Shown here: piece by piece, positions 1 through 48,711 of the stretch
Layout of the letters: each line of letters opens with the position of its first letter
Position numbering within the stretch: the stretch's first letter is position 1
Assembly (NCBI RefSeq): GCF_005144585.1
Contig: NZ_SSMQ01000088.1
Span: 1 to 48,711 of the forward strand
DNA length: 48,711 nucleotides
From: Polyangium fumosum
Lineage (GTDB): Bacteria > Myxococcota_A > Polyangia > Polyangiales > Polyangiaceae
Direction: 5' to 3'
Translations under genes and position numbers: made by a program
Notes under the pieces: generated by a model
Database searches by the model: none
What the model was told of the DNA's origin: nothing
What the model saw: only the letters and a program-made list of their open reading frames with translations

Positions 1-20
1 CGGTTGGCAGGGTCGCTGCC

Positions 21-153
21 GGTCTTGACCGGGCCTGTTCGATGAACTGCGCGGAGCGCAGTTCATCGAGCCTGGGTCCAGCCCCTGGCTGGTCCGGGTG
101 CAGGGGCGGATAGCCCCTGCTGGGGCCTGGGGCAAAGCCCCAGCGAAGCGGCT
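21..153 (-). repeat. Multi-hairpin repeat, copy 1 (A type)
   Basis: This is a roughly 130-bp element read on the minus strand, with nine further copies in the window. It contains a perfect 14-bp stem (39-52 with 56-69, loop GGA), a CAGGGGC/GCCCCTG-type hairpin, and a terminal CTGGGGC/GCCCCAG hairpin ending at 153. The bases before 21 resemble the linker of the composite copies elsewhere, so this may be the right half of a composite cut by the window edge. It lies just downstream of the leftward ferritin-like gene, where it could also end transcription. Confidence 0.85.
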
Positions 154-164
154 TCGAGATGAGA

Positions 165-905
165 CTACGGCAGCCTCTCCGCGAGCCACCTCTCCCCTCG
201 GCTCGTATCGACCCCGAAGCGCCGTAGCCCTGGGAACACCACGAGGGACATCGTCTCGGAGAAGATCCGCCTTCGCTCGGCGCGATCCAGCGCGCCGAGG
301 CCGGAGAGCGCCTCCTGGGCCGGGTGCTCTGCCCAGGACGAGAAAAGCTCCTCGGAGATCGTGCCCGCGAGCATCGCCGGGAGCGAGGGGCCCACGACGT
401 CCATGGCGCCGCGCTCGTGCTCGGCCGCGAGGTGCGCCCACCCGAGCCGCGCGTGGTCGATCTCGTCGCGCAGGATCGATTGCATGGTTTCACGCACCAG
501 CGGATCGGTCGCACGCGCGACGAGCTCGCCGAGAAGCGCCGCGCTCAACGTCTCCGTCACGCACGACATCGCGACCACCTCATAAAGCAGCCGCTCCCGC
601 GGCCCGAGTCCGCCGGGCGTGACCCCGCGTGGAGCGGGCACGGCCCCGAGCTCGAAGGGCTTGCCCCCGAGCTCGCGCACGAGCCCCCCACATCGCTCCG
701 CGTGGCGCCGCTCGTCCTCGGCTGCCTCGCGGGCCATCGTCACCACGGGCGCCACGGCGTCGCACGCCGCGAGTTCGCCCGCGAGCCGCGTGAACCGCGC
801 GGCCGCTTCGAGCTCGGCGCGCGCGCGGTTCCGCCAGATCTGCGCCGCAGCTTCGCGCGCGGCCCGGGCCCCGACATCAGCCACCGCAGCAGCCTGCCCC
901 GGCAT
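165..905 (-). CDS. Ferritin-like di-iron domain protein
   Basis: A 246-residue, mostly helical, cytoplasmic protein with no signal peptide. The ferritin-like four-helix signature is visible: a Glu near residue 31-33, E65-x-x-H68 in DERRHAE, E118 in VTETL, and E148-x-x-H151 in DEIDHAR. Proteins with this pattern bind two irons and act as oxidases, hydroxylases or iron-handling proteins; the substrate cannot be read from the sequence. The start ATG (903-905) lies inside the end of the upstream lipoprotein gene, giving a 29-bp overlap, so the two are probably co-transcribed and perhaps translationally coupled. The multi-hairpin repeat at 21-153 follows the stop. The family call is firm; the function is open. 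Confidence 0.75.
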   Translation of the reverse strand: MPGQAAAVADVGARAAREAAAQIWRNRARAELEAAARFTRLAGELAACDAVAPVVTMAREAAEDERRHAERCGGLVRELGGKPFELGAVPAPRGVTPGGLGPRERLLYEVVAMSCVTETLSAALLGELVARATDPLVRETMQSILRDEIDHARLGWAHLAAEHERGAMDVVGPSLPAMLAGTISEELFSSWAEHPAQEALSGLGALDRAERRRIFSETMSLVVFPGLRRFGVDTSRGERWLAERLP

Positions 906-1314
906 TGCCCACCGCGCAGAATCCGTCGCAGCACGGCTCCGTATTCAGGCAATTCGCGGCCCAGCAGCACGGGCAGCCACAAGGATCGGACGGGTCGCCG
1001 GGGGGCTCCGAGCATTCGAGGTTGCTCGCGCCGCCCGCGCCGCCGCTCCCCGTCGTCGCGCCCTCCCCGCCCGCGCCGCCGCTCCCCGTCGTCGCGCCCT
1101 CCCCGCCCGCGCCGCCGCTCCCCGTCGTCGCGCCATTCCCTCCGCTTCCGCCCGCGCCATTCCCGCCGTTCCCGCCATTCCCGCCGTTCACGCTGCTCGC
1201 GCCCGCCGCGCCCCCGTCGCCGCCGTCTCCCCCCTCGCTCGCTTGGTGGCAAGCCGTGAGACCAAGCGCCGCGCCACCCAGGACCAGGACATTGAAGAGC
1301 TTTTCGATGTTCAT
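877..1314 (-). CDS. Gly-rich repeat lipoprotein with Cys-rich C-terminus
   Basis: About 145 residues. The N-terminus is a lipoprotein signal with lipobox LTAC (Cys22), followed by a low-complexity Gly/Ser/Thr/Ala spacer containing near-identical ATTGSGGAGGEG units, then a C-terminal Cys-rich knot (CGCPCC, PCCDGFC, GCCGG). Such proteins are common on the surface of Polyangiales, and the spacer probably lifts the Cys-rich head away from the membrane. I chose the ATG at 1314 rather than 1326 because GAGG sits six bases before it. The gene overlaps the ferritin-like gene by 29 bp and diverges from the LysR gene at 1459. The role is unknown; extracytoplasmic metal or redox handling together with the ferritin-like protein is only a guess. 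Confidence 0.6.
   Translation of the reverse strand: MNIEKLFNVLVLGGAALGLTACHQASEGGDGGDGGAAGASSVNGGNGGNGGNGAGGSGGNGATTGSGGAGGEGATTGSGGAGGEGATTGSGGAGGASNLECSEPPGDPSDPCGCPCCWAANCLNTEPCCDGFCAVGNAGAGCCGG
1031..1132. repeat. 36-bp in-frame tandem repeat (about 2.8 copies)
   Basis: Two complete 36-bp units (1061-1096 and 1097-1132) are identical, and a 30-bp partial unit precedes them. The unit is twelve codons, so copy-number changes keep the lipoprotein frame and only alter spacer length. Confidence 0.85.
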
Positions 1315-1428
1315 TGCATACCTCATGTCAAGCAGAACGGATCCAAACGGAATCCCGTGCGCCGCACGGGTCCACCGTTGGTTCTTCCTAAGATGCGGTG
1401 CATCGAATGTCCTGTGAATCGGATTGTT

Positions 1429-1460
1429 CGATACGGTATCGTTCGGAACGACCGAACGAT
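1429..1460. promoter_or_regulatory. Two overlapping dyads at the LysR gene start (likely operator)
   Basis: CGATAC-G-GTATCG (1429-1441) is immediately followed, with overlap, by the perfect dyad ATCGTTCGG-AACGA-CCGAACGAT (1438-1460). The right arm runs into the ATG of the LysR-type gene (1459-1461). The dyads lie in the 144-bp gap between two divergent genes, the usual place for a LysR autoregulatory site, so binding could control both the regulator and the lipoprotein/ferritin-like pair. Binding itself is inferred. Confidence 0.55.
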
Positions 1461-2388
1461 GATCGACACTCCTTCCCTCCGCCCCAGCGCCTCTCTCCCC
1501 GACCTCGAATCACTCCGTTGTTTCCTGGCCGCGGCGCGCCACCTGAGCTTCCGCGTCGCGGCGCGCGTGGTCGCGTTATCGCCCGCGGCGTTCAGCGATC
1601 GGATCCAGCGCCTCGAAGACACGCTCGGCGCGTCCTTGTTCGACCGCACGACCCGCCGCGTCGCGCTCACCGCCGCGGGCGAACGCCTCGTGCCGGAGGC
1701 GCAACGTTGCCTCGATCAGGCGCGCCGGTGCGGCGAGGTCGTGCTCCACGAAGACGGCGCGCCCATGCCTTACGAGCTCACGATCGGCACGCGCTTCGAG
1801 CTCGGCCTGAGCTGGCTCGTCCCGGCGCTCGACGCGCTCGACGCGGCGCGCCCCGAGCGCAGGCTCCACCTCTCGTTCGGCGATACGCCGGAGCTCGTCC
1901 GGCAAGTGCAGCGCGACGGGATCGACGCCTTCATTTCGAGCGCGCGGCTCTCGGACGCAGGGTTTTCCTACGCGCGCCTGCACGAGGAGAGGTACGTCTT
2001 CGTGGGGCAACGAGAGCTGCTCGCGGCTCGCCCCCTCGCGTGTCGAGAAGATTGCGCCGCGCACACGCTCCTCGATACGCACCGCGACCTGCCGCTCTTC
2101 CGCTATTTCCTCGACGCCCGCCCGGGGAGCGAGGATTGGGCCTTTCGACGCGTAGAATACCTCGGCACGATAGGCGCCGTGCGGCTGCGCGCCCTCGCGG
2201 GCGCGGGGGTCGCCGTGCTGCCACAGTATTTCGTCGAGGGGGATCTTCGCCGGGGCCGGCTCGTGCCAATCTTGCCGAAGGTGAAGCTGCCGATCGACTG
2301 GTTCCGGCTCGTCTGGCGCGAGGGGCACCCACGGGAGGTGGCGCTCCGCAAGCTGGCCGAGGATCTCGTCGCGCACCCGCTCCGGTGA
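1459..2388 (+). CDS. LysR-family transcriptional regulator
   Basis: About 309 residues, the normal length for the family. The N-terminal winged helix-turn-helix is clear (LESLRCFLAAARHLSF, then SPAAFSDRIQRLEDTLG and LFDRTTRRVALTAAG at about residues 15-75). A periplasmic-binding-like effector domain follows, with a FELGLSWLVP start and a G-AGVAVLPQYFVE segment typical of the second lobe. The reading frame is open well upstream, but homology begins at MIDTPSL, so ATG 1459 is chosen; no clear Shine-Dalgarno precedes it and the start lies in a palindrome. It is divergent from the lipoprotein/ferritin-like pair, which is its most likely target. The ligand is unknown. Confidence 0.85.
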   Translation: MIDTPSLRPSASLPDLESLRCFLAAARHLSFRVAARVVALSPAAFSDRIQRLEDTLGASLFDRTTRRVALTAAGERLVPEAQRCLDQARRCGEVVLHEDGAPMPYELTIGTRFELGLSWLVPALDALDAARPERRLHLSFGDTPELVRQVQRDGIDAFISSARLSDAGFSYARLHEERYVFVGQRELLAARPLACREDCAAHTLLDTHRDLPLFRYFLDARPGSEDWAFRRVEYLGTIGAVRLRALAGAGVAVLPQYFVEGDLRRGRLVPILPKVKLPIDWFRLVWREGHPREVALRKLAEDLVAHPLR

Positions 2389-2454
2389 CGCCGCGCGAAA
2401 ACGTCACGCGGACGCCGCTTGACCTTTTCTTCGCGCGGCCGTAGGGGTGCGCGC

Positions 2455-2697
2455 ATGTCGCAATTCGCCGTGCTACGGCATTCTTGGTTCCGGCCCATGG
2501 CCGCCGGAGCCCTCGTGACGGTGGCCGCTTCGTGTGGCGCCGATTCCCTCCCTGATTCCCCGTCCGAGCCTTCTTCGGCGTCACCGGCGCATGCCACGTC
2601 GACCGAGATGCCGAAGGATCTCCGCGCGGCCTACATTCACGCCGTGCAGTCGGGCGCCCCGGAGGCCTATGGCGCGCTTGTGACGGCGCGGCGGTGA
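2455..2697 (+). pseudogene. N-terminal fragment of a surface lipoprotein
   Basis: Eighty codons starting at ATG 2455 encode a lipoprotein signal (ALVTVAASC) and then a segment LRAAYIHAVQSGAPEAY. From memory, this resembles the start of large FG-GAP/integrin-like repeat surface proteins of Polyangiales, in which hundreds of residues follow; here a TGA at 2695-2697 stops translation. The next frame continues with a Cys-rich segment typical of the interior of such proteins. I read this as the 5' remnant of a much longer gene that lost its middle, although an 80-residue lipoprotein could still be made. Confidence 0.5.
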
Positions 2698-2880
2698 AAT
2701 GTCCTGCCGATGCCGCCATGCCGGACGGGACGGCGTGTGAAGACGGCGATGCGTGCACGGAGGGCGATTCGTGCCAGCTCAGCGCCTGTACGTCGGGCGC
2801 CACCGATCCGAGCTGCGGAAGCGGCGGCGCAGGCGGAAGCGGCGGCGCGGGCGGCAGCGGCAGCGGCAAGAGACATCTGA
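2698..2880 (+). pseudogene. Out-of-frame Cys-rich and Gly-rich remnant
   Basis: Shifted by one frame from the preceding fragment, this stretch reads PDGTACEDGDACTEGDSCQ and then a Gly/Ser/Ala-rich run, a typical myxobacterial Cys-rich module plus linker. Translation could restart at a GTG at 2694 that overlaps the upstream stop, but the product would begin in mid-domain. Beyond about 2880 the frame turns into Arg/Ser-rich nonsense, and the 160 bp up to 3037 (with short gactcccgc repeats) hold nothing recognisable. It probably belongs to the same broken gene as 2455-2697 and the tail at 4955-5227. Confidence 0.5.
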
Positions 2881-3037
2881 TTGTGTATCGCTCCCGCGAC
2901 TCCCGCGACTCCCGCGGCTCCCGCCGATCCGGTCACCGTCATGGGACGCTCGGTTCCCGGGCGCATCGCGAGCCCCCTGGCTGGTTTTCCGTTGCCGCCG
3001 AGCCGATGAATGTGCAACTCCGTACACCATGCAAGCA

Positions 3038-4027
3038 ATGACGAGAGTCCGCTCGGCCATGCTGGGCGTGCTGGTGTGGGGCTTGGGTGGGGCGGGGGTG
3101 ACGGGGGCGTGCGGTTCAAAGGAGCCGGGGTCTCTCCCATCGTGCCCGACGCAACCCGATACCCCGACGGATACGAAGGCCCAATGCTCGACGTCCATGG
3201 GAGATGCGTGCATGCGTTATCGCATCCAGCTCCTGGGCAATCCGAGCACGGACATCGCGCTGCGCGAGAAGTATATCGCCGCGTTCAGGAGCGCTTGTTA
3301 CATGTCCGAGGGCCCGACCCCCACGTTCAACTGCTTCTACGAGACCCCTCAGAAAGCGTGCGACGATGGCGTGCGGGTCCCAGAGGTCTTCGGAGCGGCG
3401 CCCTACGACAAGAACTACCCGGCGTGCGAGCGTATCCCCGGCACGGAGAACTACTTTCGCCAGGTCGGGCCGGACCCCGCGATCCACATCGTCATCAGCT
3501 ATGAGCCCGCGCCAAGGCAGACGCCGCTCGTCGACGTCGACGGCGTGCCGACGGAGGTGAGCGGGCCGTATCGCGACTTGCCCGAGCCGCCCACGGTCGG
3601 ACCGGGGCATAAGTTCAACAACTGTGACAGCGGCGTGCTTGCCGCCGATGGCACGTCGCTCTTGCAGCACGAGTATATTCTCCAGGTCAACCGCAAAGCG
3701 CATGGCGGCGAGATCCACTCCGATCTCGCGGGCTTCAAGTGGACTTGCACGGTGTACAACGCGAACTGCGAGGAAGTGTCCGCAGAGTGCGAGGAACCGC
3801 TCGTGCTCCACGATCCAAAGAGCAAAACTCCGCCCTTTGACCCAGGCTTGAGGGCAGAGGTGAACCACGTCGTGCCCAGGAAGGACCAGCGCAGTTGCGA
3901 CTGGGGCACGAACTCGAACAAGAACGCGGCGGTCATCTCGAGGGCGCTCAACGAGTGGCTTTCAAACAACAACCCGCCGGTCGAGGAGGTACAACGGGTC
4001 AACGCCGCGAAAGCGTACACGCCGTGA
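3038..4027 (+). CDS. Secreted HNH-like nuclease-fold protein (putative)
   Basis: About 329 residues. A hydrophobic signal segment (residues 7-24) ends at VTGAC, so the protein is exported and perhaps lipid-anchored, although the Thr at -3 is a weak lipobox. The body is Cys-rich, suggesting disulfides. The last 60 residues carry EVNHVVPRKD (H277) and then GTNSNKNAAVISRALN, the His-plus-Asn arrangement of HNH/endonuclease-VII-like folds seen in many secreted toxins. ATG 3029 (MQAMTRV) is an alternative start. Base composition is less GC-rich than that of neighbours, and the gene lies between two halves of a broken surface-protein gene. The nuclease assignment rests on the C-terminal motif only. 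Confidence 0.55.
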   Translation: MTRVRSAMLGVLVWGLGGAGVTGACGSKEPGSLPSCPTQPDTPTDTKAQCSTSMGDACMRYRIQLLGNPSTDIALREKYIAAFRSACYMSEGPTPTFNCFYETPQKACDDGVRVPEVFGAAPYDKNYPACERIPGTENYFRQVGPDPAIHIVISYEPAPRQTPLVDVDGVPTEVSGPYRDLPEPPTVGPGHKFNNCDSGVLAADGTSLLQHEYILQVNRKAHGGEIHSDLAGFKWTCTVYNANCEEVSAECEEPLVLHDPKSKTPPFDPGLRAEVNHVVPRKDQRSCDWGTNSNKNAAVISRALNEWLSNNNPPVEEVQRVNAAKAYTP

Positions 4028-4032
4028 CGCGC

Positions 4033-4058
4033 CCACGTTGACGCCCGGACAAACGTGG
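4033..4058. terminator. Hairpin between the HNH-like gene and its partner
   Basis: CCACGTT (4033-4039) pairs with AACGTGG (4052-4058) across a 12-base loop in the 45-bp gap between two co-oriented genes. No U-tract follows, so it may weaken read-through or act as an operator rather than be a full terminator. Confidence 0.3.
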
Positions 4059-4072
4059 TCTAGGCGAGGCAC

Positions 4073-4954
4073 ATGGTCCTACGCAACCATCCCCGCGGAC
4101 GCCTCGCCTTCGACCGCGGCGCCATCGTGCGCGCCGCGCTGCGCGCCTACGTGGAAAGCCTCGTCGCAGCACTGGGGAGCGGTCTGGCGTATCCCGTCTG
4201 CGACTACTCGAGCTGGACGGGAGACGTGCATCGAGGAGCCTTGCGGACCGACAGCGGATGTGGCGACGAAGATGTCGTGGCCTGGACCGAGGCGGGCGTC
4301 GTTGGTCTCGCGTACGAGAAGGGGTTTGGCCCGATTGCTAGGCTCGGCCTGACGCCTGACACAGTGACGGGTGGCCCAGAGGATGTGCGCCCGGCTGTGC
4401 CGGGGCTCCCCGCTGAGCTGGAGCCAGCCTTTCAGTTGGCCGCCGGCATGCTCTCCGCGCGCAGCGATGTGTACAAGGGGAAGTTACCGAACAAGAAAAT
4501 GTATACGGAGAGGTTGGCCGGGGTCGGCTTTTGGCTCCACGGCGATCGCGTCGCGGGCACGCTCTTCGACGACCCGAAATGCCCGGGCGCCGAGCGACTC
4601 GTCCCCTGGGGCATGCTCCAAAACGGTCGCCTCCCCTTCTGCTTACTGGGGGAACTTGCCGCGAAAGCAGCGGAGCGCGCCCGAACGAAAGACGCACCCA
4701 TCCACGCGATCATCGACGCGGTGGTCGATCGGCGGTTGCAGGGCCCCACGGAATTCACGACCGACGAGATCGCAACGCTGATCCCCAAGCCGCCCGATCC
4801 GAAGCAACTGCTCGGCGTTCAACGGCTCCTGCAAAAGGTGGGCATCACCTGGCCCGGCTCGCCCGAGCTTCCCCCCGAGGAGCGGCCGCCGGGACCACGC
4901 ATCAACCCCTTCACAGGAACGCCCATGCCGGAGCCGAAGCGTCCCGACAAGTGA
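4073..4954 (+). CDS. Unknown protein, possible immunity partner
   Basis: A 293-residue protein I do not recognise. It has no signal peptide or membrane segment, so it should be cytoplasmic. A conserved-looking core spans CDYSSWTGDVHRG to SDVYKGKLPNKKMYTERL, followed by a helical region and a Pro-rich tail. It starts 45 bp after the HNH-like gene in the same orientation and shares its lower GC content, which is how a toxin/immunity pair would look; that role is inferred from context only. An oddity is that after its TGA (4952-4954) the same frame stays open to a MYXO-CTERM-like sorting tail ending at 5227, so the stop may be a nonsense mutation or the tail may be a fused remnant. Confidence 0.55.
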   Translation: MVLRNHPRGRLAFDRGAIVRAALRAYVESLVAALGSGLAYPVCDYSSWTGDVHRGALRTDSGCGDEDVVAWTEAGVVGLAYEKGFGPIARLGLTPDTVTGGPEDVRPAVPGLPAELEPAFQLAAGMLSARSDVYKGKLPNKKMYTERLAGVGFWLHGDRVAGTLFDDPKCPGAERLVPWGMLQNGRLPFCLLGELAAKAAERARTKDAPIHAIIDAVVDRRLQGPTEFTTDEIATLIPKPPDPKQLLGVQRLLQKVGITWPGSPELPPEERPPGPRINPFTGTPMPEPKRPDK

Positions 4955-5227
4955 CGGCGCAAGCATCCGCGGATCAAGAAGCCTCGACGCAAAGCGGAAG
5001 CGGCGGCGGAAACCGAAGCGGTTGCGGGAGCGGGTTTGGCAAGCGGCGGCGCGGGCGGCGCGGGCGGCAGCGGTGGCTCGCCTTCGACGCCGGGCCCCAC
5101 CCAAGAGGGCGGTTGCACGTGCTCGGCGGCAGGAGATTCCACCTCCACGGGAATGGAATCCGTCGCCCTTCCCATGGCCGGACTCCTCCTCGCCCTCGCG
5201 CGCGGCCGTCGCCGGATGCGACGCTGA
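4955..5227 (+). pseudogene. Detached Gly-rich linker and MYXO-CTERM-like tail
   Basis: In frame with the preceding gene but after its stop, this stretch encodes a basic segment, an Ala/Gly-rich linker (ASGGAGGAGGSGG), a Cys pair in GGCTCSAAG, a hydrophobic segment (LPMAGLLLALA) and an Arg-rich end (RGRRRMRR). This is the layout of MYXO-CTERM cell-surface sorting signals, which normally end long Sec-exported proteins. No start codon with a signal peptide lies in the same open stretch. It is best read as the 3' end of the surface-protein gene whose 5' end lies at 2455. Confidence 0.6.
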
Positions 5228-5318
5228 CCACGCGAACCCGCGAGACCACGGCCTCTCCATAGAAGGCGGCTCCCGCGTCCGCGGCGGTCTGCGCGTCTCC
5301 GAACGTCAAAACCCCCTC

Positions 5319-5586
5319 GCGTCACCGTGACGCGCGCCCATTCGAGCCTTCGAACACCCGCGCGTCACCGTCTCCTCCGGGTCTCCAAACGTTCGATCCC
5401 CCACGCGTCACCGTGACGCGCGCCCGTTCGAGCCTTCGAACACCCTCGCGTCACCGTCTCCCGCGGGTCTCCAAACGTTCGAGCACCCCCGCGTCACCGT
5501 GACGCGCGCCCGTTCGAGCCTTCGAACACCCTCGCGTCACGTTCTCCGACGCCCCTTCCAACGTTCGAACCCCCTCGCGTGCCCAC
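5319..5586. repeat. 43-bp phased repeat array upstream of the T6SS operon
   Basis: GCGTCAC-type boxes start at 5319, 5362, 5405, 5448, 5491 and 5534, with a last GCGT at 5577, always exactly 43 bp apart. Units alternate between two versions (86-bp higher-order period): one has the dyad GCGTCAC-C-GTGACGC and a TTCGAGCCTTCGAA segment, the other GCGTCACCGTCTC and AAACGTTCGA. A degenerate unit precedes 5319. The period is not a multiple of three, so this is not coding. The whole 5228-5778 gap holds no gene. Its right end (5587-5778) is the probable leader and promoter region of vgrG, where I see no confident promoter. Confidence 0.85.
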
Positions 5587-5778
5587 AACCTGCTCCCTGT
5601 CGGCCCCGCGAGGACACGACGACGAAGTCGACCCTCGGGTTGGTTTGAGCAGCAACATGTACACAAACCTGACAGCCGCCTCGCCGCGCGGGCTCGCTTT
5701 GTTGGGCGCAAACGCGCACGATCCTGCTTTACAGGCAAATCTGAGCCTTGGTAACCTCGCCGCCGAGGTGTCGCGCGC

Positions 5779-7863
5779 ATGGCTATCTTGGAGCTGTCAT
5801 TTGCTTGCGGGGAAAGCTCCCTCTCGGTCCGGCGCTTCTCGGTCCACGAGTCCGTCTCGGGCCTGTTCACGGTCTCCGTCTGGGCGCGCTCCGAGAGCCC
5901 GAGCATCGATCTCGAAGCGATCATCGGGCAACCCGCCTCCCTCCGGGTGGTGAGCGGGTATCTCTTCGCGCGGCTCGGCGGGGCGCGGCTCTGGACCGGC
6001 ATCGTGAGCTCGATCGAGCAAGTGCAGGCCGTGCAGCCGGGGTCGGGGGCGCACGAGCTCTCGACCTACTCGCTGCGCATCGTCCCGGGCCTGTGGACGC
6101 TCACGCAGCGCCGCAACTACCGCATCTTCCAGCACCTCTCGGCCCCCGACATCATCGACGAGCTGCTCGGCGACTGGGGCGTCGAGCGGATCTGGCAGAT
6201 CGATCGGGGCAAGTACCCGAAGCTCGAATATCGCGTCCAGTACGGCGAGAGTGATTTCGCGTTCTTCAGCCGCATGCTCGAAGAGGCCGGAATCGCCTAC
6301 ACCTTCCCGGACGACGACGCGAAGGGCTCGAACCTCACGCTCTCGGACAAGCTCGAATCCAACGCCCCGCGCCCGGGCGGCGCCCTCCCCTACGTGGACA
6401 ACCCGAACCAGGAAGCCGAGAAGGAGTTCGTCTCCTCCGTCCGCCTGTCCTACGGGCTGCGCCCCGGCGCGCACACGATCCGCGACCACGACTTCCGCAA
6501 CCCCTCGTTCGAGCTCTTCGGCGAGGCGCCCAAGGCCTCCGGGCCCGAGGCGAAATACGAGCAGTACCATTACGAGCCCGGCGGATTCCTGGTCGAGGGC
6601 GGCAAGGGCGGCGACACGCCCGTCGCGGATGACAAAGGCGTCGCGCGGCACGAGCAAAACTTCGGCAAGGGGCGCGCGGGGCGGATGCTCGGCGGCGCGC
6701 GGGCCGACAGGCGCGTGGTCTCGTTCGACACGAACACGATCGATCTCTGGCCCGGCCAGATCATCTCGATCGACAGGCACCCGCACGGCGATCTCTCGGA
6801 GTCGACGAAGCTCCTCGTGACGGAGTTTTCCGTGGAAGGCACGCCCGAGGGCGAGTGGAGCATGTCGGGGCAAGCGGTCTTCACGGAGGCGCCCTACCGG
6901 CCGGCGCAACGGACGACGAAGCCGCGGGTCGAGGGCGTGCAGAGCGCGCGTGTCGTCGGGCCGAAGGGCCAGGAGATCCACACCGACGAGTTTGGCCGGG
7001 TCCGCGTCCAGTTCCCCTGGGATCGCGAGGGCCACTACGACGACAACAGCTCCTGCTGGATCCGCGTGAGCCAGGGTTGGGCCGGGACCGGGTATGGCAT
7101 GATCGTGCTGCCGCGCATCGGGCAGGAGGTGATGGTCGGGTTCCTCGAAGGCGACCCGGACCAGCCGATCATCGTGGGCCGCGTCTACAACGCGAAGCAG
7201 GCCGTGCCGTACAAGCTGCCGGATCACAAGACGCGCAGCACGTGGAAGAGCGATACGTCGACCGGCTCCGAAGGCTTCAACGAGATCATGTTCGAGGATT
7301 CGAAGGGCGGCGAGCTCGTCTACGAGCAGGCCCAGAAGAACCGGCGAAGGCTCGTGAAGAATGACGAGACGATCACGATCGGCCAGGATCGGCAGAAGCT
7401 CGTCAAGAACGACGAGCAGGACAAGACGCTCGGCTTCCTCAAGGTCTTCGTCGGTCGCGACCAGGACATCGTCATCAAGCAGAACAAGCGCGAGCGTGTC
7501 GAGGGCGACTCGCACCTGCGCGTGTTCGGCAAGCGCAACCAGCGCATCGAGGGCAAACAATCCCTGACGGTGAAGGGCGACCGGCACGAGCTCGTCGGCA
7601 AGAGCTACGCGATCGGCGTGAGCGATGAAATCCACCTGCAGGGCGGCACGGCCGTCGTGATCGAGGCGGGCCAGGACCTGACGATCAAGGGCCCGGGCGG
7701 GTTTGTCCGCATCGATCAAAGCGGCGTGACCATTCGCGGCAAGGTCGTGCGGATCAACAGCGGCGGGTCGCCGGGCAGCGGCAAGGGCTCGAGCCCCGAC
7801 GAGCCGGAAGCCGCGGTCGAGGCCGAGGTGGACGACGTCAGCGTGACGCTGATCGGGCAATAG
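5779..7863 (+). CDS. vgrG: Type VI secretion spike protein VgrG (first copy)
   Basis: A 694-residue VgrG/TssI, the trimeric spike tip of the T6SS. The N-terminal part is gp27-like (SVRRFSVHESVSGLF through ILPQR-type barrel segments and FEEAGIAY-like motifs). The gp5 OB region shows EIHTDEFGRVRVQFPWDREG, SCWIRVSQ, GMIVLPRIGQEVMVGF and PIIVGRVYN at about residues 395-470. The C-terminal beta-needle follows (DUF2345-like repeats, about 500-680), ending in a short acidic tail without an effector domain. GAGG lies eight bases before ATG 5779. It begins a six-gene operon, and the second vgrG is a clear paralogue. Effectors are likely carried through the PAAR protein or the second spike. Confidence 0.95.
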   Translation: MAILELSFACGESSLSVRRFSVHESVSGLFTVSVWARSESPSIDLEAIIGQPASLRVVSGYLFARLGGARLWTGIVSSIEQVQAVQPGSGAHELSTYSLRIVPGLWTLTQRRNYRIFQHLSAPDIIDELLGDWGVERIWQIDRGKYPKLEYRVQYGESDFAFFSRMLEEAGIAYTFPDDDAKGSNLTLSDKLESNAPRPGGALPYVDNPNQEAEKEFVSSVRLSYGLRPGAHTIRDHDFRNPSFELFGEAPKASGPEAKYEQYHYEPGGFLVEGGKGGDTPVADDKGVARHEQNFGKGRAGRMLGGARADRRVVSFDTNTIDLWPGQIISIDRHPHGDLSESTKLLVTEFSVEGTPEGEWSMSGQAVFTEAPYRPAQRTTKPRVEGVQSARVVGPKGQEIHTDEFGRVRVQFPWDREGHYDDNSSCWIRVSQGWAGTGYGMIVLPRIGQEVMVGFLEGDPDQPIIVGRVYNAKQAVPYKLPDHKTRSTWKSDTSTGSEGFNEIMFEDSKGGELVYEQAQKNRRRLVKNDETITIGQDRQKLVKNDEQDKTLGFLKVFVGRDQDIVIKQNKRERVEGDSHLRVFGKRNQRIEGKQSLTVKGDRHELVGKSYAIGVSDEIHLQGGTAVVIEAGQDLTIKGPGGFVRIDQSGVTIRGKVVRINSGGSPGSGKGSSPDEPEAAVEAEVDDVSVTLIGQ

Positions 7864-7876
7864 GAGGAGAAGGACC

Positions 7877-8248
7877 ATGCCTCCGGCAGCAAGAATCAGC
7901 GACCGACATGCCTGTCCCATCCCGGGGCACGCCATCAACGCCATCGTGACCGGCGAGGAGACGGTGATCGTCGGCTACATGCCGCAGTCGCGCGTGGGCG
8001 ACCTCGAGGCGTGCGGCGCGGCGATCGTGCAGGGCGAGCCGACGGTGATCATCGGCGATAAGGACGCGGCGCGGAAGGGCGATCCGACGACCCACGGGGG
8101 CAAGATCGTCTCGGGCTGCCCATCGGTGATCATCGGATCGAGCGCGCAGGCCGAGACGCTCCTCACGGACCGACCCTTCGTCGAGGAGTGCGAGGAGAAG
8201 GCGCGCGCGAAAGAGGAACGGCGGCAGCGCGAGAGGGAGACGCCATGA
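7877..8248 (+). CDS. PAAR-domain spike-tip protein
   Basis: A 123-residue PAAR protein that caps the VgrG needle as a sharp cone. The PAAR pattern is complete: SDRHACPIPGH, VGYMPQSRVGD, a Cys at about residue 46, IVQGEPTVIIGDKDAARKGD, HGGKIVSGCPSVIIG. The conserved His and Cys residues are the expected zinc ligands. After the PAAR fold there are about 30 charged, helical residues (EECEEKARAKEERRQRERE) but no toxin domain, so it caps the spike and may dock a separate cargo. A strong AGGAGG precedes the ATG. It lies 13 bp after the first vgrG and 30 bp before the second. Confidence 0.93.
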   Translation: MPPAARISDRHACPIPGHAINAIVTGEETVIVGYMPQSRVGDLEACGAAIVQGEPTVIIGDKDAARKGDPTTHGGKIVSGCPSVIIGSSAQAETLLTDRPFVEECEEKARAKEERRQRERETP

Positions 8249-8278
8249 AGACGCCTGGGCACATGAGGAGCGAAGGCC

Positions 8279-10522
8279 ATGGCCACCCTTGAGTTGTCGC
8301 TCGCCGCGGGCGAGCTCTCCGTGCGGCGTTTCGTCGTGAAAGAGGCGACCTCGTCGCTGTTCTCGGTCTCGATCTGGGGCCGGTCCCCGGATCCGGCCTT
8401 CGACCTCGGCGCCATCCTGGACAAACCGGCGACGTTCCGGTCCGCGCCGGGTTACCTGCACGTCTCGGGCCTCGGCGCGCGCACGTGGAAGGGGATCGTC
8501 GCCTTCGCGGAGCAGGTCCACGCGCTCCAGCCGCAGGCGGGGCAGCGGGGGCTCTCGACGTACCACGTCGAGATCGTCCCCGAGCTCTTCCGGCTGCGCT
8601 ACCGCCGGAACAACCGCATCTTCCAGCAGCTCTCCATCCCCGACATCGTCGACGTGTTGCTCGGCGAGTGGGGCATCGAGAAGGCCTGGAGGGTCGAGCG
8701 GGCGAAGTATCCGAAGCTCGAATACAAGGTCCAGTACGGGGAGAGCGATTACGCCTTCCTGAGCCGGCTCCTCGAAGAGGCGGGCATCGCGTTCACGTTC
8801 CCCGACGATCAGGGCGGCACGCTCACGTTCGCCGACCAGCTCCAGGCGAACCCCGCGCGTCCGGGCGACGGCCTTCGGTACGTCGATCATCCGGCGCAGG
8901 CCGCGGAGCAAGAGTACGTGACGGCCGTGCGCCTCTCGCACGACGTTCGCCCGGGCAGCTACACGATCCGGGATTACGAGTTCCGGAACCCCGATTTCGA
9001 GCTCTTTGGCCGCGCGCCCGCGGCGACCGGCTCCGAGCAATACCACTTCGATCAGGGTGCGTTCCTCGTCGAGACGGGCAAGGGCGGCGGGACGCCGGTG
9101 GCCGACGACAAGGGGATTGCGCGGCACGACGAGAAGTACGGCAGCGAGCTTTCGGAGAAGGCGCTCCACGGCGAACGCGTGGGGGTGCGGGCGATCTCGT
9201 TCGAGGCCAATACGTACGATCTCGCGCCGGGGGTCGTCTTTTCGATGACCCGGCACCCGCACGCGGAGCTCTCGTCCGATCGGAAGCTGCTCGTGCTGGA
9301 GACGACGTTCGAGGGGACGGCGGAGGGCGAGTGGAGCCTGCTCGGTCAGGCGGTCTTCGCCGAGGTGCCGTACCGCCCGCCGCGCCGGACGCAGAAGCCG
9401 ATCGTGCACGGGCTCCAGTGCGCGATCGTGGTGGGCCCCTCGGGGCAGGAGATCCATACGGACGAGTTTGGCCGGGTCCGCGTGCAATTCCCCTGGGATC
9501 GCGAGGGGAAAAAGGACGAGGACAGCTCCTGCTGGCTCCGGGTGAACCAGGGCTGGGGCGGCATGGGATACGGGATGATCGTCTTGCCGCGCATCGGGCA
9601 AGAGGTGCTCGTGGGGTTCGCCGAGGGGGATCCCGATCTGCCGTTCGTGATGGGGCGTGTCTACAACGCCGTGCAGCAGGTGCCGTACAGGCTGCCGGAG
9701 CACAAGACGCGCAGCACGTGGAAGAGCGACTCCTCGCAGGGCTCGAAGGGGTTCAACGAGATCATGTTCGAGGATCTCGCGAAGCAGGAGCTCGTCTGGC
9801 AACAAGCGGAGAAGAACCGCACGCGGCTCGTCAAGGAGAACGAATTCGCGACGGTGGGCCACGACCGGCAGAAGCTCGTGAAGCGGGACGAGCGGGAGCA
9901 CACGGACGGGTCGCGCAAGCGCTGGGTGGGCAAGGACGCGGACGCGATCACGAAGCAAAAGAAACGCGAGCGGATCGACGTCGACGTGAGCGACGAGGTG
10001 AAGGGCAACCGGAGCGAGCGGATCGACGGCAAACAATCGCTGACGACCGCGGATTTCCGGGAGGAGAAGGTCGGGGGAAGGTACGCGCTCAAGGCGGCCA
10101 ACGAGGTGCACGTCGTGGGGGGCGAGAACTACGTCGGGGAGGGAGGGCAATCCTTCACCCTGCGCGGGCCCGGGGGCTTTCTCAAATTCGACGGGAGCGG
10201 CGTGACGATCGAGGGCACGGTGGTGGCGATCAACAACGGCGGCGCCCCCGGCGAGGGCCGCGGCGCCAAGCCGGAGAAGCCCGAGGACCCGGAGCTCGAT
10301 CATTACACGGAGTGCTTCCGGGCGATCGACGAGCGGTCGGAGGAGCCGATCCCGGAAATGCCCTATCGTATCGAGCTCGAGGACGGGACCGTCTACACGG
10401 GTCGCACGGACGACGAGGGATATACGATCCGCGTCGGGACGCTGAAGGAGCAGCAGGTGAAGGTCACGTGGGGAGGCGATCTCCCCTCGGGCCCGGACGC
10501 TCCGCTGGACGAGGGGTGCTGA
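8279..10522 (+). CDS. vgrG: VgrG with C-terminal extension (second copy)
   Basis: A 747-residue VgrG closely related to the gene before it, evidently a tandem duplicate, with the same gp27-like, OB (EIHTDEFGRVRVQFPWDREG) and needle segments. It differs in an extra C-terminal domain of about 75 residues after the needle: HYTECFRAIDE, then PYRIELEDGTVYTGRTDDEGYT, then VTWGGDLP. This resembles the small beta-sandwich (transthyretin/carboxypeptidase-regulatory-like) extensions that act as docking sites for cargo. The next gene starts one base after its stop, so the extension probably binds the M15-like protein encoded next. GAGGAGCGAAGGCC precedes the ATG. Confidence 0.94.
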   Translation: MATLELSLAAGELSVRRFVVKEATSSLFSVSIWGRSPDPAFDLGAILDKPATFRSAPGYLHVSGLGARTWKGIVAFAEQVHALQPQAGQRGLSTYHVEIVPELFRLRYRRNNRIFQQLSIPDIVDVLLGEWGIEKAWRVERAKYPKLEYKVQYGESDYAFLSRLLEEAGIAFTFPDDQGGTLTFADQLQANPARPGDGLRYVDHPAQAAEQEYVTAVRLSHDVRPGSYTIRDYEFRNPDFELFGRAPAATGSEQYHFDQGAFLVETGKGGGTPVADDKGIARHDEKYGSELSEKALHGERVGVRAISFEANTYDLAPGVVFSMTRHPHAELSSDRKLLVLETTFEGTAEGEWSLLGQAVFAEVPYRPPRRTQKPIVHGLQCAIVVGPSGQEIHTDEFGRVRVQFPWDREGKKDEDSSCWLRVNQGWGGMGYGMIVLPRIGQEVLVGFAEGDPDLPFVMGRVYNAVQQVPYRLPEHKTRSTWKSDSSQGSKGFNEIMFEDLAKQELVWQQAEKNRTRLVKENEFATVGHDRQKLVKRDEREHTDGSRKRWVGKDADAITKQKKRERIDVDVSDEVKGNRSERIDGKQSLTTADFREEKVGGRYALKAANEVHVVGGENYVGEGGQSFTLRGPGGFLKFDGSGVTIEGTVVAINNGGAPGEGRGAKPEKPEDPELDHYTECFRAIDERSEEPIPEMPYRIELEDGTVYTGRTDDEGYTIRVGTLKEQQVKVTWGGDLPSGPDAPLDEGC

Positions 10523-10523
10523 C

Positions 10524-11669
10524 ATGGCGCAAGGAGACCCCAAGGTATCGACCACGCGGCAGAACAACCCGGCCGCGACCGAGGATCGGGTCGCCGCGAA
10601 GCGGACCGTGACCTACATCTTCAACACCTCGGCCACATCGAGCACGCTCAGCATTCCCTATGCGGTCGCCGTCGACGACGAGGTGCAGGCCGCATACCGG
10701 AATTCGGTCGCGCGTGTCAGCGGCGGGGACGGCGCGATCACCGTCACCGTCAACTCCGGCCAGAAGGTGAGCCTGTTCCTGAACAGCGACGCCGCTCCGG
10801 GGCGACGCAAGAACGCCGTATACGCGGTGACGCCCAAGGATCGGAACGTCCGGGTGACGGTCAAGGAGAAAAAGGGCAAACACAACGACCCCGACACGCC
10901 CGTGCTCGTGGCCACCGAGAAAGCCCTCGAGAAGTACAATGCCCCGCTCACGGGCGACATCTGGATGAAGGTGACGCACAAGTTCACCGCCGCGGATGTC
11001 GACGCCGCGGTGCCGGCCGGGACACGCGCGGAGATCATCGCGGCCCTGCGGATCCTGTACGGGGGCCTCACCGGCAACACGTTGACGTTGACGATCCCGG
11101 CGTCGGGCACCCAGGCCGCATTCACGACGACGCTCACGTTCGCGGACGCCGACAACCCGAGGGACAACATCACGAGCTTCAGCCTCACGACGGATGGCCT
11201 GCCGCGCGTGCACCCCGCGGGGTTCGCGGCGATCCTGAAGGCCGCCGTGGATTCGAGCGTGACGGCCATCTCGATGAGCTCGAACTGGCGCCCTTGTCTG
11301 GGCTCGATCGCGCATCGCGCCGGGCTCGGCGTGGACGTGAACAACGTGGGCGGCACGCGGATGTTCCGCACCGCGGGCGCCAACGCCACGGAGGTGCGGC
11401 TCCTGCAAGCCTTCCAGGCGAAGCCGACCGACGCGAACAAGGCGGCGTACGAGGCGGAGCGCGACAAGAACCAACCGCTCCACGTGCAGGGCTTCCGGAG
11501 GTCGCTCCAGCAGAACCCGGGGGTCAAGCAATGCTTCGATCCGTGGGAGATGGATAGCAACACGAGGGACAACCAGGCGGCGACGCCGAACCGGCAGAAC
11601 GACGGGAATTCGAAGCTCCACGGCAACCACCTGCACATCACCGCGCGTGATGGAGTCATCATCGCCTGA
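10524..11669 (+). CDS. Putative T6SS effector, M15-like peptidoglycan peptidase
   Basis: A 381-residue protein without a signal peptide. The first 130 residues look like an immunoglobulin-like or docking segment. The C-terminal half has the zinc-peptidase arrangement of VanY/M15 enzymes: SSNWRP (about 252-257), H264-R-A-G-x-x-x-D271, and HGNHLHI with H369 and H371. These residues would bind zinc and cut peptide bonds in peptidoglycan stems. Lack of an export signal and its position one base after a VgrG with a cargo-docking extension point to delivery by the spike. An inserted stretch between the motifs (about 285-355) is longer than in small M15 enzymes. The family assignment is from motifs only. 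Confidence 0.7.
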   Translation: MAQGDPKVSTTRQNNPAATEDRVAAKRTVTYIFNTSATSSTLSIPYAVAVDDEVQAAYRNSVARVSGGDGAITVTVNSGQKVSLFLNSDAAPGRRKNAVYAVTPKDRNVRVTVKEKKGKHNDPDTPVLVATEKALEKYNAPLTGDIWMKVTHKFTAADVDAAVPAGTRAEIIAALRILYGGLTGNTLTLTIPASGTQAAFTTTLTFADADNPRDNITSFSLTTDGLPRVHPAGFAAILKAAVDSSVTAISMSSNWRPCLGSIAHRAGLGVDVNNVGGTRMFRTAGANATEVRLLQAFQAKPTDANKAAYEAERDKNQPLHVQGFRRSLQQNPGVKQCFDPWEMDSNTRDNQAATPNRQNDGNSKLHGNHLHITARDGVIIA

Positions 11670-11706
11670 GGCGTAACGTCACGACACGAGGAGCCGAGGA
11701 GCCACG

Positions 11707-12474
11707 ATGATCATCCGCCAAGCCTCCCTGGACGCCTTCCAGAAGTCGGCGATGAAGTCCTTCGAGGACGAGATGATCGAGCATTGCAAGGTGTTCTCCC
11801 CGAACCTCTGCAAGACGCTCACCCCGGAGCAGTTGCGCCACGCGATCCAGGCCGCGATCGAGATGGCATCCCGGTACGGGTTCACCCGGCGCGGCCCGGT
11901 GCATTTCTACATCGACTGCATGCTCCTCTTCGGCAGCAGCTTCCCGACGGACCCGCAATACCCGTGGATGGCCGAGATCCTCGTGCGTGACGATTTCGCC
12001 GAGGAGATGCTCAAGGCCGACGCGTTGCACGAGAAGGTCTGTGAGTACCTCCGCGAGGTCGGCGGCTCGGACAGCCGCTACATGCGCGGCGCGCTCCGGA
12101 GGCTGCTTCGCCTCGCCCAGGCAAACGATCTGCCGCTCCATCAGGACGCGATCGAGCAAGACATCCTGCGCCTGCTCGGGCAGGTGTGGCCGGAGAAACT
12201 CGCGTACAGCGGCCCGGAGACGATGCAGCTCCTCGTCAGCGACGCCGTGGGGCGCGCCCGCGACACGTACGGCTTCACCCAGCCCCGCTCGATAGCGCTG
12301 ATGGCCGTGCTCATGGTCGCCTTTGGTCATCGGTGCGACGACGATCCGCTGTTCCCATGGATCAGCAAAACACTCGCGCGGCGTGAAGAGGACGGCCCCG
12401 CCATCGTCGCCGAAAAACTCGAACGTCGCACCCTCGTCTGGTTCGAAGCGGTCCTCGAGAACGAGCTCGCCTAA
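11707..12474 (+). CDS. T6SS-associated protein of unknown function
   Basis: A 255-residue, mostly helical protein without signal peptide. Segments such as SRYGFTRRGPVHFYIDCMLL, FGSSFPTDPQYPW and a second, similar YGFTQPRSIALMAVLMVAFG ... DDPLFPWI show that it consists of two homologous halves (about 1-135 and 136-255). I know no defined activity for it. Its place between two peptidoglycan-effector genes suggests an adaptor or chaperone that loads one of them onto VgrG, or an immunity protein. Against immunity, it lacks the export signal expected of a protein that must act in the periplasm. It has a short spacer on both sides and is surely part of the operon. Confidence 0.7.
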   Translation: MIIRQASLDAFQKSAMKSFEDEMIEHCKVFSPNLCKTLTPEQLRHAIQAAIEMASRYGFTRRGPVHFYIDCMLLFGSSFPTDPQYPWMAEILVRDDFAEEMLKADALHEKVCEYLREVGGSDSRYMRGALRRLLRLAQANDLPLHQDAIEQDILRLLGQVWPEKLAYSGPETMQLLVSDAVGRARDTYGFTQPRSIALMAVLMVAFGHRCDDDPLFPWISKTLARREEDGPAIVAEKLERRTLVWFEAVLENELA

Positions 12475-12484
12475 GGGAAAGTCG

Positions 12485-13276
12485 ATGACACAAGCAAGAC
12501 CCCCCGCCACGCCCGACTCGGTCTCGAACGCAAATTCGCCGGCCTCGCCGTCCAACGTCCCCGACGCGAACCAGCCGGCCGCGCAAACATGCAGCACGTG
12601 CAAGGACAGGCGGGTCATCGTCATCGATCCCGGTCACGGCGGGACCGCCATGGTAGGCGGGAGCAGCCCGAACAACGCGACGGCGGTCTCAGGCGTCCTG
12701 GAGAAGACCCTGACGCTCCAGTATGCGCAAACCCTCAAGCAGCACCTCGACGGCGAGGCGTGCAAATCGATCTTCCGAGGTCGAGGCTATGCCGACGTGC
12801 AGGTCGTCTTGACGCGCACGGGAGACACCAATCCGGGGCTGAGCACGCGGGTCAACGTCGCGAAGACGAACAAGGCCGACATCTTCCTCAGCATTCATTT
12901 CAACGGCGGAGTGGCGGCGGCGCGAGGCACGGAGACGTTCTACAAGGCCGGCTCCAACGGCAACGCAAACCTGGGCGAGGACACAGCCCTCGCGCAGACC
13001 GTCCAGACCGCGCTCTTCAATGCCATGAAGAGCATCGACGGGGGCGCGAAGGACCGAAAAATCAAGCCCGACACGGACACCAAGCACAAGAGCCTGGGCA
13101 TCCTGCGGGACCCCGGCATCGGTTACAGCGGCAAGATGTGCCGCTCGGTCCTGATCGAGGTGGAGTTCATCTCGAACCACCAGGTGGACGCGCTGCTCGT
13201 AAGCGGCGGGCGCGCCTCGGCAAACCGCAGCACGCTCATGCTCGCCGTCGCGCGCGCCCTCGCGAATTCGCTGTGA
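12485..13276 (+). CDS. N-acetylmuramoyl-L-alanine amidase (Amidase_3), T6SS cargo
   Basis: About 263 residues. After a 40-residue Pro/Ser/Asn-rich disordered start comes a complete Amidase_3 domain: VIDPGHGG (H51), zinc-binding E73, LSIHFN (H138) and catalytic E225 in LIEVEF. It cleaves the amide between muramic acid and the stem peptide. Cell-division amidases carry a signal peptide; this one does not, and it ends a vgrG operon, so T6SS delivery is likely. The open frame extends upstream into the previous gene, but ATG 12485, preceded by AGGGAAAGTCG, fits the end of that gene. With the M15-like protein the operon would carry two enzymes attacking different peptidoglycan bonds. Confidence 0.85.
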   Translation: MTQARPPATPDSVSNANSPASPSNVPDANQPAAQTCSTCKDRRVIVIDPGHGGTAMVGGSSPNNATAVSGVLEKTLTLQYAQTLKQHLDGEACKSIFRGRGYADVQVVLTRTGDTNPGLSTRVNVAKTNKADIFLSIHFNGGVAAARGTETFYKAGSNGNANLGEDTALAQTVQTALFNAMKSIDGGAKDRKIKPDTDTKHKSLGILRDPGIGYSGKMCRSVLIEVEFISNHQVDALLVSGGRASANRSTLMLAVARALANSL

Positions 13277-13292
13277 CGGGGAGCCGCCGCGC

Positions 13293-13597
13293 CCGGGGCT
13301 CTGCCCCGGACCCCGCGGGGGGCTGTCCGCCCCCTCGACCCCGGACCAGCGAGGCGCTGGACCCAGGGTTGAAAAACTGCGCTCCGCGCAGTTTTTCAAA
13401 CAGGCCGACGAAGAAGCCGGAGGGCCAGCCGAACCCGCAGCGCGGCTGTCTCGATCGGCAACGCCGCTTCTGGTCTTGACCGGGCCTGTTCGATGAACTG
13501 CGCATCGCGCAGTTCATCGAGCTTGGGTCCAGCCCCTGGCTGGTCCGGGGTGGAGGGGGCGGATAGCCCCCTCCTGGGGCCTGGGGCAACGCCCCAG
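13293..13597. repeat. Composite multi-hairpin repeat, copies 2 and 3 (B and inverted A)
   Basis: A B-type element (13293-13410, plus orientation) and an A-type element (13472-13597, minus orientation) are joined by a 61-bp linker that is conserved in the composites at 16 kb and 25 kb. The B stem is TTGAAAAACTGCGC (13369-13382) pairing with 13386-13399; the A stem is TCGATGAACTGCGC (13490-13503) pairing with 13507-13520; loops are three bases. It fills the whole gap between two convergent genes, so it may end transcription from both sides. Confidence 0.9.
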
Positions 13598-13602
13598 CGT
13601 CT

Positions 13603-14550
13603 TCACCCCCAGGCCCAGCCTACCTTCCGGAAGCGCGTGACGAGTGCGTCCGTGAGTCGTCCGCGCACGACTCCGCTGAACGCCTCGCCCTTCACCGGAT
13701 CTCTCCACCGGCGCTCGCTGCCGTCCACCATGTCGGCGCGGACGCCCGCGAACGTCGATAACCAGAGCATCGTGATCCCGGTCTCGTGGGCCCACGTCTC
13801 CCGGGACTTGCGGCCGCCCTTCATCCCGACCTTGCCCGGCTGGTACGTCCCGCCCTTCGACATCGGGTGCATTTCATTCTGGATCACGGCCCCGAAGCCG
13901 CCGGGCACCGCGTTCTGGCGCAAGAGGTCGAGGAGCATGAGGTTGATCCCCCACGTCCGATGGTTGCGCGCCGCCTCCGACACGCACATCGCCACGCAGA
14001 GCCGCGCCATTTCGGGCGGCGTACCGACCAGAGGATCGCCCTGCAAGAAGCCGAGGAGCGCCGCCGTCTTGTCCTTGCACCCCGAGGAGCCGAGGTACAT
14101 GGCCTTGTAATCGTCACCGCCCGCGCGGTAGGCCGAAGCGGCCGCCTCGTCCGTCGAGGCCACGATGTGCGCATAATAATCGGGGGGCCCCACGCGCACG
14201 ACCCACGTCCCGACCTGGAAGAGCTTCTCCGTCCCGCTCTCGCCGAGCGTGATCAGCTCCTGCATCCATTCCCCGGCGCTCCCCGGCTTCCGCACGACGA
14301 GCTCCACGGGCGTGATACCGGCTCCACCACGCGCCACGGAGAAGCCACGCGTGTAGGTCGTCCGCCCGCCGGAGCCCGGCGTCGAAAACACGGTTTCCGT
14401 CGCGCTTTCGAGCATCGTGTGCACGTCCCAGCGCGAGAGCATCACCTCGCGGTGCTCCCCGTGCCGGACCCGGATGAAATGGCCCACGCCTGCGCCGGCC
14501 CACGCTTGCCAGTTCTCGAGGCCCTCGATCTTCTCCAGGTGCGTTTGCAT
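13603..14550 (-). CDS. Unknown protein
   Basis: A 315-residue protein I do not recognise; no signal peptide, membrane helix or nucleotide-binding motif is visible. Notable segments are TRGFSVARGG, FQVGTWVVRVGPPDYYAH, TWGINLMLLDLLR and a basic C-terminal third (KGGRKSRETWAHETG). The frame is open far upstream, but the start is placed at ATG 14550 (MQTHLEKIEGL); the upstream part is low-complexity Arg/Ala and overlaps the promoter of the divergent aminotransferase gene. It converges on the T6SS operon with a composite repeat in between, so it is not part of that operon. A distant immunity role cannot be excluded, but nothing supports it. Confidence 0.6.
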   Translation of the reverse strand: MQTHLEKIEGLENWQAWAGAGVGHFIRVRHGEHREVMLSRWDVHTMLESATETVFSTPGSGGRTTYTRGFSVARGGAGITPVELVVRKPGSAGEWMQELITLGESGTEKLFQVGTWVVRVGPPDYYAHIVASTDEAAASAYRAGGDDYKAMYLGSSGCKDKTAALLGFLQGDPLVGTPPEMARLCVAMCVSEAARNHRTWGINLMLLDLLRQNAVPGGFGAVIQNEMHPMSKGGTYQPGKVGMKGGRKSRETWAHETGITMLWLSTFAGVRADMVDGSERRWRDPVKGEAFSGVVRGRLTDALVTRFRKVGWAWG

Positions 14551-14716
14551 GGCTGCCCGGAGCGTACAGCGGAGATGGCGCGCGTGGAAGAGGCTCTTGC
14601 TCCTGCCCGCTCGCGCGCCCGCCCCCGCTTCCCTGCCCCGGACAGATTGCGCCTGGACGCCGCTCCGAACATCCATTCCCCGATCACGGTTCTGCGGGTA
14701 TGCTCCGCGCGCCCCC

Positions 14717-16009
14717 ATGGTAACGGCCCTCGAATTTCCTCCGCTCGAGGTCGGTGACGCCGGCCTCTCCGCGCTCGCGCGTGGCGTCATCGGCTCCGAG
14801 ATCCTGAAGATTGCCGGCGAGATCCGGGCCATGAAGGCCAAGGGCGCCCAGATCTGCAACCTCACCGTCGGCGACTTCGATCCGGCCTACTTCCCCATCC
14901 CCGCCGAGCTCTGCGAGGGCACGCGCGCCGCGCTCGCCGAGGGCCACACGAACTACCCGCCCTCCGACGGCGTGCTCGTCCTGCGCGAGGCGCTCGTGCG
15001 CTTCTACGAGCGCGAGCTCGGCCTCAAGTACCCGATCGAGTCCGTGCTCGTCGCCGGCGGCGCCCGGCCCCTGCTCTACGGCGCGTACCGCACGCTCATC
15101 GATCCCGGCGACGTCGCCGTCTACCCGGTCCCGTCCTGGAACAACAACCACTACGCCTACCTCTCCGGCGCGAAGGCCGTGGAGATCCCCGTCTCGGCCG
15201 CGTCGAACTTCTTCCCGACCGCCGACGATTTTCGGCCGCACATCGGCTCGGCCAGGCTGCTGCTCGTGAACTCGCCGCTGAACCCGACCGGCACCGTCAT
15301 CTCGAAGGACGAGCTCGGGCGCATCGCCGAGCTCGTGCTGGGCGAGAACCGCCGCCGGGAGGCCGAGGGCCTGCGCCCGGTGTTCCTCGTGTACGACCAG
15401 GTCTACTGGATGCTCACCCACGGCGAGGCGCACCACGAGACGCCCGTGTCGCTCGTGCCCGAGGTCGCGCCGTACACGCTCTTGCTCGACGCGCTGTCAA
15501 AGTCGTTCTGCGCGACGGGCATGCGCGTCGGCTGGGGGTTCATGCCGCCCGCGGTGCGGCGGCGCATGGCGGACATCCTCGGGCACGTGGGCGCCTGGGC
15601 GCCGAAGGCCGAGCAAGTCGCGACGGCGGCGCTGCTCGACGCGCCGGACGCGATGAACGCGTTCCTCTCGGGCGCGAAGGCGAAGGTGAAGGAGCGGCTC
15701 GACGCGCTCTTCGCCGGGTTCTCGACGATGCAACGCGAGGGCCTACCCGTCGACGCGATCGCGCCACAAGGGGCGATCTACCTGTCGGCGCGCTTCGACT
15801 GGATCGGCAAGACGATCCGAGGCCGGACAATCCAGACGAACGACGAGATCCGCAAGGTGCTGCTGGAAGAAGCAGGCCTGGCAGTCGTGCCGTTCCAGGC
15901 GTTCGGGCTGCGAGAGGAAAACGGCTGGTTCCGGCTGAGCGTGGGCGCGGTGTCGATGGACGACATCCAGGCAGTGTTCCCGCGCCTGCGCGCCCTCATG
16001 GCTGGTTGA
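14717..16009 (+). CDS. PLP-dependent aminotransferase, class I/II
   Basis: About 430 residues, cytoplasmic. Fold-type I aminotransferase motifs are present: NYPPSDG near residue 80, NSPLNPTG (185-192), VYDQVYW, and DALSKSF with the PLP-binding K262, followed by GMRVGW. It should move an amino group between an amino acid (probably aspartate or aromatic/branched) and 2-oxoglutarate; the substrate cannot be fixed. ATG 14717 is chosen since family homology starts soon after, although the frame is open from 14417. The gene stands alone, divergent from the unknown protein at 14550 and ending just before a composite repeat. Confidence 0.88.
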   Translation: MVTALEFPPLEVGDAGLSALARGVIGSEILKIAGEIRAMKAKGAQICNLTVGDFDPAYFPIPAELCEGTRAALAEGHTNYPPSDGVLVLREALVRFYERELGLKYPIESVLVAGGARPLLYGAYRTLIDPGDVAVYPVPSWNNNHYAYLSGAKAVEIPVSAASNFFPTADDFRPHIGSARLLLVNSPLNPTGTVISKDELGRIAELVLGENRRREAEGLRPVFLVYDQVYWMLTHGEAHHETPVSLVPEVAPYTLLLDALSKSFCATGMRVGWGFMPPAVRRRMADILGHVGAWAPKAEQVATAALLDAPDAMNAFLSGAKAKVKERLDALFAGFSTMQREGLPVDAIAPQGAIYLSARFDWIGKTIRGRTIQTNDEIRKVLLEEAGLAVVPFQAFGLREENGWFRLSVGAVSMDDIQAVFPRLRALMAG

Positions 16010-16038
16010 GTGGCGATACGCCGCGCCGGGGCGCCGCA

Positions 16039-16341
16039 CCGGGGCGCTGCCCCGGACCCCGCGGGGGGCTGTCCGCCCCCTCGACCCCGGACCAGCGAGG
16101 CGCTGGACCCAGGGTTGAAAACCTGCGCTCCGCGCAGTTTTTCAAACAGGCCGACGAACAACCCGGGTCGCCAGCCGAACCCACAGCGCGGCTGTCTCGG
16201 CTGGCAACGCCGCTACTAGTCTTGACCGGGCCTGTTCGATGAACTGCGCACCGCGCAGTTCATCGATTTGGGGTCCAGCCCCTGGCTGGTCCGGGTCCAG
16301 GGGCGGACAGCCCCTGGTCGGGGTCCGGGGTGAAACCCCGG
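16039..16341. repeat. Composite multi-hairpin repeat, copies 4 and 5 (B and inverted A)
   Basis: The layout matches the 13.3-kb composite: B (16039-16157), conserved linker, inverted A (16219-16341). The B stem (16115-16128 with 16132-16145) has one C/T mismatch. The A half ends in a CCGGGG/CCCCGG hairpin where other A copies have CTGGGG/CCCCAG, a compensatory change. It fills the gap between the convergent aminotransferase and SDR genes. Confidence 0.9.
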
Positions 16342-16343
16342 CG

Positions 16344-17342
16344 CTACGCTAGTTTCCCCGTTTCGCGGAGCCACGCCTCGCTCCGCTGCATGCCCTCGTC
16401 GATCGGCACGCGCACCTGCCAGCCGAGCAGCCGCTCGGCCTTCGCCGTTGGGTACTGGAGTTTTCGTACGTAGCGCTCGAGGCGATCTGCCGTGAGTGGG
16501 ATGCCGAGCTTGAAGAGTTCGTTCGCGCGGGCGATGAGGTATGCGAGGGGCATGGGCACGCGGCGGGGGCGCTTGCCGCTCATCGCGCCGTAGAAGCCGA
16601 AGAAGCGCTCCCACGTGACGGCCGCGTCGCTCGCGTTGAACGCCTCGCCCTCGGCCTCGGGCCGCGTCGCGGCGAGGCGTATCATGTCGACGACGTCGTC
16701 CACGTAGACGGGATACGCGTGGCCCTGGCCGTCGCCGAAGATCACGGGCACGCCCTTCTGCACGAGCCGGAGCATGCCCACGGTCCATCCGCCCGATCGC
16801 GGCCCGTACACCATCGCCGGCCGCACGATCGAGATCGCGAGGTTCGCCTTCGCCGCGGCCTCGCGCGCCGCCTCCTCGCCGAGCGCCTTCGTGCGGCCGT
16901 AGAGATCGACCTGCGTGACGTCGATCGGGACCGACTCGTCGACGTGATCCGTCGCCGGGAGCCCGTACACCGAGATGGTGCTCACGAGGACGAACCGCTC
17001 GCAGCCCGCGCGCGCCGCGGCCGTCACGAGCGCGCGCGTCGCGTCCACGTTGACCGCGTACGCGTCGGCCTCGCCGCCCTTGCCACGCTCGAGCCACGCC
17101 GCGAGGTGAAAGACGACGCGTTTGCCCTCGCAGAGCCGCGCCATCGCGCCGGCGTCGCGCACGTCGGCCCGGTGGATCGTGACGCCTGCGGCGCGAAGCT
17201 TTGCCTCGTCCGGGAAGGAGCGCCCAGCGCCGATCACGCTCGCCTTGTCCTCGGCCGCGAGGCGCTCGGCCAGGCGTCCTCCGATGAACCCGCTCGCGCC
17301 GGTCACGAGGACCGGCGTCTCCGTCAACGACACATCACCCAT
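16344..17342 (-). CDS. NAD(P)-dependent epimerase/dehydratase (extended SDR)
   Basis: A 332-residue extended short-chain dehydrogenase. The nucleotide-binding motif is GASGFIGG (about 15-22), followed by an acidic HRADVRD turn, HLAA, VSTISVYG (catalytic Ser) and Y148-G-R-T-K152. Overall it resembles NAD-dependent 3-beta-hydroxysteroid dehydrogenase/epimerase-like or UDP-sugar-modifying proteins; the C-terminal substrate domain (FGFYGAMSGKRPRRVPMP) suits a lipid- or steroid-like or sugar substrate. The gene lies 54 bp downstream of a lipoprotein gene in the same direction and may share its transcript. The composite repeat follows the stop directly. Confidence 0.85.
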   Translation of the reverse strand: MGDVSLTETPVLVTGASGFIGGRLAERLAAEDKASVIGAGRSFPDEAKLRAAGVTIHRADVRDAGAMARLCEGKRVVFHLAAWLERGKGGEADAYAVNVDATRALVTAAARAGCERFVLVSTISVYGLPATDHVDESVPIDVTQVDLYGRTKALGEEAAREAAAKANLAISIVRPAMVYGPRSGGWTVGMLRLVQKGVPVIFGDGQGHAYPVYVDDVVDMIRLAATRPEAEGEAFNASDAAVTWERFFGFYGAMSGKRPRRVPMPLAYLIARANELFKLGIPLTADRLERYVRKLQYPTAKAERLLGWQVRVPIDEGMQRSEAWLRETGKLA

Positions 17343-17396
17343 CGGGGCGCGAGTCTACTGCCCCGCGGCGCGCATGGGGAGCGCTCTGCGCTCGCT

Positions 17397-18167
17397 TCAG
17401 GGCACCGTCCCGCTCGTCACCTCGACTGCGACCTCGGGCGAGACCTTCACGGTGGCCTCGCAGCTCGGTGTGCCCTCGCAGGACGTGGCGTCCACGCGGA
17501 CCTCCGCGTCCACGCGGAGCGTCGCCGTCCCCGCCGGCGAGCCCTGGGGGATCCGCACGACGATCTCCCTGTCCACGAGGCTCACCTGCGGCGGGGCCGG
17601 CAGCTCGAGCGTCTCGTCGTCGTAGGTGAAGACGACGTCGAGGTTCTCCTCGTCGAGCTCGTCGCCCGGCGCGGACCACGCGAGCGCGAGGTCGACGCCC
17701 GGGTCGATCTTGTTGTCCGGGTGGCTCGTGGTGATCGTGCGTGTGGCGAGCAGGTCCTCGAAGTCGAGCGCGATGCGGGCCGTCTCGTCCGAGACCTCGA
17801 AGTGCGTCTTGTCCTTGCCGAGGTTCTCCTCGGCGAGGGCCTTGCGGAAGGTGGGCGCGCCGCAGACCCAGCCGTCTTTCGTGGGCGTCTCGCCGCCGCG
17901 GATGAAGAGGTCCATCTTGCGATCATCCACCTTGGCCTTGATGTCGTCCGTGATCGCCTCGCACGTCCCCTCTTTGGCCACGAGCGCGAGCGAGACCCGC
18001 GGCGACTCGCCGAGCTCCACCTCGACACGCGCGCGAGAAGGGTCGAGGTCCGCGAGGGTGGTCTCGGGCTCGAGCAGATCAAAGAGGCCACAACCAGACG
18101 ACGCGAGGGCGATCGTCGCGAGAAACGGCAAGGTGAGGAATCGATGGAGGATCACGCGGGCGGGCAT
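17397..18167 (-). CDS. Predicted lipoprotein of unknown function
   Basis: About 256 residues with a signal peptide ending in ASSGC (Cys26), then an acidic, beta-rich body (DLDPSRARVEVELGESP ... VTSGTVP). Four Cys in the body (EGTCEAI, WVCGAP, SCEGTPSCEA) probably form disulfides. Repeated VEVEL / VRVDAEVRVDA strands suggest one or two immunoglobulin-like domains. ATG 18167 is chosen because the signal peptide starts there; the long upstream extension of the frame is shadow. It is encoded just before the SDR gene on the same strand and divergent from the membrane protein at 18571. Confidence 0.7.
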   Translation of the reverse strand: MPARVILHRFLTLPFLATIALASSGCGLFDLLEPETTLADLDPSRARVEVELGESPRVSLALVAKEGTCEAITDDIKAKVDDRKMDLFIRGGETPTKDGWVCGAPTFRKALAEENLGKDKTHFEVSDETARIALDFEDLLATRTITTSHPDNKIDPGVDLALAWSAPGDELDEENLDVVFTYDDETLELPAPPQVSLVDREIVVRIPQGSPAGTATLRVDAEVRVDATSCEGTPSCEATVKVSPEVAVEVTSGTVP

Positions 18168-18570
18168 GCTGGGCGCCAAGGGCAAACGGCGTACCGAGCA
18201 CGGACAAACGACCCCGACGGCGATTTTTTCGCGAAATGACGCGGCGCGCGCAAATGGTTTTTCGCGGCTCGTGACGCGGGCGATCCAGGATTCGGTCGAG
18301 AAGGTGGTCAAACAGGGGGGCCCGCGCGCAGGCGAGGGCGGATTCGAGCAGCCCCGACGTCCGCCAGAGGTGCGTCGGACGGTACGCAGGCGTGCGGCAC
18401 GAGCTCCGCATGCGGCAGGGGATCCGCAGGGGGGGTGCGCGGCCCATGCGCAGGGGCCCCTGGGCGGACGACCGCCGTTCCCGGAAAATTTCGAGCTTTG
18501 CAGATTCCTCGGGGCGACCCCGGAGGCCCGCGTTGACCGCCCCGCGCCTCGTCGCTTAGCCTTTCTGCCG
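18168..18570. other. Gene-free divergent intergenic region
   Basis: A 403-bp gap between divergent starts. It includes an AT-richer stretch (18220-18265, ttttttcgcgaaa and atggtttttcgcg) that is the best candidate for promoters. Reading frames across it have no plausible protein. No repeat-family copy is present. Confidence 0.5.
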
Positions 18571-19392
18571 ATGGTCCGGGATCCGCGGCTGGGCCCTTTG
18601 CAGGACGCACGCCCTCGGCTCGTCGCGTTCGGCAACGTCGCGGTCGGCTTCATCGCGATCGGCAACGTCGCGGTCGGCGTGGTGGCCATCGGCGCAAGCG
18701 TGGCCGTCGGGCCCATCGCAATCGGGATCAACGCCGTGGGCATTCTGCTCGGGCTCGGGCTGAACGCCGCCGGCACGGCCGCCATCGCGCTGATCAACGG
18801 GCTCGGGCTCTACACGTTCGCCGGCGTGAACGGGCTCGGCGCGCGCACGATCGCCTACGTGAACGCCGGAGAAAGCGCGTTCGTCGCGCTGCTCTGGCTC
18901 GCCCTGCAGCTCGTCGCCGCGCGGCTCGTGTCGCGGCGGATGCCCGCGCAATCCGCGGAAGCGCAGCCGGCAACCGTGCCCCTCGCAGAGATCATGTCAG
19001 GCGCACGCGAGGAAGGTCTGGTCCGCGCGCGGGTCCGCGCGATCACGGAAGAAGGCGTGCAGATCGAGGAGGACACGCCCGAGGCCACCGTCGCGTCGCT
19101 CGCCTTCTCGGACCGAGCACGCGCGTCCCTCGAAGCAGCCCAGCGCGTGCCCGGCTCGCCCGCGATGCTCGTGACGGTGCGCGCCTCACGCGAGATGCCG
19201 TCGCAAGCCGTCGAGGCAAACTACCGCAGCGCGCCGCAGGTGAGCCGCGTGCTCTGGAGCGAGGACTTCAAGGCGATCCCAGCCCCGCCGCCCTTCTGGG
19301 CACGACCCGGCGTGGTACCGCGACTGTCGCGCGTGAGCCTGGCCGTCGGGGCGACGATCGCCCTCGCGGAGTTCGTGGTGCAGTGGTTCTGA
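18571..19392 (+). CDS. Membrane protein with hydrophobic pentapeptide-like repeats
   Basis: About 273 residues. Residues 18-55 are a run of five-residue units of the type [V/I]A[V/I]G-x (GNVAVGFIAIG, GNVAVGVVAIG, GPIAIGINAVG), a hydrophobic repeat that could form a membrane-associated beta-helix-like stack. Further hydrophobic segments reach about residue 115. A soluble domain follows (about 120-240, with PLAEIMSGAREEGLVRARVRA and an SPAMLVTVRASRE segment), and a single hydrophobic C-terminal helix (VSLAVGATIALAEFVVQWF) ends the protein. ATG 18571 is picked as the last plausible start before the repeats. The stop lies one base from that of the convergent dehydrogenase gene. The function is unknown. 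Confidence 0.65.
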   Translation: MVRDPRLGPLQDARPRLVAFGNVAVGFIAIGNVAVGVVAIGASVAVGPIAIGINAVGILLGLGLNAAGTAAIALINGLGLYTFAGVNGLGARTIAYVNAGESAFVALLWLALQLVAARLVSRRMPAQSAEAQPATVPLAEIMSGAREEGLVRARVRAITEEGVQIEEDTPEATVASLAFSDRARASLEAAQRVPGSPAMLVTVRASREMPSQAVEANYRSAPQVSRVLWSEDFKAIPAPPPFWARPGVVPRLSRVSLAVGATIALAEFVVQWF

Positions 19393-19393
19393 G

Positions 19394-20413
19394 CTAACGC
19401 CGCGCCGCCGCGATCCGCGCGAGCGCCCGCGCCTCGGCCACGTCCATCGGGGTCCGCCCGGTCGCCTTTGCCTCGTCGAGCACGAGCCGCGCCGTGTCGC
19501 CAAGCCGATCGATGAGAGGTGTGCGGTCGGGCAGGTCCATCACGGAGAGGCCGATCCCGTCGATGACTGCGCCTGCCGAGGCGATTGGATCCGGCACGTG
19601 GAGGATGCCGCGCGCCGCGAGCTGGTTCGCGATCTCGGGTGATGCGAGCGCGTTGTTCGCCGCGCCGCACACGGCCCATGCGCGCATCGACGGGACGACC
19701 TCGGCCGTGATGACGCCGCCCACGGCGCAGGGCGCGACGATGTCGACGTCCTCGACGAGGATGCGTTCTGCCGATGTCACGCGTGCGCCGGGGATCCCGC
19801 GAGCGACCTCCTCGGCGCGGCGCGTGTCCACGTCGGCGAGGACGATCCGCGCGCCTGCGTCGGCGAGCGCTGCGGCTGCGCGCGCGCCGATCGCACCTGC
19901 GCCTTGCACGGCCACCGAGAGCCCTTCCACGGGCACGCCTCGCACGGCTGCGCATGCCTCGATGCATCGGAGAAGCCCACGCGCCACGGCGGCTGCGAGG
20001 CCTCGCTCGTCCGTGTGCACGTACTGCGTGTGCTCGGCCATCACGGCGAGATCGGCGGCCGTCGTCCCGAGATCACCGGCCGTGCGGAACATGCCGCCGA
20101 GCTCCTCGACCACTTGCCCGAGCCGCGCGAATGCGGCCTTCCGATCGACCCCGTCGCCGAGCAAGACGACCGCTTTCCCGCCGCCCGCGTCGAGCCCGGC
20201 GAGCGAGCACTTCCGCGTCATGGCCCGCGCGAGCGCGCGCACGTCGGCGAGCGCGGCGTCGGCCGAGGGGTACCGCATCGTCCGTACGCCGCCCACGGCG
20301 GGCCCGAGCGTCGTGTCGTCGAGGGCCACGATGGCGCGCAGGCCGGAGCGGGGATCTGCGACGAAGATGCACCGCGGGCCGCCTGACGCGGGCTTGGGGA
20401 GGAGTTCCGCCAT
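19394..20413 (-). CDS. Glu/Leu/Phe/Val-type amino-acid dehydrogenase
   Basis: A 339-residue enzyme most like leucine dehydrogenase, which oxidatively deaminates branched-chain amino acids to 2-oxo acids with NAD. Visible motifs are GPAVGGVRTMRY, AMTRKCSLAGLDAGGGKAVV (substrate-binding K68, catalytic K80), a D-x-x-T-x-x-x-D helix (GDLGTTAADLAVM), a Rossmann VQGAGAIGARAA, and CGAANNALA near the active site. The start is ATG 20413; a longer frame to 20497 encodes only basic filler. A gene for a DUF2267-like protein diverges 111 bp upstream. The precise amino acid is not certain. Confidence 0.85.
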   Translation of the reverse strand: MAELLPKPASGGPRCIFVADPRSGLRAIVALDDTTLGPAVGGVRTMRYPSADAALADVRALARAMTRKCSLAGLDAGGGKAVVLLGDGVDRKAAFARLGQVVEELGGMFRTAGDLGTTAADLAVMAEHTQYVHTDERGLAAAVARGLLRCIEACAAVRGVPVEGLSVAVQGAGAIGARAAAALADAGARIVLADVDTRRAEEVARGIPGARVTSAERILVEDVDIVAPCAVGGVITAEVVPSMRAWAVCGAANNALASPEIANQLAARGILHVPDPIASAGAVIDGIGLSVMDLPDRTPLIDRLGDTARLVLDEAKATGRTPMDVAEARALARIAAARR

Positions 20414-20524
20414 GAATCGCAAAGACGCACCGATCGCTTCGCGACGCAAGCGCGGGCTCCTCTTCGATGCACGCGGCGCGTGGCGCGGGCCTCGCATGCC
20501 CCTCGGGGCGCGGGAGGCGCGGGC

Positions 20525-21172
20525 ATGGATGAATCAACCTTCCTGGACGAGGTCGCGTGGCGTGGTGGGCTCGGAGAAACGTCGAGCGCGCGCACGGTCT
20601 CCGAGGCGGTCCTTCGGGCGTTCGCCGAGACGCTCGTGCCCGATGAGGCCCGCGCGCTCGCGCATGCGCTCCCTGCGCCGCTCGACGCCTGGATCCTCGA
20701 CGGCCCGCACTTCGGGAGCCTCTCCGAGGACGCGCTCTACCGCCGCGTCGCCGATCGCGAGGGCACGCTCCTCGGCTTCGCCATCGAGCACACCCGGCTC
20801 GTCCTCGGCGTCCTCGGCGACGCGCTTCCCGAGACCACGCGCCTCCGCTTGCTTCGCCACCTCGGGCCTGCGCTCGGCGATCTCCTCGCCCCGCGCGAGC
20901 CCCTCCCCTCGCCGCCCGTCCACCTCCGCCGGCCCGCCGAGCCCGAGCGAGGCAAAGGAACCACCCTCGCCACCGGCCGCCCCGGCAGCTTGAAGCCGCT
21001 CAGCGAGGCACGGCCCGAGCGTGCCCATGCGGACTCGGTCGTCCGCGCCGAGAACCCTCACGGCGAGACCAAACTCTCGTCGAGCCGTGGCCTCACGCAG
21101 GAGCGCGAACAGGAAACCCTGGCCGAGGGCGAACCCGGTCCGCTTCGCCCCGTGAGCGAAAGAGGCCGCTAG
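20525..21172 (+). CDS. DUF2267-like protein with disordered tail
   Basis: About 215 residues. The first 130 resemble the DUF2267 helical domain: FLDEVAWRGG, a SEAVLRAFAETLVPDEARALAHALP segment, then a second repeat ending in LLRHLGPALGDLLAP. Members are small cytoplasmic proteins without a known biochemical role, often near stress genes. The last 80 residues are Pro/Glu/Arg-rich and probably disordered. ATG 20525 begins the domain. It diverges from the amino-acid dehydrogenase gene and precedes the kinase gene by 127 bp. The domain call is by recognition of pattern only. Confidence 0.6.
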   Translation: MDESTFLDEVAWRGGLGETSSARTVSEAVLRAFAETLVPDEARALAHALPAPLDAWILDGPHFGSLSEDALYRRVADREGTLLGFAIEHTRLVLGVLGDALPETTRLRLLRHLGPALGDLLAPREPLPSPPVHLRRPAEPERGKGTTLATGRPGSLKPLSEARPERAHADSVVRAENPHGETKLSSSRGLTQEREQETLAEGEPGPLRPVSERGR

Positions 21173-21299
21173 AAGCAAGGCCTCGCAGGACCGTTGGAAT
21201 CTGGCAGGAAGCTACGATCCCGATCCGAAATCGTGTACCTTCCGAGCGAGCCGCCCTCCGGTTGGGCCGGGGGCGGATCGTGCGGAAAGGCTCGGGCGG

Positions 21300-22760
<1,461 letters not shown>

Positions 22761-22771
22761 ACCACGCTGCC

Positions 22772-23803
22772 ATGCGCCAAACGCAAGCTCGACTCGGTGC
22801 CACCGCGACGATCGTCGCGCTCGGCCTCTCGCTCTCCGGGGCAGCAGAGGCCCAGGGAAAGCAGCCTTCGGCCGCCGCCAAGCAGACGGCGCGGCAGCTC
22901 CTCGTCGATTGTCGCGCCAAGCTCGGCGCGAACAAGCTCGCCGAAGCGCTCAAGGATTGCCAGGGCGCGCACGCGATCATGGGCGTGCCCTCGACCGGGC
23001 TCGATCTCGCGCGGGTGCACGAGGCCATGGGCCACCTCGTCGAAGCGCGCGAGGTCGCCCTCGAAGTGACGCGCTTCGACAACACCGCCGGCAACGCCGC
23101 CTTCGCCACGGCCATGACCGAGGCCGAAGCCCTCGCGCAGAGCCTCGAGCCGAAGATCCCCTCGCTCGTGATCAACGTGAGCGGCCCGCCCTCCGGCGCC
23201 GAGATCACCGTGAAGGTCGACGCCGAGACCATCCCGCAAGCAGCCGTCTCGTTGCCCTACAAGGTCAACCCGGGCGAGCACACCGTCATCGTCTCGGCCG
23301 CCGGCTTCGGCCAGCGCGCCGAAAAAGTGCAGATGACGATCGGACAAACCCGCACCGTCGACATCACGTTGCGCCCCGCCGCGGGCGGCGAAGACGTGGT
23401 GAATCCGTTCGGCACGCCGGACGAGGCCCTCTCCGAAGGCGAAGGCGGCCGGCAGATCCCGGTGTGGACGTGGATCGCAGGCGGCGTCGGGCTCGTCGGG
23501 GCCGGCGTGGCCGTGGGCTTCGGGCTCAGCTTCAGCGACGCGCAGGAGACCGTCAGCCGCGATTGTCCAAACAACGCCTGCAACGACACCTACACGCCCG
23601 CGCAAGCACAAGCCCTGCAGGCGAAGTGGAACCGCTCGCTCGGGCTCACCGTGGCCGGCAGCGTCGTCGGCGCGGCCGGGATCGGCGCAGCCATCTTCGG
23701 CATCGTGACAGCCCCGAAAAAAGGCGCGCCCGCGCCCTCCACGGGGTTCGTCCCGTGGATCGGCCCGTCCGGCGTCGGCGCCTCCGCATTCGGCCACTTC
23801 TGA
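22772..23803 (+). CDS. Secreted or membrane-anchored PEGA-domain protein
   Basis: About 343 residues with a signal peptide ending SGAAEAQ. Residues 35-135 form TPR-like helices (ARQLLVDCRAKLGANKLAEA ... GHLVEAREVALEV). A PEGA-type beta domain follows (about 140-205: NVSGPPSGAEITVKVDAETI, VNPGEHTVIVSAAGF). There are two hydrophobic segments at about 230-252 and 290-312 separated by a loop with a Cys pair (RDCPNNACND). Such proteins are usually encoded beside Ser/Thr kinases in myxobacteria, as here. The start is ATG 22772, 11 bp after the kinase stop. The role is inferred as a partner of the kinase in the envelope. Confidence 0.75.
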   Translation: MRQTQARLGATATIVALGLSLSGAAEAQGKQPSAAAKQTARQLLVDCRAKLGANKLAEALKDCQGAHAIMGVPSTGLDLARVHEAMGHLVEAREVALEVTRFDNTAGNAAFATAMTEAEALAQSLEPKIPSLVINVSGPPSGAEITVKVDAETIPQAAVSLPYKVNPGEHTVIVSAAGFGQRAEKVQMTIGQTRTVDITLRPAAGGEDVVNPFGTPDEALSEGEGGRQIPVWTWIAGGVGLVGAGVAVGFGLSFSDAQETVSRDCPNNACNDTYTPAQAQALQAKWNRSLGLTVAGSVVGAAGIGAAIFGIVTAPKKGAPAPSTGFVPWIGPSGVGASAFGHF

Positions 23804-23902
23804 CCCACGCCGCGATCCGTCGCGCACACGCACGGATGTCCCGCATGGAAGCCTGCGCGCGCCGCGCCTCGGCCGCGCCCTTGTGGTACAACCGACGCCA
23901 CC

Positions 23903-25003
23903 GTGCTCCTTGCTCGCATCCGCCTCGTCGGCCTCGGCCCCTTCGGCGACATCACGCTGCCCCTCTGCGACCCGGATGGCTCTCCCCGGCGCCTCTGCGT
24001 GATCTTCGGCGGCGAAGGCGTAGGCAAGACCGCGGTGCTCTCCGCCATCGCCACGACCCGCCCAGGCCACGCCGTCGCGCAAATCGTCCACACGCGCAGC
24101 GCCGGATCACCCTCCAGCGCCCTGCGCGCCGACCTCCCGCACGACCCACGCCCCGACGTGCCCCCCTTCGTCGTGGCCGAGTGGCTGCTCGGCGACGACG
24201 ACCCCGCCCGGCCCCACACGCTCTGCGTCGCAAGCCCAAACGCGCGCCTCGACGAGCGCGACGACGAAGCCCTGCTCCGCCGTCGCGAGCAAGCCCTCTT
24301 CGATCGCCGCGCCGCCGAGCGAGGCTTCGTCCTGGTCTCCCTCTCGGGCGCCCGCTGGTTCTCCCGCACGCCCGTGCTCCTGACGACGCCCGAGCGCACC
24401 CTGCTCCGCTACGACGTGCGCGCCTCCACGAGCTTCGACGACGCGAGCCGCACCGACATCGCCCGCGAGACGAAGCAAGTCCTCTCCTTCGCCTGCATCA
24501 CAGCCGCCCTGTCCCGCAAGACGGAAAGCGCACCGGTCACCGCAGCCCGGCTGGAGACCGCCCTCGTCGGGGTCCTCGGCGCCCTGCTCGAAGAAGACGG
24601 CTGCACCTTCGTCGGCGTCGATCCCGTGCGCCTCGAGCCCCTCTTCCGCGACGCCGACGACCGTCTGCTCGAGTTCGACGACCTCCCCCGGAGCCTGCGC
24701 CACCTCGTCGCCTTCGGCACGCACGCCGTGCGCTCGCTCGCCGCCGCCTTCCCCGACCGCGATCCCCGCGAATCCGAAGGCGTCGTGCTCATCGACGACG
24801 TCGAGATCGAGCAGCCCGCCCATCGCCTGCGCACCCTCATCCCACGCCTCCGCCGCGCCCTGCCACGCGTGCAGTGGATCCTGACATCAAGCTCCCCCGA
24901 CGTGGCCCTCGGCTGCGCCCCCGGCGAGATCATCGCCCTGCGCCGCCTGCCCGGCGCCGCCGCCATCGAGCTCCACGAGGGCGAAGACGCCGTCCTGCAT
25001 TAG
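23903..25003 (+). CDS. AAA-family ATPase, RecF/SMC-like
   Basis: A 366-residue P-loop ATPase. The N-terminus LARIRLVGLGPFGDITL and Walker A GGEGVGKTAVL (36-46) resemble RecF/OLD/SMC-type AAA_23/AAA_15 proteins, and Walker B is GVVLIDDVEIE, followed by a QWILTSSSPDV sensor-type strand. The coiled-coil insertion of SMC proteins is absent; instead there is a charged helical region around residues 100-250. The start is GTG 23903. No partner nuclease gene is next to it, so it is not an obvious two-gene defence system. It is followed directly by an A-type repeat copy. Confidence 0.75.
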   Translation: MLLARIRLVGLGPFGDITLPLCDPDGSPRRLCVIFGGEGVGKTAVLSAIATTRPGHAVAQIVHTRSAGSPSSALRADLPHDPRPDVPPFVVAEWLLGDDDPARPHTLCVASPNARLDERDDEALLRRREQALFDRRAAERGFVLVSLSGARWFSRTPVLLTTPERTLLRYDVRASTSFDDASRTDIARETKQVLSFACITAALSRKTESAPVTAARLETALVGVLGALLEEDGCTFVGVDPVRLEPLFRDADDRLLEFDDLPRSLRHLVAFGTHAVRSLAAAFPDRDPRESEGVVLIDDVEIEQPAHRLRTLIPRLRRALPRVQWILTSSSPDVALGCAPGEIIALRRLPGAAAIELHEGEDAVLH

Positions 25004-25011
25004 GCGCGGAG

Positions 25012-25315
25012 CTGGGGCGTTGCCCCAGGCCCCAGCAGGGGCTGTCCGCCCCTGCACCCGGACCAGCCAGGGGCTGGACCCAAGCTCGATGAACTGCGCG
25101 ATGCGCAGTTCATCGAACAGGCCCGGTCAAGACCAGCAGCGGCGTTGCCAACCAAGACAGCCGCGCTGTTGGTTCTGCTGGCAACCCGGCTTCTTCGTCG
25201 GCCTGTTTGAAAAACTGCGCACCGCGCAGGTTTTCAACCCTGGGTCCAGCGCCTCGCTGGTCCGGGGTCGAGGGGGCGGACAGCCCCCCGCGGGGTCCGG
25301 GGCGGCGCCCCCGGC
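25012..25315. repeat. Composite multi-hairpin repeat, copies 6 and 7 (A and inverted B)
   Basis: The reverse complement of the composites at 13.3 and 16.0 kb: A in plus orientation (25012-25134), the linker, and B in minus orientation (25191-25315). The B stem is TTGAAAAACTGCGC against GCGCAGGTTTTCAA, with a mismatch at the same stem position as in the 16-kb copy but on the other arm. It separates two genes of the same direction, so this copy is not between convergent genes. Confidence 0.9.
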
Positions 25316-25394
25316 GCGGGCGGCCCGTGAGGAGACCTGGCCTCTTCGTCGGGCTTCTCGGCGACCTTCAAGGGTCGTACGCTTGGGGTCTGCC

Positions 25395-26966
25395 ATGCTT
25401 GCACGACTTCTCCGGGGAACCGGAATCCTTCTTGGTTTGCTTGTGACCGGCGGGACCCTTGTTGCCTCGGGCGCGTGCTCGCTCGGCAACGTCACGCAGG
25501 ATGACTGCACGAGCAATGATGAGTGTGTCCTCGCGATCGGGCCGAATAGCACCTGCGTCGAGGGGTACTGCACCGATCCTCCTGCGTGCTCCACGGGCCA
25601 TGATTGCCGCAGGATTGGGGGCGGCGGCGCGTGTGTCGACGGCGTCTGCGTCTCGGCGTTCCCGAAGCACCCGCAGTGCAGCACGATCTTCGAGCCGGCG
25701 GACCTGCCGGACCGGCCCCTCGCTGGCCCGGATGCGCCGCTCGTCATCGGTAGCATCTTCTCGATTGGCGAGACGAAGGACGAGGTCCTCACGCAGTCTG
25801 TGCGCGTCGCTGTGCGGGAGATCAATGCGAGCGACAAACTCAACCGTGGCCAGCGCATGGCTGTCGTCGTCTGCGACAACGGCGGCGAGAACAACACCGC
25901 GACGGGCGCGGCGCGCGACGAGCTGAACCAGGCTGCGCTCGACTACCTCGCGGGCACGCTCGGCGTCCCGTACATCGTTGGGCCCCTCTCCTCGTCGGAC
26001 TCGCTCCGCCTCATCGCGCGCCTCAAGGAGAAGGGGTATCCCACGGTGATCATCTCGCCCTCGGCGACGAGCCCGGCGCTCACGGATGCCGACGATCGCC
26101 TCGCGGCGGGCGAGCCGGGCCTCTTCTGGCGCACGTGCCCCAGCGACACGCGCCAGGGCGTCGTCATGGCGGACGACGTCATCGAGCTCGATCCGGTCGT
26201 CGCCGGCGGCAACGTCGCCGTCGTCTACGTCAGCGACGCCTACGGCCAGGGCCTCGCCACCGTCTTCCGGGAGGCGTATGGGCTCGACAAATCCCAGCTC
26301 TTCCCCATCGAGGAGGCGAAGCTCGCCGACGCCGGGGCGCTCGCCACGCTCGCCGCCGACGTCGACACGTACAACCCCGCTGGCGTCCTCGTGATCACGG
26401 TTCAAGCGGGACAAACCGTCGAGATCTTGAAGGCGATGGTGGGCAAGCCGGTCGCGGGGCGGAAGTTCTTCTTCACCGACGGCGCCAAGGATGCGACGAA
26501 GTTGCTCGATCCGAACCTGGCTGCCGAGGTGAAGCAGATGATCGCGGGCTCGCAGGGCACTGCGCCCGCGAGCCCGTCGGGGCAGATTTACGAGACCTTC
26601 CGCGCGAACATGAAGTCGCAGTTCCAGACGGATCCGGCCAACTTCTCGTTCACCGCGCAGGCGTACGACGCCACGTACGTCGGCGCGTACGGGGTCATCT
26701 GGGCCTCGCGCGATGGGACGGACTACGACGGCCGGCAGGTGGCCGAGGGCATGGGGCGCCTGGCCATGGGCGATCTCGTCGACATCACCTCGACCGCCTG
26801 GCCCAAGGGAAAAAGCACGCTCTCCGCGGGCGGGAGCATCAACCTCGCCGGCACGTCCGGCCCGCTCAATTTTGATCCTGCGACCGGCGAAGCCCCGGGC
26901 CGCATCGAGGTCTGGGCCGTGTCGAACGACAACTTCGTCACCGTCACGGTCAAGGATCCTCCCTGA
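25395..26966 (+). CDS. ABC-type ligand-binding lipoprotein (Peripla_BP_6)
   Basis: About 523 residues. The lipoprotein signal ends at SGAC (Cys28). Residues 35-90 are a Cys-rich module of two EGF/Dickkopf-like repeats (CTSNDECV ... CVEGYC, then CSTGHDCR ... CVDGVC). From about 110 a type I periplasmic-binding fold begins: IGSIFSIGETKDEVLTQSV, DNGGENNTATGAARDE, VPYIVGPLSSSDSL and FTAQAYDATY. The family binds amino acids or similar small ligands. No ABC transporter permease or ATPase gene lies nearby, so it may be a surface receptor rather than a transporter subunit. ATG 25395 opens the signal peptide. A quinone oxidoreductase gene follows after 52 bp. Confidence 0.85.
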   Translation: MLARLLRGTGILLGLLVTGGTLVASGACSLGNVTQDDCTSNDECVLAIGPNSTCVEGYCTDPPACSTGHDCRRIGGGGACVDGVCVSAFPKHPQCSTIFEPADLPDRPLAGPDAPLVIGSIFSIGETKDEVLTQSVRVAVREINASDKLNRGQRMAVVVCDNGGENNTATGAARDELNQAALDYLAGTLGVPYIVGPLSSSDSLRLIARLKEKGYPTVIISPSATSPALTDADDRLAAGEPGLFWRTCPSDTRQGVVMADDVIELDPVVAGGNVAVVYVSDAYGQGLATVFREAYGLDKSQLFPIEEAKLADAGALATLAADVDTYNPAGVLVITVQAGQTVEILKAMVGKPVAGRKFFFTDGAKDATKLLDPNLAAEVKQMIAGSQGTAPASPSGQIYETFRANMKSQFQTDPANFSFTAQAYDATYVGAYGVIWASRDGTDYDGRQVAEGMGRLAMGDLVDITSTAWPKGKSTLSAGGSINLAGTSGPLNFDPATGEAPGRIEVWAVSNDNFVTVTVKDPP

Positions 26967-27018
26967 TCGAGCCACCACGCGGCTTGCGTCCCCGCCCCGG
27001 GCCGCTTACACGCCCGGC

Positions 27019-28005
27019 ATGCGTGCCGTCGTCATTCGCTCTCCCGGGGGACCCGAGGTCCTCGAGCTCCGCGACCTGCCCGATCCCGAGCCGCCCTTCG
27101 GCCACGTCCGCGTCCGCGTCCACCTCGCCGGCGTCAACCGCGCCGACCTCCTCCAGCGCGCCGGCTTCTACCCTGCCCCGCCCGGCGTCCCTGCCGACAT
27201 CCCCGGCCTCGAATATGTCGGCACCGTCGACGCCGTCGGCCCCGGCGTCACGCGGTATGCGGGCGGCGAGCGCGTCTATGGCATCGTCGCGGGCGGCGCG
27301 TATGCCGACCGCCTCGTCGCGCACGAGCGCGAGGTCGTCCCTGCGCCCGCGAACCTCTCCGACGCGGACGCCGCGGCCGTGCCCGAGGCGTTTCTCACCG
27401 CGCTCGACGCGCTCGTCGTGCGTGGCCGCCTCGTGGCCGGCGAGCGGGTCCTCGTGCATGCGGCGGGCAGCGGCGTCGGCACGGCGGGCGTGCAGATCGC
27501 CCACGCGCTCGGCTGCTTCGTGATCGGCACGAGCCGCACCGCGGACAAACTCGATCGATGCCGCGAGCTTGGCCTCGACGAGGGGATCGTCGCGCCGGGT
27601 GGCGTGTTCGCGGCCGAGGTCCTCGCGCGGACGGGCGGGGCCGGCGTGGATGTCGTGCTCGACCTCGTGGGCGGCGCCTACGTCCCGGAGACGATCGCCG
27701 CGGCTGCGAAAAGGGCCCGCATCGTGCTCGTGGGCCTGACGGCGGGGGCGAGCGCGCAGGTCCCGCTCGGCGTGATCTTGCAAAAGCGGCTGGAGGTCAT
27801 CGGCACGGTGCTCCGGTCGCGGCCGATCGAGGAGAAAATCGAGGCGGCGAAGCTGCTCGATCGCACACTGGGACCGTGGCTCTCGCGGGGCATCGTGCGG
27901 CCCGTCGTCGATCGCGTGTTTCCGCTCGCGGAGGCGGCCGAGGCGCACCGCTACGTCGCGTCGAACGTCTCGTTCGGCAAGGTCCTGCTCGACGCGCGGA
28001 CTTGA
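27019..28005 (+). CDS. Zinc-free quinone oxidoreductase (MDR superfamily)
   Basis: A 328-residue NADPH-dependent oxidoreductase of the QOR/PIG3 group. Motifs: LAGVNRADLLQRAGFYPAPP, the NADPH-binding HAAGSGVGTAGVQIA (about 147-161), and a C-terminal RSRPIEEK loop. The zinc-ligand cysteines of alcohol dehydrogenases are absent, as expected. It reduces quinones or enones with NADPH. The start is ATG 27019, where homology begins. Its TGA stop (28003-28005) directly abuts the stop of the convergent TonB-receptor gene, with no spacer between them. Confidence 0.9.
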   Translation: MRAVVIRSPGGPEVLELRDLPDPEPPFGHVRVRVHLAGVNRADLLQRAGFYPAPPGVPADIPGLEYVGTVDAVGPGVTRYAGGERVYGIVAGGAYADRLVAHEREVVPAPANLSDADAAAVPEAFLTALDALVVRGRLVAGERVLVHAAGSGVGTAGVQIAHALGCFVIGTSRTADKLDRCRELGLDEGIVAPGGVFAAEVLARTGGAGVDVVLDLVGGAYVPETIAAAAKRARIVLVGLTAGASAQVPLGVILQKRLEVIGTVLRSRPIEEKIEAAKLLDRTLGPWLSRGIVRPVVDRVFPLAEAAEAHRYVASNVSFGKVLLDART

Positions 28006-30879
28006 TCAATACGTCCCGACGAGGTCGACCAGGAACGTCCGCCCATTCTGGGGCATCGTCCGGCTCCGGAATGTGTCCGTCACCGGCGCGAGCACGCGGC
28101 GGTCGGCGAGGTTGTAAAGCCCCACGACGTACCGGAGCCCGTACGACTTCACCTCGCCCGACACCGTCAAATCCGCCACGACCTGGGTCCCCGTCGAACT
28201 CCCGTCCACGAGCAAACGCGGCGCCTCCAGCGTCATGCGGACTCCGAGCGACGCGATCGAGGGCAACACCGGGATCACCCCGCGAAAACCCGCCAGGTGC
28301 TCCGGCACGTTTCGCACCCGCGGATCGGCGAGCGTGTCGTCGAGGTACGTCGCGCGTTGATACCCGTACGTCGCGGCGAGCATCCATCCTTTGCGCCATT
28401 CGCGCCGGATCTCGGCGTCTGCGCCGAGCACGAGCATGCCCGTCTCGCTGTTCGCGTAGGCCACCGTGGGCCTGCCCGGGATCGGCTTCGTGAAGATGAG
28501 CCCGTCGATGTGGCTGCCGTGCACGGCCACGAGCGCCGCCCAATCGTCGAGGAACCGTTGCGTGTATTCGACCTCGCCCGACCAGATCTTCTCGGCGTCG
28601 AGCGCTTGGAGGGGTTTCTCCTGGGATTGGCCGTTGTCGTTGTAGAGCTGCTCGTAAATGCTCGGCGCCCGGAACGCGCGGCCGCCCATCAGCTTGAGCG
28701 TGCCGCCTTGCACGGGCCGCGTGATGATCGCCGCCCGCGGCACGAAGACCGCGCCGAACGTGCTGTACACGTCGATGCGCAGGCCGCCGGAGAGCCGGAG
28801 CCACGGAAGCGGCGCGCCCTCCGCGAGCGCATATCCCGCGGCGAACTGGTACGGCCGCCGTTCGTCGAGGTAACGCTCCGTGGTGACGCGATTGACGTCT
28901 TCGCGGCCCTGGAGCGTCGCCTCCGGGTGCCATTGCCCCTCGCCGCCCACCGTGACGCGGAGCCGCGGCCCCGGCGAATACACGAGCCGCGCCTCGCCGC
29001 CCATCCACGTCCCCGCGAAGGACTCGATGTTGTCGAGCTCCCCGTCGAACGCATACACCCCGTCGTACGTGTAGCGGTTCGCGTGCGCGCGCACGAGCAA
29101 TTGCAACGATTGCGTCAGGCGCGGCTCGAAGCGCGCCTCCACCATCATGCGGGTATCCGCGAACGCCGTCCGGGGATTGCCGGCTTGCGTCGCGTACGCG
29201 CCCACCGGCGTCGCCTGTGTCCGGTGGTGCACGAGCCATTGCAACGTGGCCGGGCCCCAGTAGGCGCGCCCGGCCGTGCCGCCCGCCTGGAAGGCCTCGA
29301 CCCCGCGCACCCGGAGCGGCTCCGTTTGGCCGGTGATCGGCACCTCCAGATCAAAACCGTCCGATTGCGCGCCCCACCCGCTCGCCCAGATCCCCTTGTC
29401 TTGCCCCTTCCGCAGGTGAAACCCGCCGCGCCCGCGCAGGACCGCGCCGTCGTAGCTCCCGACCCCCACGTGCACGCCCGTGGGCTCCTCGCGCGAGCGC
29501 GTCACGAGGTTCACGATGCCCGAGAACGCGCCGGCGCCGTACAGCAGCGATCCCGGGCCGCGCACGATCTCGATGCGGTCCACGTCGTGCAAATCGCCCC
29601 GCCCGTCGGAGCCGATGTACGAGCTGTTCAGGAGGTTGTCATTGAGCGCCTGCCCGTCCGAGAGCACGAGCACGCGGCTACCATAATCGTTTGGCTGGCC
29701 AATCGCGCGGATCGAGGCCGACGCGTACGCCCGATCGTTCGCCATCGCGATGCCGCGCACGCCGCGCAGCGCCTCCGCGATCGTCGGGTACCCGAACGCC
29801 GCAAGCTCGCGCCGATCGATCACCGTGACCGAGCTCGGCGCGTCCTCGATCCGCTCGGCGAACCGCGACGCCGCCGTCACCTCGCGCAGCGGGACGAGGT
29901 CGAGCGTGCCGAGATCCACCTGCTCGCCCTGCCGCACCACGATGTCGCGCACCACGGGCGCGTGCCCGGGCAAACTCACGCGCACCTTCCGCGCGCCCGC
30001 GGGCACGTCGCTGAGCACCGCAGGAGAAAAGCCCGCCGCGCGCCCGTCGATGCTCACGAGCGCGCCCGGCTCCGTCGTCCCCACGACGACGGTCCCCACC
30101 GGCGGCCGCAGCGTCACGTTCACTTCGGTCGTCTCGCGCGCCACCACATTCACGGTACGCGCCGGCGCGGACGCGCCCTCGGTCGTCGCGTAAAGCTCGT
30201 GTTTGCCGGGCGACAGCGCGAGCTCGCAGGGGGCGATGCACGCGGGCTCCCCCGACTCCTGGTCGACCCGCACCGCCGCGCGCGCCGCGCCCGTCACCGT
30301 CACCTTCACCTTGCCGACGATCCGCGTGAGCGAGAGCGAGACGCGGGTCTCGCTCCCGCGCTTGGCCACGACCTCCTCGCTCGCCCTGGGCTCGTAGCCC
30401 GGAAACTCCGCGATCACGCGGTATTTGCCCTCGTTCACCGCGAGCGGGCGCGGCGCGCGGCCCCGCGAGCCGAGGTCCTTTCGATCGATGTAAATCGTGG
30501 CGCCGGGCGGATCCGTCACGACGTCGAGGACCGCCACGTTCGGCGCGAGGCGCGTGATGGCCGATTTCGAGGCCTCGATCGCCGCAGGCTCCGTCTCCCC
30601 GGCGAGGGCGTCGACGTAATAACGGTGCGCGTCGGGCCATTGCCGGAGCTGCTCGAACGAACGCGCGATGTTGAATACCACGCGCCGGTTCGGGACGAGC
30701 CGGTTCGACAGCAAAAAATGCTCGAGCGCGCTCGTGTACTCGCCCTTCTGGTAATCGGCGGCGCCGAGCTGGAAATGGAGCTCGGCCTCGTCCGCGAGCC
30801 CGTCGGCCGAGGCGCGCGGCGCGCCAAGGAACACGAGCGCGGCGGCGAGAACGGGGCCGAGGACACGAGAAGACCTCAT
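28006..30879 (-). CDS. TonB-dependent receptor with N-terminal TPR and PEGA domains
   Basis: About 957 residues. The order is: signal peptide (ending PRASA); TPR-like helices (about 30-110, HFQLGAADYQKGEYTSALEHF); two or three PEGA-type beta domains (about 110-330, with TDPPGATIYIDRKDLG and TTEPGALVSIDGRAAG); a TonB plug (about 340-470, with ERIEDAPSSVTVIDRREL and VDRIEIVRGPGSLLYGAGAF); then a 22-strand-type barrel ending in Tyr. A plain receptor lacks the first 330 residues; the fusion suggests that substrate sensing or peptidoglycan anchoring is built in. The start could be GTG 30888 or ATG 30879. It follows the kinase gene after a few bases, so they form an operon. The ligand is unknown; the divergent mannosidase suggests glycans. 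Confidence 0.85.
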   Translation of the reverse strand: MRSSRVLGPVLAAALVFLGAPRASADGLADEAELHFQLGAADYQKGEYTSALEHFLLSNRLVPNRRVVFNIARSFEQLRQWPDAHRYYVDALAGETEPAAIEASKSAITRLAPNVAVLDVVTDPPGATIYIDRKDLGSRGRAPRPLAVNEGKYRVIAEFPGYEPRASEEVVAKRGSETRVSLSLTRIVGKVKVTVTGAARAAVRVDQESGEPACIAPCELALSPGKHELYATTEGASAPARTVNVVARETTEVNVTLRPPVGTVVVGTTEPGALVSIDGRAAGFSPAVLSDVPAGARKVRVSLPGHAPVVRDIVVRQGEQVDLGTLDLVPLREVTAASRFAERIEDAPSSVTVIDRRELAAFGYPTIAEALRGVRGIAMANDRAYASASIRAIGQPNDYGSRVLVLSDGQALNDNLLNSSYIGSDGRGDLHDVDRIEIVRGPGSLLYGAGAFSGIVNLVTRSREEPTGVHVGVGSYDGAVLRGRGGFHLRKGQDKGIWASGWGAQSDGFDLEVPITGQTEPLRVRGVEAFQAGGTAGRAYWGPATLQWLVHHRTQATPVGAYATQAGNPRTAFADTRMMVEARFEPRLTQSLQLLVRAHANRYTYDGVYAFDGELDNIESFAGTWMGGEARLVYSPGPRLRVTVGGEGQWHPEATLQGREDVNRVTTERYLDERRPYQFAAGYALAEGAPLPWLRLSGGLRIDVYSTFGAVFVPRAAIITRPVQGGTLKLMGGRAFRAPSIYEQLYNDNGQSQEKPLQALDAEKIWSGEVEYTQRFLDDWAALVAVHGSHIDGLIFTKPIPGRPTVAYANSETGMLVLGADAEIRREWRKGWMLAATYGYQRATYLDDTLADPRVRNVPEHLAGFRGVIPVLPSIASLGVRMTLEAPRLLVDGSSTGTQVVADLTVSGEVKSYGLRYVVGLYNLADRRVLAPVTDTFRSRTMPQNGRTFLVDLVGTY

Positions 30880-30891
30880 CAGGGACACACG

Positions 30892-32457
30892 TCACCGACC
30901 CAGGTAAATGTCGCTCTTGCCCGTGGGCTTCGGCGCGGCGGATCCGCGCGACGAGGCGCGGGGCCAGGGCGCGAGGCCTCGGGCGGAGCCACTCGCGCTC
31001 GCGGCGACCGGCGCGGCGCTCGGCGCGGCCGGCACCTCGGCCTCGGCCGACGCGCGCGCCGGCGCCGTCGTCGCCGGAGGCTCCACGACCGGCGTATTCG
31101 TGGGCGTCATCCCGGGCGCCGTTTGTCCCGGATTGGTTTGTCCGGCGGGGGTCTGTCCGGCCCCCTCCGGCGCCCGCAGCCCCACGAACGCGACGCTCCC
31201 GCCCACGACGAGCGCGAGCGCCGCCATGACGACGAAGGGCAGCGCGCCCGAGCGGCGCTTCGGCGGCGTCGCTTGCGTGACCGCCGCGAACGCCGACGAA
31301 GGCGCGCCGATCTGCATGGCCGCGGGCGTCTCGGCCGAGATGCCGAGCGCCGCGCCCGACCAGCGCGTCGTCGGGGGATCCACCATCGCGTACGGGCCGC
31401 TTGCAGCCGGGGCCCCGGGCGCTTGGGAGCGAAGCTCGGTGGGTCCGGGCGGAGCTCCCCCACGGGAAGGCGTCTCGGAGAACGTCTGCGGCCCGCTCGG
31501 CGGGCGCGGCAGGGCCGAGAGGCGCGCGCGCTCGGGCTCGGGCAGCGGCACCAGCATTCGCTCGTGGATCCCGGCGTTCGCCTCGCCCGGCGGCAGCAGC
31601 GCGACGAGCGCCGCGTGCATCTCGGCGGCGCTCTGGAAACGCGCGCTCGGATCTAGATCGAGGGCGCGATGCACGACCGCCGCCACCGCGGGCGGCACCC
31701 ACGGCGCGAGCCGCTCCACGCGCTCGGCCGGCTCCGTGCAGATCGCGATGATCAGATCGCCGAGCGCGCCGCTGTCCCGGTGCGGCGTCACGCCCGTGAG
31801 GGCCTGGTAGAGCACCACGCCGAGCGACCACAGATCCGCGCGGCCGTCGATGTGCTTGTGCCCGCGCGCCTGCTCCGGCGCCATGTAAAGCGGCGAGCCG
31901 AGCATGCTGCCGGTCTGCGTCAAGCTCGTCAGTTCACCGGCCTGCGCCATGCTCTCCGGATCGGGGGCGAGCTTCGCGATGCCGAAATCCAGGATCTTGA
32001 CCGTGCGCTCGCCGGGCTGCGGGCCGCGGGTGAGGAACAGGTTCGCCGGCTTCACGTCGCGGTGCACGATGCCCTGCGCGTGCGCGACCTCGAGCCCGCG
32101 ACAGGCCTGGGCCACGATCCGCACCGCGAGATCGGGGTGGACCGGCCCGAGGCGCTTGAAGACGGCCCGCACGTCCTCGCCTTCGAGCACCTCCATCACG
32201 AGGAAGGGCAGGCCCTCGTCGCCGTCGCGCCCGGCGTCGATCGCGCGCACCACGTGGGGCGTGTCGAGGGCCCGCGCCGCGCGCACCTCGCGTTCGAAGC
32301 GCGAGAGCAAGAGCTCGTTCCGCGCGACCTCCGCGGTCACGACCTTCACCGCGACCCGCGCGCCGCCTTGCGAATCGGTGGCCTCGTAGACGGCGCCCAT
32401 TCCGCCAGCGCCGAGCCTGCGTTCGATCCGATATCGGCCGCCGATGAGGTCCTTCAT
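30892..32457 (-). CDS. Membrane-anchored Ser/Thr protein kinase
   Basis: About 521 residues. Intact kinase motifs: GAGGMGAVYEA, K38, HRDVKPAN (D134), DFG (D157), GSPLYMAPEQ. A Pro/Ala-rich linker of about 150 residues follows, then one transmembrane helix (ALPFVVMAALALVVGGSVAFVG), then a low-complexity extracytoplasmic tail rich in Ala, Pro and Gly ending KSDIYLGR. ATG 32457 is chosen because GGRYRIERRLG follows at the usual distance. It is the first gene of an operon with the TonB-dependent receptor and is divergent from the GH92 gene 88 bp away. It may modulate uptake of the receptor's ligand, but this is inference from position. Confidence 0.92.
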   Translation of the reverse strand: MKDLIGGRYRIERRLGAGGMGAVYEATDSQGGARVAVKVVTAEVARNELLLSRFEREVRAARALDTPHVVRAIDAGRDGDEGLPFLVMEVLEGEDVRAVFKRLGPVHPDLAVRIVAQACRGLEVAHAQGIVHRDVKPANLFLTRGPQPGERTVKILDFGIAKLAPDPESMAQAGELTSLTQTGSMLGSPLYMAPEQARGHKHIDGRADLWSLGVVLYQALTGVTPHRDSGALGDLIIAICTEPAERVERLAPWVPPAVAAVVHRALDLDPSARFQSAAEMHAALVALLPPGEANAGIHERMLVPLPEPERARLSALPRPPSGPQTFSETPSRGGAPPGPTELRSQAPGAPAASGPYAMVDPPTTRWSGAALGISAETPAAMQIGAPSSAFAAVTQATPPKRRSGALPFVVMAALALVVGGSVAFVGLRAPEGAGQTPAGQTNPGQTAPGMTPTNTPVVEPPATTAPARASAEAEVPAAPSAAPVAASASGSARGLAPWPRASSRGSAAPKPTGKSDIYLGR

Positions 32458-32545
32458 GCCGAGCGCGGAATCCACGCTAAGGGATCTCGCGCGTCGTCGC
32501 AAGGCTCGGGTTGACGCCCCCGGCTCCTTCGTGTTCGCATCGCGT

Positions 32546-34873
32546 ATGCGCCCTCGCCTCGATCGCCCCCTCGCGCCCCTCCTCTTGCTCGGCGTGACGC
32601 ACGTCCTCGGCGGAACGGCGTGCACCCTCGATCCACAGGAGGTCCCCACGGCGCAGCCCACGCGCGTCGAGGATCCGCTGATCTACGCCGATCCGCGCGT
32701 CGGCAGCGGCGGGTTCGGCTTCGCGAATGGGAGCGCCTTCCCGGGCGCGGCGGCGCCGTTCGGGCTCGCGAAGGTCGGCCCCGATACCCGAGGCCCCTAC
32801 GATACCATCAATTTTTTGCATTATTCCGGTTACTGGGCCGGCGACGACCAGGTCCGGGCGTTTTCGCACCTACACCTGCACGGCACGGGCGCGACCGATT
32901 ACGGCGTCCTCGGGGTGATGCCGATCGACGCCTTCGAGGCGTCGCGCTTCTTGGCGCCCGGCTACGAATCCCACTTCGACAAGGCGACGGAGACGGCCTC
33001 GCCCGGGTATTACGCGGTCACCCTCGATCGGGGCACGATCCGCAGCGAGCTCACGGCGACGCGGCACGCGGCGCACCACCGCCACGGCTATCCCGCGGGC
33101 ACGAAGGAAGGGCACGTCGTCTTTGATCTCGACCATCACCTGAGCGGGGGCGAGGTCACGCAGGCCGAGTTCACGCTCGAGCCCGAGGCGCGACGTATCC
33201 GGGGCAAACTGCACCACGTGGGCGGGATGTCGGGCGGGTTCGGGGGGTATGACGTCTTCTTCGACGCCCGGACGCGCGCGCCGTGGAAAGCGGCCGAGGT
33301 CTGGTCGAACGGCGACGCGCCCGCGGAGGGGACGTCGGGCAGCGGCACGAAGGTCGGCTTCGCGCTCTCGTTCGACCTCGGCGCGGACGGGGCCGTCGAA
33401 TTGAAGGTCGGGCTCTCGTTCGTCTCGCTGGAGAACGCCACGAAAAACCTCGAAGCCGAGATCCCGGACTGGGATTTCGACGGCACGCGGGCGAAGACGG
33501 CCGCGGCCTGGGGAGACCTCCTCGGCCGGATGAAGCTCTGGGGCGGCACCGAGACCGAGCGGCGTATTTTTTATTCGTCGCTCTACCGCGCGTTCCTCAT
33601 GCCCACCGCGTCGAGCGACGTCGACGGAAAGTACCTCTACGGCGGCGAGGAGCGCACCGCGGAAGGTTTTTCCTTCCTGACCGACCAATCGCTGTGGGAC
33701 ACCTACCGCACGGTGACCCCCTTGTATTCGCTCGTCGCGCCCGAGGCCGCGCGCGACACCGTCCGATCGCTGCACGCGATGGCCGAGATCTCCGGCTTCT
33801 TCCCGAAGTGGCCCATCGCCACCGGGGAGGCGGGCACGATGATCGGGGCCAGCGCCGACGTGGTGCTCGCCGACAGCTACCTCAAGGGCGTCACGGATTT
33901 CGACGCCGAGGGCGCCTATACCATCGCGCGGCGGGCCGCGGTGGATTCGGTCGAGCCGCCCGGCGGGCGTGGCGGGCGCGGGGACGTCGTGCCGTACATG
34001 GAGTACGGCTACGTGCCGTCGAGCGTCGGCCGCTCGGTCTCGCACACGCTCGAATACGCGCACGACGACCTCGCGCTCGGCCTCCTCGCGAAGGCGCTCG
34101 GCAAGGCGGACGACGCGGCCATGTTCGCCGAGCGCGCGAACAACCACAGAAACCTCTTCGACCCCGTGACGGGCTTCCTCCGCGCCAAGGACGAGGGCGG
34201 GACCTTCGTCGAGAGCCCGTACAACCCGTACTCCATCTCGGACCATTACGCCGAGGCGAACGGCTGGCACAGCCTGTGGGCGCAGCACGACATCCCCGGG
34301 ATCGCCGAGCTGCTCGGCGGGCAAGCGCCGTTCGTGGAGAAGCTCCAGCGCTTCTTCGAAGAATCCGTCGCCGACCTCGAAGAGCGCCCCATCGAGGACA
34401 ACTTCGCGTCGGCGGCGCCGCGCAATGCCTACTGGCACGGAAACGAGCCGGACATCCACGCGGCCTACGGCTTCGCGCAGGTCGGCCGCGCGGACCTCAC
34501 GCAGAAATACGTCCGCTGGGTGGCGCGCGCCCATTACACCGATCAACCCGGCGGCCTCGCCGGCAACGACGACGGCGGCACCCTCTCCTCTTGGTACCTC
34601 TTCACCGCCGCCGGCTTCTACCCGATCCCCGGCACCGATCGGTACATCCTCGGCGCGCCCTTCTTCCCCCGCATGGAGATCGCCGTGAAGGCCGGCACGA
34701 TCGTCATCGAGGCCCCCGCCGTCTCGGCCGAGAACATCTACGTGCAGGCCGTCACCTGGAACGGAAAGGCCCTCGACCAACCCGAAATCCTCCACGGCGA
34801 CCTCGCCCAGGGCGGCACCCTCCGCTTCGAGATGGGCCCCGCCCCCGGCCCCTTCGGCGTCACCACCCCCTGA
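32546..34873 (+). CDS. GH92 alpha-mannosidase, exported lipoprotein
   Basis: About 775 residues. The lipoprotein signal ends LGGTAC. The two-domain GH92 layout is complete: N-terminal beta-sandwich (VDPRVGS-like start, FSHLHLHGTG, GYYAVTL) and (alpha/alpha)6 barrel from about 330, with WDTYRTVTPLYSL, FPKWPIATGE, HGNEPDIHAAY and AGNDDGGTLSSWY. In the family a Glu of the HxNEP segment and an Asp of GNDD carry out an inverting, calcium-dependent removal of alpha-linked mannose. Lipid anchoring would place it on the outer surface or in the periplasm. ATG 32546 opens the signal. It diverges from a kinase/TonB-receptor operon, which suggests joint use of mannose-containing glycans. Confidence 0.93.
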   Translation: MRPRLDRPLAPLLLLGVTHVLGGTACTLDPQEVPTAQPTRVEDPLIYADPRVGSGGFGFANGSAFPGAAAPFGLAKVGPDTRGPYDTINFLHYSGYWAGDDQVRAFSHLHLHGTGATDYGVLGVMPIDAFEASRFLAPGYESHFDKATETASPGYYAVTLDRGTIRSELTATRHAAHHRHGYPAGTKEGHVVFDLDHHLSGGEVTQAEFTLEPEARRIRGKLHHVGGMSGGFGGYDVFFDARTRAPWKAAEVWSNGDAPAEGTSGSGTKVGFALSFDLGADGAVELKVGLSFVSLENATKNLEAEIPDWDFDGTRAKTAAAWGDLLGRMKLWGGTETERRIFYSSLYRAFLMPTASSDVDGKYLYGGEERTAEGFSFLTDQSLWDTYRTVTPLYSLVAPEAARDTVRSLHAMAEISGFFPKWPIATGEAGTMIGASADVVLADSYLKGVTDFDAEGAYTIARRAAVDSVEPPGGRGGRGDVVPYMEYGYVPSSVGRSVSHTLEYAHDDLALGLLAKALGKADDAAMFAERANNHRNLFDPVTGFLRAKDEGGTFVESPYNPYSISDHYAEANGWHSLWAQHDIPGIAELLGGQAPFVEKLQRFFEESVADLEERPIEDNFASAAPRNAYWHGNEPDIHAAYGFAQVGRADLTQKYVRWVARAHYTDQPGGLAGNDDGGTLSSWYLFTAAGFYPIPGTDRYILGAPFFPRMEIAVKAGTIVIEAPAVSAENIYVQAVTWNGKALDQPEILHGDLAQGGTLRFEMGPAPGPFGVTTP

Positions 34874-34888
34874 CAAACCATTTTTACC

Positions 34889-35914
34889 ATGAGCGCTCCC
34901 CTCCCCTCCGTCTCGCCGCGGCACGTGCTCGCCGCGGCGAAGAGGCTCGCCCTGAGCGGCCTCATTCGAACCACGCCGCTCGATCCGAGCCTGCCGCTCT
35001 CGGCCACGATCCCGGCCGACGTCTTCCACAAGCTCGAGCTCTCCCAGCCCACCGGATCGTTCAAGGTGCGCGGCGCGGCGAACAAGCTCCTGCGACTGCG
35101 CGACGAGGAGCAGGAGGTCTTTCGGCGCGGGTTCGTGGCCGCATCCGCAGGCAATCACGGCCTCGGCGTCGCGCACGCCGCCGCCGCGCTCGCCGCGCGC
35201 GCGACGCTCGTCGTGCCCCGCACGGTTTCTCCGGCCAAGCTCGAATCGCTCTGGCGGTATCCCGTCGAGCTCATCGTCTCCGTGGGCAACTACGACGTCG
35301 CGGAGGCCGACGGCCGGCGCATCGAGGCCGAGCGGGGGCTCACGTTCGTCTCGCCTTACAACGACGCCGACGTCATCGCCGGCGCGGGCACGGTCGGGAT
35401 CGAGATCCTCGCCGATCTCCCCGACGTGGATCTCGTCCTCGTCCCGGTCGGCGGCGGCGGGCTCGCCGCGGGCATCGCGCTCTACGTGAAATCGATCGCG
35501 CCTCGCACCCGTGTCATCGGCGTACAAAGCGAGGCCTCGCCCGCCATGCACAAAAGCCTCGCCGCGGGCCGCATCACCGAGGCCGCGGAGCTGCCGAGCC
35601 TCGCGGACGGTTTGTCGGGCAATATCGAGGCCGGCTCGATCACGTTCGACCTCTGCCAGCGCTTCCTCGACGACATGGTCCTCGTCACGGAGGCCGAGGT
35701 CGCCGAGGCGATGCGCCATTTCCTGCGCGAGGAGCGCCTCGTCGTCGAGGGATCGGCCGCCGTGGGCGCGGCCGCGCTGCTCGCCGGGAAGATCGATCTC
35801 GCGCGGACCGGTGTGGCGCGGCCGAAGGTTGTGAATGTCGTTACCGGACGCAACGTATCGGAAGCAACGCTCCGGGGCATTCTTGCAGTAGCGAAAGAGC
35901 AATCGGGCGCATGA
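34889..35914 (+). CDS. Threonine-dehydratase/serine-racemase-like PLP enzyme
   Basis: A 341-residue fold-type II PLP enzyme. PLP Lys59 lies in GSFKVRGAANK, followed by ASAGNHGLGVAHAAA, a glycine loop VPVGGGGLAAG, and SAAVGAAALLAGK. It lacks the C-terminal ACT regulatory domain, so it corresponds to the short catabolic threonine/serine dehydratase or serine racemase type, making 2-oxobutyrate or pyruvate plus ammonia. It starts 16 bp after the GH92 gene stop and is probably co-transcribed with it, though no metabolic link is evident. The 300 bp after it mark the change to AT-richer DNA. Confidence 0.88.
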   Translation: MSAPLPSVSPRHVLAAAKRLALSGLIRTTPLDPSLPLSATIPADVFHKLELSQPTGSFKVRGAANKLLRLRDEEQEVFRRGFVAASAGNHGLGVAHAAAALAARATLVVPRTVSPAKLESLWRYPVELIVSVGNYDVAEADGRRIEAERGLTFVSPYNDADVIAGAGTVGIEILADLPDVDLVLVPVGGGGLAAGIALYVKSIAPRTRVIGVQSEASPAMHKSLAAGRITEAAELPSLADGLSGNIEAGSITFDLCQRFLDDMVLVTEAEVAEAMRHFLREERLVVEGSAAVGAAALLAGKIDLARTGVARPKVVNVVTGRNVSEATLRGILAVAKEQSGA

Positions 35915-36213
35915 GGCTCGGTTTCCCGCCACAGGACCCTCCCTCCGCGTCGGACCGGTACACTTGGGCCTCCTGCGACGCCTGCGCACATCGGCCCGCC
36001 CCTGTGCTTGGCACACGAACACACTCCAAGGCCTTGAGGTCACGAGCGCCGGATGGGGTTGGCTGATGCCAGGGGCGATGCGTGCTAGGCCAGCCCTCGC
36101 AAGCGTGGTACAGAAGATCGGAAGGAGCCCCGATCCGGTATAGTTCGCCCGCGCGAGTGGGTTGCGAACGGAAGGACGTCGCGGTAGCGTTCAGAGAGTA
36201 GAAGGTGAAAAGC
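35915..36213. other. Gene-free junction before the ParA cassette
   Basis: About 300 bp with no credible ORF. A 6-bp dyad GATCGG (36116-36121) / CCGATC (36130-36135) and a weak promoter-like pair TTGCGA and TAGCGT with a 17-bp spacer (about 36160-36190) are seen. The right end carries AGAAGGTG ahead of the ParA start. No tRNA, integrase or flanking direct repeat is recognisable, so the left boundary of the cassette is not defined. Confidence 0.4.
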
Positions 36214-37125
36214 ATGGCGCGAATTTTCTCAATAATCAACTACAAAGGTGGCGTCGGCAAAACGACGACCACATATCATATTGGTACTTGGCTGGCGCTA
36301 AACCACGGGAAGAAGGTTCTACTTGTGGATGTCGATCCACAGACAAATCTGACATTCCTCTGTGCGACACCCGAACGATGGCAAGACTTTCGGGACAACA
36401 CCGGCACCATCGCTTCATTGTACCGAGCCCATCTAGACGACAAGCCATTCAATATTCGAGACATCGTATGGTCTAAGCCAATCGAGAAGGCGGGAAAACC
36501 TGTGGTGCCCGGCCTTGACCTCGTGCCGTCCGACGTTGAGCTACTTAGTATTGATCTAGACCTCCAGGCCAGCAGTACCGGTTTCACTCGCTTGGAGGAC
36601 GCAGCGACGCAACACATCACCAAGCGAGCCATCCTGAGCAATGCGCTTCAAGAAGTCGCTGATGAATACGATTATATACTTATTGACTGTCCGCCCAATC
36701 TTTATCTCGTCACGCAGAACGCCCTCGCCGTAAGCGAGGCCTACATTGTAACCGCGTTACCGGACCACCTCTCGACGATTGGACTTGAGATTCTTTACGA
36801 CCGCATCAAGAAACTCAACAACCTACTCACTTATGCCTCCGCCATCTCAGGCGGCGAGCTCAAGGGACCCGATCTCGGCGGCATTATCTTCGTGAGAGTT
36901 CGACTCGGAGGAACCAAGATCACAAAAGCCCACGTCCGAAAGATGGCCGAGATCAAGGGCGACTATGGTCCGAACGTATTCGAGGAGTACACAACCGAGG
37001 GAATCGGGTACGGAGAGGCATCAGAGCGCGCTTTGCCGGTGTTCTTAATCGATGATGCCAACGCCAAACGTGTAGCTGATCAATACCGCAAGATCGGCGA
37101 TGAGTTTCTCGCGAGGTTCCCATGA
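36214..37125 (+). CDS. ParA-family ATPase
   Basis: About 303 residues. The deviant Walker A NYKGGVGKTTTT, Walker A' LLVDVDPQTNLT, and Walker B YILIDCPPN are complete, so it should dimerise on ATP and bind DNA non-specifically as positioning ATPases do. ATG 36214 is preferred over GTG 36205 because AAGGTG lies at the right distance. Its codon use is clearly AT-richer (atatcatattggt, gattatatact) than all surrounding genes, indicating recent transfer. The next gene overlaps it by ATGA. No ParB-type gene (ParB/Spo0J box, HTH) is present, so this is an orphan ParA with its own small partner. Confidence 0.9.
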   Translation: MARIFSIINYKGGVGKTTTTYHIGTWLALNHGKKVLLVDVDPQTNLTFLCATPERWQDFRDNTGTIASLYRAHLDDKPFNIRDIVWSKPIEKAGKPVVPGLDLVPSDVELLSIDLDLQASSTGFTRLEDAATQHITKRAILSNALQEVADEYDYILIDCPPNLYLVTQNALAVSEAYIVTALPDHLSTIGLEILYDRIKKLNNLLTYASAISGGELKGPDLGGIIFVRVRLGGTKITKAHVRKMAEIKGDYGPNVFEEYTTEGIGYGEASERALPVFLIDDANAKRVADQYRKIGDEFLARFP

Positions 37126-37664
37126 CCGTCAAGAAGCCGGAGCACTGGATCGAGCAAACCATCGCAATAGCTCGTTCTTTCTCTGGAGCGCAATTTTCCG
37201 ATGCAGATCGCGAACAGGCGTTAGCTGCACTGGACGCAATGATCGAGGCCCTTCAAAACATCCGCAACAGGCTCCGTGCGCTTCCGAGCGAGGAGGAACG
37301 CCGGCGCGTCGGCAATGCCGCGGATGCCCTGGAGCAATTTCTTGATTCAATGAAGGCTCGGCCAGATGTCGCAGCTTCGCTAGGACTCCCCCAGACGAAG
37401 GCACCTTCCCTTCCACGGAAGCGCGAGGACATCCAAACCGTTGTGGCCAACCTGCAGGATCTGAGCACGGATGAAATTCAACAGCGGCTCCTCGACGAGC
37501 GAGAGTTCTCTGTATCGATGCTCCATTCCGTGGCGCGCCAAATGGGGCTCTCTGTCGATCGCAACGTCGGAAGACGGGATCTCGTCGACCAGATTGTCAA
37601 GTTAGGATTTGCAAACAGGCGCGGGTATCGGCTGCTAGGTGGAGCGCGGCAGGGTGGACGGTAG
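37122..37664 (+). CDS. Small partner of ParA, SAP-like C-terminus
   Basis: A 180-residue protein without signal peptide. Residues 25-85 form a probable coiled coil (DREQALAALDAMIEALQNI, EEERRRVGNAADALEQF). A short linker with Pro and Lys follows, then a C-terminal segment FSVSMLHSVARQMGLSV ... GRRDLVDQIVKLG (about 130-165) that resembles a SAP-type DNA-binding or helix-extended-loop motif. The ATGA overlap (37122-37125) with parA and the same AT-richer composition show that they form one unit. By analogy with ParA/ParB and McdA/McdB it could be the cargo or DNA adaptor. No named family is recognised. Confidence 0.7.
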   Translation: MTVKKPEHWIEQTIAIARSFSGAQFSDADREQALAALDAMIEALQNIRNRLRALPSEEERRRVGNAADALEQFLDSMKARPDVAASLGLPQTKAPSLPRKREDIQTVVANLQDLSTDEIQQRLLDEREFSVSMLHSVARQMGLSVDRNVGRRDLVDQIVKLGFANRRGYRLLGGARQGGR

Positions 37665-37741
37665 CGGAACACCTCAGGGATTGGGAGCGCTGCTACAGGG
37701 TTTGAGCAGGTTGGGCGTCGCACGCATGGTCGTGCCATCTT

Positions 37742-39385
37742 TCACTCGATCGCGTCCGTCGAACGCGCGCGCTCGCGCAGCAAGAATTTCTGGATCTTGC
37801 CCGTCGAGGTCTTGGGGAGCGGGCCGAAGACAATTTTGCGCGGCGCCTTGAAATGGGCGAGGTGGGTCCGGCAAAACGTGATGAGATCCGCCTCGGTGAT
37901 CGCGGCGCCTTCCTTCGTCTCAACAAACGCGAGCGGGGTCTCCCCCCATTTCGGATCCGGCGCGGCCACGACGGCCGCGGCGAGCACGGCGGGGTGGCGA
38001 TACAGCGTGTCCTCCACCTCCAGCGAGGAGATGTTTTCCCCGCCCGAGATGATGATGTCCTTCGATCGATCCTTGATCTTCACGTACCCGTCCGGCTGGA
38101 GGACGGCGAGATCCCCCGAATGGAACCAGCCGCCCCGGAACGCCTCCTCGGTGGCGCGCGGGTTCTTCAGGTACCCCTTCATGACGATGTTCCCGCGGAA
38201 CACGACCTCGCCCATCACGTCCGCATTGGCGGGCACGGGCTCCATCGTTTCGGAATCCATCACGGTGAGCCCCTCCTCGACGAGGTACCGCACGCCCTGG
38301 CGGCCCATGCGTTCCGTGCGATGGCTGATGTCGAGCTCCGCCCAGGCCTCGTGCTTCTCGCAGACGGCCGCGGGCCCGTAGGTCTCGGTCAAACCATAGA
38401 CGTGCGTGAGATCGAAGCCCATCCGCTCCATGCCCTCGATCATCGCCGCCGGCGGCGCCGCCGCGGCCACCATGGCGTGCACGCGGTGCCGGATCCCCTC
38501 CCGGAGCGCGGGATCGGCGTTCACCAGCATGGCGTGCACGATCGGCGCGCCGCAATAATGCGTCACCCCGTGCTCGCGGATCGCCTCGAAGACGTGGCGC
38601 GCGTCGACCTTGCGCAGGCACACGTTCGTCCCGGCGTTCGCCGCCATGGTCCAGGTGAAACACCAGCCATTGCAGTGGAACATGGGGAGCGTCCAGAGGT
38701 ACGTCGCGTGCTTCGGCATGCTCCACGTGACCATGTTGCCGATGGCATTCAGGTACGCGCCGCGGTGGTGATACACGACGCCCTTGGGATCCCCCGTCGT
38801 CCCCGAGGTGTAGTTGAGCGAGATCGCCTCCCACTCGTCCTCCGGCACGCGTGCCGTGAACGCGGGATCCCCCTCCGCGAGGAAAGCCTCGTATTCGAGC
38901 GCGCCGAGACGCTCGCCCGGCCCCTCGTACATCGGATCGTCCACGTCGACGAGGAGCGGCTTCGATTGCGCGAGCGCGAGCGCCTGCCGCGCCGTCCCCG
39001 AGAACTCACGATCGACGAGGAGGACCTTCGCCTCCGCGTGATCGAACATGAACGCGATCGTCGCCGCGTCGAGGCGCGTGTTCAAGGTGTTCAGCACCGC
39101 GCCCGTCATCGGGACGCCGAAATGGGCGTCGAGCATGGCCGGGATGTTCGGCAGGAGCACGGCCACCGTGTCCCCCACGCCGATCCCGCGCCGCGTGAGC
39201 GCCGACGCGAGCCGCCGCGCGCGCTCGTACGCCTCGGACCAGGTCAAACGGATGCGGCCGTGCACGACGGCGACGCGATCCGGGTACACCGCCGCCGCGC
39301 GCTCCAGGAACGTGACAGGCGAAAGCGGGGCGAAATTCGCCTTCGTGCGGGGCAATTCTTCGTACGGGTTCCGTTTCGTGCTCAT
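37742..39385 (-). CDS. Acyl-CoA ligase (AMP-binding enzyme)
   Basis: A 547-residue ANL-superfamily enzyme that activates a carboxylic acid to acyl-AMP and then acyl-CoA. The P-loop YTSGTTGDPKG, the GLTET motif (VYGLTETYGP), WFHSGDLAVLQPDGYVKIKDRSKDIIISGGENIS, and the C-terminal catalytic Lys in PKTSTGKIQKF are all present. The sequence is nearest to the medium-chain/DMSP-lyase-pathway type ligases (FadD-like, DmdB-like), but the acid is not certain. Upstream lies a small DUF2325-like gene, 18 bp away and in the same direction. Its 3' end faces the AT-richer ParA cassette. Confidence 0.9.
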   Translation of the reverse strand: MSTKRNPYEELPRTKANFAPLSPVTFLERAAAVYPDRVAVVHGRIRLTWSEAYERARRLASALTRRGIGVGDTVAVLLPNIPAMLDAHFGVPMTGAVLNTLNTRLDAATIAFMFDHAEAKVLLVDREFSGTARQALALAQSKPLLVDVDDPMYEGPGERLGALEYEAFLAEGDPAFTARVPEDEWEAISLNYTSGTTGDPKGVVYHHRGAYLNAIGNMVTWSMPKHATYLWTLPMFHCNGWCFTWTMAANAGTNVCLRKVDARHVFEAIREHGVTHYCGAPIVHAMLVNADPALREGIRHRVHAMVAAAAPPAAMIEGMERMGFDLTHVYGLTETYGPAAVCEKHEAWAELDISHRTERMGRQGVRYLVEEGLTVMDSETMEPVPANADVMGEVVFRGNIVMKGYLKNPRATEEAFRGGWFHSGDLAVLQPDGYVKIKDRSKDIIISGGENISSLEVEDTLYRHPAVLAAAVVAAPDPKWGETPLAFVETKEGAAITEADLITFCRTHLAHFKAPRKIVFGPLPKTSTGKIQKFLLRERARSTDAIE

Positions 39386-39403
39386 GCTCGAGGGCGGAGC
39401 CTA

Positions 39404-39736
39404 TCACGCCTCCCACTGTTCGAGCGCGCCTCGTAACGCCGAGACGGACGCGCTCCGCAGGTACACCACCGGCGCGTCGCTGATCCCGAGGTTGTGCACC
39501 TGATCCCGGAGCGCATGCGAGACCATCGTCACCATGATGATGACGAGCGCGACCTTCCCCACGTCGCGACGCACCCCTTTCGGCACGCGCGTCTCGTAGT
39601 GACGAAGGGCAAACCCGTGCTTCTCGGCGACGTCACGGTACCTGTCCGACATCCCCCCGCTGCCGCCGATCACGAGCACGGTTCGACCACCACGCGAATC
39701 CTTCTCGACCTCTCTGGCAAGGGCTTCTCGGCTCAT
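39404..39736 (-). CDS. DUF2325-like small protein
   Basis: About 110 residues, cytoplasmic. The pattern TVLVIGGSGGMSDRYRDVAEKHG, a central HYETRVPKG, KVALVIIMVTMVSHALRDQV and a C-terminal PVVYLRSASVSALRGALEQ match DUF2325, a Rossmann-like family without known activity. The start is ATG 39736 (MSREALAREVE) or, nine codons earlier, 39754. The gene is 18 bp upstream of the acyl-CoA ligase gene and probably co-transcribed. On the other side a 168-bp gap, AT-rich around 39800-39830, precedes the kinase-TPR stop. Confidence 0.65.
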   Translation of the reverse strand: MSREALAREVEKDSRGGRTVLVIGGSGGMSDRYRDVAEKHGFALRHYETRVPKGVRRDVGKVALVIIMVTMVSHALRDQVHNLGISDAPVVYLRSASVSALRGALEQWEA

Positions 39737-39904
39737 GCCAGACGTCCATCGCAAGCTCCGGGCCAGCGCAGACCATCGCCATTTCCCCGTGTTTCGCAGG
39801 GGGAGACGCTTTATTCCCGGTCAAAATGTCGACCCGCCCGAAGCGCGCTCTGACAAGCTGGCAAGGGGGGTGTCTCCGTGGCGGTCGCTACGCCAAAGTG
39901 CCCC

Positions 39905-42436
39905 TCACGCCGGACCAAGCCATTGCGACGCGGTTTCGAGCAGGCGCCGATGATCCGGCACCTGTTCGAGGAAGCTGCGCCGGAAGCGCCGATCGCCAAT
40001 CTTGTCGGCCTTCTCCAAGAGGCGCCGCCGCGCCTCGCCGAGGCGGCGCCTGGCCTCAGGCTCCTGGCCGGTCGCGTGCATGGCGAGCGCCTGCACGAGG
40101 CGCGTCAAAGCGTCCCCTTCCTCGATGCCGCCGATCCGGTCGAGGTGGCTCGCCGCCTCGCTCGCGGGCGCCAGGGCGGCGAGCGCGTGGCCCTCGGCGA
40201 GGAGCGCGTCCGCCAGCACCGCGAGCGCATAAGCCCGCTTGGGCGGCAGATCCTCGGCCTCCTCCGCCGCCGTGCGCGCGAGCGTCACCGCGCCGCCGTG
40301 ATCGCCCTGCATCGCCCGGATCCGCGCCGCGTAGACGAGCAGCCCCGCCTCGCGGCGCCGATCGTTTCGCTGGCGCGACGTCTGAAGGGCCGCCTCGATG
40401 ATCGGCAGCCCCTCGGCGTCCCGTCCGAGGTGCGCGAGGCAATACCCGAGCGCGCCCTGGGCGAACGGCAAGAAATCGAGCTGCATGGGCTCGGCCACCG
40501 CGACGGCCCGCCGCAGGCCGAAGCAAGCGCGATCGTAGGCGCCGAGGTGCATGTACGCGAGCCCGACGTTCGTCCGCTGCACGCAGGCGTTGCGGATGTC
40601 ACTCGCCTCGGTGAAGCCATCCACGGCAGCCTCGACGCGGCGCAAGTACGCGGCCGGATCCCCCTCGAAGATGGCGATCTCGGCGCGGGCCGCAGCAAGC
40701 CAAGCCCGGAGGAAGGGGCCCACGACGCCCGCCCGCGCGACGCGGCTGTGGGCATCCCGCGCGAGCTTGCGGCCGAGCTGCGGGACGCCCGCGCGAATGA
40801 CGAAGATCGCGAGCCGGCACGCGCTCACGAGGTGCGCCTCGGTCGTGACGCCCTCCTCCTCCTCGAGCTGGACGAGCTCGTCCACGCGCGCGAGCAGCCG
40901 ATCCTTGCGGCCGAGGTAGCCGTACGCGATGACGAGGTGTCCAAACGCGGCATGCCAGCCGTTCGAGCCGCGCGGCATGCGAGCCATCGCCTCCTGGGCC
41001 GCCCGCGCGGCCTCGCCGTACTGGCCGAGCCAGCGCTGCGCGATGGTGAGCACGAGCCAGGCCTTGCCGCGGACGTCCTCGCTCTCGCCGGGGATTTCAA
41101 GCGCGATCTGCGCCCAGCGGATCGCATCGTCGAGGGCATTCACGTCGAGCGCCTCCTCGGCGAGCTTGACGGGGTCCTCCTCGTCCGTGTGGCCGTGGCT
41201 CTCGGAGCCGCCCCACTCGGTCCGCGAAGCCGGCAGCGGGGTCAAGACAGGCACGCGCGGCCGCTGCAAAAGCGCGCCGGGGCGCGGCGGCAGCGGAGGC
41301 GGAGGGCGGTTGACCCGGACGTACCCACCGCCGTCCTCGGGCAGAGGAGCGCCGAAGCCGTCCGGCAGGTCGTGCACCGGCGCGTCGAGCACCGGGTCCT
41401 CGATCGGGACGACGTCAGCGAGCCCCGGCCCCACGAACTGGCCCGGATTCGGCGCCGCATGCCCGACGAGCAAGCGCGTGCCGCCATGGGCCTCGCAGAG
41501 CGCGTCGCGGAAATCGAGGATCGTAGCGAAGCGCTCCTTGAGGTCACGCGCAAGCGCACGTGCGACGGCAGGCGCGAAGGGCCAAGCCGCCTTGGGCGCG
41601 ACGAAGTCGAGCGAGGGCGGCGGATCCGACGAGACGATCTTCGCGAGCAGCCTGGCGAGGCCATCCGCCCCGAAGGGCTGCACGCCCGAGAGCATCTCGA
41701 ACGTGACGACGCCCATCGCCCACACGTCGGCGCGCGTGTCGATCTTCTCGGCGAGGACCTGCTCAGGGGCCATGTACTGCGGCGTGCCGAGGAGCATGCC
41801 GAGGCGCGTGAGGCTCTGCTTGCCCGGCTCATGGAGCTTGGCGAGGCCAAAGTCGATGATCTTCGGGATGATCTCGCCCGAAGGCGAGCGCGCGAGGATG
41901 ACGTTCTCGGGCTTGAGATCCCGGTGGATGATGCCGGACGCGTGCGCAGCGGCGATGCCGCTCATCACAGGCACGAGGATCGCAAGCGCCTCGTCAGGCT
42001 CGAGTGGCCCGCGCGCGTCGAGGTGCTCACGCAAGGTCTGTCCGACGAGCAGCTCCTGCACGAGGTAAAACGCGCCGTCACGGCGGCGGCCAACCTCGAG
42101 CACGTTCACGATGTTCGGGTGCTGCACGCGCGCCGCAGCCTGCGCCTCGCGGCGGAAGCGGGCCACCATCGAGGGATCGGTGGTGTAGTGCGGGTGCATG
42201 AGCTTGAGCGCAACCTTGCGCTCGATGAGCGTGTCCCACGCCTCGAACACCGTGCCCATACCACCCGAGGCGATCACCCGCTGGAGCGCGAACTTGTCAG
42301 CGACAACGGTGCCCGGCGAGAGCGGGATGCTACTCGGAGGCGCGATGGATCGCGGCTCAGGATCGAGGTCAGGCAGCGCGTCGTCGTGGTGCATGCCCGG
42401 GGCGAAGGCTCCCTCGTCGTTCCGATCGTCGCCCAC
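39905..42436 (-). CDS. Soluble Ser/Thr protein kinase with TPR repeats
   Basis: About 843 residues. A disordered acidic N-terminus of about 40 residues is followed by the kinase domain (ASGGMGTVFEA, VALKLMHPH, HRDLKPENV, DFG, GTPQYMAPEQ; about 50-310), a Pro-rich linker, and a C-terminal half of tandem TPR-type helical repeats (about 430-835). No transmembrane helix is seen, unlike the other two kinases here, so it acts in the cytoplasm and the TPRs probably bind substrates or partners. I chose GTG 42436 because GAGAGGAG lies seven bases before it; GTG 42463, nine codons earlier, has no such site. It diverges from the RNA ligase gene across a repeat copy. Confidence 0.9.
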   Translation of the reverse strand: MGDDRNDEGAFAPGMHHDDALPDLDPEPRSIAPPSSIPLSPGTVVADKFALQRVIASGGMGTVFEAWDTLIERKVALKLMHPHYTTDPSMVARFRREAQAAARVQHPNIVNVLEVGRRRDGAFYLVQELLVGQTLREHLDARGPLEPDEALAILVPVMSGIAAAHASGIIHRDLKPENVILARSPSGEIIPKIIDFGLAKLHEPGKQSLTRLGMLLGTPQYMAPEQVLAEKIDTRADVWAMGVVTFEMLSGVQPFGADGLARLLAKIVSSDPPPSLDFVAPKAAWPFAPAVARALARDLKERFATILDFRDALCEAHGGTRLLVGHAAPNPGQFVGPGLADVVPIEDPVLDAPVHDLPDGFGAPLPEDGGGYVRVNRPPPPLPPRPGALLQRPRVPVLTPLPASRTEWGGSESHGHTDEEDPVKLAEEALDVNALDDAIRWAQIALEIPGESEDVRGKAWLVLTIAQRWLGQYGEAARAAQEAMARMPRGSNGWHAAFGHLVIAYGYLGRKDRLLARVDELVQLEEEEGVTTEAHLVSACRLAIFVIRAGVPQLGRKLARDAHSRVARAGVVGPFLRAWLAAARAEIAIFEGDPAAYLRRVEAAVDGFTEASDIRNACVQRTNVGLAYMHLGAYDRACFGLRRAVAVAEPMQLDFLPFAQGALGYCLAHLGRDAEGLPIIEAALQTSRQRNDRRREAGLLVYAARIRAMQGDHGGAVTLARTAAEEAEDLPPKRAYALAVLADALLAEGHALAALAPASEAASHLDRIGGIEEGDALTRLVQALAMHATGQEPEARRRLGEARRRLLEKADKIGDRRFRRSFLEQVPDHRRLLETASQWLGPA

Positions 42437-42480
42437 GGACGTGCTCCTCTCGGTTGTCCCCACAAAACGCGCGCGGCGCC

Positions 42481-42486
42481 GTTATA
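42481..42486 (-). promoter_or_regulatory. Candidate -10 box for the kinase-TPR gene
   Basis: On the minus strand GGGTATAACGG provides a good -10 (TATAAC) about 45 bases before the chosen start, in otherwise GC-rich DNA. No convincing -35 is present (TTCCCC at 17 bp), so confidence is low. Confidence 0.3.
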
Positions 42487-42540
42487 CCCACGCACGCGCG
42501 GCAGGGGAAGCGGCGTCAAGCGCGTGGCGGCGACGACGCA

Positions 42541-42658
42541 CTGGGGCGTCGCCCCAGGCCCCAGGAGGGGGCTGTCCGCCCCCTCCACCCCGGACCAGCC
42601 AGGGGCTGGACCCGTGGTCGATGACCTGCGCGATGCGCAGCTCATCGAGCAGGCCGTG
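42541..42658 (+). repeat. Multi-hairpin repeat, copy 8 (sister of copy 9)
   Basis: An A-type element in canonical orientation: CTGGGGC/GCCCCAG, then GGAGGGGGC/GCCCCCTCC with loop TGTCC, then the long stem 42618-42631 with 42635-42648. The stem has a C/C mismatch shared only with the copy at 43353. It lies between the divergent kinase and RNA ligase genes, where a simple terminator would have no gene to end. Confidence 0.9.
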
Positions 42659-42725
42659 ACGGGCTTCGTGGAGGAAGGCTTTATACTGGCCCGCGACCAG
42701 GGACAAGGACCGTGGAGACTTCTTC

Positions 42726-43349
42726 ATGACCGAGATTGTCAAGCCGACGTTCGAGCCGTTCCCCAAGATCCCGCGCCTCAACCGGCTGTGCGTCGCCACG
42801 GAGAAGATCGACGGGACGAATGCGTGCATCTACGTCGGCGAGCCCGTCTCCCCAAACGCCGGTGCGCCAAACCCAACGCTCCTCCTCGCAGGGTCCAGGT
42901 CCAAGTGGATCACGCCGCAGGACGACAACTACGGCTTCGCGCGCTGGGTCGAGGAACATCGCGAAGAGCTCATCACCGGCCTCGGGCCAGGCCTGCATTA
43001 CGGCGAGTGGTGGGGAGCAGGCATCCAGCGGCGCTACGGCTTGCAGGAGAAGCGCTTCAGCCTCTTCGACACCCAACGCTGGGGAGACAACGCGGAGCGT
43101 CCGGCATGCTGCAACGTCGTCCCGGTGCTGGCGCAAGGGATGGACATCCGCGCCGTCACCGAGAAGGCGCTGGCCCTCCTCCGCAAGGAGGGTTCACGCG
43201 CCGCACCCGGCTTCATGCAGCCCGAGGGCGTGGTCATCATCCACTCAGCCTCGGGCGGCTCGTTCAAGGTCACCCTGGAGAAGGACGAGGCCCCGAAGGG
43301 ACAGGGCAAGGAGGAGCCACGAGCCCTCCAACGACGGCCTTCGAGGTGA
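42726..43349 (+). CDS. Small RNA ligase (Rnl2-like nucleotidyltransferase)
   Basis: A 207-residue member of the RNA/DNA ligase nucleotidyltransferase superfamily. Motif I is EKIDGTN (K27 would take AMP), motif Ia region GSRSKW, motif III LHYGEWWG (E93), motif IIIa FSLFDTQRW, motif IV PEGVVI (E167) and motif V FKVTLEK. All catalytic residues are present, but there is no C-terminal specificity domain, so it is shorter than T4 Rnl2 (334 residues). It would seal or repair 3'-OH/5'-phosphate RNA ends. GGAG lies eight bases before the ATG. The gene sits alone between two sister multi-hairpin repeat copies in the same orientation, which makes it look like cargo of that repeat family. Confidence 0.85.
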   Translation: MTEIVKPTFEPFPKIPRLNRLCVATEKIDGTNACIYVGEPVSPNAGAPNPTLLLAGSRSKWITPQDDNYGFARWVEEHREELITGLGPGLHYGEWWGAGIQRRYGLQEKRFSLFDTQRWGDNAERPACCNVVPVLAQGMDIRAVTEKALALLRKEGSRAAPGFMQPEGVVIIHSASGGSFKVTLEKDEAPKGQGKEEPRALQRRPSR

Positions 43350-43352
43350 GCG

Positions 43353-43470
43353 CTGGGGCGTTGCCCCAGGCCCCAGAAGGGGGCTCTCCGCCCCCTTCAC
43401 CCCGGACCAGCCAGGGGCTGGACCCGCAGTCGATGACCTGCGCGATGCGCAGCTCATCGAACAGGCCAGG
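43353..43470 (+). repeat. Multi-hairpin repeat, copy 9 (sister of copy 8)
   Basis: An A-type element starting four bases after the RNA ligase stop. It has CTGGGGC/GCCCCAG, GAAGGGGGC/GCCCCCTTC (compensatory to copy 8) with loop TCTCC, and the same long stem with the same C/C mismatch as copy 8. It lies between the ligase gene and the convergent candidate-immunity gene. Confidence 0.9.
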
Positions 43471-43517
43471 GCAAAAGCGGCGACGCTTCGGCCCATCGAG
43501 ACGGTAGGCAGAGTTCC

Positions 43518-44618
43518 CTACGGCCGAATCCCGAGCAGCGAGAGCGCATCCGACCAGAGAGGCCAGAGCGTGCGGTCGGGGTGGGCCATCAACACGAGCG
43601 CGCCATTGTCGAGGCGCCTGACGTACGCCGGCGTGTGCTCCTCGATGAAACGGATGTGCTCCTCGGTCACGGGGATCATGTCCCGCTCGTCGGCGGAGGA
43701 GCGTCCGATTTCGTCGATCAGGCGAGAGAGCTCCCATTGCATGGCTTCCCATGTGGGATGTAGCTTTTCCTGGGCTGCCTCGAGGGCCTCGAGCAAGACC
43801 TTGGGAGGCAGGTCGAGCGCTGCGAGCACTTGTTCGCGCGCCAATCGCTCTTCATCGATGATCCAAACGCTGCTCCCGCGCGGCGACGCTTCGACGCGCG
43901 CCCGGAGCACGTCGATCGGAGAGCTCACCGCGAGATCGATCCGCTCCTTGTCGTGGAGGTGCATCCACGTCAGCGCGAGATCACGGCCGGGATATCCATC
44001 CGCGTGGTAGGTCCCTGCCATGGTCATGGGAGCGCCCCAGTCCGGCCCTTCGCCGCAGCCGCCCGTCGTGATGGCGGGGCTCGCCGTGCAAAACCGAACG
44101 AGGAGGTCGTAGCTGTCGATCAGCGCGATTTTCCAAGCGACCCCGGCCTCCATGGCCAGGGACGAAGGACCTCCGCGTTTCAGCCGCGGCAGCTCCGCCG
44201 GCAGGAGGAAGCCCTCCTCGAACCCCTTGTACCAGAAACCGATGTCGAGCGTGCTACCTCCGCATCCGCCCAGGAAGTATTTGTCAGCCTTCCAATCCAT
44301 GTGCACGTTGACACAAAACCGAAGCTCGCGGCCGGAGGGCGCCGCGAGGTCGTCGATGTCTGCTCTCTGCCACCCGTATCTCCCCTCGTAGTTGTGGCGA
44401 ACCACGGCCGTTGCTTTCGCTGGGGTCAGGGAATACTCCGAGTCGTCGTCACCCGCCTTGTCGAAGTCGTACACCGTGCAATGTCCCGATGCGCCCACCA
44501 GGGCCGCCAAGGCCGAGGTGAAAGCCTCGAAGCGCCCGGCCTCTGGGCACCACGCGAAGAACGTTGGCCAAGGCCTCGGGCCCTCGCTGTCTGTCTTGCG
44601 GTTCCATTTTCTTCTCAT
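43518..44618 (-). CDS. Candidate immunity protein for the upstream toxin
   Basis: A 366-residue protein without signal peptide. I recognise no firm family; the N-terminal layout (TFFAWCPEAGRFEAF ... ADIDDLAAPSGRELRFCVNVH) is of the kind seen in some polymorphic-toxin immunity proteins. The last third is helical and acidic (LRARVEASPRG, WELSRLIDEIGRSS). Its ATG (44616-44618) overlaps the toxin stop in ATGA, giving tight translational coupling, the usual position and ratio for an immunity gene. A cytoplasmic location fits protection against a nuclease. The role is inferred from context. Confidence 0.6.
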   Translation of the reverse strand: MRRKWNRKTDSEGPRPWPTFFAWCPEAGRFEAFTSALAALVGASGHCTVYDFDKAGDDDSEYSLTPAKATAVVRHNYEGRYGWQRADIDDLAAPSGRELRFCVNVHMDWKADKYFLGGCGGSTLDIGFWYKGFEEGFLLPAELPRLKRGGPSSLAMEAGVAWKIALIDSYDLLVRFCTASPAITTGGCGEGPDWGAPMTMAGTYHADGYPGRDLALTWMHLHDKERIDLAVSSPIDVLRARVEASPRGSSVWIIDEERLAREQVLAALDLPPKVLLEALEAAQEKLHPTWEAMQWELSRLIDEIGRSSADERDMIPVTEEHIRFIEEHTPAYVRRLDNGALVLMAHPDRTLWPLWSDALSLLGIRP

Positions 44619-46807
44619 ATCTCCACCAGGTGGACGACGAGGTTGATGTTCTTCGCTCCGGTCACCTTCACGAGGTCTCCGTCAGCATTCTTCATCGTCC
44701 CATCTCCAACCCTCTTGAACCCCGCCTTGAGCTTTGCCCCCTTCGGCACGACAATCTGCACCCGCTCCACGAAGCCGGCAACGTTTCTCTCGCCCAGCTT
44801 GGCCATGACGTTGTCGAACTGACTGAGCGCCTTCGGCACGTTGACGACGCTCATCGGGCCGACAAACTTCGCGTCGCTGAGGATGAGCCCGTTCGTCGGC
44901 GTGACCGAGAGGAAATCGCAAGCCCTGGAGACGAGCCGCGTCTGGGAGCTCTCGGCGATGCCCAGCAATCTGCGCACTTCGCCGTCCCCGAGCGCGAGCA
45001 TCTTGTGTCCCTCCTTCTTGATCAAGTAGAGCGCCACGTCTCGCTCGAACACGTGCTCGAGTTTCTTGCTGAGCTCGTAGCCCCCGCGTTTGATCCCTCT
45101 CCACTCGCTGATCCGACTCTTGCTGAGCGCCGCGACGAGCTCCGGCCCGAACTCCACGACGCCCTGCGCCGTCGCCTTCGCGGCCGCGCCGATGGGCGCA
45201 TTCTTCATTCCCTTGTGGAACGCGACGCCCGCCCCCACGCCCGTCCCGACCGCCGAGAAGATCCGCTCGCCGAGCGACAGATCCCTCCCGACGGGCAAAC
45301 AAAACTCCTTCCCCGTCACCGCCTCGCACAAATCGAGCGCCGCCCCCACGTACGGCACGAACCCGATCCCGATCCGCGTCGCCGCGTGCGTCATCGTCAC
45401 CATCACGTCGACGTAGGGCATCGTGACGTCGCCGAGCTCCGACACCCCCGCGGAAAACGCCCGGATCATCTGGAAGAGGTGCGTCTTCTCCAGATCGACG
45501 GTGCCCCCATCGCCGAACCCCATCGCATTGAGCGCGTCCTTCAACTCGTCCGCGTATGCGCCGTACAGGTTCTTCAAGACCCCGTCCACCTGCGCGCGCA
45601 CGTCCGGCGGCACCTGCGAATTCAAAAACCAATCCGCGGCGTCCATGTATTGCTTCAGGTGGCTCGTCACCTTGTTCTGCGCATTCAAGAACGCGCTCAT
45701 CTCGGCCTGCGTCACGCCCGAGCCCGACAAAAGCGCCTTTTCAATCGCCGCCTGGTTCGCCCGCCACGCGCGCACCGTCGCGACGAACGAGCCGCGATCG
45801 ATGACCTCGCCACCCGAGACGTCCTCCTCGAGCGCCGCGATCACCGCATCCGCATACGCTGCATAAGGATCCTTCCCCGGCTCGAACGCGCCCGGCACAC
45901 CCGAAAGATCCGGGATGTCGACCGAGGGCGTCCCGCTCGGGCCGAGCCCGTAGTTGAACGGATCCTCCGGATGGAACCCGCCCGCGCGCGCGTCCGCCGT
46001 CAGGAAGTCCGCCACCGCGTCCGCCTGCGCGCCGAACTCCGCGGCCAGGCTCGCGAGCTCGTTTTGCAGGTCGACGACGCTTTGCTGGAGATCGTCGAAA
46101 AGCTCTACCAGCGCCGCCCGCGTCGCCTCGTCGACGACGCCCGTGTATCGATCGAGGATCGCGTCGAGATCCACCTGCGCGATTTCATCGAGCGGCCTCT
46201 GCACCAGATCGTGAAGCTCCAGCTCGAGCTCCCGCAGGAAGCTCAGCCGCTCGTCGAGCTCCGCGATCGCCGACGCGTTCGCCAGGAGCGCCTCTCGCTC
46301 GTGCGCGATGGCCACTTCCAGGTTCGTGATGGCCTGCGCGAGCGGAGGGTTGATCTCTGCAAGCGCGAGGCCGACCTGCGTGCTGCCGCTGAAGGCTATC
46401 CCATCGCGGCGGACGTCGAACAGCGGCTTCTGGATTCCGAGCGTCGGCGCGACGAGCGTCACGAAATTCTGCGAATGGACGCAGGTATTGTTGCCGGTGG
46501 AGGCCGTGACCCCGAACGAGAACTCGTTCGTGCCCATGCGCAGCAGCACGGAATCGAAGGGGGCTTCCGCCACATTCCCCCGCGAACCGTCGGGGCTCAC
46601 GAAGTAGGCCGCGGGGACCTCGAATGTGGCCAGCGGCATCCCATTCCCGTGAAAATAGGCGCCTCCTTTCATGCCGAGCCTGGCGTCCTCGCAGGAGTTG
46701 CTCTCCTGGAGCATCTCCCAATGCACGGTATACGGCGTCCCTGCGAGCGCCGTCATCGGAAGGACGCATGCAAGAAGCAGGAGCGCCAAGCAAAGAAACC
46801 TCTTCAT
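44615..46807 (-). CDS. Secreted polymorphic toxin, pre-toxin and PD-(D/E)xK-like C-terminus
   Basis: About 730 residues with a Sec signal (MKRFLCLALLLLACVLPMTALA). A beta-rich N-terminal domain (25-140) is followed by long coiled-coil helices (about 150-270). A pre-toxin-like hydrophobic stretch FVPYVGAALDLCEAVTGKEF lies at 483-502, with GRDLSLGERIFSAVGTG after it. The variable C-terminus (about 580-730) shows D631, then LILSDAK (D645, K647), then LSQFDN (Q663), the D...(D/E)xK plus Q arrangement of restriction-endonuclease-fold toxins. It would thus be an exported DNase. The frame is open upstream to 46915 but the signal peptide fixes ATG 46807. It overlaps both neighbours by four bases. The nuclease fold is inferred from motifs only. 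Confidence 0.65.
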   Translation of the reverse strand: MKRFLCLALLLLACVLPMTALAGTPYTVHWEMLQESNSCEDARLGMKGGAYFHGNGMPLATFEVPAAYFVSPDGSRGNVAEAPFDSVLLRMGTNEFSFGVTASTGNNTCVHSQNFVTLVAPTLGIQKPLFDVRRDGIAFSGSTQVGLALAEINPPLAQAITNLEVAIAHEREALLANASAIAELDERLSFLRELELELHDLVQRPLDEIAQVDLDAILDRYTGVVDEATRAALVELFDDLQQSVVDLQNELASLAAEFGAQADAVADFLTADARAGGFHPEDPFNYGLGPSGTPSVDIPDLSGVPGAFEPGKDPYAAYADAVIAALEEDVSGGEVIDRGSFVATVRAWRANQAAIEKALLSGSGVTQAEMSAFLNAQNKVTSHLKQYMDAADWFLNSQVPPDVRAQVDGVLKNLYGAYADELKDALNAMGFGDGGTVDLEKTHLFQMIRAFSAGVSELGDVTMPYVDVMVTMTHAATRIGIGFVPYVGAALDLCEAVTGKEFCLPVGRDLSLGERIFSAVGTGVGAGVAFHKGMKNAPIGAAAKATAQGVVEFGPELVAALSKSRISEWRGIKRGGYELSKKLEHVFERDVALYLIKKEGHKMLALGDGEVRRLLGIAESSQTRLVSRACDFLSVTPTNGLILSDAKFVGPMSVVNVPKALSQFDNVMAKLGERNVAGFVERVQIVVPKGAKLKAGFKRVGDGTMKNADGDLVKVTGAKNINLVVHLVEI

Positions 46808-48099
46808 AACCCCTCCGTGCTCTCGAGCGTCTCGAGCTCCGCCGCCATCGCCGCGAACCGCTGCCGCAGCGGCTTGCACGCCGCCTCTCGGAACGAGGAC
46901 GATCCCTCCGCGCAAAGCGGCTTCAACTGGAGCAGCCTCTTCAACGTTCGACGTCGCTTCGCCGCGTCAGGCGACGCGAGCGCGCTCCCCGTCGCGCCGG
47001 CCTCGTCGAGCTGCGCGAGAAGCGCGCCGGTGTCGGCCTGAAATGCGGCGGAGGCCTTCACGCTGCGCGACGCCATCGCGTCCTCACCCGCGACCGGGCC
47101 AGCGCCGAGCAAGGCGAGCGCGTGCCGTCGCAAAACGAGCCCCGTCACGAGCGACGTCGCCGTCTTGTCGCTGCGCTTGACCCGCTGCTCCACGTATCCG
47201 AGCATCGCGTGGATCGACCGCTGCGCGCCCGACGTCATGTCCGGCATGGCCGCGCCATGCGCGGCCATGAATTCCGTGTGCGGCGCGATCGCCTCCTCCG
47301 AGGTAAGATCGAATTGCAGGATCTCCGCGGACAGCTCGAACGCATGAAGCACGAGGTCGTTCGGCTTCGCGCTCGCAGCCTTCGCGGCGCTCAGGATCGC
47401 CTGCTCGACGCCGTCGATCGTATCGAGCGTCGTCGTTGACGCCTCGTCCGCGAGCTTCTCGTACGCCTCTGTCTCGGCCGCCTCGGTCGCGCGATAGCTC
47501 GAATATTCCGCGACGAGGTTTTTGTATGCGGCGCCGAGCAGCGAAGCGTCCTCCTTCGCGCCGTCGATGATGGACCGCGCCGCGCCCATGGCTTGCTTGT
47601 CGCTCGCGATCGCGGCAACGAGCGGGTCTTTCTCGGCGTTCGCTTTCTCCACGAGCGCCGCCTTGAAGTTCCCGATCGCGTCGACGGGCTCCTCCGACAG
47701 GATTTGCCGCTGCTTACGCTTTGCTTGCCGGAGGAGCTCTCCCATCCGGCCGTCCATGCTCGCTCGGTAGGACTCCGCGCTCTGCGCGTTGACGCGCAAG
47801 GAGAAGAGCACCTCGTCGATATCCGCGAACCACGCGTCGAGCTTGCCCCTGCTGCGGACGAGCTCGTCGAGCGTCACGTCCTCCGGCCATTCGGCCCACA
47901 TCTGGATAGGCAATGTTCCATGGACCTTCGCTTCCGCCCACGCGCTGCTCGGACTGCGTTCCGTGCTCACGCAATACTCGCCCCCTTCGCTCGGCGACGC
48001 GCAGAATCGCCCCAGGGAGGGATCGTCGCCCGGGAAACACGAGGACAAAGCCCCCGCCGCGGCGAGGAGCACCGCGCGGAAGAAAGGTTTCGACTTCAT
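46804..48099 (-). CDS. Helical lipoprotein of the toxin operon
   Basis: About 431 residues. The lipoprotein signal ends ALSSC (Cys21). A Cys pair near the start (FCASPSEGGEYC) is followed by an almost fully helical body with coiled-coil potential (about 90-260), interrupted by WAEWPEDVTLDEL, and a last Cys pair (PLCAEG ... EAACKPLR). It is the first gene of the three-gene operon and overlaps the toxin gene by ATGA, so it is made in step with the toxin. A role as surface carrier, anchor or export partner of the toxin is plausible; no family is recognised. The upstream region holds the 21-bp array. Confidence 0.65.
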   Translation of the reverse strand: MKSKPFFRAVLLAAAGALSSCFPGDDPSLGRFCASPSEGGEYCVSTERSPSSAWAEAKVHGTLPIQMWAEWPEDVTLDELVRSRGKLDAWFADIDEVLFSLRVNAQSAESYRASMDGRMGELLRQAKRKQRQILSEEPVDAIGNFKAALVEKANAEKDPLVAAIASDKQAMGAARSIIDGAKEDASLLGAAYKNLVAEYSSYRATEAAETEAYEKLADEASTTTLDTIDGVEQAILSAAKAASAKPNDLVLHAFELSAEILQFDLTSEEAIAPHTEFMAAHGAAMPDMTSGAQRSIHAMLGYVEQRVKRSDKTATSLVTGLVLRRHALALLGAGPVAGEDAMASRSVKASAAFQADTGALLAQLDEAGATGSALASPDAAKRRRTLKRLLQLKPLCAEGSSSFREAACKPLRQRFAAMAAELETLESTEGL

Positions 48100-48200
48100 G
48101 CCTATCGGATAACCGAAGGACCAGCGAAGAGCCAACCACGCCTGTCAAGGCAGAAGGAGTGTGCTGGCACGCGCGCGGAGGCGTTCACGCCATCGCTTCG

Positions 48201-48275
48201 CTGGGGCCTTGCCCCAAGCCCCACCCGGGGCTGTCCGCCCCGGGACCCGGACCAGCCAGGGGCTTTCCCCAAGCT
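48201..48275 (+). repeat. Multi-hairpin repeat, truncated copy 10
   Basis: It contains the first part only: CTGGGGC/GCCCCAA, then CCCGGGGC/GCCCCGGG (a further compensatory stem version) and ACCAGCCAGGGGCT. The long TCGATGAACTGCGC stem is missing, and the sequence changes into the 21-bp array region soon after. Confidence 0.8.
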
Positions 48276-48286
48276 CAGACGCACAA

Positions 48287-48580
48287 TGTACGAAGCACTC
48301 GATTGCACGCCACCGCCCCCGCGCGGCAACCCCCTCCCCCACGAATGCATCCCCAACCCCCGCCAAGGCACGCCCTCCACCCGCGAAGGCACCCCCTCCC
48401 CCCGCGAAGGCACGCCCGCTCCCCCCCAAGGCAGACCCTCGACGTGTGGCGGCACACGTCGACCCCATGGATGCAAACACCGACCGCAGGAATGCAGCGC
48501 GCCGACGTGTAAATGCACACAGTCCCTCCGCCGCGGCAGACGTTGCCGTCACGAAGGCACGAGGCCGACCCGTGAATGCA
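48287..48580. repeat. 21-bp phased array, 14 units
   Basis: GCA, usually within (A)A(A/T)GGCA or AATGCA, starts at 48305 and recurs every 21 bp without exception to 48578: 48326, 48347, 48368, 48389, 48410, 48431, 48452, 48473, 48494, 48515, 48536, 48557 and 48578. The minus-strand consensus is TGC(C/A)TTCG(C/T)GGG followed by a G-rich half. Units differ strongly in sequence, yet no indel breaks the phase. 21 bp is seven codons and two DNA turns. Minus-strand frames give heptads such as Cys-x6 or x-Ala-Phe-x4. It lies upstream of the toxin operon, between repeat copies at 48201 and 48597. Confidence 0.9.
48439..48462. promoter_or_regulatory. Perfect 9-bp dyad inside the 21-bp array
   Basis: TCGACGTGT (48439-48447) and ACACGTCGA (48454-48462) are perfect inverted repeats around a six-base centre. 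A related GACGTGT half-site occurs at 48503-48509. This is a possible operator or hairpin upstream of the toxin operon; function is inferred. Confidence 0.4.
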
Positions 48581-48596
48581 CAGTGCGGGCGCGGAG

Positions 48597-48711
48597 CTGG
48601 GGCGTTGCCCCAGGCCCCAGCAGGGGCTGTCCGCCCCTGCACCCGGACCAGCCAGGGGCTGGACCCAAGCTCGATGAACTGCGCAATGCGCAGTTCATCG
48701 AACAGCCAGGG
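48597..48711 (+). repeat. Multi-hairpin repeat, copy 11 (cut by the window end)
   Basis: An A-type element in canonical orientation: CTGGGGC/GCCCCAG, GCAGGGGC/GCCCCTGC with loop TGTCC, and the perfect long stem TCGATGAACTGCGC with loop AAT. The sequence ends in AACAGCCAGGG at the window edge, so a linker and a B half may follow outside. Confidence 0.88.

Follow-up and report, generated by a model that had tools for sequence, protein, structure and literature searches.

The window that we analyzed, a stretch of 48,711 nucleotides, is one whole contig (C187) of the 12.98-Mb draft genome (G000) of Polyangium fumosum. It carries a gene for a minimal, phage-type Rnl2-like RNA ligase of 207 amino acids (positions 42726-43349, forward strand), which was recognized from the list of open reading frames, Pfam, phrog, a protein alignment, a tree, a predicted model and fold matches. 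On its left, a repeat arm (42541-42656, forward strand) is located between the 5' ends of the ligase and of a conserved protein kinase (39905-42463, reverse strand). On its right, another repeat arm (43350-43468, forward strand) starts directly after the TGA stop codon of the ligase (43347-43349). Both arms are unpaired and belong to the type that we call A. Two further genes are found on the reverse strand beyond the right arm: a 366-aa gene (43518-44618), tentatively immunity-like, and a toxin-like 766-aa gene (44615-46915).

The initial annotation described a 207-residue Rnl2-like ligase with intact motifs, and the Pfam match, the invariant residues and the fold matches all bear this out. 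The protein matched the Pfam family RNA_ligase (2.2e-14; residues 22-172) and the RNA ligase family phrog_548 (1.9e-25); no match was obtained with the NCBIfam models. We aligned the window ligase with 32 relatives (31 from the 47 viral loci and one from a bacterial locus). Across the 33 sequences, K27, G30-T31-N32, G93-E94, S112-L113, E167-G168 and K181 are invariant, and we take these residues to represent the nucleotidyltransferase motifs, from the lysine of motif I through motif V. The predicted model (mean pLDDT of 89.4) had as its top fold matches T. brucei REL1, T4 Rnl2 and Naegleria Rnl, with TM-scores near 0.5. A profile search with the ligase found T4 Rnl2 in the PDB; searching the PDB with the single ligase sequence alone yielded no match. 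The window ligase thus has the nucleotidyltransferase core and the conserved motif residues in common with these Rnl2-like enzymes, but its identity to REL1 and T4 Rnl2 in structural alignments is just 16-17% and, with only 207 residues, it lacks the extra C-terminal domain that T4 Rnl2 carries. As judged from its family, the enzyme likely performs the ATP-dependent sealing of broken RNA. The dN/dS ratio between G000 and its sister species G004 is 0.34 for the ligase, 0.06 for the kinase and 0.36 for the 366-aa gene, and the ligase is, by this sequence measure, under purifying selection and kept intact. Scans for sigma-70 promoters and intrinsic terminators around the ligase found nothing.

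Relatives of the ligase were found in 84 phage records, with an identity of about 60% at most (44-60% among the 20 of the 84 records listed), and are encoded on 47 viral contigs. The small phage RNA ligases of phrog_548, such as those of Rhizobium phage RHph_Y1_10 and Caulobacter phage CcrBL9, are similar in length to the window ligase in those that we viewed, and the conserved residues of the viral relatives in our alignment are identical to its own. Unlike these phage genes, the window ligase is a chromosomal gene without recognized phage neighbors. A tree of 40 rows grouped both genus copies and the copy of another member of the family (G282) with two viral sequences (support of 96/84, with a bootstrap that is not fully settled). 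Around the G282 ligase, some neighboring genes look phage-like when their translations are judged by eye. Within the genus, the ligase is present in two of six congeners, G000 and G004. At the level of the class, at least 10 of 317 genomes presented some match to the ligase, four of them weak (34-38% over part), when considering at most the best nine candidates per genome. We infer that the source of the ligase was a phage, since it nests among phage homologues. A literature search found no paper on an RNA ligase in Polyangium.

The ligase is located in a variable slot whose left border is the kinase, a gene with orthologues in all five congeners. Based on alignments of the congeners, the homology that G000 and G004 share with all four other species ends at 42511-42512 of the window (5536788-5536789 in G004), and the segment common only to G000 and G004 continues from there to the end of the contig (42512-48711), which holds part of it. 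In G004, homology to the sister species resumes at 5529953-5529954, which delimits a private segment of 6834 bp (5529955-5536788) with edges that are identical against all four sisters. The genes flanking the slot are collinear on both sides in the sister species and the slot contains other DNA there: about 630 bp in G002 and G005, 830 bp in G003 and about 5000 bp in G001. A small gene that looks rhodanese-like by eye is included in the slot of G002, G003 and G005. The private segment encodes the ligase, the 366-aa gene and the 766-768-aa gene. The ligase had been annotated as sitting alone between two repeats of the same orientation; it is indeed the only gene between two such arms, but it is one of three genes of a lineage-specific segment.

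For the 366-aa gene, neither Pfam nor NCBIfam gave a match above the cut-off, and full or partial relatives of its protein were found in five of the six genomes searched, with none in G003. The 766-aa gene presents a match to Pre-toxin TG (E = 0.0029; 18 bits, for a Pfam cut-off of 23.5). Immunity genes often diverge fast, as the 366-aa gene does relative to the kinase: the amino-acid identity between G000 and G004 is 86% for the former and 98% for the latter. Because the Pre-toxin TG match is weak and below the cut-off of Pfam, a toxin and immunity pair constitutes a lead and not a result. Elsewhere in the window, positions 2677-13279 present little collinear match in the G004 region that was compared, and a tandem array with a period of 43 bp is found at 5291-5611.

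The arms around the ligase belong to a genus-specific, dispersed family of extragenic palindromic repeats with many copies per genome. The usual unit is about 300-330 bp long and is composed of an A arm that faces a B or C arm; an arm is a row of hairpins and measures 116-126 nt as cut. Half units made of single arms also occur. The 1.63 Mb that we sampled from three species contained 85 elements: 53 with at least two arms, 17 single arms of full length and 15 fragments. Some of the single arms are found at contig ends, where the partner may be missing. Repeat matches were obtained in all six congeners (considering the best 40 candidates per genome). When a paired element was searched for in 60 genomes of the family, three gave good matches (all congeners), five gave weak matches of 28-62 bp and 52 gave none, among at most the best 12 candidates per genome. 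In contiguous sequence, the paired elements are inverted and associate A with B or C in 42 of 44 cases. A second, overlapping set, which was obtained mostly through A-arm queries, yielded the same association in 41 of 47 pairs; the six others contain at least one untyped arm, and no pair joined two arms of the same named type.

The distribution of these elements relative to genes was analyzed in one region of G004 and G003, with gene calls made by a simple GC-bias script. The nearest gene end was a 3' end for 28 of the 33 elements, and 28 of the 33 had a gene end no more than 60 bp away (median distance of 21 bp). Gaps between convergent genes hosted 17 of the 33 elements, relative to 21 of 82 and 20 of 78 among all gaps of at least 300 bp. 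For nine elements or fragments, the other species presents a short empty site. No consistent target-site duplication was observed over nine junctions; the global alignments were too gappy to define exact ends. The density of repeats varies along the chromosome, since they are frequent in positions 5340000-5940000 of G004 and were not found in 1000000-1079999 or 10000000-10039999.

In addition to the ligase-flanking arms, the window contains three paired elements, two of them arranged B+/A- (13295-13596 and 16041-16339) and one arranged A+/B- (25013-25311). It also contains a type-A arm at the left contig end (32-142, reverse strand), an arm fragment (48202-48276, forward strand) and a type-A arm at the right contig end (48598-48705, forward strand); the orthologous place in G004 is the A/B pair that closes the private segment. 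Both contig ends (1-153 and 48588-48711) are within repeat arms, and the assembly probably broke there. At the place of the 25013-25311 element, a single collinear alignment shows a pair in G004 (5554089-5554414) that reads as A with C; the window copy, A with B, is 93% similar to another element, as if it had been replaced in place. Inverted arms are usually separated by a short spacer, but they are widely spaced at two places: 542 bp on contig C44 of G000 (72046-72807) and 742 bp in G004 (6418168-6419134), the middle of the latter containing internal repeats. We read by eye the open reading frames within these wide-spaced arms (C44, 72.0-72.8 kb; G004, 6418.1-6419.2 kb) and between neighboring elements on contig C22 (137.4-138.4 kb), and no convincing cargo gene was found. 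Another variety of single arm, with a different last hairpin (ATCGACCGC..GCGGTCGAT), is found at 5438500 and 5638005 in G004 and at 509660 in G003.

The two arms that flank the ligase have the same orientation and both show GACCTGCGC..GCGCAGCTC, with a C.C mismatch in the last stem. This mismatch had been proposed to occur in no other copy. It is indeed absent from every other copy within the window, but the genome contains five others: the exact pattern was found in seven copies in G000 (the two ligase flanks, three on contig C22 and two on contig C125), in two copies in G004 (the ligase flanks only) and in none of the other four congeners. Over 110 distinct arms, the same stem pair is A.T in 90, C.C in nine, A.C in four, C.T in four, G.C, a regular pair, in two and T.T in one. 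Across the six genomes, the combination of the C.C stem and a GAT loop was matched exactly only at the four ligase-flanking arms of the two species. It is not clear-cut that the two window arms are each other's closest relatives, as had been suggested: the right arm and a copy on C44 both share 93.1% identity with the left arm, and the right arm of G004 matches it best (96.6%).

The orthologous ligase locus of G004 has the same layout. Its left arm has a different second stem, however, which shows that the copies at one place can change wholesale. In the 1.63-Mb sample, a gene between two unpaired, full-length arms of the same direction was found only at the ligase, in both species, and the bracket therefore counts as one event. 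For comparison, a second region contains a fragment located 254 bp from a full arm of the same direction. Spacings of 0.2-2 kb between elements are not rare, with 10 neighboring pairs (including the two ligase loci) among the 85 elements of this sample. The ligase bracket is not an everyday placement, because it is unique in the sample and because its layout is kept in both species. The right arm is ordinary, as repeats usually adjoin the 3' ends of genes. The site of the left arm is atypical: it lies between two 5' ends, 29 bp inside the segment edge, and marks the edge of the slot.

We further analyzed how the stems of the arms vary. RNA that is maintained for its fold is expected to pass through G.U pairs. 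Nine variable stem pairs, each with at least two Watson-Crick types, gave 987 cells over the 110 distinct arms, and 962 of these were Watson-Crick, one was G.T, six were A.C and 18 were other combinations, although fewer of these changes are independent because the arms have common ancestry. These cells exclude the outer part of the second stem, which could not be aligned column by column and was parsed arm by arm instead: 78 of 111 arms present one to four additional Watson-Crick pairs there, and 33 present none. At the base of this stem, the first failing pair is G.T in 45 of the 111 arms (22 of 26 B, 16 of 19 C, seven of nine untyped and none of 57 A). In none of the 45 arms was this G.T followed by two more pairs, and it may either function as a wobble pair or mark where the stem ends. 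Because the stem changes are nearly all Watson-Crick, the repeats appear more likely to be kept up at the DNA level, but the frequent G.T at the base of the second stem weakens this wobble argument. No Rfam family was found in the window at gathering score. With no Rfam match and stem changes that mostly lack G.U, the repeat was rejected as a structured RNA, the G.T at the second-stem base notwithstanding.

These results bear on the initial suggestion that the repeats may serve as substrate or guide of the ligase. In this reading, the enzyme would act on their transcripts by joining, circularization or guided repair. Proximity is the only observation in favor of such a role, together with the conservation of the layout in two species. 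Many repeats are present in four congeners that lack this ligase, and the homologous ligase genes that we examined are not flanked by repeats, the outcome that the initial annotation had named as refuting such a link. At 11 other bacterial loci with a ligase homologue (10 distinct, since L177 and L181 are apparently the same place), no hit to the repeat model was better than E = 2.2, and the two flanks of each locus presented no match to each other except one of 14 bp; the flanks were limited for L176 (no left flank), L177/L181 (143 bp on one side) and L182 (397 bp on one side). No hit to the repeat model at E <= 0.01 was found at the 47 viral ligase loci, and flank-to-flank comparison of 46 of these yielded only matches of 17 and 20 bp, in two loci. 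The other RNA_ligase-family genes of the genus gave the same result (14 loci, representing 12 of 23 distinct places; no model hit at E <= 0.01). Considering also the scarcity of G.U outside the second-stem base and the lack of an Rfam family in the window, an action of the ligase on repeat RNA is very improbable. Rather than forming an RNA-processing system, ligase and repeats most likely adjoin incidentally, because the repeats are numerous in each genome and settle just after genes of all kinds.

The repeats had also been proposed as the boundary of a mobile cassette. In the form that we considered, a left A end and a right B end would move any DNA that they enclose, here the ligase, immunity-like and toxin-like genes. 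The G004 segment opens with an A arm and closes with a B arm that is part of a pair; by our reading of the sequences, these two arms face inward, like those of a normal unit. The repeats are located about 29 bp (left arm) and 17 bp (G004 pair) inside the segment edges. We then quantified how often a repeat is found within 60 bp of the edge of a species-specific segment, using one 400-kb comparison (region 1). Among segments of at least 900 bp, nine of 32 presented a repeat at an edge, relative to 1.4 expected when repeats were placed in random intergenic positions (maximum of seven in 200 runs) and to a mean of 4.5 when placements were matched to gene ends (two of 200 runs reached nine). For segments of at least 1500 bp, the count was nine of 23, against 3.3 for the matched null (none of 200 runs reached nine). 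The matched null of region 1 is the one to trust, as early tests with random placement overstated the effect. Region 2 was compared with the weaker, random intergenic null: repeats were found at the edges of four of 15 segments of at least 900 bp (0.9 expected; two of 200 runs reached four) and three of 14 segments of at least 1500 bp (0.7 expected; 10 of 200 runs reached three). The enrichment at edges is thus likely real but modest, about twice the gene-end-matched chance, and it does not show that the repeats move segments.

This twofold excess is what keeps a weak form of the cassette interpretation standing, and much of the signal reflects the preference of repeats for gene ends, which the edges of variable slots often are. 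Three segments had repeats at both edges, a number that 17 of 200 matched runs reached for segments of at least 900 bp and three of 200 for those of at least 1500 bp, and the larger-segment count of region 2 was reached by 10 of 200 runs even of the weaker null. Moreover, G001 fills the slot with about 5 kb in which no repeat was found, and neither of the two transposase families that we tried was linked to the repeats. We consider it unlikely that the repeats are the borders of a mobile cassette. Alternatively, the two arms could derive from local duplication or gene conversion, with the ligase trapped between them, a scenario that we view as possible if rather doubtful. The restriction of the C.C stem with GAT loop to the four flanking arms is consistent with it, and a tree groups three of these four arms (support of 0.86 and 0.74). 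The left arm of G004, with its different second stem, falls outside this group, and A arms within 5 kb of one another are not more alike than distant ones (mean of 0.846 for 12 pairs and 0.837 for 293 pairs; permutation P = 0.31). A general local similarity of neighboring arms was rejected on the basis of this permutation.

Our results are probably best explained by two independent things that share a spot: a captured phage-type ligase and a dispersed family of extragenic palindromic repeats. The order of events would be as follows. The common ancestor of the two species presumably captured the ligase in the variable slot beside the conserved kinase, together with the toxin-like and immunity-like genes. 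The repeats, for their part, settle some tens of bases past stop codons and are gained and lost from species to species, probably through a process acting on hairpin DNA. The right arm adjoins the stop codon of the ligase in the way that most elements adjoin the end of one gene or another; the left arm is found at the edge of the slot. No link at the RNA level between ligase and repeats is needed. It is quite improbable, by comparison, that the A and B/C ends represent an unrecognized mobile system of the genus acting on hairpin DNA, with the units of about 300-330 bp as its minimal form and the ligase segment as a large cargo unit with outer A and B ends. If this were true, the repeats would act as transferable borders with which genes are captured downstream of stop codons.

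The explanation by two independent things removes a tempting RNA-processing story as unsupported. What stands instead is a clearly delimited family of repeats, carried by large bacterial genomes. Its two-ended units almost always join different ends and are placed just behind stop codons, its stems covary strongly, and the two transposase families tried gave no linked enzyme. If the enrichment at segment edges is causal, these repeats would help explain the turnover of genes in these genomes. We found no paper on intergenic genome repeats in Polyangium, nor on myxobacterial MITEs or inverted-repeat transposable elements; in the available text of a Sorangium cellulosum paper, the word "palindromic" stands for CRISPR (PMC3696898).

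Finally, we compared the repeats to known systems. Two candidate drivers were rejected. A RAYT-driven REP mechanism would need a transposase that half of the carriers did not present: the Y1 (RAYT-type) family PF01797 matched three of the six repeat-carrying genomes and none of G002, G003 and G004, and no repeat was found at the four PF01797 loci. An IS91-like (Y2) driver was likewise set aside, as PF04986 was found in four of the six genomes without a match in G000 and G001. The GTAG tag was found in one of 112 arms and CGTC in four of 112, inside the first hairpin. The complement of CGTC was found behind the last hairpin (after position 100) in 28 of 112 arms, 25 of them B and one A. Integron gene cassettes have one long imperfect palindrome per attC site and go with an integron integrase; the Polyangium arms are rows of separate hairpins. 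REP, BIME and REPIN sequences are, in the parts of the two papers available to us, high-copy extragenic palindromes that occur as inverted doublets and singlets (PMC3116915, PMC3733652), and heterodimers are described there for some REP families (PMC3733652). The Polyangium repeats resemble these elements as portrayed in the same parts: they present many extragenic copies, often as inverted pairs with additional singlets, they prefer the 3' ends of genes and convergent gaps, and they vary in presence and absence between relatives (PMC3116915, PMC3733652). A REP unit measures 20-40 bp and bears a terminal GTAG or CGTC tag, however, and the Polyangium arms are about 115 nt long with several hairpins. 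Because the tested unit size, tag and RAYT fail, we do not file these repeats as members of REP/BIME, but they work like them.
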